From IMG/VR virus record IMGVR_UViG_3300044981_000152, positions 35,221 to 99,220 of that record: 64,000 nt of DNA, one strand, 5' to 3'. Below are positions 1 through 64,000 of the stretch, in pieces. A model generated the notes under the pieces. It was given only the letters and a program-made list of their open reading frames with translations, was not told the origin of the DNA and ran no database searches. Position 1 is the stretch's first letter, and every line of letters begins with the position of its first letter. The position numbers were made by a program, and so were the translations under genes. Source of the DNA: a virus.

Positions 1-124
1 GCACTGTGGTTAGATCGGGCAGCGAAGAGAAGGACGGCATACACGGGCTGTGCCGCGCTTGGCCCTGAGCGTTCGTTTGCCTGCGAGGGTGTCAGCCCAG
101 GACGCTGGCCGGTATGCCAGCGGC

Positions 125-480
125 CGGTCTCAGCCTAGCGCGGAGCCCGGCCGGGGGTGGCGTCCCGCGTCCAAGTACCCCGGAGGGGTACAACTGCATC
201 CTGGCAATCGGAGGCAGGAAATATTATAACCGCGATCTGGCCAGGCCGTCCGGCCTGCGATGATTCCGCGTTTCCGCAGGTCGCGTTTCGGCTGTGGCCC
301 TGCATGCGCGGAGCCCGGCCCCTCGCGTCTTCCTGGCGGTGTCGCGCGGGCCGGGCTCCGTCAAGCAGGGCCAGTCTCGCCGCGGTCTGCTGACTGGCTG
401 CCGGTAATCGAAGTTACAGACCGCTTCTCTATCCGGCGGCGGTACGCACGCGGTCTCAGCCTAGCGCGGGAGCCCGGCCG
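125..480. repeat. Direct repeat pair (125-153 and 451-480)
   Basis: Two copies of a 29/30 nt sequence containing CTCAGCCTAGCGCGG followed by AGCCCGGCCG, identical except for one extra G in the second copy. A shorter piece (CAGCCTAGCG) recurs at 643-652, at the end of the first gene. The copies lie 326 bp apart in non-coding DNA. Confidence 0.75.
309..360. terminator. Strong hairpin, possible operon terminator
   Basis: CGGAGCCCGGCCC at 309-321 pairs perfectly with GGGCCGGGCTCCG at 348-360, giving a 13-bp stem with a 26-nt loop. There is no T-run, as is common in actinobacteria. It lies about 290 bp beyond the end of the leftward operon, so a terminator role is an inference. A weaker version is seen at 469-517. 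Confidence 0.4.
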
Positions 481-645
481 TGCCCCGTATCAACGGTCCG
501 GGGCGCGGACGGGCTCCGTTAAAGCCGGCCCTGTGTCCGGCACTGCTCCGGTGCGGCGGTCATATCCCGAGCACTTCGAGGGTGATCAGTCCCGGTTACT
601 CAAGACGGGTAGGCCGCGCCGCCCGGCTCAACCTGCCTCACCAGC

Positions 646-1089
646 CTAGCGGTGGCCGTTCCCATTGAACAGCACCCCGGCTTCCAGGCGGCGCCACACC
701 TCGAGCGCCTCCTGACGCCGGGTCATGCCCGGCGTCGCCGCCGTTTCGCCGCCGTAGCAGCGGCAGGTGCGCTCATGATGGGCGAGCGGCCCGGCTACCT
801 CCATGAACTGGCATTCCTTGTGGACGTGGCGGATCCCGCCCGTCCTGTCGGCCTTCATGCATGGCATCGCCTGCCCGGAGTCGCCCGCTTCCTCGCTGAA
901 CGGCTCGTCGCAGTGCAGGCAGTTCTCGCCGACAGGGAAGGGCTTGCGCATCTCGGCGATCAACTGGCCGTCCTCGTCGTAGCAGATGTACGACCACCAG
1001 GGCTCGCCGAACCACCCCCAGTTGGCGCGGCGCACTTCGATGGGAATGTTATCGTACGGAGTGCCCGGCTTCCCGGTGTCAGCACCCAT
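646..1089 (-). CDS. Hypothetical phage protein with cysteine pairs
   Basis: Protein of 147 residues, last gene of the leftward operon. The centre carries CLHCDEPF and later C/H residues (HKEC, CRCYGG) that could bind zinc. The N-terminal half is rich in Trp and Tyr. I chose ATG at 1089, five bases after GGGGAG; a GTG at 1092 is the alternative. It overlaps the end of the upstream gene by 11 nt. I do not recognise the family; the function is unknown. Confidence 0.7.
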   Translation of the reverse strand: MGADTGKPGTPYDNIPIEVRRANWGWFGEPWWSYICYDEDGQLIAEMRKPFPVGENCLHCDEPFSEEAGDSGQAMPCMKADRTGGIRHVHKECQFMEVAGPLAHHERTCRCYGGETAATPGMTRRQEALEVWRRLEAGVLFNGNGHR

Positions 1090-1744
1090 CACGGCTCCCC
1101 TCGGTTCGCAGTTGCGCAGTCGCTTCCTTCAGCCGTTCCAGGCCCACGCCGCGCTCGCCGTTACGGCCCACGATCCGCATGAGCACATCCAACTCGCCCA
1201 GCTCGCGCGGCTCGAAGCGCCTGACCGGCTCGACCAGCGCAGCGGCACCGTCAGCGACGCGCCACTGTGCCGCGACCTCGCCTTCCCCTTCGTCGGTGAT
1301 GACCTGGGCGTGCAGGTCCAGGTACGGGAAAGCGGCGGCGATGGCCTGCCAGTCCTCCGTGACCTCCTTGGCGGTCGGCCATTTGCCGATGTTCCAGGTG
1401 GAGCAGCCGATCGCGCCGTCCCAGTCAAGCCAGCCGTGCGGGCCGCCGATCCAGGCCGAGACGATCCGCGAGTTGGTGAGGTGGTAAAGCGCGAGGCCGC
1501 CGATCGACTGGTACCACTCACCAGCGGCCTGCCAGGACATGTCCCAGTAGCTGTAGCCGCCGGCCTCGCGCCGGATCATCCCGATCCCGAGCACGTCGGC
1601 GACGGCCTTCTCCCACGCGCGGTCATTGGTGGAGAAGTACGGGCCGTTGGTCCGCAGCAGGATCTCATTCGCCTGCTTGCGGGTGACCGGCTCGGGCTTC
1701 TCGGGGACCACGATCAGGCGCGGCCACTTGGTCAGGTCTCGCAC
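1079..1744 (-). CDS. Hypothetical phage early protein, 221 aa
   Basis: A soluble, mixed alpha/beta-looking protein of 221 residues with a GTG start preceded by GAGGAACC. It has no Cys cluster, signal peptide or membrane segment. The middle contains Trp/Gly-rich stretches (GWLDWDGAIGCSTWNIG). Tight spacing with neighbours places it in the early operon. The family is not recognised and no function is proposed. Confidence 0.75.
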   Translation of the reverse strand: MRDLTKWPRLIVVPEKPEPVTRKQANEILLRTNGPYFSTNDRAWEKAVADVLGIGMIRREAGGYSYWDMSWQAAGEWYQSIGGLALYHLTNSRIVSAWIGGPHGWLDWDGAIGCSTWNIGKWPTAKEVTEDWQAIAAAFPYLDLHAQVITDEGEGEVAAQWRVADGAAALVEPVRRFEPRELGELDVLMRIVGRNGERGVGLERLKEATAQLRTEGSRDGC

Positions 1745-1781
1745 GGTTCCTCATCCTCCCGTACCTCGCGGGGCACCCCGA

Positions 1782-2042
1782 TCACGCCCCGATCCCCGCG
1801 AGGCGGTTCACGTAAAGCGTCCTGCCGTCCAGCCAGTCACCGAGCCCGGCGTACGGATGCAGCAGCCGCCCGTCGTCGTCGCGCGTCTCGAAGTTGTCAA
1901 ACGGGAGCGCGCCGCAGCCGGCGGCCCACCGCGCGGCTGTCGTGACGGGCGCCAGCGTCGACCAGCCCTCACGGACCTCGACGGTGACCTCAGTGCCGGT
2001 CACGTTCACCGCGATCTTCCGATTGGCGGTCTCAGTGCTCAC
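1782..2042 (-). CDS. Hypothetical phage protein, 86 aa
   Basis: Start is GTG at 2042, chosen because GGAAGGAGGT lies 7 nt upstream and the start overlaps the previous stop as GTGA. A longer frame upstream exists but lacks such support. The protein begins MSTETANRKIAVNVTGTEV, beta-rich, and later contains WAAGCGALPF and an acidic patch. Not recognised; probably an early accessory protein. Confidence 0.75.
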   Translation of the reverse strand: MSTETANRKIAVNVTGTEVTVEVREGWSTLAPVTTAARWAAGCGALPFDNFETRDDDGRLLHPYAGLGDWLDGRTLYVNRLAGIGA

Positions 2043-2284
2043 CGGGCACCTCCTTCCACGGGCCGTAGGTGACGGTACGGGCGGACGAGCACAGCGGAAT
2101 CGGGCCAGCATCGCACCTCATGGCGCGCTCGGCGCTCGTTGTCGGGGCCGGTGCCCAGGATGGCCGCCTCCCCGCTGAGGTCGTCGTAGCGGACGCCCCA
2201 CTCGATCTTCAAGGCCTCGATGCGGCCCGTGATGATGTCCTCGGCTTCGTCCAGCTCGCGGGTGAGGTCGGGCTCAGCGGCCAT
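2039..2284 (-). CDS. Hypothetical phage protein, 81 aa
   Basis: Short, charged protein beginning MAAEPDLTRELDEAED, helical at the N-terminus. The chosen ATG at 2284 has GGGAGA about 6 nt upstream; an upstream ATG at 2320 would lengthen the overlap with the preceding gene. It ends in a 4-nt overlap with the next gene. No motif recognised. Confidence 0.65.
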   Translation of the reverse strand: MAAEPDLTRELDEAEDIITGRIEALKIEWGVRYDDLSGEAAILGTGPDNERRARHEVRCWPDSAVLVRPYRHLRPVEGGAR

Positions 2285-2453
2285 AGGTGACTCTCCCTTG
2301 CAAGTCGAGCCCGGCGTCACAGTCCGGGCATACGAACCCCACCTGCTCGCCGTCGTGCGTTTCCACTACGACCAGCTGGAAGTGGGAGCAGTTAACCTGA
2401 CGGACATAGGTACGCATAGCCAGCCGGTCGGCGGTCAAGTCACGGCCCGGCAT
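2274..2453 (-). CDS. Small zinc-ribbon-like protein, 59 aa
   Basis: Protein of 59 residues with a C/H pair in CSHFQL and a CPDCDAG knuckle, which together could bind one zinc ion. The ATG at 2453 is favoured by AGGGGAGA 3 nt upstream. It overlaps both neighbours (14 nt upstream, 11 nt downstream). Several zinc-ribbon proteins of this size occur along this operon; their roles are unknown. Confidence 0.65.
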   Translation of the reverse strand: MPGRDLTADRLAMRTYVRQVNCSHFQLVVVETHDGEQVGFVCPDCDAGLDLQGRVTYGR

Positions 2454-2781
2454 CGGTCTCCCCTGTCTCAGCCGGGGCGGCCCCGGAGGGCACCTCCAGG
2501 TTGTCACGTCCGAACGCCTTAGCGGCGACAGCGGAAGCCGCCTCGAAGTGATGGTGCCAGGCAAGGTAGCCGCTTGATCCAGGGCCGGGTTCATTTTCGT
2601 CGGCATGACGGAGGATGGCGCTCGCGATCTTGTCGGCCAGGAGGGGAACGGCTGCTTCCAGGGCTGCGCGGGCGAGTGCGTCAGGCTCAGGGCTGCCGGG
2701 CCGGGTCAGATCGTCACGGAACTGGTCGCGGATGGCGGCTGTAGCAGCAGCGAGAACGGGGGCAGGGATGGGGTCAGGCAT
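2440..2781 (-). CDS. Hypothetical helical protein, 113 aa
   Basis: Begins MPDPIPAPVLAAATAAIRDQ and is mostly alpha-helical, with a long amphipathic N-terminal half and an acidic tail. The start at 2781 overlaps the previous stop by 8 nt (ATGCCTGA). The same MPDP start is shared with the gene at 3257-3661, hinting at related small proteins or a common start context. No catalytic motif seen. Confidence 0.65.
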   Translation of the reverse strand: MPDPIPAPVLAAATAAIRDQFRDDLTRPGSPEPDALARAALEAAVPLLADKIASAILRHADENEPGPGSSGYLAWHHHFEAASAVAAKAFGRDNLEVPSGAAPAETGETDAGP

Positions 2782-3232
2782 CACGGCCCGGCTCGATCGC
2801 AGTCTGCTCACGCTCCAGATACCGCTGCCACACTGTCAGGCCGTCGTCGCCTTGCATGTAAGGCAGCATCACCTGGGCCATGTCGGCCACGCCCGCCTCG
2901 ATCAGCGCCAGCTGCGCCTCCAGCCAGTCCTTGAGAACGCGCCACGCAACGCGCTCGGCTTGCTCCAGGCTGGTGTACCGGTTAGGGACGTGACCGCGCC
3001 GGTAGCCTTCCTGCAGGGCCTTGTGGGTGCCGCGCACGTTGACCGGGAGCGCGAAGGTCCGCGGCCCGTATGGCGTGGTGATCACGAACTGCAGGCCGCT
3101 CGGCTTGAAGTTGTCATAGGTGATCCCGATGGCCGACGCACCGTGCTGGGCCAGCCGGGCGATACATTCCGAGGCTGATTTGGTGGCCTCGATCGTGGTC
3201 GTGTAGTTGAGCGGCCCTTTGCCTACGGGCAT
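2774..3232 (-). CDS. Hypothetical phage early protein, 152 aa
   Basis: Protein of 152 residues with a strong ribosome binding site (GGAGGA, 4 nt before ATG). The N-terminal half looks beta-rich (GLQFVITTPYGPRTFALPVN) and the C-terminal half helical with Trp/Leu repeats. I recall similar proteins in actinobacterial phages but cannot name a family. Function unknown. Confidence 0.75.
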   Translation of the reverse strand: MPVGKGPLNYTTTIEATKSASECIARLAQHGASAIGITYDNFKPSGLQFVITTPYGPRTFALPVNVRGTHKALQEGYRRGHVPNRYTSLEQAERVAWRVLKDWLEAQLALIEAGVADMAQVMLPYMQGDDGLTVWQRYLEREQTAIEPGRDA

Positions 3233-3256
3233 GGTTCCTCCAGTTCTTCCCGCATC

Positions 3257-3661
3257 TCACTCATCCTCGGTGCCTTCTTTCAGCCCCAGCAGGGCAGAAG
3301 TGATGGCCAAGCGGATCTCGCATTCTTCGGCGGGCGCAGGGTCGCCGTGCTCGTCGCGGCAGCAGTCGCACAGTCCGTGGCGCTCGACGGTGACGCAATC
3401 CGGGCAGGCTTCGATCTCGTACCGGTCAAGCCCGATGCCTGCCCACGTGCGGTGCTCCGGGCACCTCTCAAGGTGCCTGGAATAGGCCGTCAGCGAGTGG
3501 AGTGCCAGCACTCTCTCAACCGCACAAAGGAGGAGAGGGACGTGCACGGCGCATGTGAGCTTGGGGCGGAAGAACTGGCTGTCCGCGTCAGCGTATGTCC
3601 GGATCTCGTCCAGGCGTTCCCGGATGACGGAGACGGGGGTGGTGGGGTCAGGGTCGGGCAT
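3257..3661 (-). CDS. Hypothetical Cys-rich protein, 134 aa
   Basis: Starts at an ATG that overlaps the previous stop as TGATG. The second half carries CPEH, CPDC and CDCCRDEHG motifs, suggesting one or two zinc sites; the N-terminal half is helical. It sits in the early operon with other zinc-ribbon proteins. No enzyme motif is visible. Confidence 0.7.
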   Translation of the reverse strand: MPDPDPTTPVSVIRERLDEIRTYADADSQFFRPKLTCAVHVPLLLCAVERVLALHSLTAYSRHLERCPEHRTWAGIGLDRYEIEACPDCVTVERHGLCDCCRDEHGDPAPAEECEIRLAITSALLGLKEGTEDE

Positions 3662-3867
3662 CACGGCCACGCGAGGTTCTGGCCGGGCCGCTGCACGTCG
3701 TGAGCGCAGAGCCAGTCCTCGTTGCCGTCCGGGTCCGTGACCTTATAGGCGAGGTGCGGCTCGGGGCGGTTGCTGTCGGTCTCGCAGTCGCGGGCCTCCA
3801 GCACGGGCATCGTGAATCCGGGCATCAGGCGGTGCTCGATGATGTCGCCGGTCTTGAACTGGTCCAT
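3661..3867 (-). CDS. Small SH3/KOW-like protein, 68 aa
   Basis: A compact beta-rich protein beginning MDQFKTGDIIEHRL, with a later PDGNEDWL motif of the kind found in small SH3-like barrels. AAGGAGGA lies 7 nt before the ATG, inside the 3' end of the upstream 17-codon frame, so translation is probably coupled. The barrel assignment is inference from pattern only. Confidence 0.65.
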   Translation of the reverse strand: MDQFKTGDIIEHRLMPGFTMPVLEARDCETDSNRPEPHLAYKVTDPDGNEDWLCAHDVQRPGQNLAWP

Positions 3868-3870
3868 GGG

Positions 3871-3924
3871 TTAGTCCTCCTTGGTTGGTGCCGCCGCGGG
3901 GGCGGCTAGCTCGGGTCGCGCCAT
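3871..3924 (-). CDS. Possible 17-aa coupling ORF
   Basis: A frame of 17 codons (MARPELAAPAAAPTKED) starts at a TGATG overlap with the stop of the XF1762-family gene and ends 3 nt before the next start. It contains the ribosome binding site of that next gene. It may only carry ribosomes forward; a stable product is doubtful. Confidence 0.35.
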   Translation of the reverse strand: MARPELAAPAAAPTKED

Positions 3925-4373
3925 CAGCACGCCTCCCATAGTGTCCGCGGCATCCGCTCGGTGCCGGTCTGGCCCCGCGGCCTCGACGGACGGTCCCAGC
4001 CGGGATGAGGCGGCCGCTCGGCCACGACCCGCCATCCGGCCGCGCGCAGCGACGCACCGGGCTCCCCGGCCTGGGTGTACGTCACCAGGCGCGAATACCC
4101 CAGCGCTTTCGCAGCTTTCCAGCACGCCCCGTACAGCATCGAGCAGGCGTTCGGCCAGCCATCCGACGTCACCCGTGTTACCTCCAGCGTCTGCCCGTCG
4201 TCGAACAGCCGCGCCACCGGCCGGCCCGCAATGGCCACGCCTCGCAGCACGCCCTCCTGATCGGCCGCTCCCACGGCGAACTTCATCCCGCGGGGGGGGG
4301 CGTGGTGCCGGTGCCACATGGCCGTGAACGCCTTCGCCTCGCGCTGGGAGACGGGGACCAGGTGCAGGGTCAT
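3924..4373 (-). CDS. XF1762-family protein
   Basis: The 149-residue product matches the XF1762 family as I know it: an N-terminal MTLHLVPVSQREAKAF, then WHRHH, GVAIAGRPVAR, an ACSMLYGA block, LGYSRLVTYTQ and AAGWRV near the C-terminus. This pattern resembles a GNAT-like fold, but the biochemical role is not established. The family is frequent in actinobacterial phages and prophages. The length is full and all blocks are present. Confidence 0.85.
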   Translation of the reverse strand: MTLHLVPVSQREAKAFTAMWHRHHAPPRGMKFAVGAADQEGVLRGVAIAGRPVARLFDDGQTLEVTRVTSDGWPNACSMLYGACWKAAKALGYSRLVTYTQAGEPGASLRAAGWRVVAERPPHPGWDRPSRPRGQTGTERMPRTLWEAC

Positions 4374-4826
4374 TCAGAACGCCGGCTCGTCGTCCAGGCC
4401 CTCGCCGGCCTCGTCTTCGCCGGCTCCATCCCAGCCCCAGCCGCCGGCCGGAAGCGCCGGTCTCGGCTCGGGCCGTTTCAGCGGAGTCGGCAGGCGGACC
4501 ACCTGGCATGCGGGGCCCATCACCACGTCGGCGATGATCCGGCCGTCCCAGTCGCGGACGACGAGGCCCTCAGCGCCGAACACCGATGCGCTGGCGATCC
4601 AGCCGGTGTGGTCGCGGCGGCCGGGTAGCTCCACGCGGCCCCATATCCCGTCAGGCCGGGAGTCCCCGGCCGGAGCCTCCTCGCCGCCAGCCGGCTCCCG
4701 GAGCGCGGCGAGGGTGCGCTCCATCACCTCGCGGATGTCGTCGGTCACCGGGTACGGCGCGTAGCATGCGCACACCTTCTGCAGCAGCTCCAGGTCGGCC
4801 CTGCTGACGGTTACGGTCTCGCTCAT
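4374..4826 (-). CDS. Hypothetical phage protein, 150 aa
   Basis: Begins MSETVTVSRADLELLQKVC; the longer upstream frame is rejected because its residues are Arg/Gly-rich and overlap the previous gene. The N-terminal third is helical, the middle is beta-rich with IWGRVELPGRRDHTGWIAS, and the C-terminus is acidic. It ends one base before the XF1762 gene. Function unknown. Confidence 0.7.
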   Translation of the reverse strand: MSETVTVSRADLELLQKVCACYAPYPVTDDIREVMERTLAALREPAGGEEAPAGDSRPDGIWGRVELPGRRDHTGWIASASVFGAEGLVVRDWDGRIIADVVMGPACQVVRLPTPLKRPEPRPALPAGGWGWDGAGEDEAGEGLDDEPAF

Positions 4827-4828
4827 CC

Positions 4829-5113
4829 TCAGTCCTGCCGCCCGGCCATCAGGTGCCGGACCGACTCGCCGATGTGGTCCAGGGGCTCCCATTCGACCGT
4901 CTCGGTCTGCTCGATCACGTGGTGCGCCCCGTCGTAGTCGATCTCCTGACGGCTGACGTAGACGGCCCGGTGCCACGTCGGCTCGCCTTCGGCCGGCCGG
5001 TCGTGACCGTCAGGCTCGGTGCAGTGCAGGTCGATGCGGCCTCCCTTGACCGCGCGGCACTTGCGGGGCTCCGCGTCCGGCGCGGCCGGGTTCTCTCGTC
5101 TCTCGATGCTCAT
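4829..5113 (-). CDS. Hypothetical phage protein, 94 aa
   Basis: Protein with an early CRAV..IDLHCTEPDGHDRPAEGEP segment in which two Cys and two His might bind metal, a pattern I have seen in small actinophage proteins. Its ATG overlaps the stop of the upstream 46-codon gene. The C-terminal half is helical and acidic. No function known. Confidence 0.7.
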   Translation of the reverse strand: MSIERRENPAAPDAEPRKCRAVKGGRIDLHCTEPDGHDRPAEGEPTWHRAVYVSRQEIDYDGAHHVIEQTETVEWEPLDHIGESVRHLMAGRQD

Positions 5114-5250
5114 TTCTGCTCCGTCCAGATAGTCACGGTGGCCAGATCCTGGGATGCCATCACCGAGATCACCTCAAGGTCGTCCCCGTCGATGGCTATG
5201 GCGTCCTCAGGCATTGCCTTCAGGTGGTCGATCAGCTGGGTTACGGTCAC
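5110..5250 (-). CDS. Small phage protein, 46 aa
   Basis: A 46-codon gene starting with GTG at 5250, preceded by AAAGGAGA at 5 nt. The product begins MTVTQLIDHLKAMPEDAIAI, with a following beta-rich stretch, a pattern common in short phage proteins. The stop overlaps the next ATG by 4 nt. The strong start signal and coding pattern support a real gene; function unknown. Confidence 0.65.
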   Translation of the reverse strand: MTVTQLIDHLKAMPEDAIAIDGDDLEVISVMASQDLATVTIWTEQK

Positions 5251-5322
5251 GGCGATCTCCTTTCCCGTTTGACGGCGATGCACGGCAGCGGACAGATGTA
5301 GACGGCGTAAGGGCTGGCCCGC

Positions 5323-5487
5323 TCACCGGAGCAGCAGCATCTCAAGGGCGAGCAAGAGCATGGAGACGAGGTTCACCGCCTGCGTGCGCCGGCTCAAGGT
5401 GGCGCCGGCCAGCACGCTGCCGAGCTGGCAGATGCACAGGAGCACCAGCACTCCACCCGTCACGGCGTGCCATGTTCCGAGGTTCAT
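5323..5487 (-). CDS. Small membrane protein, 54 aa
   Basis: The product begins MNLGTWHAVTGGVLVLLC and has two hydrophobic helices (about residues 7-26 and 36-53) joined by a short basic loop. Its ATG overlaps the stop of the previous gene (ATGA). No signal cleavage site is visible, so it is probably an integral membrane protein. A lysis or exclusion role is possible but unsupported. Confidence 0.65.
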   Translation of the reverse strand: MNLGTWHAVTGGVLVLLCICQLGSVLAGATLSRRTQAVNLVSMLLLALEMLLLR

Positions 5488-5885
5488 TCGCTGTCTCTTT
5501 TCTCGTCGCCGCGTTCTTCCAGCTCGCACCCGAACTCGTTCCCGCAGCAGAAGTGATGCTCCCTGCACGAGCGTCTCATCAGCTCCCCGGCGGGCAGCGT
5601 CTCACCGGGCGCCAGCGATTCCTTCACGCGGTCCGCCAGCACCTTGCAGAACGCCCAGTAGTGGCCCTGGTGAGAGTTGCCGGTGTGGTGCCCGCAGCGG
5701 GGGCAGACGACACAGCGGCACGCCATGGTCCCGTCAGGCATGTGGTAGACGCTGGGAGCCTCGGCGTCGCACGCCGAGCCGGGCACGGGGGCGAGGCCGA
5801 TAACCTCGCCGAGGATGAAGCCCTTCGCGGCCAGTTCCGCTCGCAGCGCGTCATCGGGCGGCGGGGGCATGTCGTCAGGCTGCAT
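5484..5885 (-). CDS. Zinc-binding hypothetical protein, 133 aa
   Basis: Contains CRCVVCPRCGHH in the middle and CREHHFCCGNEFGC near the end, so at least one zinc ribbon is likely. The N-terminus is Pro/Asp-rich. It overlaps the whiB-like gene upstream by 11 nt and the membrane protein gene downstream by 4 nt. No specific family recognised. Confidence 0.7.
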   Translation of the reverse strand: MQPDDMPPPPDDALRAELAAKGFILGEVIGLAPVPGSACDAEAPSVYHMPDGTMACRCVVCPRCGHHTGNSHQGHYWAFCKVLADRVKESLAPGETLPAGELMRRSCREHHFCCGNEFGCELEERGDEKRDSE

Positions 5886-6534
5886 GCGGGGCCACCCCCC
5901 GCTGTGACCGTTTCCGCGTCCGCTGGTACTCCCGGTCCAGCCCGGCCAGGGCGTCAGGGACAGCCCGGCCCGCGTTGCGCTGCCGCGCCGCCTCGGCGTG
6001 GGCCTGCCGCAGTACCGCCAGCCACGGCTCCGCGGGCAGCGGGGCGACCCGCCGCGGTCCGGCCAGCGCCGCCGGATTCCGGGCCCACCGGCCGGCCGAC
6101 GGCTTCCGGGCCCGGTGCGCAGCGTCGTACGCGTCCAGTTCCCGCAGCAGGATCTCCCGGTGCAGCGCCGCCTCCGGGTCCGGGGGGATTCCCGGCGGGG
6201 CCTCGTGCGCGCCGGCGGCGAGGCGGATCAGGGCGTCGATCAGCGGCTGCGCGCGGTGGCCGCCCATCGGGGCCGACGCCTCGTCGGCGCGGGCCATCGC
6301 CTCAGCCAGGACCTCGTCGCCGATGCCCGCGGGGAGCGCGGCGCGCTCGCCGGGGACCAGTCCGCCGAAGACCCCGTACTGCTCGCCGGCCGACAGCGCG
6401 GCCCGCAGGCACCGGGCCCGGACCGGGCAGCCCTGGCAGACCGTGCGGGCCCTGGCCAGATCGGCGGGGGTGTCGGGGAAGAACAGGTCCGGGTCCTCGT
6501 CCAGGCACGCGGAGCGGTCGCGCCAGCCGGTCAC
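5875..6534 (-). CDS. WhiB-family Fe-S regulator with long C-terminal extension
   Basis: WhiB-like (Wbl) proteins are actinobacterial [4Fe-4S] proteins that bind sigma factor SigA and change promoter choice. The four cluster ligands are C10, C33, C36 and C42 (CQGC then C). The G-[IV]-W-G-G turn appears as GVFGG at 54-58, with Phe replacing Trp. Typical family members are 80-130 residues; this one is 219, with an Ala/Arg-rich helical extension. The GTG start overlaps a 20-codon frame. Phage-borne Wbl proteins are known to act as regulators of host or phage transcription, which is the likely role. Confidence 0.9.
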   Translation of the reverse strand: MTGWRDRSACLDEDPDLFFPDTPADLARARTVCQGCPVRARCLRAALSAGEQYGVFGGLVPGERAALPAGIGDEVLAEAMARADEASAPMGGHRAQPLIDALIRLAAGAHEAPPGIPPDPEAALHREILLRELDAYDAAHRARKPSAGRWARNPAALAGPRRVAPLPAEPWLAVLRQAHAEAARQRNAGRAVPDALAGLDREYQRTRKRSQRGVAPHAA

Positions 6535-6593
6535 AAGATGCTCCGCTCAGCCGCCCGGTCCTTGATGTGTTCCGGGGGAGTCGTTATCGTCAT
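6531..6593 (-). CDS. Possible 20-aa leader ORF before whiB
   Basis: A 20-codon frame (MTITTPPEHIKDRAAERSIL) follows GGAAGGA and ends in a GTGA overlap with the whiB-like start. It lies just after a strong hairpin, so it could be a leader peptide or a coupling device for the regulator. A functional peptide is uncertain. Confidence 0.4.
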   Translation of the reverse strand: MTITTPPEHIKDRAAERSIL

Positions 6594-6610
6594 CAGTGCT
6601 TGATCCTTCC

Positions 6611-6646
6611 CGGGCGGCCAGCCCCTACCGTGTTGCTGGCCGCCCG
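6611..6646 (-). terminator. 12-bp GC-rich hairpin before whiB
   Basis: CGGGCGGCCAGC at 6611-6622 pairs perfectly with GCTGGCCGCCCG at 6635-6646, with a 12-nt loop. It lies between the DUF2303 gene and the whiB-like gene. No T-run follows on the minus strand, so it may be a terminator, an attenuator or an mRNA stability element. Confidence 0.55.
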
Positions 6647-6661
6647 TCCATCGTTTCCGGC

Positions 6662-7525
6662 TCAGGCTGGCTGGCCGTGCATCACCGTCACGTTGCACTC
6701 GGCCGCGAGCTTGTCGACGACCTTGGTCACGGCCTCCCGGGCGACCCGTGCCGGCTCGTTCATGAAGTACCCGAGCGCCAGCGTCTTGTCCTGGCCGATG
6801 CGGTACCGGAGCCGGACCGCCATCACGGCCGGCGCGATGTCCTCGTACGGGGCGATCAGGAGGTCGAACTCGTTCGGCATCTCGATCGTGCCCCGCTTGG
6901 CGTTCTGCCCGGTGGCCGCGATCTCCTCGATGTAGCTGAACTGGGTCTGCCCGGAGGAGACCCGCGTGCCGCTGGTCATCGCGACCTTGAGGGTGGCCTT
7001 GAAGTTCTGGGCGGTCTCTAGCAGGTCGGCGGACTTGACCGCGCCGGCCGGGTCGATGTCGCTGGCGTGCTCCTCAAGGAACTCCGCGAACGCCTCCTGC
7101 CCCATGAACCTCCGGTCCTTCGCGGTCCAGTCCTGCCACGGGAGCGTCGGTGTCAGGGCCAGGATGAGCCGGTGCTGCTGCCAGCGGGCACCCTCGCCGG
7201 CGGCCAGGCCGTCGCCGTCCGCGTCGGTGCCCCGGTGGGCGTCGAGGACGGCCGTCACGGTGCCCGCGTCGAGATCGGCGAACACCTCGGAGTCCTCGTC
7301 GGCGTGCTTCCCGTAGTACCGGGCGAAGCTGGCCACGTTCCGCACGGTGACCGTGCCGCGCTTGCGCTTGGGGAAGTCGCGGTACGTGTCGCCGGTCAGG
7401 TCGATCTGCTCGAGGCGGCCGCCGGGCAGCGCGACCGCGTAGAAGGCGCCCAGATCTAGCTCGTTCGGCTTGGCGGCGCAGGTGGCCAGGTCGCGGACGA
7501 CCTCGGCGTCTATGGTTTCTGTCAT
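6662..7525 (-). CDS. DUF2303 (YfdQ-like) phage protein
   Basis: The 287-residue product fits the DUF2303/YfdQ family of phage and prophage proteins, judged by overall layout: an N-terminal region with a basic patch (PKRKRGTVTV) and VASFARYY, a central block with LPWQDWTAKDRRFMGQEAF and FLEEH, and a C-terminal beta-rich domain. The biochemical role of the family is unknown. It overlaps the following-upstream small gene by 4 nt, and such a pairing is usual in actinophages. Full length, no defects seen. Confidence 0.85.
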   Translation of the reverse strand: MTETIDAEVVRDLATCAAKPNELDLGAFYAVALPGGRLEQIDLTGDTYRDFPKRKRGTVTVRNVASFARYYGKHADEDSEVFADLDAGTVTAVLDAHRGTDADGDGLAAGEGARWQQHRLILALTPTLPWQDWTAKDRRFMGQEAFAEFLEEHASDIDPAGAVKSADLLETAQNFKATLKVAMTSGTRVSSGQTQFSYIEEIAATGQNAKRGTIEMPNEFDLLIAPYEDIAPAVMAVRLRYRIGQDKTLALGYFMNEPARVAREAVTKVVDKLAAECNVTVMHGQPA

Positions 7526-7872
7526 TGCCTCACTCCTGGCACGTCGCGGTCCTGGAAGATCGGGAGGGTGTTCGGGTCGTTGCGGGACAGGTTGCCGTCC
7601 TCGTCCGGGTAGAAGATGGACGCCGGGGCCTCGGCCCTCGGCGCGCGGAGCTCGACAGCCCCGGCCACCTTCACGATGTCGTCGTTGCCGCTGAACGGCG
7701 AGACCTCGATGGTCAGCCGCAGGGTGCCCTTCTTGCCGGTCTCCCTGACGGCCGCCACGAGCTCGGCGAGGCGCGTGGCGGCCTCGTCGGCGACCAGGCC
7801 CTTGTTGACTTCGCTGAGCACGTCAGCGAAGGGCCGCACGGTGGCGGCCTGTGCTGTGTTCGTTCCTGGCAT
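7522..7872 (-). CDS. Conserved phage protein next to DUF2303, 116 aa
   Basis: Helical N-terminal half (VLSEVNKGLVADEAATRLAE) followed by GTLRLTIEVSPF and a Pro-rich tail. GGAAGGAA precedes the ATG. I have the impression that this protein usually sits beside DUF2303, suggesting they work together, but the role is unknown. Confidence 0.75.
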   Translation of the reverse strand: MPGTNTAQAATVRPFADVLSEVNKGLVADEAATRLAELVAAVRETGKKGTLRLTIEVSPFSGNDDIVKVAGAVELRAPRAEAPASIFYPDEDGNLSRNDPNTLPIFQDRDVPGVRQ

Positions 7873-7911
7873 CGTGGTTCCTTCCTCGGTGATGGTTTGG
7901 TTAGCGGGAGG

Positions 7912-8388
7912 TCAGTGGGGCGTGACTCCGGGGAGCGCGAGCTGCCCGGCGGCTTCCTGCTCGGCCGGGCTCATCGCCAGCGGCGGCGGCGGGTCATCGG
8001 GCCGGTGGAGATTGCACAGGGCGCCGTCCGGGCCGTCCTTCGCCCACCCCTCGTACGGCATCCAGTCGATGACCTGGTCGGAGGTCTCGAAGTGGATGCA
8101 GGACGGTCCTTCCTCCTCGTCGCCGAGCGTGTCACCGCAGGTTCCCTCCTGCCCGTCGGGGGCGTCGCATTCGGCGACCCAGCACGGGATGGAAAGCTCC
8201 TTCACGCGGACAGTAGCCAGCTCGGCCAGGAGTTCCGGGTCCGGGGCGCGGTCCTCGCGCAGTTCGGCCAGCGCCTTGTCCGCTTCGGCGCGCGTGACGA
8301 AGTGAGGGCTCCCGAGCCCGTCATCGTCGAAGTCGTACGGGTTCGGGTCGAGCTCGAAGCAGGGCTCCGGCAGCTGGCGGATGGTCAT
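7912..8388 (-). CDS. Hypothetical Cys-containing phage protein, 158 aa
   Basis: Begins MTIRQLPEPCFELDPNPYDF at an ATG overlapping the previous stop. The middle has CWVAECDAPDGQEGTC, then CIHF and LCNLH, a spacing that suggests a zinc ribbon. The C-terminal end is Pro-rich. Probably a small cytoplasmic early protein; function unknown. Confidence 0.7.
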   Translation of the reverse strand: MTIRQLPEPCFELDPNPYDFDDDGLGSPHFVTRAEADKALAELREDRAPDPELLAELATVRVKELSIPCWVAECDAPDGQEGTCGDTLGDEEEGPSCIHFETSDQVIDWMPYEGWAKDGPDGALCNLHRPDDPPPPLAMSPAEQEAAGQLALPGVTPH

Positions 8389-8696
8389 GATGCCGCCGCC
8401 CGACCGGCGCCGGCAAGCTCGTACAGGTGCCAGACAAGGCCGCTCATCCTCGGACAGGTGCCGACCCACCGGGCGTTATCCGGCAGCGGGTGGCCCGTGC
8501 CGAACACCTGGAAGTGACGGGCGGTCTTAGGTGCGCCGTTAGTGAACTCGGCCCAGAACTCCACCTCGTCCAGGGTGTTCCCGTTGGCGACGTGAACCGG
8601 GTCTCCGGTCAGGTCGAAGGTCCACGGCCGGTCGTCCACCGGGACCGCGTAGCGGAACATGCGCCGGAGCGGCGCTCCCTGCTCATCGGTGCTCAT
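8385..8696 (-). CDS. DUF7352-like phage protein
   Basis: Product of 103 residues: an N-terminal FRYAVPVDDRPWTFDL, a central VEFWAEF and a later HFQVFGTGHPLPDNARWVG. This order of blocks agrees with small phage proteins now grouped as DUF7352, as I recall them. The start ATG at 8696 overlaps the upstream stop. Biochemical function is not known. Confidence 0.7.
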   Translation of the reverse strand: MSTDEQGAPLRRMFRYAVPVDDRPWTFDLTGDPVHVANGNTLDEVEFWAEFTNGAPKTARHFQVFGTGHPLPDNARWVGTCPRMSGLVWHLYELAGAGRAAAS

Positions 8697-9100
8697 TGGC
8701 GTGTCCCTTTCTCGTCGGTGCCTCTTTCGCGCTTGTGCCGCACTGAGTGAATCTCCGGCTCCGGGCACTCGCACGGATCACCGATGCAGGAGGCGTGGCG
8801 GCCGTCGCGGCAGTCCGGATCGAGCAGCGGGCCCGCTCCGACCGCCTCCAGGTCCCGCGGCGGCTCGCCGATGAGGGCCGAGAACCAGCAGGAGGTTCCG
8901 TCCGGCCCCGTGCAGGCGGCCTCGGTGCGGTCGGCGAGCGCGCAGATCCTCTCCCGTTCGGCGGCCCGCATGAAAGGCGCAGCGGCGAGAAGGGCGGCCT
9001 CCAGCTCGTCGCGGGGGAACGGCTGGCCGGTGACGCGGAAAGCGCTGAACGCCTCATCGGCCGCCTCGTAAGCGCCGGCGGGCAGCGAGTCCTCAGCCAT
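8693..9100 (-). CDS. Hypothetical Cys-rich protein, 135 aa
   Basis: N-terminal helical region (MAEDSLPAGAYEAADEAF) followed by a C-terminal part with CIGDPCECPEPE and CRDGRHASC, likely metal-binding. The ATG at 9100 gives an 8-nt overlap with the upstream gene; an ATG at 9142 is less likely because it would overlap by 50 nt. Family not recognised. Confidence 0.65.
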   Translation of the reverse strand: MAEDSLPAGAYEAADEAFSAFRVTGQPFPRDELEAALLAAAPFMRAAERERICALADRTEAACTGPDGTSCWFSALIGEPPRDLEAVGAGPLLDPDCRDGRHASCIGDPCECPEPEIHSVRHKRERGTDEKGTRQ

Positions 9101-9434
9101 TCGGGGCCTCCCCTTCGTCGGTGCGCTCTTGATCTTGCTCATCGCGTCCGATCACCTGCCGTACGGCCTCAGCGAGATCCTCCGGCCAGCCTCCGGCCGG
9201 GTAGTGCGCCATCCAGCCGTCAACAACCTCGCGAACCTGGGCCTTCAGGTCTGCGACGGCCCGGGCGGCGACAGCGGAGCCGATCCTCATGTCCAGTTCC
9301 CGCTGTTCCGGGTGGCGTTCCTCCCACGGGAGCATCAGGAATCCCGGCCGGTCCTTCAGGGCGGAGCGCTCGGCTTCGAAGTCGCGGCGGACCTGGTGGA
9401 CGACCTGGCCGAGCGGTTCGCGGGGGTCGCTCAT
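9093..9434 (-). CDS. Hypothetical helical protein, 113 aa
   Basis: Begins MSDPREPLGQVVHQVRRDF; almost entirely predicted alpha-helix by eye, with charged heptad-like stretches and a Trp-Gly-rich break (GWMAHYPAGGWPEDLAE). ATGA overlap with the upstream gene. No Cys cluster or catalytic motif. Confidence 0.65.
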   Translation of the reverse strand: MSDPREPLGQVVHQVRRDFEAERSALKDRPGFLMLPWEERHPEQRELDMRIGSAVAARAVADLKAQVREVVDGWMAHYPAGGWPEDLAEAVRQVIGRDEQDQERTDEGEAPNG

Positions 9435-9673
9435 TGCCCAGCCTCCTGCTCGGGCCGGTCGACCGGCCCGACCGTGATCCACCTCACCGAGTTACACCCA
9501 TCGCACGTGAACGCGACCTCGCGGGGTTCGGTGATCTGGTCTGCGTCGGCGATGATGTAGACGATGCTTGTGCCGCAGTCGCAGCCGAGTTCGATGCCCG
9601 GCCCGCCCTCCGTGGATACCGGGTTGGCCCATAGCAGGCTGCGGGGCGGCGGGACGTAATCGTTGTCAGCCAT
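9431..9673 (-). CDS. Small zinc-ribbon protein, 80 aa
   Basis: Carries GCDCGTS and TCDGCNSVRW, two C-x-C/C-x2-C knuckles with 25-30 residues between them, as in rubredoxin-like zinc ribbons. It overlaps neighbours at both ends. Role unknown. Confidence 0.7.
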   Translation of the reverse strand: MADNDYVPPPRSLLWANPVSTEGGPGIELGCDCGTSIVYIIADADQITEPREVAFTCDGCNSVRWITVGPVDRPEQEAGQ

Positions 9674-9917
9674 TTCCGTCCCTCGGGTCCGCCTCGGTAC
9701 CGTCCGCGTAGAGCACCCTGACGGGCGTGGTGTCCGGATTGTGGCCGGACAGGATCAGCAGGCAGGCGAAGCACACGCCCTCATCCGGGCCGGGATTGGG
9801 CGCGTCCCAGCCGTAATAGTCGTCCTCCGGCGTGCACTGGTAGGTGCGCTTGCAGCGACTGCATGTCACCTGCTGCCACTGGAGCGCCTCGTTCAGGTCC
9901 ATGGCGGGCTCAGCCAT
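9666..9917 (-). CDS. Small zinc-ribbon protein, 83 aa
   Basis: Two cysteine knuckles, CSRCKRTYQC and CFACLL, separated by about 24 residues, form a classic zinc-ribbon layout. An 8-nt overlap joins it to the upstream gene. Second of four neighbouring small zinc proteins; possible DNA or protein binding, not shown. Confidence 0.7.
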   Translation of the reverse strand: MAEPAMDLNEALQWQQVTCSRCKRTYQCTPEDDYYGWDAPNPGPDEGVCFACLLILSGHNPDTTPVRVLYADGTEADPRDGNG

Positions 9918-10188
9918 GATCCGCCCCTTCGTCGCTGCGATCTTCCGGTCCTGTCCCGGTGATGGCCAGGATCTCCTGAGCTAGGTGAGGGCAGCAGGAC
10001 CCCGGCAGCTCAAGGTGCCCCCGGCAGTGGGACGTGATGGTGGCCAGCTTGCGCTCAGCGGCCAGTGCCCGGTCCAGGGTCCGTTCCAGCACTCCGTCAT
10101 GCAGGCATGCGGGGCACAGCCGGGTGACCGCGTTACCGGCACCGGCGAGGTCTTCGCGGGCTGTCTCCGGGTCCATGTCAGCGCTCAT
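9910..10188 (-). CDS. Hypothetical Cys/His protein, 92 aa
   Basis: Contains LCPACLHDGVLE, then HCRGHLELPGSCCPHL, so a zinc site is possible. N-terminus is acidic. Its ATG overlaps the stop of the upstream gene. Unknown function; part of the same zinc-protein run. Confidence 0.65.
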   Translation of the reverse strand: MSADMDPETAREDLAGAGNAVTRLCPACLHDGVLERTLDRALAAERKLATITSHCRGHLELPGSCCPHLAQEILAITGTGPEDRSDEGADHG

Positions 10189-10385
10189 GCTGCGCTCCTA
10201 GCCGCTGGCCACCCGGCCGCCTCCGCATCCCACCAGCAGTACCAGGTGTGACCGCAGACCGCGCAGCCGTAGGAAGCTCGCAGGCTCCCGCGGTCCTCAA
10301 CGGGATCGCCGAGGGGCAGCGCTACCGGGGCATCGCCGGGGAAGCACTCGGGGCAGGCGTCGGCCAGGGTCGAGGGCGTGCTCAT
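10185..10385 (-). CDS. Small zinc-ribbon protein, 66 aa
   Basis: Begins MSTPSTLADACPECFPGDA and ends with CAVCGHTWYCWW, giving two C-x2-C knuckles about 35 residues apart. The ATG at 10385 overlaps the dnaB-like stop, indicating coupled translation with the helicase. Unknown role. Confidence 0.7.
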   Translation of the reverse strand: MSTPSTLADACPECFPGDAPVALPLGDPVEDRGSLRASYGCAVCGHTWYCWWDAEAAGWPAARSAA

Positions 10386-11752
10386 GCGGCACGCTCCAGT
10401 CCGCCCGAGGGGCTCCAAGGGCGGTACAGGCTGGTGCACCTCGCGTAGTGGCCCTGGAAAGCCAGCGTCACCGTGGCCTGCGCGCCCTGCCTGTTCTTCG
10501 CCACGATCAGGTCGATCTCCCCGGCCCGCGGCGACTCGCGCTCGTAAGCGTCCTCGCGGTACAGCAGGATCACGATGGACGAGTCCTGCTCAACCGAGCC
10601 CGACTCGCGGAGATCGGCGAGCAGCGGCCGGTGGTCGGAGCGCATCTCCGGGCCGCGGTTAAGCTGGCTGCCGACCATGACGGGAACCTCGAACTCCTTG
10701 GCCAGCAGCTTGATGCCGCGGGAGATCTCCGACACCTCGGCCTGCCGGGACTCGGTTTTGCCGGCCGAGGTCATGAGCTGGAGGTAGTCGACGACGACCA
10801 GGCCGGCCGGCGTCCCGGCCCGCCGCATGGATCGCAGCTCCGACCTGATGCCCTGCACCGTCAGGTACGGATCGTCGTTGATCATCAGGTGCGGGCATGC
10901 GGCCAGCTTTCCGTACGCTCCCGCGATCCGGTCCCAGTCGCCGTCATCCAGGCTCGCGCCGCGGATACGGTGAAGGCCGACGCCGCCCTCGGCGGCCAGC
11001 AAGCGCTCCGTGCATTCCTGCCCGGACATCTCCAGGCTGGCGAACAAGACCGGGATGCCAGCCGTCAGGGCCGCATGCGCGGCAACGTTGAACATGACGG
11101 TGGTCTTGCCGACCGAGGGCCGCGCCCCCACGGTGACCATCTCCCCCGGCTGGAAGCCCAGGATCACCTCATCCAGGTCCCGCCACCCCGACATCACCCC
11201 GGAGGCCGCGTCCGGGCCTTTCTCGATCCGCTCGAGGGCCGGGGTGGCGAGGGTGGCGATGCTGCATGCCCGCGTCGCGGCCGAGCGGCCCGTGGCCTCG
11301 TCCAGTGCGCGGTATGCGGCCTCGATCCGCTGCGGTATCTCGTCGGCGTCGATATCCAGCGCCCACCCGTACTGCCCGATCCGGGTACCCGCCTCGATCA
11401 GGCCCCGGAGCGCGGCGTACTTGGCGACGATCCGGGCGTAGTACCCGGCGTTCGCCGCAGTCGGCACCGACGCTATGAGGGTGTGGATGTACGGGGCACC
11501 CCCGACCTTTCCGAGCCGGCGTGTCGCCTGGAGATGGTCAGCGACCGTGATCGCGTCGACCGGGCCGCCGCGGGCCTGGAGCTCGAGGATCGCTTCGTGG
11601 ATGACCTGATGCGCCGGCAGGGAATGATCCGAGGGGCGCATCACCTCAGCCACGTCGGCGAGGGCTTCCTTCGACAGCAGCATGCCGCCGAGGACGCACT
11701 GTTCCGCCGCGAGGTCGTGCGGGGGCACGCGCTCGAAGTCGTCGTCGTTCAT
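10382..11752 (-). CDS. dnaB: Replicative DNA helicase (DnaB family)
   Basis: Unwinds the replication fork 5' to 3' as a hexamer. Product of 456 residues: the N-terminal DnaB domain (about 10-110, HDLAAEQCVLGGML), a linker, then the RecA-like domain with Walker A GARPSVGKT (209-217), Walker B VVVDYLQL (319-326), the SQLNR block (362-366) and DLRESGSVEQD (380-390). Length is normal for DnaB. The start at 11752 overlaps the upstream helicase-loader stop by 4 nt. Together with the loader and initiator it forms a lambda O/P-like replication set that also brings its own helicase. Confidence 0.95.
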   Translation of the reverse strand: MNDDDFERVPPHDLAAEQCVLGGMLLSKEALADVAEVMRPSDHSLPAHQVIHEAILELQARGGPVDAITVADHLQATRRLGKVGGAPYIHTLIASVPTAANAGYYARIVAKYAALRGLIEAGTRIGQYGWALDIDADEIPQRIEAAYRALDEATGRSAATRACSIATLATPALERIEKGPDAASGVMSGWRDLDEVILGFQPGEMVTVGARPSVGKTTVMFNVAAHAALTAGIPVLFASLEMSGQECTERLLAAEGGVGLHRIRGASLDDGDWDRIAGAYGKLAACPHLMINDDPYLTVQGIRSELRSMRRAGTPAGLVVVDYLQLMTSAGKTESRQAEVSEISRGIKLLAKEFEVPVMVGSQLNRGPEMRSDHRPLLADLRESGSVEQDSSIVILLYREDAYERESPRAGEIDLIVAKNRQGAQATVTLAFQGHYARCTSLYRPWSPSGGLERAA

Positions 11753-12483
11753 GCGCCCGGCTTCCTGCGGTCGGTGCCGGTCATCGCGACCACCTCGCAC
11801 ATTTCCGCGAGGCGGCTGGCGGCACGCTCCCCGATCTGGTCAGCCAGCTTCGAGGGGGGCAGGTTGCTGGTGACGATCAGCGGCAGGCAGTTGGCGTAGC
11901 GATGGTCGATGACGGAGTAGACCCGTTCCTGCGTCCACTCCGATGGCTTCTCCGCGCCGATGTCATCGATGACGAGCAGGGCAGCGCGCTGGCAGTCGCG
12001 GATGGTCTGCACGGCGGCATCGCCGGGGCGCAGGTCGTCTAGCAGGTCGGTCAGGCGGGTGAAGATGACGTTCGGGGCGGTGCGGGCGGCAGGCCCTCCC
12101 CAGTCCACTGCCGGGGGTTCCTCGCCGTGCGGCCTGACGCCGGTCGCCTGACACCAGGCGGCGAGGGCCATCCATGCGGTGTGGGTCTTGCCTGTCCCGA
12201 CCTGGCCCGCGAGGTACAGGCCCTGCGCCTTCCTGCCCCGCGATGCCCACTCCGCGGTGGCGGCGGGGATCTCGACGGGGGCGCGGAACCTCGGCGGGGT
12301 GAAGCACAGGATCGCCTCGGCAAGTTGTTCCCTCGCGCAGTGCGGGCACTCTGCCGAGGCCGGGTAGTCGCCGCGCTCGTCATGGCGGATCACCGTAGCC
12401 CACTTGCCGTCGCCTCTGCACTCGGCTGATACCGCGTCCGGGAAGAACCCGGACAGGTCGCCGTGGTTCTGCTTACCAGCCAC
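11749..12483 (-). CDS. DnaC/IstB-like helicase loader ATPase
   Basis: AAA+ ATPase expected to load the DnaB helicase onto the origin. Residues 22-50 hold a possible zinc site (CRGD... CPHCA); Walker A is GQVGTGKT (93-100) and Walker B LLVIDDIG (169-176); the C-terminal part has the SNLPP sensor block. I chose GTG at 12483 with AGGAG 7 nt upstream, giving 244 residues, close to DnaC/DnaI size. An ATG at 12498 is possible. The reading frame further upstream is Arg/Ser/Pro-rich and is antisense-like noise. Overlaps the initiator gene by 11 nt. Confidence 0.88.
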   Translation of the reverse strand: MAGKQNHGDLSGFFPDAVSAECRGDGKWATVIRHDERGDYPASAECPHCAREQLAEAILCFTPPRFRAPVEIPAATAEWASRGRKAQGLYLAGQVGTGKTHTAWMALAAWCQATGVRPHGEEPPAVDWGGPAARTAPNVIFTRLTDLLDDLRPGDAAVQTIRDCQRAALLVIDDIGAEKPSEWTQERVYSVIDHRYANCLPLIVTSNLPPSKLADQIGERAASRLAEMCEVVAMTGTDRRKPGA

Positions 12484-13375
12484 CGTGGTACTCCTCATCG
12501 CTGTAGTTCGCCTGCTTGATGCCGGCCGGGGCCTGCGGCTGCGGAGGCGGCGTGTCTTCGTCCAGCCAGCACTTCTTGTTGAGCCACGTGGCGGGGTACT
12601 TGCCGTAACCCCGAAGCACCTGCGGGTCGTCGCAGTACCGCTTGACGGCCTCAAGGAGCACCTGCGGGTCGGCCCCCTCGCGGATCGCCTTCGCGTATGC
12701 CGTCTCGGCGTCGCCGGGTGCCTTGTGGACCGGGTAGGCGGCGTACCACTCGGCGAACTGCGGGTCGGTCGCCTTCTGGCCTGCCGGGCGTCCGCGTTTA
12801 GGCTTTGCCGCTTGCGGGGGGTGCCCGTTGGCTCCGGCATCGAAGAGAGCGCCGTCGCCGGATTTTGCGGGAGTAGATCTCTCCGTAGGAGAGATCTTTA
12901 CTTCCTGTTCTCTTCCTGTTCCGGGTGCAGATTCTGCGGGGGGGTGGTGCAGATCTTGCGGGGGCGCAGGATTTGCGGGGGGTGCAGATTCTGCGGGGTT
13001 CTGACTTGTGGCCTGCGGTGATGCCTGACCCCGCAAATCCTGCGGGGGTGCAGTATTTTCGGGGTGCAGATTCTGCGGGGGTGCAGATTCTGCGGGGGTG
13101 CGGGTATTTATGCGGTAGAGGTTGCAGCCTTTCGGCCCGGCGTTGTACCGGACCTCCAGTTCGCCGAGTTTCACCAGTTCGGCCAGGGCGGTCTGCACGG
13201 CGCGCTCACTCAGCCCGGTCTTGCTGGCCAACTCGGCGTTGCTCGGCCATGCCCAGCCCGGGTACGGGCCGTCGCCCTTCTCGCGGATGGCCCATGCGAC
13301 CCGCAGCAGCACCAGCTTCGCGCTGTGCCGGGACCTGGAATGGTCCCAGACCCACTCGCTGACGCTGATGGCCAC
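12473..13375 (-). CDS. Replication initiator, winged-helix N-terminus with repeat linker
   Basis: First gene of the replication set. Residues 1-90 form a winged helix (WPSNAELASKTGLSERAVQTAL), like lambda O and DnaD-type initiators. Residues 93-150 are a low-complexity linker made of repeated PAESAPP and PPQDLH units, encoded by DNA repeats. Residues about 205-265 form a compact helical domain (WYAAYPVHKAPGDAETAYAK) that may contact the loader. Start is GTG at 13375. The order initiator, loader, helicase is the typical replisome-organiser layout. The role of origin binding is inferred from this layout. Confidence 0.82.
   Translation of the reverse strand: MAISVSEWVWDHSRSRHSAKLVLLRVAWAIREKGDGPYPGWAWPSNAELASKTGLSERAVQTALAELVKLGELEVRYNAGPKGCNLYRINTRTPAESAPPQNLHPENTAPPQDLRGQASPQATSQNPAESAPPANPAPPQDLHHPPAESAPGTGREQEVKISPTERSTPAKSGDGALFDAGANGHPPQAAKPKRGRPAGQKATDPQFAEWYAAYPVHKAPGDAETAYAKAIREGADPQVLLEAVKRYCDDPQVLRGYGKYPATWLNKKCWLDEDTPPPQPQAPAGIKQANYSDEEYHGGW
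12925..13118. repeat. Iteron-like repeats inside the initiator gene, candidate origin
   Basis: About eight to nine copies of a 17-bp unit, consensus GTGCAGATTCTGCGGGG, at 12925, 12947, 12964 (variant), 12982, 13030 (variant), 13048 (variant), 13064, 13081 and a decayed copy near 13098. The core GCAGATTCTGC is a perfect dyad. The copies are in two groups split by 31 bp. Lambda ori has iterons with internal dyads placed between the two domains of gene O; this is the same architecture, so a replication origin is the leading reading. Confidence 0.7.
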
Positions 13376-13438
13376 CCGTGGCCGCCTTCCCGATCACGCC
13401 CTCACGATTCCTGTCGCTCATGCTCTCCATACTGTACT

Positions 13439-13444
13439 ATCATA
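13439..13444 (-). promoter_or_regulatory. Candidate -10 box for the replication operon
   Basis: TATGAT on the minus strand, 64 nt before the initiator start, within CTATCATAG, a 9-nt palindrome on the plus strand. The -35 region 16-17 nt upstream is weak (TTATTC-like). The overlapping plus-strand TACTAT could serve the divergent small HTH gene. Assigned by sequence match only. Confidence 0.4.
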
Positions 13445-13484
13445 GCGGAGAACGTGAGGGAATAATGTAGCGGAGGTCCCCGCC

Positions 13485-13766
13485 GTGGATCAACTGGAAC
13501 TGCCAGCCTGGTGTGGCATCATGGATTCCATGGGCGTCACACCGGAGATGCGCGCCCGGCTGACGAAGGCCGGCCGCAACTACACGCGCGCCAAGGAGGC
13601 GTTCGACGCTGCCCGCGGCGAGCTGGTCGGGGCCATCATCGACGCGCGCAAGGATGGCACCCTCATCGAGGACATCGCGGGCCTGGTGCCGTACCGGCAG
13701 ACGCAGGTGAACCGCGTTCTTGAGGCGGCGGGCCTGACCGAGAAGCGCTCCAAGCCGGAGTCCTGA
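13485..13766 (+). CDS. Small HTH-like regulator, 93 aa
   Basis: The only plus-strand gene within the early region. It starts with GTG after GGAGG at 8 nt; internal ATGs at 13521 and 13530 are alternatives. A helical N-terminal half (RARLTKAGRNYTRAKEAFDA) leads into IEDIAGLVPYRQTQVNRVL, which looks like a helix-turn-helix. It is divergent from the replication operon, so it may regulate that promoter. The family resembles short actinobacterial phage regulators, but this is pattern-based. Confidence 0.65.
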   Translation: MDQLELPAWCGIMDSMGVTPEMRARLTKAGRNYTRAKEAFDAARGELVGAIIDARKDGTLIEDIAGLVPYRQTQVNRVLEAAGLTEKRSKPES

Positions 13767-13830
13767 GCTTCCGCCTCCTGACCCGTCCCACAAGACACCC
13801 ATAACGCCGCTCCCCTCATCGCCCGGCCGG

Positions 13831-15702
13831 TCACGCTGCACGCTCCAGGTCCGCACCGGTGATCGCCTCGACCAGCGCCGAGATGATGACCTCCGCCACC
13901 GGCGGCGTAACAGCGTTGCCGTACTGGCGCACCTTCTCGCGCTTGCTGCCGAGCACCTGATAGGCCGCGCCGAACGCCATGGCCGCGCCGATCTCGCCGG
14001 GCTCCAGCATCCGGAACAGCACGTCCTCGACGCTGACGGCGGCACTGGCGAGCGCCCAGCGGTCGGTTGCGGTGATGGCTCCCACGGGCTCGGCCGCGGT
14101 CCTGGCCACGCCCGTGCCGTAGTACGGCATGAGCAGGTGGGCCAGGTGCTCCCAGGTGATCAGCGACTGATGACCTGCCGTGGTGAGGGTACGGAACGGC
14201 TCGCTGGCCGGGGTGGACATCTGCCCCTGATCACCCCGCGCCGTGTTGTTCCGCATGATCATCGCCAGGCCGGGCGGCGAGATGAGCGCGTGGTGGGCAC
14301 CGGAGGCGCTGACCGTGCTTATCGGCCCGGTTACCGGCTGCGCGTCCATGTTGCCGCGCATGACGGCGATGAACGGCGGCACGGCAAGCCCGGTCTCGGC
14401 TCTGGCCGTCTGGGTCCGCATCGGGTCAGACGCCGGGAGCGCTTCCTTGCCCTCGCGGCCCTCGACGGGGACGAGCATCGGCGCCTGCGTGACGAGCCCG
14501 TGATTGCCCCCGTCCGCGACCACCGTGGCCAGCGGTTCAGTCTCGGCCAGGATTGAGCGGTTGCGCCCGGAGCGCAGCGGCACCAGGAACGGCGGCGTCA
14601 CGAGCCCGAACGGCTGGCTTGACGCGGTGAGGGATGCGAGCGGCTCGGTCACGGCCGACGTGCGCAGGTCATCCTGGCCGCCGCGGTTGACAGTCAGGAA
14701 CGGCGGGCACGCCAGCGCCTTCGTCGCCGTGGCGGTCTGCGTCGTCAGCGGCTCGTCGACCGGCCATGTCCGGACACCCGGCCGCCGCTCGAACGTGTTC
14801 CCCGCGGCCTCCAGCGTGATCGGCCGCGCGTACCGCTTCAGGCCGGCCTCGATCCGCGCGATCGTCTTCGGCTTCAGCGGGACCGCACGGTCCCCGATCC
14901 GGATTCCGGCGAGGGACCAGTCGATGGCCGCAGCCGCCGGCATCGCCGCAGGCTCCACGACCTGGCTGCATGAGACGCGCGGGCAGCGGTAGACGTACTG
15001 CTGCCGGTAGCGGCCCATGTCGCTGCCCGCGCGCTTCCACCACTGCACCGCGGCCACCGCCTGCTCGCACGACGGGCACCAGGCCAGCGGGCGCAGCCAC
15101 CGGTCCCAGTCGGGGTCACGGCCGAGCGATGCCGACCAGTAGGCCAGGTACAGCCGGTCCCTGGACTGCGGCGCGTACGGCGTGACCAGCGGCCGGGCGT
15201 GCATCGAGTTGATCGCGATCAGCCGCGTCCGGTAGCCCAGGTTCGCGATCGAGGCGACCCATTCCCGCCACGCGGTCCACGCCCGGACATCGGTAACGTT
15301 CTCGACCACCCCGGCCAGCACCGGCCGGCCGCGCAGCTGCATCGCCTCCAGGTACCGGGGTACGTCCCACATCAGGGAGCGGGACCGGTCGGTGGCCTCA
15401 TCGGGCAGCGTCTCCCCGAACAAGTCAGGCTGCTTGTCGTAGTCGCGGCGCTGGCCGCGGGCCACGGACCAGGTAGGGCACTCCGGCGATGCCCAGAACA
15501 GGTCACCGGCGGGGAACTTCTCCACGTCGGCGTCGTGCAGGTCGCCCTGGTAATGCTCGGTGGCGGGGAAGTTGAGCGCGTGCGACTCGATCGCGCGGGC
15601 CCAGTGGTTCGCCGCTAGCCGCGCGGTGACGCCGGGGACCGCTGTCGCGCCCTGGCTGCTGCCGCCGGCGCCGCAGAAGAAATCGATCAGGGTCAGGCTC
15701 AC
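13831..15702 (-). CDS. DNA (cytosine-5)-methyltransferase with expanded repeat region
   Basis: Transfers a methyl group from SAM to C5 of cytosine in DNA, probably to protect phage DNA or change its recognition. Motif I is FFCGAGGSSQG (8-18), motif IV with the catalytic Cys is ASPECPTWS (71-79), motif VI is ENV (134-136) and motif X is QYGNAVTPP (593-601). Cys pairs at 209-212 and 240-245 could bind zinc. Residues 317-550 consist of about seven repeats of 32-42 residues, each starting EPL/DPM/GPI and ending near HGLV. With 623 residues it is much longer than a typical M.HhaI-like enzyme. No cognate endonuclease is seen. Confidence 0.92.
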   Translation of the reverse strand: MSLTLIDFFCGAGGSSQGATAVPGVTARLAANHWARAIESHALNFPATEHYQGDLHDADVEKFPAGDLFWASPECPTWSVARGQRRDYDKQPDLFGETLPDEATDRSRSLMWDVPRYLEAMQLRGRPVLAGVVENVTDVRAWTAWREWVASIANLGYRTRLIAINSMHARPLVTPYAPQSRDRLYLAYWSASLGRDPDWDRWLRPLAWCPSCEQAVAAVQWWKRAGSDMGRYRQQYVYRCPRVSCSQVVEPAAMPAAAAIDWSLAGIRIGDRAVPLKPKTIARIEAGLKRYARPITLEAAGNTFERRPGVRTWPVDEPLTTQTATATKALACPPFLTVNRGGQDDLRTSAVTEPLASLTASSQPFGLVTPPFLVPLRSGRNRSILAETEPLATVVADGGNHGLVTQAPMLVPVEGREGKEALPASDPMRTQTARAETGLAVPPFIAVMRGNMDAQPVTGPISTVSASGAHHALISPPGLAMIMRNNTARGDQGQMSTPASEPFRTLTTAGHQSLITWEHLAHLLMPYYGTGVARTAAEPVGAITATDRWALASAAVSVEDVLFRMLEPGEIGAAMAFGAAYQVLGSKREKVRQYGNAVTPPVAEVIISALVEAITGADLERAA

Positions 15703-16160
15703 GACGCGTCGCCGCCCCTCCGGTTCTGTCCCGGCTTGTACCGGGGTGCGAGATCACGTCGCCTGGTCCGTCCCGGCGTCCCTCGGAGCGATGCCCCGCG
15801 CTTGGCCAGCTCCCGTTTCATCTCAGCGCGGAACTCGGCACCGGACAGGCCCGTGGAACCGGCCGGGAGAACGTCAGGCTCGGACGCTCCCCCTGCCGGG
15901 TCTTGTCCGCCCGGGCCCGCTTCCGCCGGAAGTCCCGGCCTGGTCTCGGGCGGCGTTTCCGGCGGCACCCGGCCCGGACCGAGCCCGGTATGAGCAGGCT
16001 CGGGCCGGGCGGGTGCCGCGTTCCCTGGTGCCTGGATGAGGTCAGGCACCGAGGACGAGGTTAGGCCGGACTCCCCCACGGGATTAGGGGAGCCCGGCTC
16101 GCGCACTGGAGCCCGGCCTGGGGGCTCGACAGCCGCGCGTCTGGGGGTTCGGGGGGTCAC
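15699..16160 (-). CDS. Pro-rich basic protein, 153 aa
   Basis: GTG at 16160 overlaps the preceding stop; the end overlaps the methyltransferase GTG. The N-terminal two thirds are Pro/Gly/Glu-rich and probably disordered; the C-terminus (FRAEMKRELAKRGASLRG) is helical and very basic, suited to nucleic acid contact. Position directly before the methyltransferase suggests co-expression. No family recognised. Confidence 0.6.
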   Translation of the reverse strand: MTPRTPRRAAVEPPGRAPVREPGSPNPVGESGLTSSSVPDLIQAPGNAAPARPEPAHTGLGPGRVPPETPPETRPGLPAEAGPGGQDPAGGASEPDVLPAGSTGLSGAEFRAEMKRELAKRGASLRGTPGRTRRRDLAPRYKPGQNRRGGDAS

Positions 16161-16417
16161 TTCGGCGCCGCCTTTCCTGCCGCCATGGCGGCCGCCGCGG
16201 TCTCGGGAATCTCGCACTGCGGGCACGCATCCCACTGGCGCGGCCCCTTCTGGTTGCGCGGGACTCCGGTGCCCGTGCGGGCGTCGTACTGGCGAAACTT
16301 CCAGCCGTCCGCGGCTGCCCTGATCCGCGCCGAGGTGGCATCGGAAGCCAGTTCGGGATGCTCGGCTCCGCAGCCGTCGCAGACGAGCCGGGAGAAGCCG
16401 ACCGCACGCACGCTCAC
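16157..16417 (-). CDS. Small zinc-ribbon protein, 86 aa
   Basis: Starts at GTG overlapping the ParB-like stop. Knuckles CDGCGAEHPE and CPQCEIPE, about 50 residues apart, suggest a zinc ribbon; between them is a Trp/Arg segment (GWKFRQYDARTGTG). Function unknown. Confidence 0.65.
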   Translation of the reverse strand: MSVRAVGFSRLVCDGCGAEHPELASDATSARIRAAADGWKFRQYDARTGTGVPRNQKGPRQWDACPQCEIPETAAAAMAAGKAAPK

Positions 16418-17175
16418 GACACACTCCGAAGCTCGCCAAGCTCCGCCAGCGCCGCCGCGACGGTCCGCTCGTCGGCGCGGATGGCGGTCTCCCAGCATTC
16501 GCCGCACGCGAGCTTGCCGACGCGGCGGCGCGCGGAGTGCTCGCGTCCGTTGCACAGTGCCCGCGCCTTGCGGGCCAGCGGGTGCTGGCTGGTGAAGTGG
16601 TCCGGCTCCCACACCGGGCCCATCGCGGGCCGCCCGTCCCGCTTGCGGTCCTTCGCCCGGACCCGCCGCACCGCGGACACCCCGTCGGATGCGGACAGGT
16701 CACCGCGCCGGATCGCCTCCTGCGACTTCACGTCCAGGTCGAGCAGCGACAGGTAATAGCCGACCGTGGCGTCCGATAGGCCGATCGACCGGGCGATCCG
16801 GATGTTGCTGTAGCCCTTCTTGCGGAGCTTGCCCATCGCCTCGGCCTTGTCCATCGGGTTCAGGTCGGCCCGCTGGCAGTTCTCCACCAGCATCAGTTCC
16901 TCAGGCTCGGCGGCCGGGGAGTCCTTGGCGGCCTGGCGGAACGCGATCGGCACCATCTCCAGCCGCGCCCGCTTCGCCGCCGCGAACCTGCGGTGCCCCG
17001 CGATGATCTGGTAGTGGCCGGGCTTGTCCGGGTGGTGCTCGACGACGACCGGCTGGAGGATGCCGTGCACGGCGACCGACGCGGCCAGCCCGGAGATGTC
17101 CCCCAGCTCGTCGCGGATGTTGTCCGGGTGCGGGTGGAGCCGGCTGATGTGGGCGTAATGCTTGCTGGCGGTCAT
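16414..17175 (-). CDS. ParB/Spo0J-like DNA-binding protein
   Basis: The 253-residue product has the ParB N-terminal fold: GILQPVVV, AGHRRFAAAKRA (GHRR at 60-63, the CTP-binding motif of ParB) and ENCQRADLNPMDKAEA (98-113), followed by a helix-turn-helix (IRIARSIGLSDATVGYYLS). The C-terminal part has a Cys cluster (CNGREH, CGEC) instead of the usual dimerisation domain. No ParA partner or canonical parS site was seen. It could act in partition of a plasmid-like prophage, or as a phage regulator or nuclease-type ParB; partition alone is not proven. Confidence 0.85.
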   Translation of the reverse strand: MTASKHYAHISRLHPHPDNIRDELGDISGLAASVAVHGILQPVVVEHHPDKPGHYQIIAGHRRFAAAKRARLEMVPIAFRQAAKDSPAAEPEELMLVENCQRADLNPMDKAEAMGKLRKKGYSNIRIARSIGLSDATVGYYLSLLDLDVKSQEAIRRGDLSASDGVSAVRRVRAKDRKRDGRPAMGPVWEPDHFTSQHPLARKARALCNGREHSARRRVGKLACGECWETAIRADERTVAAALAELGELRSVS

Positions 17176-17279
17176 TTGCCCCCCCCCGCTTTCCTGCGGG
17201 CTAGCTCATCCCTGGCGCGCTGCGCGATCTCGCCCGGTTCCGGTTCGGTGTCGCGGCCCCGGTAGGTGTAGCCGCTCAT
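17172..17279 (-). CDS. Tiny protein, 35 aa
   Basis: A 35-codon gene, MSGYTYRGRDTEPEPGEI at its start and a Lys/Gly tail. It overlaps both neighbours by 4 nt, which supports a real coupled frame. No recognisable function. Confidence 0.5.
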   Translation of the reverse strand: MSGYTYRGRDTEPEPGEIAQRARDELARRKAGGGK

Positions 17280-17431
17280 CGGCGCTCCATCAGCCAGTGC
17301 GACCGCCGGCGCCTCCCGGCTACAGCTACCCCGGCAGCAGCAGCAGAGAGGATCACGGCTCTCCGGTACCGGCCGTCCAGGGCGGAAGAGATAGCGCCGA
17401 GGAGGGATGCGGCGGCGATGACGCGGATCAT
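17276..17431 (-). CDS. Small membrane peptide, 51 aa
   Basis: Begins MIRVIAAASLLGAISSAL, with a second hydrophobic run AVILSAAAAGVAVAG and a basic C-terminus. Both ends overlap neighbours by 4 nt. It is probably a small inner-membrane protein. It is one of several small membrane proteins between 17.2 and 20.3 kb. Confidence 0.55.
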   Translation of the reverse strand: MIRVIAAASLLGAISSALDGRYRRAVILSAAAAGVAVAGRRRRSHWLMERR

Positions 17432-17946
17432 GCTGGCACCGCCGCAGCAATGCGCGGGTACTCATCCCAGGTGCGCCCGTCAAGCTCGCGGCCCCGGACG
17501 TTCAGCGACCTGATGTCCTCGGCTAGAGCGACCATGGCCGGGGTCGGGTCATAGTCGGCGGGTGCCCACGGGTAGCTGTCCTCATCGACTCGCGCGTCCC
17601 GCGACTCCTGTCGCGCCTCCTGAAGTTGGAGCGCAAGCTCGGCCTGCTGGCGCTTGATCAGGAGGTAGGGCAGCACGGCCGCGATAACTTCGGCGGCTCG
17701 GTCACCTTCCAGCACCCATTGGTACTGCGTACGGTGATGCGCCCTGTCTTCCTTTGGCTCGTAAGAGCGGACGCTGCCACCGTAGATAGATGCAGCGAGG
17801 TCGTGCGGTTCCCTCCGAGTCCCAGAGATGCCGACTCGCGGGGCGCAGTAGGTACGTCCCCGGCGAGTGCTGCTGGACGCGGTGATGTACCCGTCGCTGT
17901 CAATGATTCCGGCGAGGTACGCGAGGATCGTAGGCTCAGGCGGCAC
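17428..17946 (-). CDS. LAGLIDADG-type homing endonuclease-like protein
   Basis: The N-terminus carries LAYLAGIIDSDGYIT, one clear LAGLIDADG motif with its acidic catalytic residue; single-motif proteins act as homodimers. The protein has 172 residues when started at GTG 17946, which has GAGGGAG 7 nt upstream; the residues upstream of this belong to a shadow of the DUF5131 gene. Family members cut DNA at specific sites to spread their own gene, or have become regulators. It is free-standing and inserted in the operon. The second half is helical and charged. Confidence 0.8.
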   Translation of the reverse strand: MPPEPTILAYLAGIIDSDGYITASSSTRRGRTYCAPRVGISGTRREPHDLAASIYGGSVRSYEPKEDRAHHRTQYQWVLEGDRAAEVIAAVLPYLLIKRQQAELALQLQEARQESRDARVDEDSYPWAPADYDPTPAMVALAEDIRSLNVRGRELDGRTWDEYPRIAAAVPA

Positions 17947-18922
17947 GGGGGAACTCCCTCGGGAAAGGCTCGGGCCATTCGGCGGCGTTGCCGCCTTTCC
18001 GGTCGGCGCAGCCCCATTCGCGGGCGAGTGCAGCGCCGGCCTGCTTGAACAGGAACGGGATGCGGGCGTCCTGGCACTGATCCCGCAGCGACCGTGCCCA
18101 CTCGGGAAGCATCGGCCGCGCACCCGGGCCCGACTCGCCGCCAGCGACAACCCATGACACCGAGCCGGGGCAGGCCGCGTAGATCTCGCCGGCCGCCGTC
18201 TTCACGTCGCCGTAGAGCGCATCGACGAAGACGTTGCCCCGGATCTGGAGGTTGCGGAGGTCGATCGCGCCGAGCAGCGGCTCCGCGGAAACCCACAGCA
18301 CGCCGGCGGCGGGCTGGCAGGACAGCAGCGCGTGCACCCGGATCGCCGCCCAGTGCTGATCCTCAGCCGAGACGCCCAGGCACAGGTTCGGGATCGGCCA
18401 CGGCGCCTGCTGGCCAAAGTGGGTGTCGATGTAGTCGGCCCACGCCCGGCCGCCGCGCCCGAGGTCGGCGGCCAGCTGGTCCCAGCGGGCCTCGTACATG
18501 GCCCGGAACTCCGGCGAGGTCAGCAGCGAGCGCATCCGGCCGTGCCGCTTCGTCAGGAGCTGGAAGGTGTGCCACCGCGCCATGGCCATGACGGCGAACA
18601 CCTCGGCGATGAACTGATCCGGCACGTCCTCGTAGAACAGGTCCGCGAGGCTGTTGACGAACACCTTGCGCGGCTTGCGCCAGTGCAGCGGCTGCTCTAG
18701 GCGTTCAGGCAGGAGGTTGACGCGGCCGGTCCAGTCGGCCCGGCCAGGGGTCTGCACGGTCAGGCCATCGAACGCGGCGGCTACCTTCGGGTTCGGGTTC
18801 CCGGCCCGGATGCGCGCCTGGATGATCGCGTAACAGTGATCACATCCCGGCGACACGCGGGCACAGCCGAGCACGGGGTTCCAGCTCGCGTCGCTCCACT
18901 CGATCGCGGTGTTGTCGCTCAT
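17936..18922 (-). CDS. DUF5131 (phage Gp37/Gp68) protein
   Basis: Matches DUF5131: start TAIEWSDASWNPVLGC, then a C-x7-C-x2-C set (CARVSPGCDHC) as in Fe-S or zinc proteins, KVFVNSLADLFYEDVP, LLTKRHGRM, LWVSAEPLLGAID and WVVAGGESGPGARPM near the C-terminus. At 328 residues it is full length. The family resembles radical-SAM/spore-photoproduct-lyase-like folds, but its activity is not established. Common in actinophages and mycobacteriophages. Confidence 0.88.
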   Translation of the reverse strand: MSDNTAIEWSDASWNPVLGCARVSPGCDHCYAIIQARIRAGNPNPKVAAAFDGLTVQTPGRADWTGRVNLLPERLEQPLHWRKPRKVFVNSLADLFYEDVPDQFIAEVFAVMAMARWHTFQLLTKRHGRMRSLLTSPEFRAMYEARWDQLAADLGRGGRAWADYIDTHFGQQAPWPIPNLCLGVSAEDQHWAAIRVHALLSCQPAAGVLWVSAEPLLGAIDLRNLQIRGNVFVDALYGDVKTAAGEIYAACPGSVSWVVAGGESGPGARPMLPEWARSLRDQCQDARIPFLFKQAGAALAREWGCADRKGGNAAEWPEPFPREFPRAA

Positions 18923-19158
18923 GCGGCCCTCGGAACTTGCCGGTCGCCAGCGGTCTCAGGCGCGGTAACCGCCGCCTTCACGTCGTCGAGGAGAGCCTGA
19001 CTCGCCGCCGTCACCGTGATCTTCGGCGGGGCCTTTACCGGTGCGACGAGCCGCAGCCTGGCCTCCAGCGTCCGCAGCGCCTTCCAGCCGGTCCCGAGGG
19101 TGGCCAGGTAGCAGGCTGCGCCGATCACCTCGGCTGTGATTATCTCGGGGGTGTTCAA
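18919..19158 (-). CDS. Hypothetical protein with N-terminal hydrophobic helix, 79 aa
   Basis: TTG start at 19158, overlapping the upstream stop as TTGA. The product has a hydrophobic N-terminal stretch (IITAEVIGAACYLATLG) followed by a basic and then helical tail. Likely membrane-associated. The TTG start is an inference from the consistent 4-nt overlaps along the operon. Confidence 0.55.
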   Translation of the reverse strand: MNTPEIITAEVIGAACYLATLGTGWKALRTLEARLRLVAPVKAPPKITVTAASQALLDDVKAAVTAPETAGDRQVPRAA

Positions 19159-19328
19159 TGCAACTCCCCGGCGGCGAGGATGAGCGTCACGGTGATCGCC
19201 GCGCAGATGACGACCGCGCCCACTGCGGCAGCCGGCGTAAAGGGCTTGGGCGTCTTGCCGATCCGGCCGACCGCCATCAGCGCGGCAAGAACCTCGAAGG
19301 CGGCTATCACGTACAGGGCGTACTTCAT
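19155..19328 (-). CDS. Small two-helix membrane protein, 57 aa
   Basis: Begins MKYALYVIAAFEVLAALMAV and has a second hydrophobic helix AAVGAVVICAAITVTLIL. The ATG overlaps the upstream stop by 4 nt. It is likely an integral membrane protein of unknown role. Confidence 0.6.
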   Translation of the reverse strand: MKYALYVIAAFEVLAALMAVGRIGKTPKPFTPAAAVGAVVICAAITVTLILAAGELH

Positions 19329-19678
19329 GCGGGTCCTCCGTTGCTGTCGTCGCGCTTCCTGCAGTGCCCGCACACCGGGAGCGGCCCGTGCCGGTCCCGG
19401 TGGTCAAGCCACGGCCCTTTCCCCCGGTCACCCGCAGGGCACAGGGGCTTCCAGGAGCCGGGGCGGGCGTAGTGAGCTACTGACCCGTTCGGCGAGTAGA
19501 GAAGCTGCCGGGGCCCGGGTTCCGCAGGTGCTGCAGCGGGAGCCGGCGAGGCCGACGGGAGATCCTGCATCGGGGGATCAGGCAGCGGCGACACATCAGC
19601 CCTCGGCACCGACGGCGGCGGGCCGGCGTGCAGCCCGACCTTGGCCGGACCGCGCTTCTTGCGCTTGAAGATCCTCAC
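19325..19678 (-). CDS. Hypothetical basic Pro-rich protein, 117 aa
   Basis: Basic N-terminus (MRIFKRKKRGPAKVG), a Pro/Ala-rich middle and a C-terminal part with WKPLCPAGDRGKGPW and CGHCRKRDD that may bind zinc. GTG start overlapping the upstream tiny frame. Function unknown. Confidence 0.6.
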   Translation of the reverse strand: MRIFKRKKRGPAKVGLHAGPPPSVPRADVSPLPDPPMQDLPSASPAPAAAPAEPGPRQLLYSPNGSVAHYARPGSWKPLCPAGDRGKGPWLDHRDRHGPLPVCGHCRKRDDSNGGPA

Positions 19679-19737
19679 GGAGTACCTGCCTCTCTGACGG
19701 CCTGCCCGGCGGCCAGGGCGATGCTGCCGGCGATCAC
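19675..19737 (-). CDS. Possible 20-aa hydrophobic micro-ORF
   Basis: GTG-started 20-codon frame (MIAGSIALAAGQAVREAGTP) with 4-nt overlaps at both ends. Either a very small membrane peptide or a device that hands ribosomes from one gene to the next. Confidence 0.35.
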   Translation of the reverse strand: MIAGSIALAAGQAVREAGTP

Positions 19738-19925
19738 AAGAGCACCTTCCCGGCGGCGGCCAGGACGGCGGTGATCACCGACATGACCACGCACAAGACG
19801 GCGAACGCCACCCTGAGCCGCCGTTCTCCCGCCACGGCGCTCCAGCAGGCGAGGCCGAAGGCGGCGACGGCGAACCACGCGGCGATGAAGAGCACCGCGG
19901 CGGCGAGAACGGGATGGGTCGTCAC
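19734..19925 (-). CDS. Small two-helix membrane protein, 63 aa
   Basis: Starts at GTG 19925 overlapping the upstream stop. Two hydrophobic helices (VLAAAVLFIAAWFAVAAFGL and AFAVLCVVMSVITAVLAAA) flank a short basic loop. It is probably in the cell membrane. Role unknown. Confidence 0.6.
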   Translation of the reverse strand: MTTHPVLAAAVLFIAAWFAVAAFGLACWSAVAGERRLRVAFAVLCVVMSVITAVLAAAGKVLL

Positions 19926-20266
19926 CGAGGCCCCCGTCCCCGGCTTCCGGCCGGCACGGCGATCGCCCGGCCCCGGTAGCGCCTGGCCAGCCACGGCAGC
20001 CGCCACCCCGGATACACGCGCTCCGCCTCCGTCGCCTCGTGGTAGCGGGCCACCAGCTCGTACCACCGGTCAGCCATCGCACCGGAGAGGGTGATCCCGT
20101 CCCGCTGCGCGCCAGGTGCCCGGCACGGCCGGGACCAGGCCCGGCGCAGGACCACCGCCAGGACGATGATCACGGCGGCGGTGACCAGGGCGACGGCAAG
20201 GTCGACTACGCCGCCTCCGCCATGGCCGCCCCCGTCCGGCGGGGACCAGCTGTACGCCGTCCTCAT
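19922..20266 (-). CDS. Membrane-anchored basic protein, 114 aa
   Basis: A Gly-rich N-terminus, one strong transmembrane helix (VVDLAVALVTAAVIIVLAVV, about 20-40) and then a long Arg/Trp-rich cytoplasmic tail. ATG overlaps the HNH gene stop. The tail could contact nucleic acid or lipid; unknown function. Confidence 0.6.
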   Translation of the reverse strand: MRTAYSWSPPDGGGHGGGGVVDLAVALVTAAVIIVLAVVLRRAWSRPCRAPGAQRDGITLSGAMADRWYELVARYHEATEAERVYPGWRLPWLARRYRGRAIAVPAGSRGRGPR

Positions 20267-20817
20267 GCTGCCGCCCTTTCCGCCTCGGTGAGCCGCCGCC
20301 CGTCGTCCGTCAGCCAGAAAGTGACGCCGGGGCCGTCCGGCCGCTCGAAGTACATGACGCCGACCTCGGCCGGGTCCTGCCAGGAGAACAGCGCGTAGCC
20401 CTTCCCCTCGTCGTGCGGGTCGGTGCGGCCGTCAACGCGGCCGTGGCACTTCTCGCCGCCGAGTCCGAGCAAAACGACCAAATTCGAGGGCACTGGCCGT
20501 CCGCCCTGGCTGGCCCGGACGCGGTGGCCGAGGCTGTAGTGCTGGCCCTTGATGGGGGTGCCGCAGCAGACGCAGCAAAAGCGGTCGCGGGCCAGTACCA
20601 GCGCGCGGACCTCAAGCGAGATCAGGTCCTCGCCGCGGACCGTGACGATCCGGTACGTCTTGCACCGCCAGCATTTCTCCGCTTTCCAGTCGATCTCCGA
20701 CCGGGGCCTGAGGTCGGCCGCCCTGCGGAGCGCGATGATCTCCGCGGCCTTCTCTGCCGTGTGCTGCTTGTGGTCGCAGGCGGCGGTGAGCGTGCCACCT
20801 CGGGCGAGGCTGGTCAT
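20263..20817 (-). CDS. HNH-type endonuclease-like protein
   Basis: Product of 184 residues. A first zinc knuckle CWRCKTY (49-52) is followed by the HNH core: RDRFCCVCCG (C81-C85), YSLGHRV with His 98, PVPSNLVVL with Asn 112 and KCHGRVD with His 125. This is the His-Asn-His layout of DNA-cutting ββα-metal enzymes. Start ATG at 20817 overlaps a 28-codon frame. It could be a homing or recombination nuclease; it sits next to recT. Catalysis is inferred. Confidence 0.78.
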   Translation of the reverse strand: MTSLARGGTLTAACDHKQHTAEKAAEIIALRRAADLRPRSEIDWKAEKCWRCKTYRIVTVRGEDLISLEVRALVLARDRFCCVCCGTPIKGQHYSLGHRVRASQGGRPVPSNLVVLLGLGGEKCHGRVDGRTDPHDEGKGYALFSWQDPAEVGVMYFERPDGPGVTFWLTDDGRRLTEAERAAA

Positions 20818-20900
20818 GGCGCGAACCTCGCGTCCTTCCGCCACTGGCGCATCCTCCGGCGCTCACCCAGGGCCCGGATCAGCCGAGCGAGGGCGCTCAT
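20814..20900 (-). CDS. Tiny basic peptide, 28 aa
   Basis: A 28-codon frame starting MSALARLIRALGERRRMRQW, highly basic and amphipathic. It overlaps the gene before and the HNH gene after by 4 nt each. It may be a real micro-protein or a coupling frame. Confidence 0.45.
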   Translation of the reverse strand: MSALARLIRALGERRRMRQWRKDARFAP

Positions 20901-21319
20901 GAGCCGTACCCCTCGATCGCGTTCCGCTCGGCCCGCTGCGTGGCGCCGATGCTCCGGCAGGTGTCCCAGTCGTCCTTCAGCAGGCGGAGCACTTCCTTCG
21001 CCGCGTCCAGCTCAGCCTTAAGCGCGTCGGCGGCGAACACAGCCCCCGCCGCGGCGAGGCGCGACGCCTGGTCTCGCTGCTGCTGCGGCCCGTCGGCGGA
21101 CATGAACTCCTCGGCCCGGACGATCGTGGCGACCTTGACCGCCTCGGCGACATCGGTCTGGAGCTGCCGGATCTCCTCGATCTTGTCCCGTCGCATCCGC
21201 TGGATCGCGACCATCACCTGGGCGATCTCGCGCGGGCCCAGGTCTTCCGCCTGCCGCCCGCGCGGATGCTCGCCGGGCGACAGGATGCGCTCGATCGCGA
21301 CGGCTTCCAGGGTGGTCAC
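20897..21319 (-). CDS. Helical protein adjacent to recT, 140 aa
   Basis: Almost all helix: a basic region (MVAIQRMRRDKIEEIRQLQT) and a long Ala-rich coiled-coil-like second half. It overlaps recT by 4 nt, so it may assist recombination, but I know of no function. No metal or catalytic motif. Confidence 0.7.
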   Translation of the reverse strand: MTTLEAVAIERILSPGEHPRGRQAEDLGPREIAQVMVAIQRMRRDKIEEIRQLQTDVAEAVKVATIVRAEEFMSADGPQQQRDQASRLAAAGAVFAADALKAELDAAKEVLRLLKDDWDTCRSIGATQRAERNAIEGYGS

Positions 21320-22242
21320 GCGGGCTCGCTCCCCGGCACGAACCCCTCCGGCCAGCCGTCCTCCGGGGTGCTCCTGGCGGGGTTGCCGAGGTCTTCATCC
21401 GCTGCGTCATCATCAGCGACCTGGCCGGGCAGCACGCGGGGCGGCCGCTCGGTCACTTCCCCGGCGTTCGCGGTCGGCGTGAGGTCGACCCGGATGCCGT
21501 TGTCCGCCTGCATCGCGGTGACCATCTCGGCGGACTTCGGGAGCAGCGCGAAGTTCCGCAGGATCATGGTCTTCTTCCCCATGGGCAGGAAGTGGTCGGT
21601 CCAGGGGCCGACGATCTTCCCGTTCTGGTTCCGCGGCGCATGCCTGTCCCGGTGCTGCTGCATCTCCTCAACTGACCAGGGGTCGGTGAGGGAGTAGCCG
21701 CCGCCGATGACCCGGGCGACCGAGTAGAAGCACACCGGATCACCGTGCAGGCCGCGGTAGGAGGGCTTGTGCAGGAGCTTGTCGCCGTCCTCGTGGAACT
21801 CGATGTCGAACTCTTCGCCCTCGTAGACGACCCGCGACGCGATCCCGGCGAGCTTGCCCGACCGGTAGCCGAGCTCGATGTACCCCTTGTAGCCGACGAC
21901 GAGCTGGGCGCGATGCCGGCGCTGGGCGTTGTCCCAGTACGGAAGCGGCCACGCGTGCCCGAGACTGGCCACGCCGGGCCGCAGGTCAAGCTGGGCGCAC
22001 GTCATCAGCGACCCGAGGAAGCTTTCCGGGTCGCACTTGTCGAGGTTCTTGATGGTCCGCAGGCACGTCATCGCGTCGCGGACAAGCTGGGTCGCCTCGC
22101 GGCCCTTCGGCATGGCCGCCTGGAATTCCGGGGTCATCCGCTCAAGCTGCTGCGCGAGCGTCCTGACCTGCTCGGGCTCGGAGCCGTTCCCGTTGCTGCC
22201 GTTGCGCTGGGCTGCTGCCCGCGCGGCTAGTTCTCGTCCCAT
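21316..22242 (-). CDS. recT: RecT-family single-strand annealing protein
   Basis: Anneals complementary single strands during phage recombination, acting on tails made by the neighbouring YqaJ exonuclease. The 308-residue product has the RecT blocks: FLGSLMTCAQLDLRPG, AQLVVGYKGYIELGYRSG, VVYEGEEFDIEF, ARVIGGGYS and KKTMILRNFALLPKS. The C-terminus is acidic and Pro-rich, as usual. An N-terminal Asn/Gly spacer precedes the fold. The gene is intact and separated from the exonuclease gene by 2 nt. Confidence 0.95.
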   Translation of the reverse strand: MGRELAARAAAQRNGSNGNGSEPEQVRTLAQQLERMTPEFQAAMPKGREATQLVRDAMTCLRTIKNLDKCDPESFLGSLMTCAQLDLRPGVASLGHAWPLPYWDNAQRRHRAQLVVGYKGYIELGYRSGKLAGIASRVVYEGEEFDIEFHEDGDKLLHKPSYRGLHGDPVCFYSVARVIGGGYSLTDPWSVEEMQQHRDRHAPRNQNGKIVGPWTDHFLPMGKKTMILRNFALLPKSAEMVTAMQADNGIRVDLTPTANAGEVTERPPRVLPGQVADDDAADEDLGNPARSTPEDGWPEGFVPGSEPA

Positions 22243-22244
22243 GG

Positions 22245-23222
22245 TTACGCATCCCCCTTGAGCGTGACGTTGAACTGGCGGAATCCCTTGTCCGTGACGA
22301 CCTCAGCGGCCACGTCGGGATACTTCTCGCGCAGGACCGCGATTCCTTCCTTCGGGACGCTGGTCTTGCTGCGGTTCGCCCACCGGGCGACGGTCTCGCC
22401 CTCGTACGTGGCCGTCCCGGCGTCGCCCATGGCGGCGGTGATGAGCGCCTTGATCTCGTTCTTCCGGCCCTTGGCGGCGCTCTCGTTGGCGAGCTCCTTG
22501 CGGTACTCGCGCAGCAGGGCCACGTCGGCGGCGGACAATTCCGCCGTCTTGCCGTCGTCCGCCTCGGGGTACAGGCGCGCGATCAGGTCGGCCGACGCGC
22601 GGCCTTCGAGGGCGGGCGGGGTGCGGGCCTCGACCAGGTGCCAGAACTCTTCCTCGCACGCGGTCAGGTCGGCGATGAACGCCTCGTCCCGCTCGATCCG
22701 GCGGATGACCGGGGGCTGCCCGCCGACCTGCGCGGCCAGCCATGCGTGCGGCAGGCCGGTGACCGCCATGGCGTGCTGGGCCTGCGCCTCGGCGCCGTCG
22801 GCGACGATCTCGCCCTCGCCGTCTTCCCACTCGCCGCGGCGGTGGTAGTTCGTGTTCTTGATCTCCAGGATGCCGCCGTCGGCCGTGAGCCGGTCGACGG
22901 ACACCCGCTGCCACGTCCGCTCGGCGTGCTGCATGAGCCCGCAGCGGCGGGCGCTGACGCCGGTCTTGAACGTGAACCACTCGGCGATGGGCCCCTCGAC
23001 GTAGTTGCCCCAGGCCATGCCGTCGGTCTGCTCGCGCTCACCCCGGTCGTCGCCGGTCTTGTCGAGGTAGACCTCCATGCGGGTCTTCCACGGGTCCAGG
23101 CCCAGGACCGCGAGGGCGTCGCTGCCGCCGATGCCGTCCCGCCGCAGCCTCAGCCACTCCTCGCGGGGCGTGTCGTAGCGGGCCACCAGGATGCCGGCCG
23201 GCGTGACCTTGCGCCCGGTCAT
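22245..23222 (-). CDS. YqaJ-like viral exonuclease
   Basis: Lambda-exonuclease-like (PD-(D/E)xK) enzyme that degrades one DNA strand from double-strand ends and feeds RecT. Signature pieces: REEWLRLRRDGIGGSDALAV near the N-terminus, GNYVEGPIAEWF, and the catalytic-type ILEIKNTN with the following aligned Glu/Lys. ATG at 23222, overlapping the previous stop, gives 325 residues; the frame upstream is Arg/Gly noise. Order exonuclease then annealase matches other phage recombination pairs. Confidence 0.92.
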   Translation of the reverse strand: MTGRKVTPAGILVARYDTPREEWLRLRRDGIGGSDALAVLGLDPWKTRMEVYLDKTGDDRGEREQTDGMAWGNYVEGPIAEWFTFKTGVSARRCGLMQHAERTWQRVSVDRLTADGGILEIKNTNYHRRGEWEDGEGEIVADGAEAQAQHAMAVTGLPHAWLAAQVGGQPPVIRRIERDEAFIADLTACEEEFWHLVEARTPPALEGRASADLIARLYPEADDGKTAELSAADVALLREYRKELANESAAKGRKNEIKALITAAMGDAGTATYEGETVARWANRSKTSVPKEGIAVLREKYPDVAAEVVTDKGFRQFNVTLKGDA

Positions 23223-23575
23223 GACGCACCGCCTGCGGCTGCCCGACCCTCGGCCGACGTGAGCACCTCGGCCAGGGGGGATCTGCCCGCGGTGACGTAC
23301 GCCGGGTCGATCTCGCGGGTCACGAACTCGGCGAAGCGGTCCGCGTCGTCCTTGCCGTCCACGATCCAGGCCGCGACCACGCGCTGGAGCTTGGCGGCCT
23401 CGGCGTACCCGATCTGCCACGCTTCCTCGGCCACGTGGCGGGCCATGACGGCAGGGTCGGGATGGGTGCCGCGTTCCACGGCGAGGTCCAGCTGGAAACT
23501 CGCCGGGCCAGTGTGCGAGGTCTCGTCGCCGGGCCGCGCGCCGCCGGTCAGGATCACGACGTACTGGCCGCTCAT
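23219..23575 (-). CDS. Hypothetical protein before the exonuclease, 118 aa
   Basis: Starts MSGQYVVILTGGARPGDET with a beta-rich first third, followed by helices (ARHVAEEAWQIGYAEAAKLQ). Overlaps both neighbours by 4 nt. Not recognised; likely an early protein co-expressed with the recombinases. Confidence 0.65.
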   Translation of the reverse strand: MSGQYVVILTGGARPGDETSHTGPASFQLDLAVERGTHPDPAVMARHVAEEAWQIGYAEAAKLQRVVAAWIVDGKDDADRFAEFVTREIDPAYVTAGRSPLAEVLTSAEGRAAAGGAS

Positions 23576-23916
23576 GCCGCTGTCTCCCGGTCGTTCCGGG
23601 GCTCGCACCCCGGGAACACGCGGATCAGCTCAGCCGTCCAGTACGCGACGTGCTCAGCGGCCCGCTCCAGGGCCGTGTGCAGCGCCTCCGGGTCACCCTT
23701 GAGGTCGTCCCATTCGGATGCGGGGTGGATGAGGTCACGCGAGAGCGCGTCGTACAGGTCCAGGGCGTCCTGCAGCGCGCCGGCCTCGGCCTTCGCGGCA
23801 TCGCGGACGCTGGCGGGCCATTCGGGGCTGGTGGCGCGGGCGAGGACCAGGAGCCCGTACGCGACGGTCTCGCGGCGGCACTCCGGGGTGATCGCCCCGG
23901 TCCCGTTGATGATCAT
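23572..23916 (-). CDS. Hypothetical helical protein, 114 aa
   Basis: Begins MIINGTGAITPECRRETVAY and is otherwise helical and acidic with several Trp residues. The ATG at 23916 overlaps the upstream stop. The long frame running further upstream on this strand is Arg/Pro-rich and not credible. Function unknown. Confidence 0.7.
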   Translation of the reverse strand: MIINGTGAITPECRRETVAYGLLVLARATSPEWPASVRDAAKAEAGALQDALDLYDALSRDLIHPASEWDDLKGDPEALHTALERAAEHVAYWTAELIRVFPGCEPRNDRETAA

Positions 23917-24401
23917 GCTGCCTGCCCCTCCCGCCGCCGTTCGGCCTCCACCTGGTGCATGGCGAACGCGATAGCCCGGCGTACCCCGACGGCGGTCTCG
24001 TCGAGTTCCTCGTGGATGCTGCGGCGGGCCTTGCGGACGTAGGCGTGGATGTCCTCGTACCACCCGTCGCGGATGTCCTGCCCGAACCGCAGCCATACCG
24101 CGTCGTCGCCCGCGTACAGGACGACCCCGGTGCCGGGACGCTGCCCGTACTTGTGGTAGTCGCACCGGCACGGCGGCTCCGGCTCGGGGGCGGGGCTGCC
24201 GGTGACGGCCAGGAACGGTCCCGTGTGATGCTCGGCGTAGCCTCCCGCCATCGCTGCCGCGTGCTGCGGTACCGGCACGGCCGGGTACTCGTGCGCTACT
24301 TCCGGCAGGGGGACGAGCACGCCCGCGGCGGACACGGCACGACCCGCGGCCGGCGTCGTCGTGCGCGCGGAGCGGAACCGGCGGGGCCTGCGGCGGCTCA
24401 T
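23913..24401 (-). CDS. Hypothetical protein, 162 aa
   Basis: Very basic N-terminus (MSRRRPRRFRSARTTT), a Pro-rich linker, CRCDYHKYG in the middle, and a helical C-terminal half (WYEDIHAYVRKARRSIHEEL). ATGA overlap with the upstream gene. Function unknown; the basic start may bind nucleic acid. Confidence 0.65.
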   Translation of the reverse strand: MSRRRPRRFRSARTTTPAAGRAVSAAGVLVPLPEVAHEYPAVPVPQHAAAMAGGYAEHHTGPFLAVTGSPAPEPEPPCRCDYHKYGQRPGTGVVLYAGDDAVWLRFGQDIRDGWYEDIHAYVRKARRSIHEELDETAVGVRRAIAFAMHQVEAERRREGQAA

Positions 24402-24745
24402 GACGCCGCCTGCCCGGTGAGCGCGGCGAACGCGGCGTCATGGTCGGGGGTGTAGTGCGCGTCGACGGTCAGCGACTCGCCGTCCTGGGTCCACCGGCGC
24501 TGGGCGAAGTACGTCTCGTTGCGGAAGTCCAGCGGGACGCCGAGCCAGTCGGCGATGGCCTGCGCTTTCGCGAGGCGCTCGGCGGGGGTGCCGTCGGCGA
24601 TCTTGATGCTGATGACGGCATCGAGCTTGGGCCGTCCGTCCGGGTGGTTATCCCAGTAGGCGGAGACCTCGGCGAGGACGATGCTGCCCCCGGAGGTCCC
24701 GTTCCCGGTCGCGAGGGACTTCTCGCGTTCAGTCAAGCCGATCAT
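24398..24745 (-). CDS. First gene of the leftward early operon, 115 aa
   Basis: Small mixed-fold protein (VLAEVSAYWDNHPDGRPKLD, then AIADWLGVPLDF and a beta-rich end). GGAGAACGAGAC precedes the ATG. As the first gene after the repressor terminator, it should mark the 5' end of the early operon. Function unknown. Confidence 0.7.
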   Translation of the reverse strand: MIGLTEREKSLATGNGTSGGSIVLAEVSAYWDNHPDGRPKLDAVISIKIADGTPAERLAKAQAIADWLGVPLDFRNETYFAQRRWTQDGESLTVDAHYTPDHDAAFAALTGQAAS

Positions 24746-24761
24746 GTCTCGTTCTCCGTTT

Positions 24762-24771
24762 CCGATATCGG
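24762..24771. promoter_or_regulatory. 10-bp palindrome before the early operon
   Basis: CCGATATCGG, a perfect palindrome, lies 17 nt upstream of the first early gene. Its place between terminator hairpins and the start codon fits an operator or promoter element, but no protein is identified. Confidence 0.35.
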
Positions 24772-24788
24772 TCTGTTATCCTTTGGTT

Positions 24789-24832
24789 GTCCGTTCTCCG
24801 GACATCCCGCCCCGCTGCGTCACCAGCGGGGC
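24789..24832 (-). terminator. Paired hairpins after the repressor gene
   Basis: GCCCCGCTG at 24809-24817 pairs with CAGCGGGGC at 24824-24832 (9 bp, 6-nt loop); a second stem, GTCCG at 24789-24793 with CGGAC at 24799-24803, follows on the minus strand. They separate the repressor from the early operon and probably end repressor transcription. Confidence 0.6.
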
Positions 24833-24847
24833 GAAGTTCCCTCTTTG

Positions 24848-25168
24848 CTAGGCCGCCGCCCCGTTCACCTGGGGCGGGCACTCGTGGCCGGGCTCCCACA
24901 GGCTGCTGCACCCGACGCATACGGTCGCGAGGCGCGTGCCGGGCCGGCCGTCCTTGCGCTCCAGCGATTCCCCGGAGCAGCCGAAGACTTCCGCCAGCCG
25001 GGCGATCATCGCGGGATGGGCGTTGCGGGTGCCGCTCTCGATCATGCTGACCAGGGCGAGGGATACGCCGAGCCGCCGCGCCACGTCGCTCTTGGTCAGG
25101 CCGGCCTGCTTGCGTGCCCAGGTCACGGCCTGCGGCTCGTGGTCGAAGACTGGCTTGGGGTTGCCCAT
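24848..25168 (-). CDS. Cro/C1-type (XRE) phage repressor candidate
   Basis: Product of 106 residues. The N-terminal HTH domain is clear (WARKQAGLTKSDVARRLGVS, then MIESGTRNAHPAMIARLAEV). The C-terminus has Cys pairs (CVGCSSLWEPGHEC) that may bind zinc, in place of a LexA-like peptidase domain. ATG 25168 sits 7 nt after a -10 box, so the mRNA is probably leaderless, as for lambda cI. It faces a rightward HTH gene across operator-like repeats, which makes it the likely immunity repressor. Confidence 0.8.
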   Translation of the reverse strand: MGNPKPVFDHEPQAVTWARKQAGLTKSDVARRLGVSLALVSMIESGTRNAHPAMIARLAEVFGCSGESLERKDGRPGTRLATVCVGCSSLWEPGHECPPQVNGAAA

Positions 25169-25175
25169 GACGGGA

Positions 25176-25204
25176 ACAATAGTGTGAAGGGACGTTATAT
25201 GCAA
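25176..25204 (-). promoter_or_regulatory. Repressor promoter, leaderless type
   Basis: On the minus strand TTGCAT (25199-25204) and TATTGT (25176-25181) are separated by 17 bp. The -10 box ends 7 nt before the ATG, so transcription should begin at or next to the start codon. A TGTGAA site (25183-25188) lies in the spacer, which suggests autoregulation. Confidence 0.65.
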
Positions 25205-25327
25205 GTACCTACCGGCACCTTCTCGCACCTTTTTCACAAGCCCTTCACAGACCTGCGCCGAAGTGTTACCGTCACGGGCGGGCGGGATACGCGCACCTGG
25301 TAGACACCTGGTGTGAACCTATGTGAA
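25183..25327. promoter_or_regulatory. Five TGTGAA operator half-sites
   Basis: TGTGAA occurs at 25183-25188, 25312-25317 and 25322-25327 on the plus strand, and as TTCACA at 25233-25238 and 25244-25249. Three carry the longer form TGTGAAGG or CCTTCACA. The pairs are 10 and 11 bp apart, one helical turn. They flank both divergent start sites, as expected for operators of a phage genetic switch. The binding protein is inferred to be the repressor. Confidence 0.6.
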
Positions 25328-25337
25328 GGTAGACCGC

Positions 25338-26024
25338 ATGGATACGCGCCCGCCACAGCCCCCCGAAGGCCGTCTCATAGGCGATGCAGCCGAACGCCTC
25401 GACCTCTCCATCAGGGAAGCAGCCCGCCGCGCCGGCATCTCCTACGGCCGCTGGCGCCAGATCGTCCAGGGCTACCAGAACGTCTCCCCCGGCAACTACG
25501 CGATAGTCCGCATACCCGACACCGGACGCGCGGCCAGGACCCTGGCGAAGATGGCGGCAGTCGCCGGCGTCACGCCCGAGCAGATGGAGACCATCGGGCA
25601 GCGTCCCGCCATAGCCGAGGTGATGCGCAGCCTGCCGGGCGCCCCGCGCCCTGTGCTCGCCGGCGAGTCCCCTCCTGACGCCCCGCCCGGCTTCATCAGC
25701 CGGGAGGCAGAGGAGGCAGCGCGGCCGTTCAGGGACGAGATCTGGCTGCGGCGCGGCGAGTGGAGAGAAAAGTACGCCTCCGCCCATCCCGGCATCGCCC
25801 CCAGCGACATCCCGGAGCCGCCCGGTGCCGCCCTGTTCGGCGAGGGCAGCCCTGACGCCCAGGACTGGGACCGCATGGGGAGCCGCGGCCTCGACCTCCA
25901 GGGGCGCATATGGGTCCTCGCCGCCACGCAGGTCCACGAGGCCAGGGCAAAGGACCGGGAAGCGGCCGGGTTAACCGGCCCGGTTCGCAGCAAGCCTCGG
26001 CAGCGTCGTATTACCGCGCGGTAA
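25338..26024 (+). CDS. Rightward HTH protein of the immunity region
   Basis: Product of 228 residues from ATG 25338; a GTG at 25323 is possible. The N-terminal part has an XRE-like HTH (LSIREAARRAGISYGRWRQI) and residues 70-90 look like a second helical region (KMAAVAGVTPEQMETIG). The C-terminal half is helical and charged (FRDEIWLRRGEWREKY) and ends in a basic tail. By position it is the counterpart of a Cro or antirepressor gene. The site overlapping its ribosome binding region (25322-25329) would allow direct repression. Confidence 0.72.
   Translation: MDTRPPQPPEGRLIGDAAERLDLSIREAARRAGISYGRWRQIVQGYQNVSPGNYAIVRIPDTGRAARTLAKMAAVAGVTPEQMETIGQRPAIAEVMRSLPGAPRPVLAGESPPDAPPGFISREAEEAARPFRDEIWLRRGEWREKYASAHPGIAPSDIPEPPGAALFGEGSPDAQDWDRMGSRGLDLQGRIWVLAATQVHEARAKDREAAGLTGPVRSKPRQRRITAR
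26011..26024. repeat. 14-bp palindrome at the end of the HTH gene
   Basis: TTACCGCGCGGTAA is a perfect palindrome that includes the stop codon; a 13-bp one (AACCGG-C-CCGGTT) lies at 25973-25985. It could be a protein-binding site or a short terminator stem. No T-run follows. Confidence 0.4.
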
Positions 26025-26175
26025 CGATACCGGCACGGACATAAGTGACCGCCTGCCGGCTATTGCCGGGCTGCGGACTGTGACACGAGGATTTCTGGTC
26101 TACTGGTGCAATGAGAGGGGCACGCTTAGCTCCGAGGAGCGGCGGGCAACGCAAGTTCAAGGGGAGGGCCTGGCG

Positions 26176-27168
26176 ATGATGCCGGAGGTTGGCGCACGCG
26201 ACGGCACGGCGGCAGCGGATTGCGGAGAAGTGGCCCGGCGGATGCAGGTGCGGGAGGATCAGTACGCTGCCCTGCTCGCCGCCATCGTCGCCGACCCGGA
26301 CCGGCCGGACCTGGCCCGGTGCCTGTCGCGCCAGACGGCGACGGACCGGGAGCTGCGCGCGTGGCTGGCTGGCCACGAGGCCGCCGACGCCTACGCTGAG
26401 TCCGTAGCCCGGCGGGCCTACGAGCGGGGCCGCGCCGACGAGCGCGCCGCCCAGGCGCAGCGCAAGGGCCGCCACGCCGCCGTCCCGGCTCAGCGCAGCT
26501 TCTTTCCCAGGTTGGTCCAGGGGATCGCCGGGCTGCCGCTCCTGGCCAAGCTAAGTCTCGGCTTCGGCGCTGCCGCGGTAGTCGCGGCGGGCGGCGCCGG
26601 GATCGCAGCGCATACCGTCCTCGCGCATCCCTCCGCCGCCGCAGCAGCCCCGGCCGCCGCCGCGCCGAGCTATGACACCGTGGCCACGCCGCTCCCGCCC
26701 CCGTCCTCGTCGCCAGCCGCTCTTACCCATCCGAAGGTGGACGCTGCGAGAGCGGGCCAGCTCCCCGTGCCCGTCATCACGCTCCCGTCCTTCGCTACGA
26801 CCCCGGCGGCGTCCGCATCCCCACCTGCGCCATCGCCGCAGCCGCCCGCCGCCGGCACGCTCACCGCGTCCACGACGTTCATCGACCTCGGCGCGGGGGA
26901 CCTCCCCCAGTTCGCGATCACGGCGCAGGGCGGCAGGGTCGCATGGGCGGCGAACTGCACCGGCCAGGTACTGGCCTGCAGCAGCACGAGCGGGCTGCTC
27001 GAGGACGGCGGCACGGTCACCGTCGGGATCACGGTCAGCCCCGACGCGCTGCTCAGCGGGGGGGCGGCCGTGATCATCGTGGACCCGGGGCACATCCGGG
27101 TCACCGTGACCTGGCCGGCCGCCCCGGTCCCGTCCGTGAGCGATACGCCGACGCCTTCGTCCTCCTGA
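26176..27168 (+). CDS. Single-pass membrane protein with extracytoplasmic domain
   Basis: Product of 330 residues; GGGGAGGG lies 7 nt before the ATG. Residues 1-110 form a helical, charged cytoplasmic domain (AYAESVARRAYERGRADERA). A transmembrane helix follows (about 120-145, LSLGFGAAAVVAAGGAGIAA). A long Ala/Pro/Ser linker leads to a C-terminal beta-rich domain (TASTTFIDLGAGDLPQF, then VTVGITVSPDALL) of BACON/Ig-like type, probably outside the cell. Such anchors are common in actinomycetes. A role in surface sensing or exclusion of other phages is possible but not shown. Confidence 0.7.
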   Translation: MMPEVGARDGTAAADCGEVARRMQVREDQYAALLAAIVADPDRPDLARCLSRQTATDRELRAWLAGHEAADAYAESVARRAYERGRADERAAQAQRKGRHAAVPAQRSFFPRLVQGIAGLPLLAKLSLGFGAAAVVAAGGAGIAAHTVLAHPSAAAAAPAAAAPSYDTVATPLPPPSSSPAALTHPKVDAARAGQLPVPVITLPSFATTPAASASPPAPSPQPPAAGTLTASTTFIDLGAGDLPQFAITAQGGRVAWAANCTGQVLACSSTSGLLEDGGTVTVGITVSPDALLSGGAAVIIVDPGHIRVTVTWPAAPVPSVSDTPTPSSS

Positions 27169-27204
27169 ACCGGGGCCGCCCGCTGCTGCGCTAGCCTTCC
27201 CTCC

Positions 27205-28488
27205 GTGAGCCACCCGATCACGCCCGCCCCAGCGCCGGACCGCCCGGCCGCCTCCGACCTGATCACCGTCCTGCGGGACAAGGCTCCCAGGCTGGCGATG
27301 ACGCTGGCCGCCGGGCAGATGGCGTGGCCGCTGGCCGCCCGCCTGCGCGCCCGCGCCCGCGAGATGCGCGCCTACACGGTCAAGGTGCCCGGTTCGGATG
27401 ACATCTACGACGACCTCCACGAGTGGGTGCTCGGCCGGCTGGCACCGAGGGAGCAGCGCGCCCTGGTCGCGTGGTCCTCCAGGCGGGGCATGCTGATGGA
27501 GGCGGCCAGCATCGGCGGCCGGCCTCGCGAGCCCGAGCCCCCGTCGCTTCGGCTGCGCTACGACGGCACCCGCGAGCAGGCCATCACCGCCGGCGGCCAC
27601 AAGGTCAAGGTGGTCGTGGCCGAAGGCGTCCAGGGCAAGGATGAAAGCACCTACTGGAAGCCGCCCGAGATCGTGTTCACCGCATCGTCGGCTGCGGGCC
27701 GTGACGCGCTCCTGGCCGAGATCCGGCGCGTGCTGGCCCGCTCCCGCAGCCGCGAGCGCAGGCCGTCGTTCCGCATGCTGAACTCCTGGGGCGAGTGGGA
27801 GAAGCTCGACGACCTGCCGCCCCGGACCCTGGACAGCGTGGTCCTCCCGGACGGGCAGCTGGAGCGGCTCACCGCCGATGTCGGCCGCTGGCTGGCCAGC
27901 GAGCAGGACTACCTCCGCCGCTGCGTCCCGTGGCATCGCGGCCACCTGTACGAGGGGGCGCCCGGAACCGGCAAGACGTCGGTGGCCCGGGCCATCGCCA
28001 GCCACTTCGGCATGGATGTCTGGTACCTGCCCCTGGCCGACGTGAAGAAGGACGGCGACCTGCTGCGGGTCGCATCCAGGGTCAGCCCCCGGTCCATGCT
28101 GCTGCTGGAAGACGCCGACGTGTTCCACGCCGCCACCAGGCGCGACGACGAGAACGGCGTGACGCTCTCCGGGCTGCTGAACGCGCTCGACGGGATCGCC
28201 ACCCCGCACGGGCTGCTCACCGTGCTGACGAGCAACAACCCCGGCGCCCTGGACTCGGCCGTCATCCGGGCCGGGCGGATCGACCTGACTGAGCACTTCG
28301 GCACCGCCGACGCCATGCAGGTGAGCCGCCTGGTGTCGCGCTGGTACGGGGCGCCGGCCACGGTGCCGGGCGACGTCTGCGGGATCACCCCGGCCGACGT
28401 GATCGAGGCGTGCAAGCGGCACGACGACCCGGCTTCGGCCGTGGCCGACCTCGCCAGCCGGACCGCGGCGGCGGTAAGAGCAGCCTAA
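27205..28488 (+). CDS. BCS1-like AAA ATPase
   Basis: Product of 427 residues with the BCS1 layout: a hydrophobic N-terminal segment (about 25-50), a BCS1_N-like beta-rich region (about 60-200) and an AAA module with Walker A GAPGTGKT (251-258), Walker B MLLLEDAD (298-305), sensor TSNN (342-345) and an RAGRID arginine block (355-360). BCS1 proteins move folded proteins across membranes; bacterial homologues have been proposed to act in conflict systems. The GTG start is 7 nt after TAGCCT, suggesting a leaderless mRNA. It overlaps a convergent gene by 4 nt. Confidence 0.85.
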   Translation: MSHPITPAPAPDRPAASDLITVLRDKAPRLAMTLAAGQMAWPLAARLRARAREMRAYTVKVPGSDDIYDDLHEWVLGRLAPREQRALVAWSSRRGMLMEAASIGGRPREPEPPSLRLRYDGTREQAITAGGHKVKVVVAEGVQGKDESTYWKPPEIVFTASSAAGRDALLAEIRRVLARSRSRERRPSFRMLNSWGEWEKLDDLPPRTLDSVVLPDGQLERLTADVGRWLASEQDYLRRCVPWHRGHLYEGAPGTGKTSVARAIASHFGMDVWYLPLADVKKDGDLLRVASRVSPRSMLLLEDADVFHAATRRDDENGVTLSGLLNALDGIATPHGLLTVLTSNNPGALDSAVIRAGRIDLTEHFGTADAMQVSRLVSRWYGAPATVPGDVCGITPADVIEACKRHDDPASAVADLASRTAAAVRAA

Positions 28489-28817
28489 GCGCCGCAGCGG
28501 CACCGTCCCGCGCTGTCGTCCGGCATCATCGACGCCATCGCCGGGCAGCTCGCCTCATGCCGGAACGCGGGCATCTCGGTCACCGTCGTCCACGGCGGGT
28601 GATCGTATCCCCGCGGACGGGGGACGGCTGGCGGCGGTTCCGGCTGCCGGACCTCCCGCAGGAACGCCGCCGCAGCCGTGAACTCCCTGCGCGCCCACGC
28701 GATCACCAGCACCAGGACGGCGGCGAAGGCCGCCGCCGCGGCGATCCAGTCTCCGCGCCAGCCGAGCGCGCCAGCGGCACCGGCCGCGATGAAGCCCCGC
28801 CACATCCGCCCGGTCAC
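28485..28817 (-). CDS. Membrane protein convergent with the AAA ATPase, 110 aa
   Basis: Two hydrophobic stretches at the N-terminus (FIAAGAAGALG and IAAAAAFAAVLVLVIAWA), a charged region, and a Cys-containing end (CPAMASMM... CRCGA). The stop codons of this gene and the AAA gene overlap. Start overlaps the methyltransferase stop by 4 nt, so the two form a leftward operon. Role unknown. Confidence 0.65.
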   Translation of the reverse strand: MTGRMWRGFIAAGAAGALGWRGDWIAAAAAFAAVLVLVIAWARREFTAAAAFLREVRQPEPPPAVPRPRGYDHPPWTTVTEMPAFRHEASCPAMASMMPDDSAGRCRCGA

Positions 28818-29587
28818 CGCTTCACCCCGATCCCGCCGAGCACGTACGCCACGCCGAGATCCTTCCCCCCGTTGGGTGCCTCTCTCCAGCCAGGCCGCAG
28901 CTTCGCCGCAGGGGCGACGCCCGGCGACACCAGGTCCAGGCCGTCGAACAGCGCCGCGAACTGCGCGCGGGTGAAGTTGCGCAGCCCCGCCGGGTACGCC
29001 CCCTCCAGCTGGTCCTGCAGCCGCGGGTCATCCAACCGGAGCGTGCTGACCGCCACGAAGCTCCCCGGCGCGATCTTGCTCACGTACTCGGCCATTAGCT
29101 CCGCGGCCTCATCCGGAGGCTGGAAGTGCAGGACCAGGGCGAGCAGCAGGCAGACGGGCCGCTCCAGGTCGATGATCTCCTTCACGCCAGGGTCACCGAA
29201 CACAGCGGCGGGGTCGCGGATGTCAGCACGGGCCACGGCCACGCCCGGCACCCCGTACAGGACCGCGCCGAGAGTGTCGGTGACCTCGGGATCATGGTCG
29301 ATGCAGGCACCGCGTGCGCCGGGGCGCACGGTCCGGGCCCAGTCGTGGGCGTTCCCGTCCGGTGACAGCCCGCAGCCCAGGTCGGCAAACTGGCCGGCCG
29401 ACTGCGCGGCCCACCCGACGGCACGGGCGGCGAACAGGCGGTTGTCCAGCGCCATCCGCGACGCAGGGATGATCCGCCCGACCTGGTCGGCCTTAGCCTT
29501 GTCGGCCGGTTCCCAGTCGGTGCCGCCCAGCCAGTAGTTGAACATCCGGGCGCAGCTCGGCTGGCCCGGGCCGCCGACTGGCGTCAC
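28814..29587 (-). CDS. SAM-dependent methyltransferase, SAV2177/DUF574 family
   Basis: The 257-residue protein has the family marks: ARMFNYWLGGTDWEPAD, then RRALDN-like ASRMALDNRLF, the SAM-binding FADLGCGLSPDGN, CIDHDPEV, ARADIRDP and LLALVLHFQPPDE. The family is abundant in actinomycetes and scarce elsewhere; its substrates are not known. GTG start at 29587 overlaps the previous stop. Its presence in a phage region suggests capture from an actinomycete chromosome. Confidence 0.9.
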   Translation of the reverse strand: MTPVGGPGQPSCARMFNYWLGGTDWEPADKAKADQVGRIIPASRMALDNRLFAARAVGWAAQSAGQFADLGCGLSPDGNAHDWARTVRPGARGACIDHDPEVTDTLGAVLYGVPGVAVARADIRDPAAVFGDPGVKEIIDLERPVCLLLALVLHFQPPDEAAELMAEYVSKIAPGSFVAVSTLRLDDPRLQDQLEGAYPAGLRNFTRAQFAALFDGLDLVSPGVAPAAKLRPGWREAPNGGKDLGVAYVLGGIGVKR

Positions 29588-29904
29588 CCGGTCCCCCGCA
29601 GCCCTCCGGCAGAAGCCTGCCCGCCCGCGACCGCGCCGGGCTCCGTCCGGGCCGCGACGCGCAGGCGGGCGTTCTCGCCGGCCAGCGCGCTGCCGAGCTG
29701 GACCAGCCGCCAGTTGAGCCGGAGCGTGAACGCCGCGAACAGGGCCACGGCGGCGGCGATGAGGCCGGATGCCCCGGTCAGCAGGTTCCCGAAGGCCAGG
29801 TTGACGACGGACTCCCCGGCCAGCCATGCGGCGGCGGCGAGCAGGAGCACCAGTGCCGCGCGGTGGCTGAGCGGGGGCCGGCCCTGGTGCGGTGCTGCGG
29901 ACAT
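29584..29904 (-). CDS. Small membrane protein, 106 aa
   Basis: Two transmembrane helices (ALVLLLAAAAWLAGESVV and GLIAAAVALFAAFTL), then a short amphipathic helix and Gly/Ala-rich tail. The ATG at 29904 has GAGAGG 6 nt upstream; one at 29937 is possible. It overlaps the methyltransferase gene by 4 nt, so the pair is co-expressed. Function unknown. Confidence 0.65.
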   Translation of the reverse strand: MSAAPHQGRPPLSHRAALVLLLAAAAWLAGESVVNLAFGNLLTGASGLIAAAVALFAAFTLRLNWRLVQLGSALAGENARLRVAARTEPGAVAGGQASAGGLRGTG

Positions 29905-30153
29905 CGGAATCCTCTCGCTCGCTGCCGTTCCCGACATGGCCGGGCACGGAGCCGGCCTGGCGGAGCAAGCCCGGCCCCGTGCCCTCGTCTTTGGCGGAGG
30001 CCGTCCCGGCGGCGCGGGGTTCGGGGCGGAGGGAGCTATCGGCTCCCTCGCGCGCCCGCCCGCCGGGCCGGCCTCCGTGATGCGCAGCGGTTTCCTCCGG
30101 CGTCCCCGGGGGGGAGGGGGTACCCGTCATCCGTCGCCGCGCCGGCCCGGACG

Positions 30154-30450
30154 TTAGCCGCCCGGGTCCGCCTTGATGTTTTCTCCGCCGCCCGGCCCGG
30201 ACGGCGCGTGCTCTTCCTGCTCGGCGAGGGCTTCCCGCAGCTTCGCCGCGGTGTCGCCGTCCACTGTCATGGCCCACGCCGCCGCGGCGTCGAAGGGCAG
30301 GTCGTCCGGCTTCTCGCGGCGACCGGTCCTGGTCGCCCAGAACCGCCCGGCGCTGGACTTCCACGCGTGCCAGCCGGGGAACCTGGCTCGTATCGCCGTC
30401 AGCTCCCCGGTGTCCTGCGCCCGGCCGCCGCTGCCCGCGGCCGCGCTCAC
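30154..30450 (-). CDS. Actinomycete conserved small protein, 98 aa
   Basis: Begins MSAAAGSGGRAQDTGELTAI and contains IRARFPGWHAWKSSAGRFWA, a block I recall from many actinomycete accessory proteins, usually next to HTH regulators. The C-terminal half is helical and acidic. GTG start overlapping the preceding stop. Role unknown. Confidence 0.7.
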   Translation of the reverse strand: MSAAAGSGGRAQDTGELTAIRARFPGWHAWKSSAGRFWATRTGRREKPDDLPFDAAAAWAMTVDGDTAAKLREALAEQEEHAPSGPGGGENIKADPGG

Positions 30451-30722
30451 AGTCCGCTCCCGCGTGCGAAATCGGCCCGGATCGCAGAATCGAGGCCTTC
30501 CAGGGTGGAAGCGGTGATCACCGGCCCTCCGGTGAGCCTGTAGGCGTGATACGCGCCGTCCGCGCGGCCGACGTCGTACGCCGAACTCCATTTTCGCTGA
30601 AGTTCGGCCAGCGCCACCTCGTCCGCTGTCGGCCATGCTGGGGCCGCGCAGTCCGTCGCAGCGTCGGCGGCGGTCGGCCATGCGGTGACGGCAGGCGCGG
30701 ATAGCGAAGACTGGTCGAGCAT
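30447..30722 (-). CDS. Hypothetical protein, 91 aa
   Basis: Starts MLDQSSLSAPAVTAWP; contains a helical LAELQRKWSSAYDVG and a C-terminal ITASTLEGLDSAIRAD. This companion of the 98-aa protein gene is joined to it by a GTGA overlap. It resembles small actinomycete proteins that travel with that family. No function known. Confidence 0.65.
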   Translation of the reverse strand: MLDQSSLSAPAVTAWPTAADAATDCAAPAWPTADEVALAELQRKWSSAYDVGRADGAYHAYRLTGGPVITASTLEGLDSAIRADFARGSGL

Positions 30723-30998
30723 GATGATTCCCACCCCACGGCAGCCTCTCGGGCCGCCAGTATCAGATTTTCGCGCGCTTGGTCCGGACGCAATGCTCTG
30801 AACGTCTAGCAACGTAGCCGCTGCACGTGCAGCGGGAAAGTGTTTGCGCCGATACAAAAGCGGGACGGATGTGTCCCGTAATCTTCATCTCGTCTTCACG
30901 CGATCTTCACGCGGCCTCCATATCCACTCTGGCCTGCACATCTGCCGTGACGTGATGTGACCGGCGGATTATCGCCCGATGAGATCCCGGTTCATGAG

Positions 30999-31014
30999 TG
31001 TGATGCAGATCACA
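30999..31014. promoter_or_regulatory. Perfect CRP-type binding site
   Basis: TGTGA-N6-TCACA matches the consensus for CRP-family regulators, which are common in actinobacteria. It lies 89 bp before the GntR-type gene start. Use by host CRP is inferred. Confidence 0.5.
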
Positions 31015-31090
31015 GTGGTCTGCAGATGTCCGGTGTCCGCGCCGGATGCCCGCAGAGTTACCGGACCGCAGGCACGGGTAAGCCGCTGTC

Positions 31091-31096
31091 TATGGT
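31091..31096 (+). promoter_or_regulatory. -10 box for leaderless gntR-type mRNA
   Basis: TATGGT ends exactly 6 nt before the ATG at 31103 and no ribosome binding site is present. This is the usual layout of leaderless actinobacterial transcripts. Confidence 0.5.
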
Positions 31097-31102
31097 CTCC
31101 TC

Positions 31103-31390
31103 ATGACGGAGCGCGACGCCCCCCGCTTCCCGCCGCGCGGGCGTAAATTGGTCTACGTGGCGATAGCGGACGTGCTCGCGGCCAGGATCGAGGACGGGAC
31201 CTACCCGCCGGAGGGGCGGCTGCCCGCCGAGCTGGATCTCGTCGCCGAGTTCGGGTCCTCGCGGGAATCGGTGCGCCGCGCAGTCGACGAGCTGCGCAAA
31301 CGCGGGCTAGTCGAGACGGTGAAGGGGAAGGGCACTTTCATCCTGCCGGCCGGGGAGCGGCCGAACGGTCAGCGTAGTGCCGGGGACTGA
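31103..31390 (+). CDS. GntR-family winged-helix regulator, DNA-binding domain only
   Basis: The 95-residue product is just the GntR winged helix: VYVAIADVLAARIEDGTYPP, GRLPAELDLVAEFGSSRES, VRRAVDELRKRGLVETVKGKG and TFILPAG. There is no effector domain, as in Kor-type repressors of actinomycete conjugative elements. It may therefore control the transfer genes that start near 36 kb, but that link is inference. Start lacks a ribosome binding site and is probably leaderless. Confidence 0.85.
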   Translation: MTERDAPRFPPRGRKLVYVAIADVLAARIEDGTYPPEGRLPAELDLVAEFGSSRESVRRAVDELRKRGLVETVKGKGTFILPAGERPNGQRSAGD

Positions 31391-31410
31391 CGAAACCGCA
31401 GCGACGAGGG

Positions 31411-31439
31411 GTGAGGGAAAGGCGGTTGATATCCCTCAC
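31411..31439. terminator. 8-bp hairpin between convergent genes
   Basis: GTGAGGGA (31411-31418) pairs with TCCCTCAC (31432-31439) with a 13-nt loop, between the rightward GntR-type gene and a leftward gene. It could terminate from both sides. Confidence 0.45.
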
Positions 31440-31900
31440 GCGGGCGGATTGTTTCCCTCGCGCGGCCGGCAGGCGTTCACCGCGGCTACGATGAGCGCGG
31501 CCAGCTCGGGGGTGCCCACCAGCCCGATGACGGGATCGTCGTCGGCCGGCCCGTCGCCCACCTGCCGGTAGAGCGCCGGGACCTTCCGGCCCTGGCAGGT
31601 GGTGACTGACTGCCGGAGCGTGACACCCGCACCGGCCAGTTCCGCATGCCCGGCCAGTAGCGCCCGGAGGCGCCGGTTCTCCGCTGCCAGCTCTTTCACC
31701 CGCCGCTCCGGCGGCGTGCAGTCGCAGGCCGGGCAGATGGACGGGCCTCCCGCCGACAGCGGGTAGTCCTCCGCTCCGCAGCCGGTACACGGTCCCGGGT
31801 GCGGGCCGAAGTTGAGGCCGTTGATGCCGAGGCAGTGCGGGCACGAAGCCCAGCTGGAGCGGCCATGCGGGCACGGAGCGGACGTCACCGAGTTCGTCAC
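31436..31900 (-). CDS. Zinc-finger protein with coiled coil, 154 aa
   Basis: The first 60 residues hold several knuckles (CPHGRSSWASCPHC, CTGCGAEDYPL, CPACDC), enough for two zinc sites. A short coiled coil follows (RRVKELAAENRRLRALLAGH), then a domain ending VIGLVGTPELAALIVAAVNA. The GTG at 31900 overlaps the preceding stop. Function unknown; the finger and coil suggest a nucleic acid or protein-binding adaptor. Confidence 0.65.
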   Translation of the reverse strand: MTNSVTSAPCPHGRSSWASCPHCLGINGLNFGPHPGPCTGCGAEDYPLSAGGPSICPACDCTPPERRVKELAAENRRLRALLAGHAELAGAGVTLRQSVTTCQGRKVPALYRQVGDGPADDDPVIGLVGTPELAALIVAAVNACRPREGNNPPA

Positions 31901-32103
31901 GACTTCCGCGCCTCCTCCGCCGCCCACGCCGCCATCCCCCACGCCTCGATCATGGTCAGGTCCGCCGTCTTGGCCAGCCAGTGGCACACCTTCCCGCGCG
32001 AGTCCAGGCCCTTGACGACCACGAGGGCTTCCAGCGGCTGGGACAGGTCGCAGTCGTCCATGTCCAGCGGCAGCCCGAAGGCGCTGAATCCGGCGTCACT
32101 CAC
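31897..32103 (-). CDS. Hypothetical protein, 68 aa
   Basis: Short protein starting MSDAGFSAFGLPLDMDDCDL, with VVVKGLDSRGKVCHWLAK in the middle and a helical end. Overlaps both neighbours by 4 nt. The middle resembles a small beta-sheet domain; no family recognised. Confidence 0.6.
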   Translation of the reverse strand: MSDAGFSAFGLPLDMDDCDLSQPLEALVVVKGLDSRGKVCHWLAKTADLTMIEAWGMAAWAAEEARKS

Positions 32104-32258
32104 TCGTCATCGGTTTCCAGCGCCACGTCGCACGGCAGGCCGCACCCGGTGCAGATGTACGTCCGGGTGGTCTTCCCCTGGACGCTGAGCACGGCACGGC
32201 AGCAGGCCGATACCAGCCGGCCAGTGTGCCAGCGCGGAGAGAAGCCGTCCTCGGTCAC
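32100..32258 (-). CDS. Small zinc-binding protein, 52 aa
   Basis: Starts with GTG at 32258 after a weak AAGG. CCRAVL and YICTGCGLPCDV provide four to five cysteines for a zinc ribbon. It leads a three-gene leftward operon with the two genes above. Confidence 0.55.
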   Translation of the reverse strand: MTEDGFSPRWHTGRLVSACCRAVLSVQGKTTRTYICTGCGLPCDVALETDDE

Positions 32259-32317
32259 GGCCTTAGTGTGCCACGTCGCCAGCCTTGAGCGCGGCGAGGA
32301 CGTTGCGGCGGGCTGGC

Positions 32318-32467
32318 TCAGCCGTTGTGGTACATCTGCGGGACCGGCTGGCTCCCGTTGTGATACATGGCCGCGGTGCCTGCGGGGGCTGCCGCGGTGG
32401 CGACGGTGACGGCGGGCACGGTGAGGGCGGCGGCACCGATGAAGACGGCGGCTATGAGCTTGCGCAT
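32318..32467 (-). CDS. Secreted micro-peptide with two MYHNG repeats, 49 aa
   Basis: A 49-codon gene with a strong ribosome binding site (GGAGGT, 7 nt before ATG). The product has a textbook signal peptide: basic MRK, hydrophobic LIAAVFIGAAALTVPAV, then Ala-x-Ala cleavage options near residues 24-33. The mature part would be about 16-20 residues and contains MYHNG twice, separated by SQPVPQ. It is preceded and followed by non-coding DNA, so it seems to be its own unit. Possible secreted signal or bioactive peptide; function unknown. Confidence 0.65.
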   Translation of the reverse strand: MRKLIAAVFIGAAALTVPAVTVATAAAPAGTAAMYHNGSQPVPQMYHNG

Positions 32468-32589
32468 GATGCGCACCTCCAGGCGCACTGTGCCAGGGGC
32501 GGGTCTTAGACCGCTCGTGGCTTACCACGGCCCCGGAAACATCGTGGCATCCGCGGCTGGCGGGCCCGGCCGTCCGGAAGGGGCGAACC

Positions 32590-32790
32590 GTGCACGAGAC
32601 CCTCAAGCGGTTCCGCGACCCCGAGCTTGACCTGTGCGCCATGCTCTGTGACCTCATCATCGACATCCGGCGCATCCTCATCCACCCCGACTTGCAGAAT
32701 CACGTCAAGCTCGCCTGCATTGCGGAGGCCGTGGACGAGCTAGCGCCACCCCCGCCTCCGGACCTGACGGCACCGCGGCCGGAGGGGTGA
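32590..32790 (+). CDS. Small helical protein, 66 aa
   Basis: GTG start preceded by AAGGGG at 6 nt. The product (MHETLKRFRDPELDLCAMLC) is helical through residue 50 with a Pro-rich tail. It is followed directly by a second small gene through a TGATG overlap, which supports both. Function unknown. Confidence 0.5.
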   Translation: MHETLKRFRDPELDLCAMLCDLIIDIRRILIHPDLQNHVKLACIAEAVDELAPPPPPDLTAPRPEG

Positions 32791-32930
32791 TGCCGGTGTT
32801 CTTCTGGGAATCTGACCCCGCGGTCCTGGCCGCGTACGACCCCGATCCGGCCGGGCAGGACGAGCGCGACGACGAGCGCGTCACGCCGCAGGCTGCCGCA
32901 CCCACGTCGCGATCCGTGCGTCCTCGCTGA
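32790..32930 (+). CDS. Small acidic protein, 46 aa
   Basis: ATG at 32790 overlaps the previous stop (TGATG), with GGAGGGG just before it. The product begins MPVFFWESDPAVLAAYDPD, has a run of Asp/Glu/Arg, and ends basic. Its 3' end overlaps the convergent gene by 50 nt. Function unknown. Confidence 0.5.
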   Translation: MPVFFWESDPAVLAAYDPDPAGQDERDDERVTPQAAAPTSRSVRPR

Positions 32931-33132
32931 TCCGCGCGAGCTCGGCCACCAGCTCCGTCACGTCGGTGATGATCTGGCGTGCTGCGGACTGCGCTGGCGT
33001 GCCCGTCGCGAGGCTCTTGCGGACGACGCCCGCGCAGCTGGCGATCCGCCGCGCGAGCTTGTCGGCGGTGGCAGTGTGCTGCCGCTGCGAGGCGATGATC
33101 ATGGTCAGGTCGGTGGGCTGAACGGACAACGG
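32881..33132 (-). CDS. Hypothetical helical protein, 83 aa
   Basis: The start is taken as TTG at 33132 because AAGGAG lies 7 nt upstream; an ATG at 33102 is possible. The product (from SVQPTDLTMIIASQRQHT) is almost all helix with Ala/Arg-rich faces. A terminator-like hairpin stands 18 nt before the start. Function unknown. Confidence 0.55.
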   Translation of the reverse strand, partial: PLSVQPTDLTMIIASQRQHTATADKLARRIASCAGVVRKSLATGTPAQSAARQIITDVTELVAELARISEDARIATWVRQPAA

Positions 33133-33150
33133 GGGTCTCCTTGTCGCCAG

Positions 33151-33176
33151 AAAAACGCGGTCCTGTGCGGACCGCG
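33151..33176 (-). terminator. Intrinsic terminator in the leader of the 32881 gene
   Basis: CGCGGTCC and GGACCGCG (33156-33163 and 33169-33176) form an 8-bp stem with a 5-nt loop, followed on the minus strand by TTTTT. It is among the best intrinsic terminators in the window. It either ends the upstream transcript or acts as an attenuator for the next gene. Confidence 0.7.
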
Positions 33177-33288
33177 CCGTCTTGCCTTGAAATGTGAACG
33201 ACACCCGAACGCGCGTCAATATGGCATAAGCCACGGTTTGCAGCGGCCTGGCAGCGGGGATATCCAGCGGATACCCCTCTTGTCGGCC

Positions 33289-33726
33289 TCAGTAGCCGAG
33301 GATCCGGGCAGCCATGAAGTCCGGGTCCATCGCCATGTCCTCGTCGCTGCGGTCTTTGTCCACCACGAACCGCATCACCGCCGTAACGCCGTGGTGCAAG
33401 GTCTGGCCGTCCAGCTTCCTGATCGCCTGACTGGTGACCTCAACCTGGATCCGGCCATAGGGACGCCACCCTGCCTCCTCCAGCGCCTCGAGGGCTTCCT
33501 CCGCACGGTCCAGGAGGTGCGCCCGGACCTCGTGTGCGGCCTGAGCGGTTCCCCGTTCGGCATCGAGAGGGGCATCGGGGTCTACCTTGACGTCCGCCTC
33601 GAAGCTGTACGGCCCTTCGGGGTACAGGCCGCCGCTGTCACGGGCCTGCTCGTATTTCGTGATCCTCAGCCACGGATCGGCGATCTGGTGGATGGCGGCT
33701 ATCTCCTGCACGCTGGCGAGGCTCAC
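33289..33726 (-). CDS. Hypothetical protein, 145 aa
   Basis: GTG at 33726 gives a 4-nt overlap with the lipoprotein gene; an ATG at 33750 is the alternative. Helical start (SLASVQEIAAIHQIADPW), a beta-rich part (YSFEADVKVDPDAPLD) and ASQAIRKLDGQTL-like helices near the end. It is co-transcribed with the lipoprotein. Family not recognised. Confidence 0.65.
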   Translation of the reverse strand: MSLASVQEIAAIHQIADPWLRITKYEQARDSGGLYPEGPYSFEADVKVDPDAPLDAERGTAQAAHEVRAHLLDRAEEALEALEEAGWRPYGRIQVEVTSQAIRKLDGQTLHHGVTAVMRFVVDKDRSDEDMAMDPDFMAARILGY

Positions 33727-34124
33727 GATACTTCCGATTCCGGCTGCCATGACACCTGATCGCTGGCCAGCAGGAGGGTCACCAGCCCGTTCCAGACCGT
33801 CCCGTCCGTATACGTGATGTCGCAGCTGACCGTGTACGTGTCAGCAGGATTGGCCTTCACCGTGGACTTGAAGCAGTTCGCCTTGGTCACCACGGAGCCG
33901 TCCTTGGCGGTGGTCCCGACCATGGACTGCTCAGCATCCTGCGCGATGCACGCATGACTCGTGCAGACAGCCGCAGGGGTCGGACTCGGAGGCGGAGCGG
34001 CCAGGGCGGACGCTGACGGGGAGCCCGCGGGCAGCGGCGGGGGCGAGCTGGCAGCAGCGCAGCCAGTCAGGGCTAGAGCGGCAGCGACGAGAAGTGCGGC
34101 GAATGCGGCGTGTCTTCGGTTCAT
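33723..34124 (-). CDS. Lipoprotein with small beta-rich domain, 133 aa
   Basis: Signal peptide with a lipobox: MNRRHAAFAALLVAAALALT followed by GC at residues 21-22, so the mature protein would carry a lipid on Cys 22. A Pro/Ser-rich spacer then a C-terminal domain with three Cys (CTSHACIAQD, CFKSTVK, CDITYTDG) that may form disulfides. Outer face of the membrane. In prophages such lipoproteins can block later infection; here this is only a possibility. Confidence 0.8.
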   Translation of the reverse strand: MNRRHAAFAALLVAAALALTGCAAASSPPPLPAGSPSASALAAPPPSPTPAAVCTSHACIAQDAEQSMVGTTAKDGSVVTKANCFKSTVKANPADTYTVSCDITYTDGTVWNGLVTLLLASDQVSWQPESEVS

Positions 34125-34251
34125 GGTGTCCCTCCCCCGGCGCGGGCTCCGGTGGCCGCGCCCTTAGGTAAAGGAAACGCCCGGAACGCGGCGAGGGCGC
34201 GCAGATTGCATGAACCTGACGTGGTCCCGTGACCGGGTTGTATCCGTTCCG

Positions 34252-35118
34252 CTAGGCCGTCCGCAGGTCGTCGAGCGCCCGCCGGATGATCGCGGCGGCG
34301 TCGCCGCCGATACTGGCCGCCTCGCGCAACTGCCCCAGGTACTTCTCGTATCGCGCCACCTGATCGCCCTCGGCCAGCTCCAGCTCGCGCTCGATCGACT
34401 CCACGATGACCAGGTCGTCGTACAGCCGGAAGCCGCTGAGCGGGTAGACCGGCAGCGCGGCCTCATCCGGGATGATCCCGAGCTCCAGCGCCGACAGGCC
34501 CGAAGCGGACATCAGCCACGTGAGCTGCCCGGCCAGCACGGGGACGGACACGACGCGGGAGCGCAGCGCGGCCTGGAGCATGATCACCGTGACCTGGTGG
34601 TCATGCCCGGACAGCACCCGCTGGCGCTGCAGCCGCACGTCGACCATCCGCTCGAGCTCGTCTTCGCTGGCGCCGAAGCTGAGCGGCCCGCACGGCAGGC
34701 GCAGCATTTCCCGCGCGTACTCGGCGGTCTGGACCAGGCCCGAGATCATGGCAGGCTGGAACTCCGCGATCCGGGCCGACTGCGCCTCGTAGGCCAGGAT
34801 GTCGGCCTGCACGCCATCAGCCCCGGCCTCGCGGAAGGCGTCCTTCCATGTCACGGACTCGACGCGCGCACTGCGGAGCATCCCGAGCAGTTCCGCGACG
34901 GCCTCAGTTGAGGCACCCGTGGCGGCGGCCCACGCAGTTACGTCCTCTTCGCCGGGGAGCTGCTTGAAGGTTTCGATCTTCGACACCTTGGACTGGCCAG
35001 CGGCCCCCCATCCGAGCATCCCGGCCAGGCGGGCACCACTGAACCCGGCACCCACCCGGAGCGCCTTGAGCGCCTCAGCGAGCCGCCTGCGCTCGCGCTG
35101 GTAAGCGGGTGTCGTCAA
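34252..35118 (-). CDS. XRE-family regulator with DUF5753 domain
   Basis: Product of 288 residues with an N-terminal HTH (ALRVGAGFSGARLAGML, then SKVSKIETFKQLPG) and a C-terminal DUF5753 sensor domain (IAEFQPAMISGLVQTAEYAR, RMVDVRLQRQRVL). Proteins of this type, related to WhiJ in Streptomyces, usually work with a small partner encoded alongside. Here the DUF6879 and 72-aa genes precede it in the same operon. No defects seen. Confidence 0.9.
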   Translation of the reverse strand: MTTPAYQRERRRLAEALKALRVGAGFSGARLAGMLGWGAAGQSKVSKIETFKQLPGEEDVTAWAAATGASTEAVAELLGMLRSARVESVTWKDAFREAGADGVQADILAYEAQSARIAEFQPAMISGLVQTAEYAREMLRLPCGPLSFGASEDELERMVDVRLQRQRVLSGHDHQVTVIMLQAALRSRVVSVPVLAGQLTWLMSASGLSALELGIIPDEAALPVYPLSGFRLYDDLVIVESIERELELAEGDQVARYEKYLGQLREAASIGGDAAAIIRRALDDLRTA

Positions 35119-35128
35119 TCAGGCCCTC

Positions 35129-35698
35129 TCAGGACGCGGCCAGCAGTTCCCTGCGGCGCATGTAGTCGGCGTACGGGATTGCCCAGTGCAGGGCGGCGTC
35201 CCGCCAGTAGGCGTGACTGACGATCGCGCCGGGGTCGCTGACCTGCCTGATGTACTCGAAGCGGCCTTCGCGGTCGTACCGCATGACCCACAGGTCGCTG
35301 GAATCGAAAAGCCAGTAGTCGTCAAGAGTGCCGAGCGTGCCCAGGCTCGGCACCGGGGTCTCGCTGGCTGGCAGGATGCGGATGTCCTCGCCGGCCTTCA
35401 CGTTCGGCGGGTAGCTCCACTCCAGCTCATACCGCAGGTAGTCCGTCAGCGGCTCGTTCACCAGGTGGACGCGCTGGACGGTCTTCCCGGCCGCCGCAGC
35501 GTATTCGAGCATCGCGACCCAGGCGCTCTTGGCTTCGTCGCGCGGCCGCGCCCGGCCGGCCAGGAAGGCGCGGTAGGGCTCGATCTCGTAGCTCACGTCG
35601 TAGACCTGGAGCGTTTCGAGCCGGTAGGCGGTGTGCTTGAAGCTGGCGAACAGCGCGTCGAACTCCGGGCTGGTTACGTCGGTGATCCGCCTGCCCAT
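35129..35698 (-). CDS. DUF6879 protein
   Basis: The 189-residue product carries the DUF6879 pattern: FDALFASFKHTAYRLETLQVY at the start, SWVAMLEYA-like middle, RVHLVNEPLTDYLRYEL, and DDYWLFDSSDLWVMRYD near the C-terminus. This family is found almost only in actinomycetes next to XRE-DUF5753 genes. A partner role, perhaps antagonist or target of the regulator, is inferred from that context. Confidence 0.88.
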   Translation of the reverse strand: MGRRITDVTSPEFDALFASFKHTAYRLETLQVYDVSYEIEPYRAFLAGRARPRDEAKSAWVAMLEYAAAAGKTVQRVHLVNEPLTDYLRYELEWSYPPNVKAGEDIRILPASETPVPSLGTLGTLDDYWLFDSSDLWVMRYDREGRFEYIRQVSDPGAIVSHAYWRDAALHWAIPYADYMRRRELLAAS

Positions 35699-35700
35699 GG

Positions 35701-35919
35701 CTAGCCCCGCTGCGCGCGGATCTTGTCAGCCGCCCGGATGATGATGTCCGGGTTGAGGTAGACGGCCCGCTCGCCGGGCAGGACGTCGGGGATGCCCGCG
35801 AGCGTGCCCCCGTCGACTTCCTGGCCGAGCACGACGGCCATGCCGTCCTCGCGCATCCGCACCGAGGGGCATCCGCCGTTGCCGGAGTTGGCGTCTTTGG
35901 CTAGCAGGGTCGTCTTCAT
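35701..35919 (-). CDS. Small partner protein of the XRE/DUF6879 trio, 72 aa
   Basis: Starts MKTTLLAKDANSGNGGCPSV, followed by AVVLGQEVDGGTL and LPGERAVYLNPDIIIRAA. The layout is like short actinomycete proteins that sit before DUF6879 and XRE-DUF5753 genes, similar in style to DUF397. GGAACGGAG precedes the ATG. It is two bases from the DUF6879 gene, so they are in one operon. Confidence 0.78.
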   Translation of the reverse strand: MKTTLLAKDANSGNGGCPSVRMREDGMAVVLGQEVDGGTLAGIPDVLPGERAVYLNPDIIIRAADKIRAQRG

Positions 35920-36032
35920 GGTGTCTCCGTTCCTCACGATAGCCATTCACGGTGCCATCTGACTAGCACTGTCTGAGCATCATGCGCAGGTCAAGCCTAT
36001 CCGGTCAAGAGCGAACCTGAGCAACCCTGAGC

Positions 36033-36065
36033 TATAGTGCATAATGCGTAAGTTATGCTTGACCT
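36033..36065 (+). promoter_or_regulatory. Promoter and inverted repeat before the transfer module
   Basis: Two -10 boxes are present: TATAGT (36033-36038) and TATGCT (36054-36059), the latter ending 6 nt before ATG 36066. GCATAA (36039-36044) and TTATGC (36053-36058) form an inverted repeat over the same stretch, a possible operator. Leaderless transcription is likely. Confidence 0.5.
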
Positions 36066-36398
36066 ATGCACGATGCGGGCTTACGCTCAGAACAGAAGCC
36101 AACGGAGCGAACCGGAGCTGACTTGAGCATCCAGACGATCGCCGTGCAACGGCCGGCCGCCGACAAGCTCGTGCCCATCGCGGCAGCCTCGGCCCGGCTG
36201 GGCCGGTCAGTGTGGACGCTCAAGCGCATGCACGCAAAAGGCGAGCTGCCGGTCTTCATGGCCGGCGCCAACTGGCTCGTCCCCGAGAGCTTCATCGACT
36301 TGGTATTCGCGTCGATGCGACCCGGTCGCGCCGCCGACTTTGCGGAAGTGGCGCAGGCGTGGTTCGCGGCGAACACCCCCGAGGCGGTGGCGTCCTGA
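36066..36398 (+). CDS. Excisionase/MerR-like DNA-binding protein
   Basis: Product of 110 residues. The core (LVPIAAASARLGRSVWTLKR, then LPVFMAGANWLVPESFIDLV) has the winged-helix pattern of MerR-like excisionases and plasmid helper proteins. A TTG at 36123 is an alternative start. It leads the rightward transfer module. No integrase gene is next to it, so an excisionase role is uncertain and a regulator is equally likely. Confidence 0.65.
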   Translation: MHDAGLRSEQKPTERTGADLSIQTIAVQRPAADKLVPIAAASARLGRSVWTLKRMHAKGELPVFMAGANWLVPESFIDLVFASMRPGRAADFAEVAQAWFAANTPEAVAS

Positions 36399-36638
36399 TG
36401 CCCATTCCTCCCCGTCAGGTCCGCATCCTGCGCTACCTCGGCGACCGTCGCGCCGCGGTCACCGTCCGGGCGACCGCCCGAGCCCTCCAGATGAACCGGG
36501 ATGACACGAAGAACGCGCTCCGGCAGCTGGCAGACAAGGGGCCTCGTGGCCGCGGACCTGAGCACGTGGCCGATGACGTACGCAATCACCGACATGGGCA
36601 GCGCGGTCCTCGCCGCTGCCGCGCGGGAGCCGAAATGA
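36398..36638 (+). pseudogene. Frameshifted winged-helix protein gene
   Basis: Starts at a TGATG overlap. The first 47 codons (MPIPPRQVRILRYLGDRRAA, then MNRDDTKNALRQLADKG) give a winged helix. After a run of four G at 36538-36541 the frame changes; dropping one G lets it continue as LVAADLSTWPMTYAITDMGS and end in AREPK at 36638, a natural C-terminus for a MarR/PadR-like wing. The single-base defect may be a real mutation, a programmed shift or a sequencing error. Intact, it would be an 80-residue regulator. Confidence 0.7.
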
Positions 36639-36734
36639 CCCGCACCCCGAACAACGCGAACGCCCCGGTGCGTGAACACCGAGGCGCTGGCCAAGGCCGT
36701 CCCACCCGTAGCCCTACGAGAACGGAACAAGCCG

Positions 36735-36962
36735 ATGACCGCCACGATACACCCCGCCCGCGTCCGCAAGCCGAACCGCCGTCCGGCCGCCCTGCCCGAG
36801 TCCTGCCCGCCGCTGCCGCCCTTGACCCCCGGGCGGTCCGCCCTGCTGCTCGCCGAGCTCGAGGAGTCCTGCGCACGCCGCGGACTGCCCCCGGTCTCGT
36901 CGGAGATGAGCGCGATGGAGGCCGTCGGCACGATAGCGGTCCTGGACGCGAGCACGCGATGA
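36735..36962 (+). CDS. Small Pro/Arg-rich protein, 75 aa
   Basis: Begins MTATIHPARVRKPNRRPAAL, basic and Pro-rich, followed by a helical LLLAELEESCARRGLPPVSS. An upstream GTG at 36672 is possible. It lies in the chain of small genes before the coupling ATPase. Not recognised. Confidence 0.55.
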   Translation: MTATIHPARVRKPNRRPAALPESCPPLPPLTPGRSALLLAELEESCARRGLPPVSSEMSAMEAVGTIAVLDASTR

Positions 36963-36982
36963 CCGTTCCCCCGGAGCGGCCA

Positions 36983-37007
36983 CTCCCCCGGCCTCTCCGG
37001 GGGAGTA
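36983..37007 (+). terminator. 10-bp hairpin in the transfer operon leader
   Basis: ACTCCCCCGG (36983-36992) pairs perfectly with CCGGGGGAGT (36998-37007) around a 5-nt loop. It sits 16 nt before the next start codon and 5 nt before its ribosome binding site, so it may be a terminator, attenuator or translational control element. Confidence 0.5.
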
Positions 37008-37023
37008 CGGAAGGACCCGCGCC

Positions 37024-37533
37024 ATGCCCGCTTACCGAACCCCCGGCAGGTACATCAAGCCCTGCATCGTTCCCCCCGGAGAGGAGCCTGTGATGCCTCA
37101 GCACGGCACCTGGAAGACCACGGGCAGCAGCAGCGGCGTGGCCGTGCTGGCCGTGACAGCGCTCATTGTCGCCGCCTGTATCGGCCTCGGCGTCGGCGTG
37201 GCGAGGGCGGTCCCGGAACTGCTCCCGTGGATGATCACGGCCGGCGTCCTCATGTCCGCCACGGTGGTCGCGTATGCCGTCGTCGCGCTGCGGATCAAGG
37301 CGCGCGCCGTCGTGTACGCCGCAGACCGGGCGCAGCGGCAGGAGACCCGCGAGGCGCTGGCCCTGCAGCAGGCCCGGCAGGCGGCGGCGGTGCAGCACGA
37401 GCGCGCCCTGGAGATCGCCGCCGCGTCCGCCCCGAAGATCGTCATCGGCTCGGACCTGATCGCTGCCGCTGCCGCTGGGGCGCAGCTGCAGCCGCAGCGG
37501 GCCCAGATCATCCAGGGGCAGGTGCAGCGGTGA
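37024..37533 (+). CDS. Two-helix membrane protein with coiled coil, 169 aa
   Basis: GGAAGGA precedes ATG 37024; an ATG at 37093 with GGAG is an alternative. Two transmembrane helices (VAVLAVTALIVAACIGLGV and WMITAGVLMSATVVAYAVV) are followed by a long Ala/Gln/Arg coiled coil (RQETREALALQQARQAAA). It may be a membrane anchor of the DNA-transfer apparatus, judging by place only. Confidence 0.65.
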   Translation: MPAYRTPGRYIKPCIVPPGEEPVMPQHGTWKTTGSSSGVAVLAVTALIVAACIGLGVGVARAVPELLPWMITAGVLMSATVVAYAVVALRIKARAVVYAADRAQRQETREALALQQARQAAAVQHERALEIAAASAPKIVIGSDLIAAAAAGAQLQPQRAQIIQGQVQR

Positions 37534-37982
37534 GCACCCCCTGGGGGCGCCCGATCCGGCCCCGCCACTGGGCGAACCGCCAGCTCACCCAGGTCGCAGA
37601 CCGGAGGGCCAGGATCGCCAGATGGGCCCGGCTGCACGCGACCGGGAACCGCCAGCGGCTCTCCAACTGGCGGAACCGCCGCACTATCGAGCGCGGCAGG
37701 CGTCCCCGCATCACGCAGGCAGCCGATGCCGCCCGTTCGTCGCTGCCGGTCTACCGGGACCGGATCAACCGGGCCACGGGCCGCCCGCACCGGGACGACG
37801 CGCAACTGGGGCGCACGTCGGACCGGTCGCTGGCCCGGATGGCGCAGCAGCGCCAGATCCTGCGCGCGGCCAATGACGGCCCCGCGCGGACATCGCTCGC
37901 CCGCCAGTTCGCCGATGCGGGCGTCACGGTCACCCGCGAGCGCGGGAACGACGAGCCGCCGCGCGCAAGGAGGTCACGGTGA
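37530..37982 (+). CDS. Very basic protein, 150 aa
   Basis: GTG start overlapping the previous stop. Over 20 percent Arg by eye, with Trp/Asn repeats at the start (RHWANRQLTQVADRRARIAR) and Arg/Gln helices after. Suited to binding DNA or the membrane surface. Second gene in the chain leading to the coupling ATPase. Family unknown. Confidence 0.6.
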   Translation: MSTPWGRPIRPRHWANRQLTQVADRRARIARWARLHATGNRQRLSNWRNRRTIERGRRPRITQAADAARSSLPVYRDRINRATGRPHRDDAQLGRTSDRSLARMAQQRQILRAANDGPARTSLARQFADAGVTVTRERGNDEPPRARRSR

Positions 37983-38284
37983 GCATCACCCCCGACCGGG
38001 ACGCCTGGAACCAGCTGACCCGCGACGAGCAGACGGCACGTATCCAGCGGCACGTCGCCGCGCACGGCCGGTCCATGACCGACCCCGAAGCCCGCCAGGC
38101 GGCAGAACGCTACATGGCTGACCGCCAGGGTAAGCGCGTCCGGCAGGACGCCCGCGAGGGCACGCGGGCCCGGCTGCCGATCCAGTCCGACGCGGAGAAG
38201 CTCATGGCCGACCAGGGGCGCCCCCGCGAGGAACTCGTCGAGATGGAGCGGACGCGGCAGCGCAGGGCGGGGAGGTCGCGGTGA
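37979..38284 (+). CDS. Basic helical protein, 101 aa
   Basis: GTG start in a 4-nt overlap. Starts MSITPDRDAWNQLTRDEQTA and is helical and charged throughout, ending in RRAGRSR. Like its neighbours it ends in an Arg-Ser-Arg tail. Function unknown. Confidence 0.6.
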   Translation: MSITPDRDAWNQLTRDEQTARIQRHVAAHGRSMTDPEARQAAERYMADRQGKRVRQDAREGTRARLPIQSDAEKLMADQGRPREELVEMERTRQRRAGRSR

Positions 38285-38556
38285 ACATCAGGTGGCCATG
38301 GGTCAGCCAGGACGAGCGGGATGAGGTCCGCCACTACCTGGGCCGCGGCGGTGCTCTCGCCCGGGGGATGCGCCAGGCTGCGAGCTGCGACCTGCCCGCA
38401 AGCACTTGGCACCCCGGCCCGGTACCGCCGGTCCGCCGGGTCCTCAGGCAGGAACGGGAACTCACTGCGCGGCGGGCCGATCCGGCCGCCGACCTGGAAC
38501 GCGCCAGGACTCTTGCCCGCGCGATGGACCAGTCCCTTAGAAGGAGGCCACGGTGA
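38281..38556 (+). CDS. Basic protein, 91 aa
   Basis: Begins MNIRWPWVSQDERDEVRHYL, followed by a Pro-rich central part and a basic helix (RRADPAADLERARTLARAMD). GTG start, overlaps both neighbours. Function unknown. Confidence 0.6.
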   Translation: MNIRWPWVSQDERDEVRHYLGRGGALARGMRQAASCDLPASTWHPGPVPPVRRVLRQERELTARRADPAADLERARTLARAMDQSLRRRPR

Positions 38557-38741
38557 CCGCCGAGCGCACTTCCGAGGTCACGATCATCCAGCGGCACCTT
38601 GAGGCACCCGAGACCATCGAGCGCGGCCCGCGCGTCACGATGGCCGAGTTCTTCGAGAACCGCGCCGGGTCGACGGACCGCATGCTCAGGCTCCGGGGCC
38701 AGCGAGCGCAGGACCCCGGCCGCCAGGGGAGGTCGCGATGA
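38553..38741 (+). CDS. Small charged protein, 62 aa
   Basis: Starts MTAERTSEVTIIQRHLEAPE; mixed charge, ends QGRSR. Its last bases, GGAGGTCGCG, supply the ribosome binding site of the next gene. Function unknown. Confidence 0.55.
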   Translation: MTAERTSEVTIIQRHLEAPETIERGPRVTMAEFFENRAGSTDRMLRLRGQRAQDPGRQGRSR

Positions 38742-38932
38742 GAGAATCCGATAAGACCGACCCCGCATACCAGTCCCCGGAGCGGATCGAACGCGGTAGC
38801 CGGGCCCTGGAATGCGAGTACTGGGAGAATGTGCGCGACCGCGACGACGACCTAGAGCGGCGCGTCCGCGAAGGTGTAGTCAAGGAACGCGCCGCCATCG
38901 CCCGGAACCGCGCATTGGCGAGGTCCCGGTGA
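38738..38932 (+). CDS. Small charged helical protein, 64 aa
   Basis: Starts MRESDKTDPAYQSPERIERG; shares PE-x-IERG with the 62-aa protein before it (PETIERGPRV), so the two may be diverged copies. Ends in RALARSR and overlaps the coupling ATPase gene by 4 nt. Confidence 0.6.
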   Translation: MRESDKTDPAYQSPERIERGSRALECEYWENVRDRDDDLERRVREGVVKERAAIARNRALARSR

Positions 38933-40749
38933 CCGCCCGTACGTCCGCCAAGCCCGCGAAGCGCCAGCGCGGCAAGGTAGAGAAGGCCGCGCTCCGCTGG
39001 GCGCTCATCACCGCCGTGTTCCTGGCCCCCGCCCTGGCGCGGCATTCGCTGCTGCTGGCGGTCCTGGGCGTCCTGGGCCTGCTCGCGCTCGCCGCCGTCC
39101 GCCTGGCCGTCGCGATCGGCCGCTACCGGCAGGGCGGGAAGGCCGCGATGCGCCGCCGCGCCAAGCACCAGGGCTGGGCGGGCTGGCGAGAGATCCGCAA
39201 GAAGCTGTCCCCCGCCGCCGCCCGGCGCAGCGCCCGGCTCCTCTACCCCGCCGTCCACCCGGCCCGCGTTCACGTCACCATCGGCCGCACCAAGGGAATC
39301 GGCCCGGTCAAAGGCAAGGTCATCGCGGGCACCCGGGCCGACACGTACCTGCTGCTCGCGCCGCCGCAGACGTTCAAGACCGCGCTGCTGTCCGACATGG
39401 CGGCCGGGGCCCCCGGCGCGCTGCTGGCCACCTCGAGCCGGGGTGACATCTGGCGGCACACCGCGATGACCCGCCCGGGGGGTGCGCGCGTCCTGAACGC
39501 ATCGGGCACCCCCGGCATCCCGAACGACTTCGCATGGTCCCCCGTCCCCGGCTGCAAGGACCCCGTGGTCGCGACCCGCCGCGCCGCCGACCTGATGGCC
39601 GCCTCCCCCCGCGATCCCGGCGGCCGGGACGCCTGGCACGAGGACCGCGGCGGCCGGATGCTGCGGTACATGCTGCACACCGCGGACCTCGTCGGCGCGG
39701 ACATGCACGATGTCAGGGACTGGATCCAGAACGCCCTGTCCGGCCACGCGCTGCACATCCTCGCCGCCGAAGGCAGCAGCCCCCGCTGGGCCAATGCCCT
39801 GGAATCGCTGATCCGGGGCAGCGGCGAGCATATCGGCTCGGTGATCACCTCCGCCGAGGCGGCGCTCGGCTGGATGGATGACCCGGTGATGGCCGCCGCC
39901 GCCTGCCCGGCCCCCGGCGACGGGATCGACGCCGCAGAGTTCGTGACCGGGAACGGCAGCGTGTACCTGATCAGCGAGGACCGCGAGCAGTCCTCCCCGG
40001 CGCCCTATTTCGCCGCGTTCACCGCCGAGGTGTTCTGCCAGGCCAGGGCCCGCGCGGAACGGTCCGGGGGCCGGCTCCCGGTCCCGCTGACGCTCGCGCT
40101 GGACGAGCTCCCGACCATTGTCCCGGTCCCGTTCCACAAGTGGTCCTCTGTCGCCGCCGGGTACAACATCTGCCTGATCGGCGGTGTCCAGTCCCCGTCG
40201 CAGCTCCCCGAACGGTGGGGGGAGAAGAATGCCAGGACGATCTGGACCAACTCCAAGATCAAGGTCATCGGCGGCGGGTTCACCGGACCGGACGACCTGG
40301 AAACCCTGTCCAGGCTGTGCGGCGACGTTGACACCTGGCATCAGGCGGACGACGGGACGCGGGTGCACGAGACCCGCCGGCTGTGCCCGCCGGAGCGGAT
40401 CCGCCTGCTGGACGCCGGCAAGTGGGAATGCCTGGTCCTGCACCGCAACGCCCGCCCGGTCGTGGCGACCATCACGCCCGTGTGGGACCGCCCCGGATAC
40501 CAGCCTGCCGTGGTGCCTGTACCGTCCGCGGTGCCGCAGCGGCCCGCAGTCACCCCGGCACCCGCCAGGGTCATGGTTCCCGCCCGGATGCAGCGCCTCA
40601 TCGCCACGCCCGTCCGGTCCCGGCCTGCGCCCCGCGCGCTGCCCCCGCGCCGGGCGATCGGGGCACCCGCCCGTCCCGCTCTCGCCGTCGACACGAAAGG
40701 GGAGGTGACCCTGTGGCCAGCAGCGAAGGCGGCCTCTTCCGCCGCCTGA
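38929..40749 (+). CDS. VirD4/TraG-like coupling ATPase
   Basis: Membrane ATPase expected to bring DNA to a transfer channel. The 606-residue product has a basic N-terminus, two transmembrane helices (about 22-65), then an ATPase domain: a Walker A-like APPQTFKT (144-151), HRGGRMLRYMLH-like helix, LYLISEDRE-like VYLISEDREQ, Walker B LALDELPTI (389-397) and GGVQSPSQLPERWG in the TraG C-terminal block. Walker A lacks the usual Gly-Lys-Thr (Phe-Lys-Thr instead). The C-terminus is Pro/Arg-rich. Such proteins mark type IV secretion-like conjugation in actinomycetes. Confidence 0.82.
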   Translation: MTARTSAKPAKRQRGKVEKAALRWALITAVFLAPALARHSLLLAVLGVLGLLALAAVRLAVAIGRYRQGGKAAMRRRAKHQGWAGWREIRKKLSPAAARRSARLLYPAVHPARVHVTIGRTKGIGPVKGKVIAGTRADTYLLLAPPQTFKTALLSDMAAGAPGALLATSSRGDIWRHTAMTRPGGARVLNASGTPGIPNDFAWSPVPGCKDPVVATRRAADLMAASPRDPGGRDAWHEDRGGRMLRYMLHTADLVGADMHDVRDWIQNALSGHALHILAAEGSSPRWANALESLIRGSGEHIGSVITSAEAALGWMDDPVMAAAACPAPGDGIDAAEFVTGNGSVYLISEDREQSSPAPYFAAFTAEVFCQARARAERSGGRLPVPLTLALDELPTIVPVPFHKWSSVAAGYNICLIGGVQSPSQLPERWGEKNARTIWTNSKIKVIGGGFTGPDDLETLSRLCGDVDTWHQADDGTRVHETRRLCPPERIRLLDAGKWECLVLHRNARPVVATITPVWDRPGYQPAVVPVPSAVPQRPAVTPAPARVMVPARMQRLIATPVRSRPAPRALPPRRAIGAPARPALAVDTKGEVTLWPAAKAASSAA

Positions 40750-41438
40750 TGACGGCGATGATGCGGTCCCTGGCCGACGCCGCCGCCGACCGCGCCGGCC
40801 GCGCCGCGAGCGACGTGAGGAACCAGGTCGCCCACGGCGGCCGGTTCAACTGCATCTCTTGCGGCAAGAACTGCTGGACCGCCCGCGGGATGAACGCCCA
40901 CTTCCTGGCCGGGCACCTCCGGGAGGTCCGCAACACCCGCAAGGGCATCCCGAAGGACCGGCGCCGGGCATGGCTGCACGCCCGCGGCTGGCGGGAAGCC
41001 GCGGGCCTCATCGACGAGAAGGGCCACCGGACGGCCCGGGGCCGGTCCCGCCCCGCGGTGATCCCTGCGGACGGCCGGGCGCACGTGACCCACGGGCAGC
41101 TGCGCCAGCTCCACAAGCACGACCGCGACCACCAGAAGGCGCTCCGGCATGAGGCCAGGGCGACCCGCCACCATGCCGCGGGCCGTCACGGCAGGGCCGA
41201 GGCCCGGACCCGCAAGGCCGAGGGCCTGCGGTCCCGCTGGCCCGAACGCTCGCGCCCGGCCCCGGCTGCCCGGCCCGCACCGCAGCCTCACGGCAACGGC
41301 ACCAGGCCTGTACCCGCCCGCACCCCCGTCCTCGACGGCAGGCCGCTCCGCGAGCCGGGCAACGGCAACGGACGCGCTCCTGAACCACCCCGCCCGCCCG
41401 CCCGCCCTGAGGGCAGGCTCGCCCCACGCTCTCGCTGA
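40713..41438 (+). CDS. C2H2-like zinc finger, basic protein
   Basis: GTG 40713 preceded by GGGGAGGT. The product of 241 residues has a finger CISCGKNCWTARGMNAHFLAGH near residue 50 (written as C-x2-C-x12-H-x4-H), then a long Arg/His-rich, probably helical stretch and a Pro-rich tail. It overlaps the coupling ATPase gene by 37 nt. Likely DNA-binding; could help recognise transfer DNA. Confidence 0.68.
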   Translation: MASSEGGLFRRLMTAMMRSLADAAADRAGRAASDVRNQVAHGGRFNCISCGKNCWTARGMNAHFLAGHLREVRNTRKGIPKDRRRAWLHARGWREAAGLIDEKGHRTARGRSRPAVIPADGRAHVTHGQLRQLHKHDRDHQKALRHEARATRHHAAGRHGRAEARTRKAEGLRSRWPERSRPAPAARPAPQPHGNGTRPVPARTPVLDGRPLREPGNGNGRAPEPPRPPARPEGRLAPRSR

Positions 41439-41446
41439 GGAGACGA

Positions 41447-42265
41447 ATGACCGTGACCCAGGCTGAAGCCGAGTGCCCGCAGACGTGGCTGGCCCGCCGC
41501 CTCGCCGCGGGCAGGCCAGCGGAGGTATGGGCCCCTGTGCCGGGCTGGTACTACGAGCAGATCGGCCTCCCGGTCCCCGCCGTCCCGCACCAGGTGTCCG
41601 ACCAGGGCCGCATCCGCAACGCCAAGGGCGAACCGCTGCGCGACCGGCCCAACGGCCGGCCGAAGGAACTCCCGGCCAGCCAGCAGTACCGCATCATCAA
41701 CCTGTCCAGCGGCGGCCGGAAGGTCACGGTCCCCGTCCATCACGTCATACTGGCGTGCTTCTGCCCGGAGGACCGGGGTGACCGGGAGGCTCGGCACCTC
41801 GGCCGGGGCGACGCGAACCGCGCGTGGAACTGGCATCCCGAGGGCGTCACCTGGGGCGACCGGCGGGAGAACGCCTTCGACAAGCCACCGGAGGTCCGGT
41901 CAGCCGCCGCCGCCAAGGCCCGCGCCGCGCAGACCGCGGCCGGCGCCGCTCACCCGCCCCGCCCGACGTTCGAGTGCCGCAACTACGCGCGGTGCGGCGG
42001 CATGGCCCTGAACGAGGGAAGCCGCTGCGCCTGGTGTGTCGTGCAGGTCGGGAAGGATGCCGCGGTGCTGCTCCGCCTGGGGATGCCGTCGCAGGCCGTC
42101 GGCGAGTTCTTCGGCCACACGTCAGGCGACTGGGTCCTGCGGCTCGCGATCGAGCACGGGGGATGGACGGGCAGCAAGGCCGAGGCCCGGATGCAGCACC
42201 CGACGCTGCGGCAGCGGGCCCGGCTGGTGCTGGCCAAGCGGAGGATGATAGGGCACCCTAAGTGA
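41447..42265 (+). CDS. HNH endonuclease-like protein with NUMOD4-like start
   Basis: Product of 272 residues. The N-terminus (VPGWYYEQIG, then HQVSDQGRIRN) resembles NUMOD4, a DNA-binding module of homing endonucleases. The HNH core follows: PVHHVILACF (98-99), EARHLGRGDANRAWN (H117, N124) and VTWGDRRENAFD. A C-terminal Cys cluster (CRNYARCGG, CAWC) and an HTH-like end come after. It could be a mobile nuclease that has entered the transfer operon, or part of its processing. Confidence 0.75.
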   Translation: MTVTQAEAECPQTWLARRLAAGRPAEVWAPVPGWYYEQIGLPVPAVPHQVSDQGRIRNAKGEPLRDRPNGRPKELPASQQYRIINLSSGGRKVTVPVHHVILACFCPEDRGDREARHLGRGDANRAWNWHPEGVTWGDRRENAFDKPPEVRSAAAAKARAAQTAAGAAHPPRPTFECRNYARCGGMALNEGSRCAWCVVQVGKDAAVLLRLGMPSQAVGEFFGHTSGDWVLRLAIEHGGWTGSKAEARMQHPTLRQRARLVLAKRRMIGHPK

Positions 42266-42491
42266 TCGTGCTACGGAACGTGACGGCCGGCGCTCGGCTG
42301 CCTGTCACTACCTGTGACACCGGAAACCAGGCACCTGTAACATTCGCCCCGTGCGTTACAGGTGGAAGGGGGCAGCCCGGGCGGGTGGCTGACGCCGTAG
42401 GCGGCGGCTTCCCCCGCTTGGCCAGCCGTAACGGAGCGTCACAGTCATCCGGGCGAGTGCCGACCGTGCCCGGTGCGGGGGGTCACGGACG
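42266..42491. other. Intergenic gap before traB-like gene
   Basis: These 226 bp hold no gene. They contain two inverted repeats (see next entry) and are the longest gap within the transfer module. This is a candidate place for an origin of transfer, promoter or clt-type site. Confidence 0.5.
42303..42364. repeat. Two inverted repeats upstream of the FtsK-like gene
   Basis: TGTCAC-N5-GTGACA lies at 42303-42319. CACCTGTAAC (42332-42341) and GTTACAGGTG (42355-42364) are a perfect 10-bp inverted repeat with 13 nt between. The sites share TGT-A-C elements. They suit an operator for a GntR-type repressor or a transfer recognition site. Confidence 0.6.
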
Positions 42492-44501
42492 GTGATCGCA
42501 TTCGGGGTCCTGGGCTTCGCCGTAGCCGCGGGCATCGCCGCGGTGCTGGTCCTGGTCGTCCGCGCGGCGGCTCACGGGCTACGCCGGCACCCGCTGCCCA
42601 AGCTCGCCTGGCGGTGGTTCACCGGCCTGCCCTGGGACGGGAAGGACCCGGTACCGGACGCGACATGGTTCCACCGGGGCTCCGAGGAAGCCAACGTGAA
42701 CGGCCGGCGGATCCGGGCGTTCTACTACCGGTGCCGGCTCGCGCGGACCTGCATCCGGCTCAGCGAGACCGCCGGAGCGTGGCTGGCCGCCGTGCTGCTG
42801 GCCCTGTGGGGATCCGCCTCGTCCGTGTCCCTGGGGATCACGGTGGCCGCCGTGCTGGTGATCGCCATCGGGCTGGCCGGGTGGACGGGGGCGCGGTGGG
42901 TGCGGGTGCGGATGGCGGACGTGAAGCCGTCCGCGCAGCTGGTCCTGTACCGGTCGCGTGCGGTGGCGGCGCTGCCGGGCCCGGCGCGGTGGGAGGCCAG
43001 CCGGGAACTGTACCGGCCGATGCACTACCGGGCGCACCATCACGCGGGCATCCCGCCGTCGTTCCGGCCGCGGCGGTGGATCGAGATCGAACCGGACCGG
43101 CAGACGGTCAGGCTGACCATCCCGGACGGCCTGGACACCAGCGGGAAAGCCCTGGCGGCCCTGCATCAGGTGGTGACGCAGACGGTGTTCTGCGACAACA
43201 CCCCCGACGTGACCCCGAAGATGGCCAGCCGCCGCCGCCAGCTGGTCTACACGGCGGCCAAGCCGCCGCCCCCGCAGCTGGTGCTGCTCGACGCGGACCC
43301 GGACCGGGGGGCGCCGGGAATCCGGCACCTGATCGAGGCAGCGAAGTGGCATGAGATCGTCCTGGGGTACGGGATCGGCGGCGAGCCGGTGGTCCGGTCG
43401 CTGGGCAAGGCGGTGCCGCACTGGGGCCTGTCCATGCCCAGCGGGGACGGCAAGTCGGTCTGCGCGGAGCTGATCGCCGGGCAGCTGCTTTTCCACGGCG
43501 CGGTCTGCCTGATCCTGGACTACAAGGTGTTCTCCCACCCGTGGGCGCTGTTCGCGATGCCGAACGTGTCCTACGCGGGGACCACGGAGCAGATCCACCT
43601 GACGCTGCTGTGGCTGAAGCAGGAGGCCGCGGAGCGGAAGGAACGCGGCCTCCGGTTCATCCAGCTTGACGGGACGATGGCCGGCGACGTCGGCCCGGTG
43701 ATCTTTGTGGTGGCCGAGGAACTGAACGCCACGATCATCGAGCTGAAAGCCTACTGGCGGTCGATCGACGGGACGGGGGAATCCCCGGCGGTCGAGGCGC
43801 TGCGGGAGATGCTGTTCACCGGGCGGGCGCTGAAGATCCACTTCCTGCTGATCGCGCAGAAGCTGACGGTGGCGGCGCTCGGCGGCAAGGACTCCGCAGC
43901 GCGGGAGAACTGCGCGGGGATCCTGATGGGCGGGTCAGCGTCGGCCCCGTCGTGGAAGATGCTCGCAGAAGACGTGGAAAGGCCCGCTAAGCAGTCCGTG
44001 CCAGGGCGGCATTTCGTCGTCGACCACGGCAACGTGACGCTCTGCCAGGTCGCGTACCTGAACCCGGCCGGGCACGCGGGCCCGGAGGCCCGGCAGCTCG
44101 CCCTGGCGGGCGCGGTGACGGCACTGCCGGAGGGTATCCCGCTGGGGATCGCGAAACCTATAACCCAGGCTGCCGGAATGTCCGGAATGCCCGATGTTAC
44201 GGGAACAAACGGCAGGCTGGAGCTGGAAACACGACCTGTCGGGGCATCTGTAACGGACGCGCCCGCCCAGCTCCTCATGGGGATCACGGAGGCATGCGAG
44301 AAGGGCATCCTCCCGTGCTCGCGGGGGACCGCGCACATGCGCCGTGCCCGCGACGAGAGGTTCCCCGCGCACGTCGAGGGCGCTGAAGGGCCGCGCGGCG
44401 AGAAGATGTACGTCGCCGGGGAACTCCACGAGTACGCCCGGATCGCGTGGGGCGAGCCGGATGACACGGGCCGCCGGCGGCCGGTGCGGGTAGCCGCGTA
44501 A
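42492..44501 (+). CDS. FtsK/TraB-like DNA translocase
   Basis: In actinomycete plasmids and integrative elements a single FtsK-type protein (TraB, TraSA) moves double-stranded DNA between hyphae. The 669-residue product has an N-terminal transmembrane helix (1-25), two more around 93-131, Walker A MPSGDGKS (315-322), Walker B VCLILDYK (338-345), VIFVVAEELNATI and LLIAQKL, and a C-terminal winged-helix-like part (AHMRRARDERFPAHVEG) that may read the DNA site. GTG start with GGGGGGT 8 nt upstream. Confidence 0.85.
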   Translation: MIAFGVLGFAVAAGIAAVLVLVVRAAAHGLRRHPLPKLAWRWFTGLPWDGKDPVPDATWFHRGSEEANVNGRRIRAFYYRCRLARTCIRLSETAGAWLAAVLLALWGSASSVSLGITVAAVLVIAIGLAGWTGARWVRVRMADVKPSAQLVLYRSRAVAALPGPARWEASRELYRPMHYRAHHHAGIPPSFRPRRWIEIEPDRQTVRLTIPDGLDTSGKALAALHQVVTQTVFCDNTPDVTPKMASRRRQLVYTAAKPPPPQLVLLDADPDRGAPGIRHLIEAAKWHEIVLGYGIGGEPVVRSLGKAVPHWGLSMPSGDGKSVCAELIAGQLLFHGAVCLILDYKVFSHPWALFAMPNVSYAGTTEQIHLTLLWLKQEAAERKERGLRFIQLDGTMAGDVGPVIFVVAEELNATIIELKAYWRSIDGTGESPAVEALREMLFTGRALKIHFLLIAQKLTVAALGGKDSAARENCAGILMGGSASAPSWKMLAEDVERPAKQSVPGRHFVVDHGNVTLCQVAYLNPAGHAGPEARQLALAGAVTALPEGIPLGIAKPITQAAGMSGMPDVTGTNGRLELETRPVGASVTDAPAQLLMGITEACEKGILPCSRGTAHMRRARDERFPAHVEGAEGPRGEKMYVAGELHEYARIAWGEPDDTGRRRPVRVAA

Positions 44502-45406
44502 TGAACGCAAACGACGGAAAAGATCAGCGAAACGGGACAACTATGGACGCCATGCCTACCGCACCAGCACACGCCAAGCCCGCCCGCCGCGACAGCCTCC
44601 TGCCGGTCCTGGTCCTCATCCTCGCCGGGGGCCTGCTCGAGGTGTGGGCGTCCTGGCTCCAGATCGGCGCCGTGTCCGGCTTCCCGCACCTGGGCCCGGT
44701 GACGACCGGGTGGATCCTGCCCGTGACCGCCGAAGCCTACTGGGGATCCGCTTTGTGGGCGTGGCTCGTGGATCCGGCCGGCCCGAAGTCGAGGCTGTTC
44801 GCGATGTGGTCGGCCGCCGCGGTGTTCGCGCTGAGCCTGGCCGGGCAGGAGTCCGACCACCTGATGGCCTTCGCGCACCGCACCGTCCCGCCTGTCGGGG
44901 CGGCGATGCTGCTGACCGCGCTGCCGCTGACCGCGGTCGCGATGGGCGCCATCCTGATCCACCTCCGCCAGGTCGACCGCGCCGAAGCGACGGAGGCTGA
45001 CGCGATGACGGCAGCGGCTGCTGAACTCGCCGCGCTGCGGGTACAGCTGGAGGTGCAGCGGGCGGCCGTTTCTGCGGCGCAATCCGAGCGCGACGAGGCG
45101 CAGCAGCATGCCGCAGAATTGCAGGCTAAGACTGATGTGCTCACCCGCAGGCTGGCCGCCGCTGCGGGTGTCAAGAGGGGTCGCAAGCCGCCCGCAAAAC
45201 GAGGCTCCGCTGCGCCCGCAACCAAGGTCCCCAGGAACGTCGACGTGCAGACCGAAGCGCTCGTCATCCTCGCCGCAGAACCGGACATCACCGGAGAGGA
45301 ACTCGCGGAGCGCGTAGGCCGCAGCGAACGGTGGGGGCAGACCTTCAAGAAGAACCACGCCCACCCGCCTGCAGGGCCGGCTGAGCAGACTCAGGAGACA
45401 TCATGA
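44501..45406 (+). CDS. DUF2637-type transfer membrane protein
   Basis: Product of 301 residues. Several transmembrane helices occupy 30-155 (LLPVLVLILAGGLLEVWASW, TGWILPVTAEAYWGSALWAW, MLLTALPLTAVAMGAILI), followed by a coiled coil (about 160-215) and an HTH-like end (EPDITGEELAERVGRSERWG). This is the architecture of DUF2637/Spd proteins which stand next to traB in actinomycete conjugative elements and support spread in mycelium. Overlaps the traB-like stop by one base. Confidence 0.82.
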   Translation: MNANDGKDQRNGTTMDAMPTAPAHAKPARRDSLLPVLVLILAGGLLEVWASWLQIGAVSGFPHLGPVTTGWILPVTAEAYWGSALWAWLVDPAGPKSRLFAMWSAAAVFALSLAGQESDHLMAFAHRTVPPVGAAMLLTALPLTAVAMGAILIHLRQVDRAEATEADAMTAAAAELAALRVQLEVQRAAVSAAQSERDEAQQHAAELQAKTDVLTRRLAAAAGVKRGRKPPAKRGSAAPATKVPRNVDVQTEALVILAAEPDITGEELAERVGRSERWGQTFKKNHAHPPAGPAEQTQETS

Positions 45407-45726
45407 TCGAGATCTACGGCGCATCCGATGACCTGATCGAGGTCGAAGGCTGCGAAGGCGCGGACGAGTTCGGCGCCGACGGCAAAGGCTGCTGGCAGGC
45501 TGATCTGATCGCCCCGGACGGCGGGGCGATGCGGATCCGCGCGGAGTACGACCCGGATGGCTCTGGCTGCTGGGTGATCTCGCTCAGCCAGGTTGACGAG
45601 TCAGCCCCGTTCCCGGATTGGGGCAACGGCGTCAATCAAGCGGAGAACGGGTATTCGACCCTCGTCCGCATCGATGCGCCCGAGGGTACGCGGCTCATGA
45701 ACGTGAAGCCAGCGCCGCGGTCATGA
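45403..45726 (+). CDS. Hypothetical acidic protein, 107 aa
   Basis: Begins MIEIYGASDDLIEVEGCEGA and is beta-rich and acidic, with GCWQADLIAPDGGAMRI in the middle. ATG overlaps the stop of the DUF2637 gene. It looks like a small soluble domain of unknown type. Confidence 0.65.
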   Translation: MIEIYGASDDLIEVEGCEGADEFGADGKGCWQADLIAPDGGAMRIRAEYDPDGSGCWVISLSQVDESAPFPDWGNGVNQAENGYSTLVRIDAPEGTRLMNVKPAPRS

Positions 45727-46049
45727 CCACCGCGAACCCGGAACCGTCCGGCAGCACCTACCCGAGGAAAGCCGCGACCCAGTCGCACGTCAACCACAGC
45801 GTGTGCCTGTGGGAACCGCAGGAACACGAGATCAGCCTCGCCGTCGCGGTGGACCCGGCCGACGGGCCGCTGTTCCCCTTCGATGACTTCTGGTACCTCC
45901 AGCTGGCAGGCGCCATGCACATCGGCCTCGGCAGGCACCCGGAGAGCGTAGCCTCCGACGCGGCGGCGATGCGGAAGCTGGCCGCGCTGGCGTTGGAGGT
46001 GGCGGGGGAACTGGAGCGCCGGGCGGCGGAGCAGAAGGACGGCGGATGA
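45723..46049 (+). CDS. Hypothetical protein, 108 aa
   Basis: Begins MTTANPEPSGSTYPRKAATQ; a beta-rich part (VNHSVCLWEPQEHEISLAVA) is followed by a helix (AAAMRKLAALALEVAGELER). ATGA overlap with the gene before. Unknown function. Confidence 0.65.
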   Translation: MTTANPEPSGSTYPRKAATQSHVNHSVCLWEPQEHEISLAVAVDPADGPLFPFDDFWYLQLAGAMHIGLGRHPESVASDAAAMRKLAALALEVAGELERRAAEQKDGG

Positions 46050-46267
46050 CGATCGATGAGGCCCGCGCGAACATCGGCCGTTTCGTCGAGTACCGGCCCC
46101 GCGACACGCCCGATGCCGGACCCGAGCGGGGCGTTATCGCCGCCGTCGGGCACGTCAAGGTGTTCGTGTGGCACGAGGGCCTGGACTGCTCGCAGGCAAC
46201 CGACCCGGCCGACCTGACGCTGGCGGCGGGGGAAAGCGCAGCGAGGGAGGATCACGAGGATGGCTGA
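46046..46267 (+). CDS. Hypothetical small protein, 73 aa
   Basis: Begins MTIDEARANIGRFVEYRP, then RGVIAAVGHVKVFVWHEG; looks like a small beta-barrel of SH3 type. Overlaps neighbours. Unknown role. Confidence 0.65.
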   Translation: MTIDEARANIGRFVEYRPRDTPDAGPERGVIAAVGHVKVFVWHEGLDCSQATDPADLTLAAGESAAREDHEDG

Positions 46268-46607
46268 GACCGGGACCCCGGTCCCGTGGGATGAGATCGA
46301 CCCGCAGATCGTCGCGGCGCTGCACGCGCTCGCTGACCACGAGATCGACACGTTCAGCTCCTGCCAGGGCGGCCCCGGCCATCCCGGGTACGGCGGCATG
46401 CCCGTGATCCTGTTCCACGGCGACGATCATGCCGGGTCGTGGGCGGTGTGGCTGCTGGAGACGCAGGGATTCAAGGTGCAGACGCTATCGCGGCACTGGG
46501 ACCTGAATCACGGCCTGCCGCGCGCGCCGTTCTGGCAGGTGACGCTCCGGACCCTGGAGCCGACAGGACCGGGACCGGGAACCATCCGGGTACGCGGCGA
46601 TGACTGA
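46260..46607 (+). CDS. Phage-type conserved protein, 115 aa
   Basis: Contains IDTFSSCQGGPGHPG and VILFHGDDHAGSWAVWLLE. The SCQGG-x-GH block is common in phage and mobile-element proteins, and the conserved Cys and His could form a metal or active site. Overlaps the previous gene by 8 nt. Function not known. Confidence 0.7.
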   Translation: MAETGTPVPWDEIDPQIVAALHALADHEIDTFSSCQGGPGHPGYGGMPVILFHGDDHAGSWAVWLLETQGFKVQTLSRHWDLNHGLPRAPFWQVTLRTLEPTGPGPGTIRVRGDD

Positions 46608-46824
46608 CTGTGACTGGTCCGAGCGCCGTCGTGTCGAGCGCGCAGTCACCGAGGCGTTCCGCCGGGCGGTCGAGGAGTCAGGGCTGCCGCCGCACCCGGA
46701 CGGCGAGTGCCCTGGACCGGACTGCCGGTGCGAGGAACTGGCCGATTCGATCGAGGCCCGCACTGAGGAACTGGCGGCAGCCAGGCTGGGCATCCCCGTC
46801 GCTGATCTGCGGCGAGCGACGTGA
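46600..46824 (+). CDS. Small Cys-containing protein, 74 aa
   Basis: Starts MTDCDWSERRRVERAVTEAF with a helical first half, then ECPGPDCRCEELAD, a compact Cys cluster, and a helical end. Overlaps both neighbours. Function unknown. Confidence 0.6.
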   Translation: MTDCDWSERRRVERAVTEAFRRAVEESGLPPHPDGECPGPDCRCEELADSIEARTEELAAARLGIPVADLRRAT

Positions 46825-47268
46825 TGAAGGCCAGGAGCGATTACGGCCCCCATCAGCTCGCAGACTTCCTCGGCACCTTCCACGGCTCGGTCGACCGGGC
46901 CCGGCTATTCGGGCTGCTGCCGGAACCTGACCGCGCGCGGGCGCTGGTCTGCTGCTGCCGCCGAGGAGATCCGTGGCCGGTGGCCGGAGATCAAGGCGGC
47001 AGTCGAGTGCATCGGCGCTCCCGGACTGGCAAAGCGCGGCTGGACCGAGGCGATGATCCGCGACCTGCTGGGCGATCCGGACCTGCGGACCGACAACCCG
47101 CACTACAAGACCGCCGCACCGAGACGGCTGTGGCGGCTGCAGAAGGTGGAGGCGGCCGAGGCCCGCCCGGAGTTCGCCTCGCGGAGGGAACGCGCTGCCC
47201 GCCAGTGCGCCGCAGCAGGTAAGGCGGCGGAAACCCGGAAGATCTGGAAAGCGCTAGGAGGTACCTGA
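46821..47268 (+). pseudogene. Frameshifted helical protein gene
   Basis: The first frame gives MMKARSDYGPHQLADFLGTF and LLPEPDRARA, then continues into Arg/Gly-rich noise. Skipping one base near 46940 gives WSAAAAEEIRGRWPEIKAAV, GLAKRGWTEAMIRDLL and a natural end at 47268 (KIWKALGGT). The join LLPEPDRARA-WSAAAA fits a pattern I recall from actinomycete proteins. A true mutation, +1 shift or assembly error are all possible. Restored length would be 148 residues. Confidence 0.7.
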
Positions 47269-47287
47269 TGCTGGCGGGCGAGGGACT

Positions 47288-47536
47288 GTGAGCAGGTGCC
47301 AGGCGGAATCACTGGACGGCCATGAGCACACCGGGGATGTCACCGAGTACGTGGGCATCTGCGTGCGAGGCCATGAACGGCGCGGCCTGGTCTGCGGCGC
47401 GTGCGCCAGGCCGCTGCGCGAGCGGGGGCCTGCGGCGGTGACCTGCGCCGAGTGCCCCGACGATGATCCCCGTCCGCGTATTCTCATGCTGGCCGAAGTC
47501 TGGGACGAGTGCGGGCTGGCGGGCGACGGGCGGTGA
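47288..47536 (+). CDS. Zinc-ribbon protein, 82 aa
   Basis: GTG start after GAGGGA. Cys pairs CVRGHE, CGACARPL and CAECPDDD suggest a zinc ribbon; the C-terminus is helical. Overlaps the next gene by 4 nt. Function unknown. Confidence 0.6.
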   Translation: MSRCQAESLDGHEHTGDVTEYVGICVRGHERRGLVCGACARPLRERGPAAVTCAECPDDDPRPRILMLAEVWDECGLAGDGR

Positions 47537-47706
47537 GCGCGGCAACCGATGCGAAGTACATGCAAGGCTGGGCTGACGGGAAAGCCGATAAAGATCCCGA
47601 CCCGGATGAGCTGGCCTACGGCAGCGACCGCCTCAATTCCTATGAGCGCGGCTATATCGATAGCGGCCACTCCGATACTCCGCTTTTGCGAGCGCGCGGC
47701 CTGTGA
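47533..47706 (+). CDS. Small protein, 57 aa
   Basis: GTG start in a GTGA overlap. The product begins MSAATDAKYMQGWADGKADK and includes YERGYIDSGHSDT; the Gly-Trp-x-Asp-Gly-Lys and Tyr-x-x-Gly-Tyr pattern resembles short phage proteins of unknown role. Confidence 0.6.
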   Translation: MSAATDAKYMQGWADGKADKDPDPDELAYGSDRLNSYERGYIDSGHSDTPLLRARGL

Positions 47707-47878
47707 TGATGAGGCTGGCGAGTGAGGCGGACGCGCATCACGCGGGCTGACTCCGATGTCCCGGCAGCCCCTCCCGCGCCTATAGGATAGTAGCACGTTC
47801 CAGGGTCCGTCTGACCTGCGGAAACGCCTCCCTTTCTCATCGCTGCGAACTTCTCTCCTGATCGGTGCGTGTCCCGTC
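47707..47878. promoter_or_regulatory. Gap with a candidate late promoter
   Basis: No clear gene lies here. A TATAGGATAG stretch contains TAGGAT (47783-47788), a good -10 match, but no clear -35. The gap separates the transfer module from the packaging module, so a late promoter is plausible. Confidence 0.35.
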
Positions 47879-48034
47879 GTGCTGCCCTGGCTCCTGGTCG
47901 CCGCTGTCGTCCTCCTGCCCGTCATCCTGAGGATCTTCGCCGAGGGTGACGACCCGGGCAGCGGCCTGGTCCACCACTCAGGCGGCGACGAGCCGGAACA
48001 GGACGACCCCGGCGACGTACTCGCTGCGGCGTGA
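47879..48034 (+). CDS. Small single-pass membrane protein, 51 aa
   Basis: GTG start with a weak ribosome binding site. MLPWLLVAAVVLLPVILRIF is a strong membrane helix; the rest is acidic with many Asp/Glu. Coding pattern is moderate, so it is tentative. Confidence 0.4.
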   Translation: MLPWLLVAAVVLLPVILRIFAEGDDPGSGLVHHSGGDEPEQDDPGDVLAAA

Positions 48035-48080
48035 GCGAGCCGGCTTTGCGCCACGCGCCCCGCTAGGCCACAATTCCGCC

Positions 48081-49106
48081 ATGGTCCGCAAGTACGCCCC
48101 AGGGTACGACTTCCGTTCCAGTGAGTCCCTGTCCCAGCGTGACCGGGAACGAGACCAGCGGTCGCACCGGGCCAGCCCGCCGTCCCGGACCCCGCCCGCG
48201 CAGGAACCGGCCCCGGACACGCCTGTCGCGCTCGCCCGCCTCAACCCGCCGCTGAGGTCGGAACCCGGCGAGGACGGCAAGCACTCCTGTGCCCGGGGCG
48301 ACTGGTGCACGGCAAGCCAGTCCGTCACCGCCAACGGGGAGACGCGCCGCGTGCCGGAGCGCTGCTATCAGCCGTTCTGCCACCGCGACCGCCGCTGCCT
48401 TGAAACGGACCTGCAGCAGCTGCCCGCCCAGTTTGTCCATCTCGCCGCGGAGATAGGCAACCCGGTCCGCAACGGGCAGGTGATCCACGTGCCGTTCGGT
48501 CCCCGCTGCCCGATCCGCCTGGACGTGGACGCGCTGATGCGGGCCATCGAGGAGTCCCTGTCGTCCTGGCATGAGCGGGTCGCCGACGTGGACAGCCTCA
48601 GCTATCCGCTCACCGCCGATTCAAGGTTGCAGCGGCAGATGGTCGCCGTGCGCAACGCCGAGCGGGTCCTCATCCACCGGATCGAGCCGCTGCTGGCCCT
48701 CGGCCCGCAGGTGATGGAACGGACCCGCCGTGTCACCAGCGACCGTGACCCGAAAGGCCGCGGCACCGAGGACGTGCGGGAGAACGAGCCTCTGGACGGC
48801 GCCGACGCGGGCATGGAGATCTTCACCCTGCGCTGGCTGTGCCGCGCTGTCCTCGGCGAGACGAAAGCCAGGCCGGAGGAGCTGCTCGGCGTGCCGTGCC
48901 GGCGGGAGGAATGCGACACCCTGGCGCTGCGCCGCGCCGAGCTCCCCTCCGATCCGGGCGCCCCGGTGTGGTGGTCGGAATGCTCGGAGTGCGGAGACAA
49001 GCTCGCCGAGGAGGAATACCGGGACTGGACGGCCCGGTACGCCCGGTGGGCGCAGGCGCAGCAGAAGACTCCCGCCACCCTGGAGAACCTGCCCGGCGTG
49101 GCGTGA
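48081..49106 (+). CDS. Hypothetical phage protein before terminase genes, 341 aa
   Basis: A Ser/Pro/Arg-rich first 60 residues, then a Cys-rich part (CARGDWCTAS, CYQPFCHRDRRC), a long helical middle (VDALMRAIEESLSSWHERVA) and a C-terminal zinc knuckle pair (CRREECD, CSECGDKLAEEE). I recall related proteins near the terminase genes of actinobacterial prophages. CACAAT lies 6 nt before the ATG. Possibly a structural or DNA-binding protein; no function known. Confidence 0.7.
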   Translation: MVRKYAPGYDFRSSESLSQRDRERDQRSHRASPPSRTPPAQEPAPDTPVALARLNPPLRSEPGEDGKHSCARGDWCTASQSVTANGETRRVPERCYQPFCHRDRRCLETDLQQLPAQFVHLAAEIGNPVRNGQVIHVPFGPRCPIRLDVDALMRAIEESLSSWHERVADVDSLSYPLTADSRLQRQMVAVRNAERVLIHRIEPLLALGPQVMERTRRVTSDRDPKGRGTEDVRENEPLDGADAGMEIFTLRWLCRAVLGETKARPEELLGVPCRREECDTLALRRAELPSDPGAPVWWSECSECGDKLAEEEYRDWTARYARWAQAQQKTPATLENLPGVA

Positions 49107-49113
49107 GAGGTCT

Positions 49114-49143
49114 TTGACGACGCGGCCGGACTTACAGTATGTT
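49114..49143 (+). promoter_or_regulatory. Promoter, TTGACG-N18-TATGTT
   Basis: TTGACG at 49114-49119 and TATGTT at 49138-49143 with an 18-bp spacer, the best -35/-10 pair seen on this strand. Transcription would begin near 49150, just before a strong terminator. Confidence 0.55.
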
Positions 49144-49164
49144 CGGCACCAGCAGTACCAGCGT

Positions 49165-49201
49165 GCCCCGTGACGGAGATGATCCGGCCGGGGCCTTTTT
49201 T
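49165..49201 (+). terminator. Intrinsic terminator with six T
   Basis: GCCCCG (49165-49170) pairs with CGGGGC (49189-49194), with an inner stem CGGA/TCCG, followed by TTTTTT (49196-49201). It begins about 15 nt after the predicted transcription start, so the promoter and terminator could define a transcript of about 50 nt, or an attenuator for the HTH gene that follows. Confidence 0.65.
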
Positions 49202-49202
49202 C

Positions 49203-49496
49203 ATGCCCGGAGGCACGTTGCTGATCACCCGCGGCGATGGTCTCGTCGACCGCGACCAGGCCGCCGAGCTGTGCGGCGTCACCCCCGACGCGGTGACGAT
49301 CTGGTCGACGCGCGGCTACATGGTCACGGTCGCAGCCGACGGCGAGAAGCGGCGGGTGCGCAGGTTCCTGCCGGTCGCCAAGCGGGAAGGCCGCAAGCCC
49401 CTCTACAGCCCCGTCGAGTTGCAGAAGGCCGAGATCGCCACCCGCAAGCGCGGACGCCGCGAGGTCCGCCGTGACGCCTTTCCCGCCGCCGCCTGA
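49203..49496 (+). CDS. MerR-like HTH protein, 97 aa
   Basis: The product has a MerR/excisionase-like winged helix: VDRDQAAELCGVTPDAVTIW, then GYMVTVAADGEKRRVRRFLP and PLYSPVELQKAEIATRKRGR. Position before terminase fits the small DNA-binding proteins often found there in actinophages. The start is uncertain: ATG 49203 follows the T-run directly, while ATG 49179 or TTG 49218 are options. Confidence 0.7.
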   Translation: MPGGTLLITRGDGLVDRDQAAELCGVTPDAVTIWSTRGYMVTVAADGEKRRVRRFLPVAKREGRKPLYSPVELQKAEIATRKRGRREVRRDAFPAAA

Positions 49497-49523
49497 CCCC
49501 GTGCCGAAGGGAACTCGCACCCC

Positions 49524-49799
49524 ATGACCCCGACCCTCGGCGCCGACGTCCTGGTCTTCACCGACCCGGCCCGCAACAACGGCTCGGACACCGCCCCGGC
49601 CAAGATCACCCGCGTGTGGACGGACCAGATGGTCAGCGTGCGGATCTTCTGCGACGGGCCGGATGACGGCCGGGCCACGGTGCTGCTGTACGAGTCCCGT
49701 GAGGCAGCCGCGGCCGCGCCGCGCGGCGCGGGGCGGCCGCCGTCCGGCGCCTGGCGGCCGGCCCTGGATCGCGGCCTGGTTGCATCTGGCCGTTCATAG
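49524..49799 (+). CDS. Hypothetical small protein, 91 aa
   Basis: Begins MTPTLGADVLVFTDPARNNG, a beta-rich SH3-like fold (APAKITRVWTDQMVSVRIFC), with a Pro/Arg tail that is less convincing. Related short proteins occur in actinophage head regions. Function unknown. Confidence 0.6.
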   Translation: MTPTLGADVLVFTDPARNNGSDTAPAKITRVWTDQMVSVRIFCDGPDDGRATVLLYESREAAAAAPRGAGRPPSGAWRPALDRGLVASGRS

Positions 49800-49882
49800 G
49801 TCTCCGGACCCCGTTACCCCACGCCGCTCCGGGCCACGGAACGGTAACAGTCCCCCGTTTCCCCACGTCAAGGAGCGTCGCC

Positions 49883-50188
49883 ATGTCCACTCCCGCCGCC
49901 CCCGCCCTCAAGCTCGCGACCGACAAGCCCCGGTACGCGCCCGGCGAGGAGATCACCCTCACCGCCGAGCTGGTCGCCCCGGCCCAGAACACGATCACCG
50001 TCTCCGCGACCGACCCGGCCACCGGCAACGTCGTCACCGGTGAGGTTACGGTGCTGGTCGACGAGCCGGTCACCGCAGACGTCCAGTTCGGCGTCTCGGA
50101 CTCGCGGGGTGACCAGTTCGTCCAGCAGTCCGCGGGCGGCGGTTCCGCGGTGCTGACGACCACGGTCGGGCCCGCGCCCGCAGCCTGA
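49883..50188 (+). CDS. Ig-fold-like protein, 101 aa
   Basis: AAGGAG precedes the ATG. The product is beta-strand rich with KPRYAPGEEITLTAELV and TITVSATDPATGNVVTGEV, as in bacterial Ig-like domains. It has no signal peptide, so it may be a virion decoration or adhesion protein. Role inferred from fold pattern only. Confidence 0.65.
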   Translation: MSTPAAPALKLATDKPRYAPGEEITLTAELVAPAQNTITVSATDPATGNVVTGEVTVLVDEPVTADVQFGVSDSRGDQFVQQSAGGGSAVLTTTVGPAPAA

Positions 50189-50191
50189 CCG

Positions 50192-50299
50192 GTGGCCCGT
50201 ATCTGCGCCGTCTGCCTGGAGCCATGGCCGTCCGATTGCGTCTGCCCCGACGAGGACGACGAGGCCCCGGATAGCACCGAAGGCGGCAGCCCGGCGTGA
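50192..50299 (+). CDS. Tiny zinc-knuckle protein, 35 aa
   Basis: GTG start. MARICAVCLEPWPSDCVCPD has four Cys as C-x2-C and C-x-C, then an acidic tail. Overlaps the next micro-gene by 4 nt. Function unknown. Confidence 0.5.
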   Translation: MARICAVCLEPWPSDCVCPDEDDEAPDSTEGGSPA

Positions 50300-50361
50300 G
50301 CGAGCTGCTGCGCCGCCTGTTCCGGTCGCTGCGCGGCCCGCTGATGCCATGCCCGCCGTAA
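50296..50361 (+). CDS. Possible 21-aa micro-ORF
   Basis: GTG-started frame MSELLRRLFRSLRGPLMPCP, amphipathic and basic. Overlaps the gene before by 4 nt and the one after by 13 nt. Real product uncertain. Confidence 0.35.
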   Translation: MSELLRRLFRSLRGPLMPCPP

Positions 50362-50693
50362 CCCGGCCGGCCGGCCGGCGCCACCCGCGCCGGGTCCTGG
50401 CCGCTGTCTCCGCCGTGTTCACTGCGGCGTGGGCTGTGCTGGACTCGCTGTCGCTTCCCGGCGCCTACTGGCTGGCCTGGCTCGCGGCGGGCTTCCTGGT
50501 CCCCGAGCTGTACGGGCTGGTCGTCAATCCTGGCCTGACCCTCAGCGAGAACGTGTGGCACCTTGAGGCCGTGAACGCCGGGCACCCGTTCGACATGGCC
50601 GCCTGGCGGCCCCTCCACTGGGCCGTCGCGGTGATGGTGTGGGGGCTGGCGGTGTGGCTTTCCGGGCACCTGCCGTTCGAGATCTGGCGCTAG
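50349..50693 (+). CDS. Membrane protein, 114 aa
   Basis: Helices at about 17-60 (VLAAVSAVFTAAWAVLDSL, AYWLAWLAAGFLVPELYGL) and 90-110 (PLHWAVAVMVWGLAVWLSG). Basic N-terminus and short periplasmic loops. It resembles small actinophage membrane proteins near terminase genes; a lysis-related role is possible but untested. Confidence 0.65.
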   Translation: MPAVTRPAGRRHPRRVLAAVSAVFTAAWAVLDSLSLPGAYWLAWLAAGFLVPELYGLVVNPGLTLSENVWHLEAVNAGHPFDMAAWRPLHWAVAVMVWGLAVWLSGHLPFEIWR

Positions 50694-50702
50694 GCTGCGG
50701 GC

Positions 50703-51143
50703 GTGAGCGTCTTCTATCCCCGGCTCAGCAAGCGCCCCTCATCAGCGGACCGGCTACGCCGGCTGCTGGCCGCGACCGGTGACCCGCTGCGCCTCTACAC
50801 GACCGAGACGCTCTACCGGGTCCAGGTCGACTACACCTGCCAGCTGCTGGACGTCGTAGACGAGGTGGCCGACGAGGTGACGGCCAGCCTGATCATGAGC
50901 GCCATCTATGAGCGCCTGATCAGCGACGGCGTATCGGAGGCCGCCAAGCGTATCCGGGAGACCCGCGCTGAGATGGAGCGGCTGATGTCCGTGCCGCCCT
51001 CGGCCGCGGTGACCGGCCGGGGCAGGCAGTATCCGGACGGCCCGCTCGAAGCTCCGCCCGGCGGCATCCGGCCCAGGCTGCAGCGCGAGCAGCCCGGTCA
51101 TGGCAGCTTCCCCGGTGACTACTGGCCGGAGACCGCTCCGTGA
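50703..51143 (+). CDS. Hypothetical phage protein, 146 aa
   Basis: GTG start 6 nt after TAGGCT, so probably leaderless. Helical: RLRRLLAATGDPLRLYTTET, then VDEVADEVTASLIMSAIYER and a Pro-rich tail. Not recognised. Confidence 0.6.
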   Translation: MSVFYPRLSKRPSSADRLRRLLAATGDPLRLYTTETLYRVQVDYTCQLLDVVDEVADEVTASLIMSAIYERLISDGVSEAAKRIRETRAEMERLMSVPPSAAVTGRGRQYPDGPLEAPPGGIRPRLQREQPGHGSFPGDYWPETAP

Positions 51144-51301
51144 GCGACCAGCCCCCTGACCCCATCGCCACCGAAGACGGCCTGTACGCCGCTGTCGTAG
51201 ACGAGTACCGGGGACTCCGCCGGGCAGGTGCGGGGATCATCGCAGCAGCAGCTATCTCGGCGGCGCACCTGATGTTCGCGCAGAAGGCCAACGAGGACTA
51301 G
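51140..51301 (+). CDS. Small membrane-anchored protein, 53 aa
   Basis: GTG start in a 4-nt overlap. MSDQPPDPIATEDGLYAAVV leads into a hydrophobic AGIIAAAAISAAHLMFA helix. Last gene before a hairpin. Function unknown. Confidence 0.6.
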   Translation: MSDQPPDPIATEDGLYAAVVDEYRGLRRAGAGIIAAAAISAAHLMFAQKANED

Positions 51302-51309
51302 TCCGGGTG

Positions 51310-51326
51310 CTAGCCTGCGGGGCTAG
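51310..51326 (+). terminator. Hairpin after the pre-terminase gene cluster
   Basis: CTAGCC-TGCGG-GGCTAG, a 6-bp stem with a 5-nt loop, directly after the stop at 51301. Short and without T-run. Confidence 0.4.
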
Positions 51327-51499
51327 AATGAGCAACTGAGGCCGGTTCCCGGACCTGCGCACCTGCGGGTCCCCGGCTAGGTGGGCACGAGCGGGCATGT
51401 TCGGAGCCTGGCCACCACTTGGCAGGTAGCCCTCCTAAGCGGGAGGGCACCGGCCTCACCGGCTCCTCCGCCCTCGCAGCGACCTTCCCACCGCAGACC
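51327..51499. other. Non-coding stretch before the antisense pair
   Basis: No gene is supported. It contains short GC-rich stems, such as GGACC/GGTCC near 51353-51374. A piece (CTCCTAAGC) looks superficially like a tRNA-Arg anticodon loop but no cloverleaf can be formed. Confidence 0.4.
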
Positions 51500-51676
51500 T
51501 CACTTCCCGAACTGCCTCAGCACCCGGAACAGCGTACGGGTGAGGTCACGGCGGATGAGGCGCTTGCCGAGCACGGCGGGACCGCGCTGCGCGGCCTGAA
51601 AGTCGCCGATTGAGCGGGCCAGCAGGTAAGAGTCCCGCCTGACCCGCTCAAGACCTGACCGCTTGCGTGCCATCAT
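51500..51676 (-). CDS. Basic protein of the antisense pair, 58 aa
   Basis: Starts MMARKRSGLERVRRDSYLLA, then RSIGDFQAAQRGPAVLGKRL and ends FRVLRQFGK. Very basic. I recall similar proteins in actinomycetes beside ribbon-helix-helix genes. It overlaps the RHH gene by 4 nt, so the two are one operon. It may be the toxin or effector of a two-gene system. Confidence 0.65.
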   Translation of the reverse strand: MMARKRSGLERVRRDSYLLARSIGDFQAAQRGPAVLGKRLIRRDLTRTLFRVLRQFGK

Positions 51677-51948
51677 GCACCTGCTTTCGTAGTTCCGACG
51701 CAGGTCCCGCAAGCTCCGCACAGTCCCTTGTGGACGCGGGCCTGCGGGTGCGGGCAGTCCTGCTGTGCGGCGTGCTCGGAGGCCCACTCGTCCAGAACGG
51801 CCCGGAGGACCCGGCGCAGCAGTGTCTCCAGTGGTTCGGGCTGGCCGGCGTCGAGGCCGCGGCGGATCAGGTCGGCCGGGGCGACGCCCGATGCCTTGAC
51901 GCGCCCGGCGAGTTCATCGCTCAGGTAGACGCTGGTCTTCTTGCCCAC
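51673..51948 (-). CDS. Ribbon-helix-helix-type regulator, 91 aa
   Basis: GTG start. The N-terminus KKTSVYLSDELAGRVKASG is a typical ribbon-helix-helix beta strand plus helix. The C-terminus has a Cys/His cluster (CPHPQARVHKGLCGACGTC) that may bind zinc. It lies antisense within the late gene block, as expected for a lysogeny-expressed accessory gene. It may repress its own leaderless promoter. Confidence 0.75.
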   Translation of the reverse strand: MGKKTSVYLSDELAGRVKASGVAPADLIRRGLDAGQPEPLETLLRRVLRAVLDEWASEHAAQQDCPHPQARVHKGLCGACGTCVGTTKAGA

Positions 51949-51954
51949 CCCGAC

Positions 51955-51960
51955 ATTGTA
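51955..51960 (-). promoter_or_regulatory. -10 box for the RHH gene, leaderless
   Basis: TACAAT on the minus strand ends 6 nt before the GTG start, with no ribosome binding site in between. Gives a leaderless mRNA independent of late transcription. Confidence 0.5.
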
Positions 51961-52035
51961 CCGCAACCTCTACCGTCATACCGCGTGATGTACCGCACAT
52001 GGAGCTGATCGGCCGGACCGGACGGAGGGAACCCC

Positions 52036-52620
52036 ATGACCACGGGAACCCGCGCCGGCAACGGGCGCTTCACCCGTACGGCCGCCACGATCAAGCGCGA
52101 CCACAAGGCCGCCGAGCTGCGCGGGCAGGGCTACAGCTTCCAGCGAATCGCCGACGAGCTCGGCTTCGCCTCCAAGGGCAAGGCGCACGAGGCCGTGATG
52201 CGCGCCTATGCCGACATCCCCTCCGAGGCCACCGAGCAGGCGAAGCGGCTGGACCTGGAGCGCATCGACCGGCTCATCGAGCACGCCTGGGCGATCATGC
52301 TCCGCGATCACGTCACCGTCTCCCAGGGCCGCGTCGTCGGCAAGGTCATCGGTGTCGAGCGGGACGAGCACGGCGCGGTCGTCACCGACGGCGACGGGAA
52401 GCCGGTCCTGATCTACGAGGACATCCTGGACGACGGCCCGGCCCTGGCCGCCATCCGTGAAATCCGCGGGCTGCTGGAGCGCCGCGCGAAGATCATCGGC
52501 TACGAGGCCCCGGCCCGCTCGCGTGTCGAGGTCGTGACCTCGGACATGATCGAGGCGGAGATCACCCGCCTGGAGGAAGAAGTTGGCAGGCTCGGCCCCG
52601 CTCATCCAGGCCCCGGCTGA
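52036..52620 (+). CDS. Terminase small subunit candidate
   Basis: Would recognise the packaging site and pass DNA to the large subunit. The 194-residue protein has an N-terminal HTH (KAAELRGQGYSFQRIADELG), a helical centre (AKRLDLERIDRLIEHAWAIM) and a coiled C-terminal end. It overlaps the terminase large gene by 38 nt. Assigned by place and HTH rather than by a family match. Confidence 0.75.
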   Translation: MTTGTRAGNGRFTRTAATIKRDHKAAELRGQGYSFQRIADELGFASKGKAHEAVMRAYADIPSEATEQAKRLDLERIDRLIEHAWAIMLRDHVTVSQGRVVGKVIGVERDEHGAVVTDGDGKPVLIYEDILDDGPALAAIREIRGLLERRAKIIGYEAPARSRVEVVTSDMIEAEITRLEEEVGRLGPAHPGPG

Positions 52621-54289
52621 GCGTCTCGCCTACCTGAAGCGGCTGCAGGCCGAGAAGCGCCGGCAGGAAGCCGAGCGATTCAAGAGCCTCGACGTGTTCT
52701 CGCTGATCGGGTACGAGCCGAACTGCCTGCCCCGGCACGAGGTCCGCAAGCGCATCGCGGCCGGGCTGGGCATAGCCGACCCGTTCGACCCGAGGGCCGC
52801 CGAAGCTGCCGCTCCGGATCTCCCCGAGCCGTGCGGCGAGTGCCCGCAGGAGCGTTTCCACGCGGCCACCGAAGACGCGGTGCTATATGGGGGGGCCAGC
52901 GGCGGGGGCAAGTCGTACGCGATCACGGCCGAGGGGATCCGCTGCTGCGTCAGGCACCCCGGCCTGCGCGTCCTGCTCGTCCGCCGGTCTTACGACGAGC
53001 TGGAAGAGTCGATCTTCCCGGCGCTGCGCAAGTTCGGCATGGCCGAGGCCGTCGGCGGGAAATGGAACGGCACGACCCGCGAGCTGAACTTCAGCAACGG
53101 CAGCGTGTTCCGGTTCCGCTACCTGGAGACCATCGAGGACGCCTCCCGCCGCCAGGGCGGCGAGTACCAGCTCCTGCTCGTCGATGAGATGACCCTGATG
53201 GCGCCCGGCGTGGTGGATATCCTGCGCTTCGAGCGGCTGCGGGCGTCCGGTGGCCTGCCCGTGATCGGCCTGCGCGCGACCACCAATCCCGGCGGCGCCT
53301 CGCACGGCCAGGTCCGCGGCGAGTTCATCGACGCCACCGACCACGGCCGCAAAGTAGTCACCGACAAGCACGGGCTGACGGTCAAGTTCATCCAGGCCAA
53401 GGCGACCGACAACCCGCACCTGGACGCAGGCCACCGGGCCCGCCTCGACGCGATCCCCGACCCGGCCCGCCGCGCGGCGATGCGGGACGGCGACTGGGAC
53501 CAGTGGTCGGGGATGATCTTCAAGCAGTACCGCTGGGAACGCCACACCATGGACCCAGTCGCCGTCCCGGCGACCTGGCGACGGTACAACGGCGTCGACT
53601 GGGGCCACCGCAGCCCGTGGGCGGTCCTGTGGGGCGCGGTCGACGCGGACGGCCGGGTGTGGATCTACCGGGAGATCTACGAGACCCGGGTCGGCGAGTC
53701 CGAGCAGGCCCGGCGCATCCTCGAGGCCGAGGCGGAAGACGAGCACGTCGCCGTCCGGTACGCCGACGATTCGATGTGGGCCCTTGAAGGCGACGCCCTC
53801 CCGAAGGCCCAGGTCTACGCGGAGAACGGCGTCCACCTGACCAGGGCCGGCAAGGGTCCCGGTTCCAGGGTCACCGGCTGGCAGCGGATCCACTCCTACA
53901 TGGCCGAGGCCCCGGCGTGCCCGCACCACAGGGCGAACGGCTGGGAAACCTGCCCGATGATCCACATCTTCCGCACCTGCGAGAAGACGATCTTCGAGCT
54001 GAAGAACCTCCCCTACGCCCGCACGGGAAATCCGGAAGACAGTGACTCGGCAGCGCCTGACCATGCGATGGACGCGCTCCGTTACCTGCTGGTGAACCTC
54101 GGCGGCGGCCCCGATTTCACCGTCTTCCCCGAGGACGGGACCTCCGCTATCGCCGAGGAGATCGGCCAGCCCCTGCAGCCGCTCGGCCCGTTCGCCATCC
54201 GCCCCTACGCCGACGACGACCTGGCCTACAGCGGGGACTACGAGGAGCAGGCGCAGCGGATCGTCCGCACTGTCAGGACCGCCGGATAG
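52583..54289 (+). CDS. terL: Terminase large subunit
   Basis: Motor that pumps DNA into the prohead and cuts it. The 568-residue product has Walker A GGASGGGKS (103-111), Walker B LLLVDE (197-202), the coupling ATTNPGG block (232-238), and an RNase H-like nuclease starting at NGVDWGHRSPW (D339), with later acidic residues at YADDSMW and PDHAMDALRY. TTG start preceded by GGAGGAAGAAG. A zinc-like CGEC lies just before the ATPase. Full length and intact. Confidence 0.93.
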   Translation: MAGSAPLIQAPAERLAYLKRLQAEKRRQEAERFKSLDVFSLIGYEPNCLPRHEVRKRIAAGLGIADPFDPRAAEAAAPDLPEPCGECPQERFHAATEDAVLYGGASGGGKSYAITAEGIRCCVRHPGLRVLLVRRSYDELEESIFPALRKFGMAEAVGGKWNGTTRELNFSNGSVFRFRYLETIEDASRRQGGEYQLLLVDEMTLMAPGVVDILRFERLRASGGLPVIGLRATTNPGGASHGQVRGEFIDATDHGRKVVTDKHGLTVKFIQAKATDNPHLDAGHRARLDAIPDPARRAAMRDGDWDQWSGMIFKQYRWERHTMDPVAVPATWRRYNGVDWGHRSPWAVLWGAVDADGRVWIYREIYETRVGESEQARRILEAEAEDEHVAVRYADDSMWALEGDALPKAQVYAENGVHLTRAGKGPGSRVTGWQRIHSYMAEAPACPHHRANGWETCPMIHIFRTCEKTIFELKNLPYARTGNPEDSDSAAPDHAMDALRYLLVNLGGGPDFTVFPEDGTSAIAEEIGQPLQPLGPFAIRPYADDDLAYSGDYEEQAQRIVRTVRTAG

Positions 54290-54300
54290 GGAGGTCACGC

Positions 54301-56265
54301 GTGGCCTTCCGGAACTGGTTCCGCCGCGACCGCGCCGCCCTTGACGTCGAAGAGGCCTTCACCAGGGCCCTGACCCCCGGCCAGGTCCCCGAGCGCGCCG
54401 GCTACGTCTACGGCATCCCGCGCGGCGGCCTCAACGAGGTCAACGCGGGCATCGGGGCGTCTACCCAGACCGACCGGCGCAGCGAACTGCAGCAGCTGTA
54501 CGAGTCGTTCCTGGCCTGCCCGTGGGCGTGGGCGTGCGTCCAGGCCATCGCGCGGACGATCACGGCCGGCGGCCTGGTCATGGACTGGGATTCCGACACG
54601 GGCGAGGGCGACCAGGAGGTCCCGGACAAGCCCGAGGGCGTCCTGGCCGTCGAGCGGCTGGTCAAGTTCACCAACGCCCGGCAGAACATCCGCCAGCTGA
54701 TGCGCAACGTCGTCATCGACCTGCTGGTCTTCGGCGACGCGCTCGTCGAGGTCACGTGGTGGGGCGGAACCCCGGTCGCGCTGTACAACCTCGACGTCCC
54801 GACGACGACGCCGATCACCGATGAGCACGGCAACGTCACCGCGTACAAGCAGGTCACGGACTACGGGCAGACGGCCGACTTCGGCCCGGACGACGTGATC
54901 CACATCTCCCTCGACGCGCCCCGCTCCGGCGTGTTCGGGGTCAGCCCGACGCAGGCCGCGCTGCTGCCGATCACGAGCTGGCTGTTCGCCGCGGCGTGCG
55001 GCAAGGAGATGGCCCGCAAAGGCCTCCCGGCCACCGTGCACGCGGATTTCCCGGCCAGCGCGAGCGAGCCCGAGCAGAACAAGTGGGTCGCCCAGGCGAT
55101 GGCCCGGAACGTCGGCCCGCGGAACATCGGCCGGCCGTGGGTCACCAAGGGCGGCGCGAAGCTGACCGAGCTGCAGACCGGCAAGATCGCCGACGTCCTG
55201 GCCTACCTGAACCAGAAGCGGGACGAGATCCTGGCCACGTACGGCGTCCCGCCGGCCAAGGCGACCGTCATCGAGTCGGGGAACCTCGGCGGCGGCACGG
55301 GCGAGGAGCAGGACAAGTCGTTCAAGATCGACGTGTGCGCGCCGATCGGGGAGCTGATCCTGGAGGCGTTCAACTACGCCATCGTCCAGAAGGGCTTCGG
55401 GGTCACGGACTGGCAGGCCAAGTTCCGTGAGGTCGACTACCGGGCAAGCAAGACGATCGAGGACATCCGGGACACCCGGATCCGCAACGGCACCTACACG
55501 ATCAACAAGGGGCGCACCGAGATCGGCGAGCCGCCGGTCGAGGGCGGTGATGACGCGGTGATCATCGACCGCCAGAACCTGGTGCTGGTGAAGGATCTCG
55601 CGGCGATGAGCAAGGCGACGATCGAGGGCAAGGCCGGCGCCGCTGCGGCCGCGGCTGCGAGTTTGGGCGGGGCGCCTCCTGGCGGTGAGACGCCGGACGG
55701 CAGCCAGCCTCCGGGCGCCGGGCAGGATGACACGTCAGGCTCCGGCGGGGACGACGGCCGGGAGTCGGTGTCCCCGGTGATGCTGGCCCGGTACCGGCAG
55801 CGGCTCGCCGAGGCGCAGCAGGCGATGGGCCTGGCCGAGGCCACCTCGCAGGACCCCGGCGACGCCGTGTATTCGCAGCTCACCGATGACTTCCCGCCGG
55901 ATGCCATCGCCTGGGTCAAGGACTCCGCATGGACCGGGCCCGGCCGGGTGCCGCTCGGCGACATCGACACCAGCGACCGGAGCCAGTGGGACGCCAGCCG
56001 GCCCCAGGACAAGCCGAAGGTCGAAAAGCTCCGCAAGAAGCTGCGCGCCAAGCTCGCCCGCGGCGCCCGGCCGAAGCCGGTCATCCTGATCAAGTGGCCC
56101 GGCGCGGCCAAGTGGGTCATCGCGGACGGGCACCACCGGTTCGTCGCTGCCGAGGCTGAGAAGCAGGCGTGGGTGTGGGCGTACACCGGGCACGTGCCGC
56201 AGGAGCATGGCGACTGGGACGTCATGGCCGCCTCCGAGGAGGACCGGGATGGCAAGGCTGCATAG
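54301..56265 (+). CDS. Portal protein with C-terminal ParB-like domain
   Basis: Residues 1-440 match an HK97-type portal: LYESFLACPWAWACVQAIAR, VFGDALVEVTWWGG, VIHISLDAP, KGLPATVHADFP and YLNQKRDEILATYGVPP. A disordered Gly/Pro linker (445-490) leads to an extra domain (about 520-640) with SAWTGPGRVPLGDID, PVILIKWPG and ADGHHRFVAAEA (DGHHR 609-613), the ParB/sulfiredoxin-like nuclease fold. GTG start. The extra domain could face the head inside or act before assembly. Confidence 0.9.
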   Translation: MAFRNWFRRDRAALDVEEAFTRALTPGQVPERAGYVYGIPRGGLNEVNAGIGASTQTDRRSELQQLYESFLACPWAWACVQAIARTITAGGLVMDWDSDTGEGDQEVPDKPEGVLAVERLVKFTNARQNIRQLMRNVVIDLLVFGDALVEVTWWGGTPVALYNLDVPTTTPITDEHGNVTAYKQVTDYGQTADFGPDDVIHISLDAPRSGVFGVSPTQAALLPITSWLFAAACGKEMARKGLPATVHADFPASASEPEQNKWVAQAMARNVGPRNIGRPWVTKGGAKLTELQTGKIADVLAYLNQKRDEILATYGVPPAKATVIESGNLGGGTGEEQDKSFKIDVCAPIGELILEAFNYAIVQKGFGVTDWQAKFREVDYRASKTIEDIRDTRIRNGTYTINKGRTEIGEPPVEGGDDAVIIDRQNLVLVKDLAAMSKATIEGKAGAAAAAAASLGGAPPGGETPDGSQPPGAGQDDTSGSGGDDGRESVSPVMLARYRQRLAEAQQAMGLAEATSQDPGDAVYSQLTDDFPPDAIAWVKDSAWTGPGRVPLGDIDTSDRSQWDASRPQDKPKVEKLRKKLRAKLARGARPKPVILIKWPGAAKWVIADGHHRFVAAEAEKQAWVWAYTGHVPQEHGDWDVMAASEEDRDGKAA

Positions 56266-56638
56266 CGCGGGAGGTCTTGTGCGCGGTCGCGGTCGCGTGG
56301 TCGACGGTCGCTATATCGGCGACACTGCGCCGTCAAGCCGCGTAGCACTCGGCGGCATGTTCGTAGATCCGGCCCAGCTGCCGTCCGACCTCAAAGAACC
56401 CTCAATGGAGGCGGGACAGCCGCCCCGGATCTCGCGGCCTGGCGCCGGCCCCCTCCTGTCCTCCCTCGCCGCTGCTCTTACCGCGTGCGAGCAGGCCGGC
56501 CTCAAGCCGAAGCTCCGCCACGGCGGGATCATCGAAACCCGGCACGGCTACGTCGTCCGGGCCGGGCGGGCGTGGGTAGCAAGGACGGCGGCGTGGACCG
56601 AATTCACCCCGGAAGGCGATGACCATGACGACGGCTGA
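56249..56638 (+). CDS. Hypothetical protein after portal, 129 aa
   Basis: ATG at 56249 after GGAGGACCGGG, 17 nt inside the portal gene end. The product begins MARLHSAGGLVRGRGRVVDG and continues with LLSSLAAALTACEQAGLKPK and HGYVVRAGRAWVARTAAW, alpha then beta. Function unknown; position suggests a head-related role. Confidence 0.65.
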   Translation: MARLHSAGGLVRGRGRVVDGRYIGDTAPSSRVALGGMFVDPAQLPSDLKEPSMEAGQPPRISRPGAGPLLSSLAAALTACEQAGLKPKLRHGGIIETRHGYVVRAGRAWVARTAAWTEFTPEGDDHDDG

Positions 56639-57023
56639 CCTGGCCGAGCCCGCGACGGCCTCCGAGCACGGCCCCGGTGCGGTACTCGCCTTCGAGGGCA
56701 TGGTCGTCATCCAGTGGGCAGCAGCCCGTCCGTCTGCCCGGTTCGGCGTCCAGCCGCTGCACTGGCCGCTGACTTCCGTCTACGACGCGCTCACCGGCAA
56801 GCTGATCACGACCGTGACCCGTATCCAGGTCCACGCCACAGCCGACAGCTTCGTGACCGCTGACCTGACCATGCACACCGGCGAGGACGGCCGGCCGGTG
56901 TACGACATCGGGCAGGTCCGCGTCGCAGACGGCAAGCCGGCGACCGGCACGTTCCCGTTCTGGGTGACGGAGATGCGCGTCGGCGAGCCCGGCGCGACCA
57001 CCGCGCCCGAGGTGCTGTCGTGA
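56625..57023 (+). CDS. Hypothetical head-region protein, 132 aa
   Basis: Beta-rich product from MTTADLAEPATASEHGPG, with VLAFEGMVVIQWAAAR and LITTVTRIQVHATADSFVTA. GGAAGG lies 8 nt upstream of ATG 56625. Could be a small structural protein. Overlaps both neighbours. Confidence 0.65.
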   Translation: MTTADLAEPATASEHGPGAVLAFEGMVVIQWAAARPSARFGVQPLHWPLTSVYDALTGKLITTVTRIQVHATADSFVTADLTMHTGEDGRPVYDIGQVRVADGKPATGTFPFWVTEMRVGEPGATTAPEVLS

Positions 57024-57157
57024 GCGAACAGCCCGGCGACGGCGACGGGGACCGGGACGACGGCAACCCGTACGCCGCGCTGGAACCCGAAGACCTGCCG
57101 GACCAGCCGCTCACCGCCGCAAAGGCGAGCGCCCTACTTTGGAAAGAGATCGGATGA
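57020..57157 (+). CDS. Small acidic protein, 45 aa
   Basis: GTG start in a 4-nt overlap. MSEQPGDGDGDRDDGNPYAA is strongly acidic; the end is a short helix. Overlaps the next gene by ATGA. Function unknown. Confidence 0.55.
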   Translation: MSEQPGDGDGDRDDGNPYAALEPEDLPDQPLTAAKASALLWKEIG

Positions 57158-57426
57158 TCCACGTTCCCGCTGACCGTCACGTGGCCACCAAGCAAATCGC
57201 CCGCTGGTTCGACTGGGAACACCTCCCGGTCGGCCTCGCCCGAGGCGTCTCCCAGTCGTGCGCCCAGCTCGCCGAGGGCGTGATCGAGGAACTGCCGGAT
57301 AGCCCGGAGCTGACGACCGGGCTGCGCAAGCTGCTCGAAGCCAAGGACTGCTTTGTCCGGGCCGCGATCGGCGCGCAAGGTGCCGCTGTCACCGAGCCAG
57401 GGCCGCGCGCGGAGATCACCGAGTAG
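57154..57426 (+). CDS. Small helical protein, possibly Acb2/Tad1-hairpin-like
   Basis: Product of 90 residues with KQIARWFDWEHLPVGLARG, then QSCAQLAEGVIEELPDSPEL and GLRKLLEAKDCFVRAAIGAQ. The pair of helices with E-x-LP-x-S-x-E then LRKLLEAKD resembles, by my recall, the helical hairpin found in Acb2 and Tad1 anti-defence proteins that soak up cyclic nucleotides. The match is weak and the N-terminus differs. It is common in actinophages at this place. Treat as unconfirmed. Confidence 0.6.
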   Translation: MIHVPADRHVATKQIARWFDWEHLPVGLARGVSQSCAQLAEGVIEELPDSPELTTGLRKLLEAKDCFVRAAIGAQGAAVTEPGPRAEITE

Positions 57427-57446
57427 CACCGGGGGGCGGGTGAGCC

Positions 57447-58016
57447 GTGGCCAAGCCCCAGCCTCACCTGTTCTGCGACGTTGACGGGGTCCTGGCCTGG
57501 CAGCCCGAAGGCGACATCATCGCGGTGAACGCCCGGTTCGGCTCGTCCTGGCTGATCTCAGATGCGACCGTGTACCCGTTCCGGTCGATGCTCCCCGGCA
57601 AGCAGGCGGCGTGGCTGGCCGCGAACTGGCCGGTGATCGCCGCGAACCTCGCCCCGGACACTCATGCGATCCGCGTGCTGAAGAAAGCCGCCAAAGCCAG
57701 CATCCAGGTCACGGTCTGCACTGAGCGGCCCGCCGGGCTGGCCGCGCTAACGCGGGCGTGGCTGGCGCTGTGGGACGTGCCGGGCGCCGCTGATGCTCAG
57801 GTGGTGGGGCCGGGCGGGAAAGAGGCACTGCTGGCCCCGTACGGGCCTGACTCGCCTGCCGTGCTGATCGACGACTCGCCGGCGAACGAGGCCCTGGCCC
57901 GGCCTGGCGTGCAGGTGTGGGTGCCGCCGCGGCCGTGGACCCCGCAGGACGACCCGCCTGACGGGGTGTGGCGGTTCCCTGACTGGCGCGCGGTCAAGAA
58001 GAAGCTCGGGCTGTGA
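57447..58016 (+). CDS. HAD-superfamily phosphatase-like protein
   Basis: Product of 189 residues. Motif I is FCDVDGVLAW (nucleophile D11, acid D13), motif II is TVCTERPAG, motif III Lys lies in the 120-130 region (GPGGKEALLA) and motif IV is AVLIDDSPANEAL. These are the HAD elements for phosphate ester hydrolysis. Possible substrates are nucleotides or DNA ends. It overlaps the MuF-like gene by 4 nt, so it is expressed with head genes. Confidence 0.82.
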   Translation: MAKPQPHLFCDVDGVLAWQPEGDIIAVNARFGSSWLISDATVYPFRSMLPGKQAAWLAANWPVIAANLAPDTHAIRVLKKAAKASIQVTVCTERPAGLAALTRAWLALWDVPGAADAQVVGPGGKEALLAPYGPDSPAVLIDDSPANEALARPGVQVWVPPRPWTPQDDPPDGVWRFPDWRAVKKKLGL

Positions 58017-59023
58017 CCGGACTGGCCGCTGCTGCCGCGAACGCGTACCTGTCCGGCTGGGCGCTCACGGAGGCCCCGTGGACTGAGCGCGTCGAGGCCG
58101 GGTGTTACGCGGCCGTCCAGACCGCGCTCGACCACCGGCACGATCCCGGCATCCTCGAGGCGGCGCTGATCCTGGGGTCGCTCGAGGGCATCTGGGCCAC
58201 CATCTACCAGCGCAGGGCACGGCTGCAGCGCAAGCACGAGCGGGCGATCCGCGCCGCCTGGGACGCCTGCATCAAGGACCTGGACCCAGCCGACGTGGCC
58301 CGCTGGTTCCGCCGCGACACCTACCAGGCCGCCGAGACCGTCACCAGGGACCCGACTAAGAAGTGGTGGCAGGACGTCGCGATCACCACCGCACTGGCCT
58401 GGCTGCGGGCCGTCTACCACGCGGACGGGTTCGAGGCCCTGGTAACGGCACTGGCCGACGCGATCCGCGCGGGCATGGCCGAGGGCGAGGCCGGCGCGCT
58501 GGCTCTCGCCGCCAGCCGACAGGGACAGGCCGGGTTCAGCATCGCCAAGGCGTTCAAGGCCGCCTACGGCCGGCTCGCCACCGATCACACCATCACCCAG
58601 CGCGCGGCCGCCGCGGCGGCCGGCCTGATCGACGCCACCGCGGGCGACGTCGGCCGCAGGCTCGCCTCGCAGGCCGGAGACGGTGCCAGCCAGGACGACA
58701 TGGCCGCTGGCGTGTCGGATGTCATGAACGGCGGCCAGTCGGTCGACCGCGGCTCGGACACGGCGCTGTGGGCAGGGATCGGGCTCGGGGCGCTGGCGCT
58801 GTACCAGGCCATCGGCACCGCGGCAGGCGGCGGTCAGGCCGCGGATGTCGCGTACTTGCTCTGGCAATCGGCGGGGGACGGCAGAGTCTGTGTCCAGTGT
58901 CAGGACAACGAGGACAACAGCCCTTACACGCTCGCAAACGCGCCGGAGATGCCAGCTCACCCGCGCTGCCGGTGCTCCTGGGACTACACGGGCAACGTCC
59001 CCTCCGCGTTGCTAGACGGCTAG
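58013..59023 (+). CDS. MuF-like minor head protein
   Basis: The 336-residue product is helical for about 200 residues, then has Ala/Gly-rich helices and the MuF-type C-terminal block: RVCVQCQDNEDNSPYTLAN followed by PAHPRCRCSWDY. In Mu- and SPP1-like phages this protein is packed in the head with the portal and may be ejected. Position after the portal genes agrees. GTG start. Confidence 0.85.
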   Translation: MTGLAAAAANAYLSGWALTEAPWTERVEAGCYAAVQTALDHRHDPGILEAALILGSLEGIWATIYQRRARLQRKHERAIRAAWDACIKDLDPADVARWFRRDTYQAAETVTRDPTKKWWQDVAITTALAWLRAVYHADGFEALVTALADAIRAGMAEGEAGALALAASRQGQAGFSIAKAFKAAYGRLATDHTITQRAAAAAAGLIDATAGDVGRRLASQAGDGASQDDMAAGVSDVMNGGQSVDRGSDTALWAGIGLGALALYQAIGTAAGGGQAADVAYLLWQSAGDGRVCVQCQDNEDNSPYTLANAPEMPAHPRCRCSWDYTGNVPSALLDG

Positions 59024-59065
59024 GCACGCTGCTCGGCAGCTTCACCAACTGACAGGAGGCCCGGC

Positions 59066-59509
59066 ATGGGCAGTGCCCTCGGCGACCGCGCAGTCCTGAT
59101 CTGGTCCCTGGCCCAGTCCGGTCTCGGCACCACCCTCACCGCATCCGGCAACTCCGGCGCGTTCTCGACCGCGAGCCAGAACAAGATGAGCCCGGTCGAC
59201 CTGCGCTGGACCGACGACCTCACCATCGCCGTCTACGTCGCCGGCGCCGTCACCGGCACGACCCCGTCGCTGACCGTCCAGCTCGGGTTCTTCGACGACC
59301 AGGGGAACCTGTACCAGCCCGCGGCGCTCAAGCTGACGGCGATCACCGCCGCGTCCACGCCGGCGACGGCCCCGTTCCTGGCCGTCGGCCGGCACGCCGG
59401 ATCGGCCGGGACGTACATCGCGCTGCCCGAATGGGGGCAGGTGGCGTGGACGATCACCGGGACCACGCCGTCATTCAGCGGCGTGGAGATCGCCCTGTAC
59501 GCCCGCTAG
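59066..59509 (+). CDS. Beta-rich virion protein candidate, 147 aa
   Basis: Rich in Thr/Ser/Gly with SGLGTTLTASGNSGAFST and LTVQLGFFDDQGNLY, ending in GVEIALYAR. Looks like a small jelly-roll or surface protein. AGGAGG precedes the ATG. Similar in style to the next three proteins, perhaps a set of head decorations. Confidence 0.7.
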   Translation: MGSALGDRAVLIWSLAQSGLGTTLTASGNSGAFSTASQNKMSPVDLRWTDDLTIAVYVAGAVTGTTPSLTVQLGFFDDQGNLYQPAALKLTAITAASTPATAPFLAVGRHAGSAGTYIALPEWGQVAWTITGTTPSFSGVEIALYAR

Positions 59510-59574
59510 CCCGTGTCACCCGGCCGCTGACGGCCGCCCTTCCGTAACCACCAGCCCGAAAGGGGCGTGCCGTC

Positions 59575-59886
59575 ATGGCCAAAAATCAGATCGTCACCGA
59601 CTACGACGACGCCGGCTACCCGCAGGTCGCCTCGCTGACCCAGTTCCCCACCGGGAGCCAGTCGGTCAAGACCGCTCCCGGCCGGCTGATCAAGATCGTC
59701 GTCACCACGACCACCTCGGCGGCGGTCACGTTCTACGACAACGCGACGACGAACAGCGGCACCATCCTGTTCGTCGTTCCCTCCGCAGCGCCGGTCGGCG
59801 CGGTATACGACGTGAACCTGCCGGCCGCGAACGGCATCTACGCCTCGTTCGCCGGCACCGGCACGCTCGCGGTCGGCTACTCCTGA
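59575..59886 (+). CDS. Virion surface protein candidate, paralogue 1
   Basis: Product of 103 residues: MAKNQIVTDYDDAGYPQVAS, then APGRLIKIVVTTTTSAAVTF and LPAANGIYASFAGTGTLAVG. The same order (DYDDxGxP, APGRL, YDNA, NGIY, GTL.VGY) is found in the next gene, so they are tandem paralogues. Beta-rich; probably coats the head. AAAGGGGC precedes the start. Confidence 0.72.
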   Translation: MAKNQIVTDYDDAGYPQVASLTQFPTGSQSVKTAPGRLIKIVVTTTTSAAVTFYDNATTNSGTILFVVPSAAPVGAVYDVNLPAANGIYASFAGTGTLAVGYS

Positions 59887-59936
59887 CCCGCCCCGTTCCG
59901 CCCGAGACCTCCTGATACCCGGAAAGGGGCACGATC

Positions 59937-60287
59937 ATGGCCCAGAACGGCATCGTCGCAGCCTACGACGACATCGGCCACCCGTCAGTGGCCCGCCTGG
60001 CGGTCAGCTGGGCCTTCGGCACCGGCGCGCTCGCCATTGCGGCAGCACCGGGACGGCTGTGCCGCGTCCACGTGACGACGGCGCTCACCTCGGGCACCAG
60101 CGCGACCGTCCTGCTGTACGACAACGCCTCCGCGGCGTCCGGGAACGTGCTATGGGAGCTGGTCACCTCGTCGTCGCTGAACGTCGCCGGGGGAGTGTTC
60201 GCCATCGACCTGCCGGCGTTCAACGGCATCTACCTGGGCATCAGCGGCGCGCTCACAGCAGGCGCGCTGACCATCGGCTACTGCTAG
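59937..60287 (+). CDS. Virion surface protein candidate, paralogue 2
   Basis: Product of 116 residues: MAQNGIVAAYDDIGHPSVAR, AAPGRLCRVHVTTALTSGTS, LLYDNASAASGNVLWEL and FNGIYLGISGALTAGALTIG. It aligns by eye to paralogue 1 over its full length and shares the leader element GAAAGGGGC. Tandem duplication suggests dose or surface diversity. Confidence 0.72.
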   Translation: MAQNGIVAAYDDIGHPSVARLAVSWAFGTGALAIAAAPGRLCRVHVTTALTSGTSATVLLYDNASAASGNVLWELVTSSSLNVAGGVFAIDLPAFNGIYLGISGALTAGALTIGYC

Positions 60288-60297
60288 GGGAGTTGTC

Positions 60298-60618
60298 ATG
60301 AGCTACTGGGACACCGGACTGCTTGCATCCGGCCAGGATTTCGTCGCCAATCTCGACGGCACGTGGGCCTACGTCAACTTCTGCTGGTCATGGTCCGCCA
60401 GCGACTCGACCGCCCTGGCGGCCTGGTACGGGTCGCCAGACGAGGGCGTGACCTGGTTCACCATCCAGGAATCCGCTGGCACTAGCGGGACGGGTCAATG
60501 GTGCGCATTCCCGGGCGTCACCGGCGACTACGGGTTCGGTCCAGTGAATGCCATCAAGATTGCCGTCCTGAGCGGCCTTTCAACTACGACCCACAAGGTC
60601 GTCTTCACGGGCTGCTAG
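60298..60618 (+). CDS. Beta-rich protein, 106 aa
   Basis: Aromatic-rich: MSYWDTGLLASGQDFVANLD, then WAYVNFCWSWSASDSTALAA and GVTWFTIQESAGTSGTG. Probably another small virion protein in the same block. 2 nt before the protease gene. Confidence 0.68.
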   Translation: MSYWDTGLLASGQDFVANLDGTWAYVNFCWSWSASDSTALAAWYGSPDEGVTWFTIQESAGTSGTGQWCAFPGVTGDYGFGPVNAIKIAVLSGLSTTTHKVVFTGC

Positions 60619-60620
60619 CC

Positions 60621-62564
60621 GTGAGCAAGGTCCTGGCCACGATCAGCGGGACGGCCCTGGCCCCCGGCGTGTCCAAGAACGGCCGCCTTTACTCGCGCGA
60701 GGCCATCGCCAAGGCAGTCGCGCGGGCGCAGGACCAGCTCGCCGAGGGCAAGACGCTCTCCGTCCTGACGCATCACGAGGCCGGGGATGACAGCGAGAAG
60801 ATCATCGGCCGGATCACCGGCATGTCCGTCGCCGAGGACGGGTCGGCGCGCTTCACCGCCGACCTGGCCGACACGCCGCACGCCCGCACGATCGCCAGCC
60901 TGGTCGACAACAGCAGCGGCCGGCCGTTCCTGTCCGGCATGAGCATCCGGGGCGCGTGGGTCGGCAAGGTGCAGCGCGTCAAGGGGCCCGATAACCAGCC
61001 CGTGGAAACTGCTGCCGACCTGGAATTCTACGGGATCGACCCGACGCATAAGCCCGGCGTTGAGGCGGCAGGGGTCGATGCGTTCGCCTGGGCTAAGGGC
61101 GGGGCTACCGAGACGACGGAGCGCGTCCTGATCACCGAGAGCGTCCAGGAGGCGCGCGTGACCGCCATCACCGAAGAGACGACACCCGCAGCCCCGGCCG
61201 CTGAAACCGTCCCGGCGGAGGTCCGCGAGGCGCTGAGCGTCCTGCTCGCCGGTGCCCCGGAAATCGAGGAGGCCGGCACGCCGCCGATGTCCAAGCGGGA
61301 CAGCGGCACAACCGGCAGCGGGAGGGTGTGGGCCGACCCCGGCTATCAGCCTGACAAGAAGCAGCGGTATGACATCACCACGAAGGCCGTGGCCAAAACC
61401 GCCTGGTCGTTCATCAACCAGCAGTCCAAGGCCGCAAAGTACACGCCCGCGCAGCTGAAGCGGATCAAGGGCCGGATCAAGGCCGCGCTCAAGAAGTTCG
61501 GCGTCACCGTCGCCGCAGAGGGCTGGACGATCGAGCCCGCGTTCCAGGTGACCGAGGCCATCGCCGAGTACCTGAACCGCCCGGACATGGCCGGGTCGTT
61601 CAGCCTGAACGCCTGCAACGGCCCGATCTCGATCTGCATCTCCTCGTACTGCCTCGACCCGGCCGACCTCGCCGTCATCCTCACCGCCGCGTGCGGGGCG
61701 GCGGTCCAGGCGCTGGCCGCGCTCGACCCGGACATGGACGGCGACATCGACGTCCCCGGCGCCGATTCTGAGGACACCGACGGCGACGCCGCCGACACGA
61801 CGGACCAGTTCGACAACGGCGACGGCACCGCAGACCTGGCCCGCCGGATCCTCGCCGCCGTCAAGGGCGAGTCCGATGAGTCCCTGGACGCCCTGGTCGC
61901 CGAAGCCAGCGCCGCGCAGACCCGCGCCGAGGTCACCGAGACCTCACCCACCAATGAAGACCCGGCGCCGGAAGTGGCCGCCGCTACCCAGGAAACGGAG
62001 GTTCCCGCCGTGAGCGAGACCACCACCACCGAAGCGGCCCCGCCCGCGGCTGCCGCAGCGTTCACCCAGGACCAGCTCAACGCCGCCGTCGCCGCGGCGC
62101 TGGACGAGGACCGCAAGGCCCGCAAGGCCGCCAGGAAGGCCGCGAAGGCCAAGACCGGCGAGTCGGCCGGCGGCGGCAAGGCCCCGGTCACCGAAACAGC
62201 CCCGGCCGCTGCGGCAGCCGCCGCGCCGGACCTCCAGAAGCTGGTCGACGCCGGCATCGCCGCCCAGCTCGCCGCCCAGGGCCTCGTCGAGACCCAGGAG
62301 CAGAAGATCGAGCGGATGATCGCCGAGGGCGTCACCAAGGTCAAGCAGGAACTCGTCGCCGCGGGCGGCGGGCCCGGCCGCAAGGGCCTGGTCACCGAGC
62401 ACACGGCGACCCGCCCCGCCGGCCTGGAAGGCGTCCCCGCCGACTTTCCGATCGACGGCAGCGGCAACATGATCCCCTCGGAGAAGTGGTCTGAGGCCCA
62501 GCGGCGCGCTGCTGGCGCTGTCCTGCAGACCCACGTCCTCGGCGACCGCGCCGTCTTCGACTGA
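60621..62564 (+). CDS. Prohead protease fused to scaffold-like C-terminus
   Basis: The 647-residue protein cuts and shapes the prohead. Residues 1-170 form a protease: GVSKNGRLYSREAI, LSVLTHHEAGD (His 51/52) and FLSGMSIRGAW (Ser 105/108), with DFYGID-like LEFYGIDPTHKPGV. Residues 255-315 (DPGYQPDKKQRYDITTKA, AKYTPAQLKRIKGRIKAAL) match DUF6582 as I recall it. Residues 450-620 are Ala/Glu-rich coiled coil typical of a scaffold, with a C-terminal end like a capsid-binding tail. GTG start. Confidence 0.82.
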   Translation: MSKVLATISGTALAPGVSKNGRLYSREAIAKAVARAQDQLAEGKTLSVLTHHEAGDDSEKIIGRITGMSVAEDGSARFTADLADTPHARTIASLVDNSSGRPFLSGMSIRGAWVGKVQRVKGPDNQPVETAADLEFYGIDPTHKPGVEAAGVDAFAWAKGGATETTERVLITESVQEARVTAITEETTPAAPAAETVPAEVREALSVLLAGAPEIEEAGTPPMSKRDSGTTGSGRVWADPGYQPDKKQRYDITTKAVAKTAWSFINQQSKAAKYTPAQLKRIKGRIKAALKKFGVTVAAEGWTIEPAFQVTEAIAEYLNRPDMAGSFSLNACNGPISICISSYCLDPADLAVILTAACGAAVQALAALDPDMDGDIDVPGADSEDTDGDAADTTDQFDNGDGTADLARRILAAVKGESDESLDALVAEASAAQTRAEVTETSPTNEDPAPEVAAATQETEVPAVSETTTTEAAPPAAAAAFTQDQLNAAVAAALDEDRKARKAARKAAKAKTGESAGGGKAPVTETAPAAAAAAAPDLQKLVDAGIAAQLAAQGLVETQEQKIERMIAEGVTKVKQELVAAGGGPGRKGLVTEHTATRPAGLEGVPADFPIDGSGNMIPSEKWSEAQRRAAGAVLQTHVLGDRAVFD

Positions 62565-62576
62565 CCCGCTGAGCGT

Positions 62577-62608
62577 TCCCGGCGCGGTACCCCTGCACCG
62601 CGCCGGGA
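62577..62608 (+). terminator. 12-bp hairpin between protease and capsid genes
   Basis: TCCCGGCGCGGT (62577-62588) pairs perfectly with ACCGCGCCGGGA (62597-62608), loop of 8 nt. Without a T-run it may partly stop transcription or protect the 5' end of the very abundant capsid mRNA. Confidence 0.6.
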
Positions 62609-62714
62609 CCCGGCTTCACCCCCCGTACCTACCCCTGGCCGCCAGCAACCCCGCTGGTGCCGCTCTGGCAGCGATGGCCGACCTCACTCACTCACCTGAG
62701 AGGAGGCGGCCCCC

Positions 62715-64000
62715 ATGCCGTCCGAGCTCCGTGAGGCGCTGACCGCCGCTGGCGCGTCTGCCCTCATCCCCAAGATCATCGACCCGCTCCTGCTGGAGTA
62801 CATGAGGCGCTTCTCACCGCTGGTGCGGGCGATCCCCATGACCAAGTGGGACGCGGACGTCTACTACTGGAACCAGCGCACCCAGCTGGCCACCGGCGGG
62901 TTCACCACCGACGGAGGCGCCGTCCCGGTCTCCACCAGCACGTACGTGCAGAACTCGTTCCAGATCAAGCACCTGCAGATCGTCGGCGCCGTCACGGGCT
63001 ACGCCCAGCAGGTCACACGCCAGGTCATCGGCGACCTGCGGCAGACGGAAATCGAGGGTGCCATCCAGGGCATGCTCTGGGACATCGAGACCGGCATCGT
63101 CTGGGGCAACTCCGCGTCCACGCTGAACGGCGCCCGGCCCCAGTTCGACGGCCTGGACACCCAGACCTCCACCTTCTCCGGCGGCAGCCAGAACGCCCAG
63201 GACAAGGGCGGCAACACGCTCACCACCGCGATGCTCGACGAGCTGATCGACATGGTGCAGCAGAACGTCGCCATGCCGGTCCTCGGCGCGTCCTGGATGT
63301 TCGTCACCAGCTCCACCGCCGAGTCGAAGATCGCGCAGCTGATGCAGAACCAGCAGCGGTACAACGACCGCGTCGAGGTCGCCCCCGGCCTGATGGTCGA
63401 CTCGTACCGCAACATCCCGATCGTGCTGACCTCGTTCCTGTCGCCGCGGTCGTTCCAGATGGGCACCGTCACCGCGACCGGCGGCACCGGCGCGCTGCCC
63501 GGCGGCCTGTCCGGCATCACCGGCACGCTGGGCAACGCCACCTACCGGTACGTGATCGCCCCGGTGATCGCCCGGCAGGGCGAGATCCTGCCCGCCGCCG
63601 AAGCGTCCGGGTCGACTGGCGGCACCAGCGGGTTCGTCGGCCTCGGCTTCTCCGGGCCTACGGGTGCCGACGGCGGCCAGCCGATCCTGTACAAGGTATA
63701 CAGGACGGCGAGCGGCGGCGCGTCGGGCTCTGAGACGTTCCTCGGCTATGTCGACGCGACGGTCGGACTGGCCGCGGACGGGGTGACCCCGGTCTACGCC
63801 AACGCGATCTACGACACCGGCGCCGCGCTGATCCCGGTCGTCGGCTCGGCCACGACCGCCACCACGGTCCCCGGCAACCTGGCCCCGTACAGCGTGTACT
63901 GGGGCACCAACACCGGCATGTACCCGCTGTCCGCGGGGCTGGAGAACATCTACCTCATCAACAGGGACCGGAACTACGTGATCCGGCCGTACGTGAGGGA
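62715..64000 (+). CDS. Major capsid protein, cut by window edge
   Basis: AGGAGG precedes ATG 62715; 428 codons are visible and the frame runs off the window. Residues 1-250 look like an HK97-type capsid: LLEYMRRFSPLVRAIPMTKW, VYYWNQRTQLATGGFTTDGG, GDLRQTEIEGAIQGM, SSTAESKIAQLMQNQQRYND and LMVDSYRNIPIVLTSFLSP. Residues about 265-385 look like an inserted fibronectin/Ig-type domain (TYRYVIAPVIARQGEILPAA, KVYRTASGGASGSETFLGYV). The capsid fold resumes at NLAPYSVYWGTNTGMYPLSA. The place after protease-scaffold is standard. Confidence 0.87.
   Translation, partial: MPSELREALTAAGASALIPKIIDPLLLEYMRRFSPLVRAIPMTKWDADVYYWNQRTQLATGGFTTDGGAVPVSTSTYVQNSFQIKHLQIVGAVTGYAQQVTRQVIGDLRQTEIEGAIQGMLWDIETGIVWGNSASTLNGARPQFDGLDTQTSTFSGGSQNAQDKGGNTLTTAMLDELIDMVQQNVAMPVLGASWMFVTSSTAESKIAQLMQNQQRYNDRVEVAPGLMVDSYRNIPIVLTSFLSPRSFQMGTVTATGGTGALPGGLSGITGTLGNATYRYVIAPVIARQGEILPAAEASGSTGGTSGFVGLGFSGPTGADGGQPILYKVYRTASGGASGSETFLGYVDATVGLAADGVTPVYANAIYDTGAALIPVVGSATTATTVPGNLAPYSVYWGTNTGMYPLSAGLENIYLINRDRNYVIRPYVR

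Follow-up and report, generated by a model that had tools for sequence, protein, structure and literature searches.

Genes and features of the locus

The window analysed here comprises 64,000 nucleotides of a viral record (IMG/VR IMGVR_UViG_3300044981_000152, positions 35,221 to 99,220), and from 36 kb to its end 44 of the 46 called genes lie on the + strand. The first gene of this rightward operon encodes a small putative HTH_17 protein (36123–36398, +), a weak match that falls below the cut-off (E 0.041), and is followed by a gene for a small protein with two predicted membrane helices (37093–37533, +). The central genes encode a VirD4/TraG-like ATPase of the T4CP family (38929–40749, +), an FtsK/TraB-like double-stranded DNA translocase (42492–44501, +) and a DUF2637-like membrane protein (44501–45406, +; alternative start at 44543). 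A basic protein of 241 residues (40713–41438, +) and an HNH endonuclease with a NUMOD4-like motif (41447–42265, +) are encoded between the two ATPases. Downstream lie a DNA-binding protein (phrog_1568; 48081–49106, +), a small HTH-like protein (49218–49496, +), a small-terminase-like DNA-binding protein (phrog_645; 52036–52620, +), the terminase large subunit (52583–54289, +), the portal protein (54301–56265, +), the head maturation protease (60621–62564, +) and the major capsid protein (62715–64000, +), the last split by the record end. The first-pass annotation, which described a DNA-transfer module upstream of phage terminase, portal and capsid genes, placed these genes correctly; the protease was likewise found.

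The VirD4-like ATPase matches the Pfam families TraG-D_C (5.5e-20) and T4SS-DNA_transf (5.3e-10). It has a single N-terminal membrane helix and an intact Walker B motif (LALDE); its Walker A motif is degenerate, reading APPQTFKT where homologues have GK[ST]. Copies in two further phages (G010 and G087) retain a normal GK[ST] P-loop, and the three phage proteins form one clade (100/100) in a VirD4 tree, separate from plasmid homologues, which adjoin MobF relaxases. No TrwC/MobF or PF03432 relaxase was found in the phages, with plasmid controls positive for TrwC, and the sole match to a VirB4-type ATPase was below the cut-off and lay at the P-loop of the translocase itself. With neither relaxase nor VirB4, the VirD4 homologue could not by itself power classical type IV transfer, and classical T4SS conjugation is rejected on this ground. 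Given these absences and the Walker A sequence, a working conjugative coupling protein, as initially implied, is not supported. The protein has no match in PHROGs and a marginal one in INPHARED, to a 5.7-kb faecal contig.

The translocase was assigned to the pRL2-11 family by profile, alignment and an AlphaFold2 model. An alignment with pRL2-11/DUF87 proteins from Streptomyces plasmids covers 72% of the protein. Alone it matches no Pfam model, FtsK_SpoIIIE included, and its relatives score weakly there. A profile of the family has as its best PDB match TcpA of the conjugative plasmid pCW3 (8e-7), and comparison of the AlphaFold2 model with solved structures gives FtsK and TcpA at E values of 1e-14 to 5e-16. 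The protein comprises a membrane N-terminus, a RecA core with a GKS P-loop and a C-terminal HTH-like region that is kept in relatives; by sequence and model it is a membrane-anchored FtsK-type translocase with a predicted C-terminal DNA-binding HTH. The profile and structure matches of this pump and the Pfam matches of the VirD4 homologue bear out the earlier statement that a TraB-like protein and a coupling-type ATPase occur together. No clt-like repeat array or clustered 8-mers were found near the module; clt sites carry 8-bp direct repeats, and their sequences vary. Single-sequence scans of viral contigs returned no close relatives of either ATPase, and relatives there were reached only by alignments. 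One viral contig with a VirD4 match (L162) was taken as plasmid-like, and adjoining the match it has a 1461-aa ORF where plasmids have MobF. INPHARED gave a short FtsK-like match in Streptomyces phage Dagobah, and VWB gp25 found no support as a pump.

The membrane protein encoded at 44501 has a coiled coil and a C-terminal HTH. The Pfam DUF2637 model does not match it from either start, so the plain DUF2637 label first given to it is loose; 'DUF2637-like' is fair, since the model matches its positional counterparts in G087 (3.7e-16) and G010 (1.5e-13) and the window protein resembles that of G087 (4e-16), with the likeness in the C-terminal part.

Immediately upstream of the rightward operon, on the opposite strand, is a cassette of an HTH/DUF5753 regulator of the Sco1979 family (34252–35019, −; 3.3e-19), a DUF6879 protein (35129–35698, −; Pfam 1.2e-50) and a small third member that appears DUF397-like by eye (35701–35919, −). 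Cassettes of this type also flank plasmid transfer modules, which makes doubtful their earlier designation as a phage immunity switch. The more likely switch is a divergent pair of HTH regulators (24848–25168, −, and 25338–26024, +), whose homologues are also divergent in G010. A GntR-type regulator was identified by Pfam at 31103–31390 (+); in many relatives, and in pZL12 too, GntR homologues precede the TraB-like genes. Gene calls and Pfam place a replication-initiator-like gene of the HTH_36 type at 12473–13375 (−), and its region contains five iteron-like copies around GGTGCAGATTCTGCGGGG (about 12923–13100); these candidate iterons suggest that a lambda-O-like origin probably lies at the initiator gene. 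The Pfam scan of the window genes identified a DnaB helicase and the HTH_36 initiator; RepSA, RepAM and Prim-Pol were not found among the best 25 of 27 families, RepSA having no Pfam model in the scan.

A single circular phage genome

The record represents a single tailed phage, temperate, with a circular genome of about 99 kb. Its ends share an exact repeat of 126 bp that closes the circle, and the capsid reading frame runs unbroken across the junction to give a complete protein of 473 aa. The genes at the opposite end of the record are those that come after the capsid gene in relatives, which supports the circle. Besides terminase, portal, protease and capsid, the gene set includes a tape measure protein, a GH25 lysin and one each of integrase (PF00589, 2.1e-17) and excisionase (HTH_17, 1.8e-6), and the record is that of a temperate siphophage with an actinomycete host. 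The single attP is a 42-bp sequence that recurs without a mismatch at the 3′ end of an intact tRNA-Thr(CGT) gene on another viral contig; two MAG genomes whose terminases are related had no match to it. The integrase and attP together indicate integration by one tyrosine integrase at the 3′ end of tRNA-Thr(CGT). As first described, the module lies within one phage genome and runs in the direction of the head genes.

The pre-terminase slot in phages and plasmids

Two other, independent metagenomic phages (G010 and G087) have the same order of VirD4, TraB-like, DUF2637 or DUF2637-like and DNA-binding proteins followed by terminase, and the position of the small HTH-like gene is conserved. In both, a similar-sized basic protein and HNH-type genes occur at or near the places they have in the window. 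The portal of G087 is of the Mu type and its capsid is a different one; these unrelated head genes indicate that the module goes with the slot and not with a particular head cassette. Three further phages (G064, G070 and G072) have in this slot an alternative pump homologous to pZL12.71c (profile match of 45.9 bits) together with a DUF2637-like protein. As searched, most terminase relatives lack both ATPases, and the module is thus dispensable for the phage core. Its recurrence in a fixed place looks like that of an established part of such viruses, not an accident. The comparison comprises three VirD4 phages, all metagenome assemblies, three phages that have the alternative pump, and one cultured relative, pZL12.

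pZL12 (phage ZL12; GQ919031), a Streptomyces plasmid-phage reported as conjugative, is a 90-kb circular record with tailed-phage genes and an integrase, and sets a precedent for an actinomycete element that is both packaged and transferable, which was initially judged unusual. Its FtsK-like 71c, 72c and membrane protein 73c lie directly upstream of terminase on the same strand, as do the FtsK-type transfer genes of the window, with a GntR regulator nearby. Unlike the window record, in which no ParA was detected, pZL12 is positive for ParA. It has no annotated VirD4, and any likeness between its FtsK-like protein and the window pump is remote: a 4-row profile gave a weak match of the pump to pZL12.71c (E 2.6e-4) that disappeared with a 24-row profile, and homology is not claimed. 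What is new is the composition of the module, an orphan VirD4 with neither relaxase nor VirB4 plus a pRL2-11-type pump. Phi-Non1 of Nonomuraea gerenzanensis is likewise a plasmid-phage, found both as a circle and integrated at the 3′ end of a tRNA gene, and was likened to pZL12 by its own authors; unlike the window phage it measures 59 kb and uses tRNA-Val (PMC5431353).

Each half of the module also has plasmid counterparts. pRL2 (NC_007927) and similar Streptomyces plasmids encode the same translocase family (28–35% identity) with an adjoining DUF2637 gene, but they have no virion genes and their order, DUF2637 then pump, is reversed in the window. The MobF/VirD4 plasmid pPA12743CP of Pseudonocardia (NZ_AP018921) carries the opposite-strand HTH, DUF6879 and small-protein cassette; the rightward operon that comes after it includes a DUF2637 gene and a VirD4 homologue (about 34–38% identical). 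In contrast to the window, pPA12743CP has a MobF relaxase, and the stretch seen has no virion genes.

Possible roles in DNA movement

We lean, with modest confidence, towards an accessory DNA-transfer module of a temperate actinophage whose pump would carry phage DNA in double-stranded form through septa or from hypha to hypha. The phage would integrate at tRNA-Thr(CGT), excise as a circle and package its genome. In lysogens, or once the phage has excised, the membrane-anchored TraB-like translocase would use its C-terminal HTH to bind the circular phage DNA and would drive this DNA across septa or into neighbouring hyphae, with the DUF2637-like protein aiding at the membrane. The HTH/DUF6879 cassette and the GntR regulator may hold the operon silent. 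The VirD4 homologue would be a plasmid-derived partner, retained in three phages, that probably assists the pump or recruits DNA. Actinomycete integrative and conjugative elements of the pSAM2/pMEA type offer a parallel, having a tyrosine integrase at a tRNA and an FtsK-type transfer protein; a TraB-type protein suffices for their transfer, and double-stranded DNA is moved without a T4SS (PMC3218068). Unlike these elements, the window phage has complete virion genes, and a DnaB helicase with an HTH_36 initiator in place of RepSA or RepAM.

The pump might instead work only within one mycelium or cell, where it would move or segregate phage DNA as septa close or spores form, in the manner of FtsK/SpoIIIE, with none passed to other individuals. 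Chromosomal FtsK is among the closest solved structures, filamentous hosts are compartmented, the operon runs in the same direction as the late genes, and neither a relaxase nor an oriT-like feature was found. We nevertheless judge this unlikely, though a serious contender: among annotated records, plasmid proteins come closest to the pump in sequence, a conjugation protein is the best PDB profile match, the corresponding slot of pZL12 holds an FtsK-like gene in an element reported to transfer, and plasmid transfer modules have membrane proteins and regulators of this kind.

Either by itself or together with the rest of the module, the VirD4 homologue could also be directed at other elements, blocking or hijacking conjugation by MobF plasmids already in the host (as fertility inhibition, or as mobilization with the relaxase of a helper) or excluding superinfecting DNA. 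The MobF relaxases beside its plasmid homologues, the lack of relaxases in the phages and a degenerate Walker A such as a dominant-negative decoy might have are consistent with this, but the P-loops of the other two phage copies are normal and the gene is always accompanied by pump and DUF2637-like genes, which makes such a role improbable.

A prophage merely adjacent to a separate conjugative element, each with its own attachment sites, or a chimeric contig, as metagenome assembly and a GC content reaching 0.745 around 40–43 kb might suggest, is largely refuted by the circular record, the single integrase, excisionase and attP, and the gene order shared with two independent phage contigs, and has only a slim chance of being correct.

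Phages and conjugative elements are usually classed apart by their mode of movement. A tentative possibility, which we put somewhat below even, is that of a whole actinophage group making routine use of two spreading routes, virions and pump-driven transfer of double-stranded DNA through the mycelium, the latter from one conserved pre-terminase slot with interchangeable pumps (pZL12-type, or VirD4 plus pRL2-11-type). TraB-type transfer involves no relaxase and would therefore be missed by relaxase-based surveys; among P1-like phage-plasmids, all but two lack a relaxase or oriT (PMC10879196). The three VirD4 phages, the three alternative-pump phages and cultured pZL12 make the idea directly testable. 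Should the slot prove functional, spread without host lysis or extracellular barriers could be open to many soil actinophages, and linked genes could travel between hyphae.

A single circular element

The source record in IMG/VR is 99,220 bases long, of which the window is bases 35221-99220. Its ends overlap by an exact 126-bp match; the next 18 bp contain seven mismatches, most of them at third codon positions. Joining them completes the major capsid protein to 473 amino acids, and in relatives the genes that follow the capsid gene are those at this record's opposite end. This makes the element a genome of about 99,076 bp that is circular or circularly permuted. The divergence between the last 18 bp of the record and bases 127-144, within the capsid gene, suggests strain variants in the sample.

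The first 35 kb of the record encodes tail genes, a tape measure, a GH25 lysin, a DNA methylase, an excisionase-like HTH protein and a tyrosine integrase. Closely following the integrase gene, at record ~34146-34190 (about 34.15 kb, 1 kb before the window start), is the attP, with 42-bp identity to the 3' end of tRNA-Thr(CGT). The intact tRNA gene is found in another viral contig (the source of L017), which itself carries a TraB-like gene, and four viral contigs other than this record have the exact attP sequence. The first-pass annotation had raised the possibility of a prophage beside a separate conjugative element, each with its own attachment sites. The element has a single integrase and a single excisionase, and neither an integrase nor a second attachment-like site was found in the 36-48 kb module, which argues against two adjacent elements. 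As that annotation also stated, the genes run in one direction (44 of 46 from 36 kb to the window end).

The transfer genes and their phage counterparts

The gene at 38929-40749 encodes, as first annotated, a VirD4/TraG-family ATPase (Pfam TraG-D_C, 5.5e-20). The FtsK/TraB-like pump at 42492-44501 has no Pfam match by itself, but the assignment is borne out by its membership of the pRL2-11 family of actinomycete plasmids and by profile and model matches to FtsK and TcpA. An alignment of 24 family members matches TcpA in the PDB (8e-7), which serves conjugative plasmid pCW3 as its coupling protein, and an AlphaFold2 model (pLDDT 78) matches both TcpA and the motor domains of FtsK (E ~1e-14 to 5e-16). 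A C-terminal motif kept in pump relatives looks like a DNA-binding HTH. The gene at 44501 does encode a membrane protein, which contains a coiled coil and ends in an HTH; its DUF2637 label is less secure, because the Pfam model misses this product while matching its positional counterparts in two other viral contigs, G087 and G010.

These contigs share the order VirD4, TraB-like, DUF2637, DNA-binding protein, terminase, a count that is a lower bound because the pattern-based scans are not exhaustive. G010 (73 kb) also has the DnaB/primase block, regulators and tail genes of the window record; in G087 (44 kb) the small terminase is shared, while the portal is of Mu type and the capsid of a different family. 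Their VirD4 proteins are 44-47% and their pumps 34-38% identical to those of the window. When plasmid and MAG homologues are placed in the same tree, all three phage VirD4 proteins fall into a single clade (100/100). The shared order and single clade argue that the association of the module with phages is old and no assembly accident. In G010 (reverse complement 43588-45053, L061-L064), large terminase matches are split over two reading frames, reflecting a frameshift, an intron or an assembly error.

The Walker A motif of the window VirD4 reads APPQTFKT, with a TTC codon replacing the P-loop glycine of homologues by phenylalanine (residue 149) in an otherwise intact open reading frame, so the ATPase may be weak or dead. 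A single sequencing error is an unlikely cause, since at least two base changes separate any Gly codon from TTC. Plasmid VirD4 homologues lie near MobF relaxases; searches for T4SS partners of the window VirD4 found no relaxase (TrwC or PF03432) and no VirB4, and the protein does not make up a T4SS. Plasmid NZ_CP149448 (L005) carries MobF, DUF2637 and VirD4, yet is typed non-mobilizable; a VirB4 (PF12846) match is absent from the whole record, and the plasmid may represent a minimal or unusual transfer system.

Regulators and neighbouring genes

An HTH/DUF5753, DUF6879 and small-protein cassette (34252-35919), initially labelled a phage immunity switch, is of a kind also seen in plasmid modules: in pPA12743CP such a cassette occupies the strand opposite the VirD4/DUF2637 operon, and a Pseudonocardia linear plasmid has one next to its pump gene. 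Such cassettes are common in actinomycetes, so the link to transfer modules is suggestive only. The immunity label does not hold well here; a divergent HTH pair at 24.8-26.0 kb stands first in the leftward early operon, has counterparts in G010 that are likewise divergent, and is a better candidate.

A replication-initiator-like gene contains five iteron-like repeats (12923-13100, minus strand) in the style of lambda O, and G010 has a five-copy repeat beside helicase genes (reverse complement 3646-3833). Just before the terminase, two small genes run against the operon (51500-51948, minus strand); they are possibly a toxin-antitoxin-like pair, and relatives have homologues of them close to the terminase gene (L078, L080, L085).

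The slot before the terminase and probable function

In IMG/VR the terminase has many relatives, 149 of them confirmed. Three relatives (G064, G070 and G072) carry a different FtsK-type ATPase in the slot before the terminase, with a DUF2637-like protein behind it; the G070 ATPase has a MarR-like C-terminal domain. A WhiB-family regulator of the window (5875-6534, minus strand) has homologues upstream of this slot in G064 and G070. A profile of the three ATPases matches pZL12.71c (45.9 bits) of the Streptomyces plasmid-phage pZL12, in which 71c, 72c and the membrane protein 73c immediately precede the terminase, flanked by a GntR regulator; we infer that 71c-73c are its reported transfer genes. 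In 42 records searched whole, VirD4 (among viral records) and a full-length pRL2-11-type pump occurred only in the window record and G010; in two bacterial MAGs, VirD4 matches were present on other contigs. Pump-family genes are common in viral contigs, and 23 of the 45 IMG/VR records found with a pump also have a PF04860 portal above cut-off. The cultured temperate Streptomyces phage VWB encodes a strong DUF2637 match, gp24 (L171:8845-10161, 1.2e-35), some way upstream of a portal-like gene; no recognisable pump was found with it.

In actinomycete plasmids and AICEs, a single FtsK-like protein carries out the transfer of double-stranded DNA, without a T4SS (PMC3218068). The window pump has the parts needed for this, and we propose with moderate confidence that it is the active part, which would move double-stranded phage DNA, with VirD4 as an auxiliary. 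Alternatively, the pump might move DNA within one mycelium only, or VirD4, alone or with the module, might interfere with resident plasmids. Transfer, expression and packaging of the module are predictions from its genes.

Phages with plasmid-type transfer genes are already known as a kind from pZL12. For the VirD4-family protein, PHROGs gave no match, 50,697 phage records nothing beyond a marginal match, and a literature search no description in tailed phages. The presence of a VirD4-family protein in tailed phages appears to be what is new here, within the known plasmid-phage kind.
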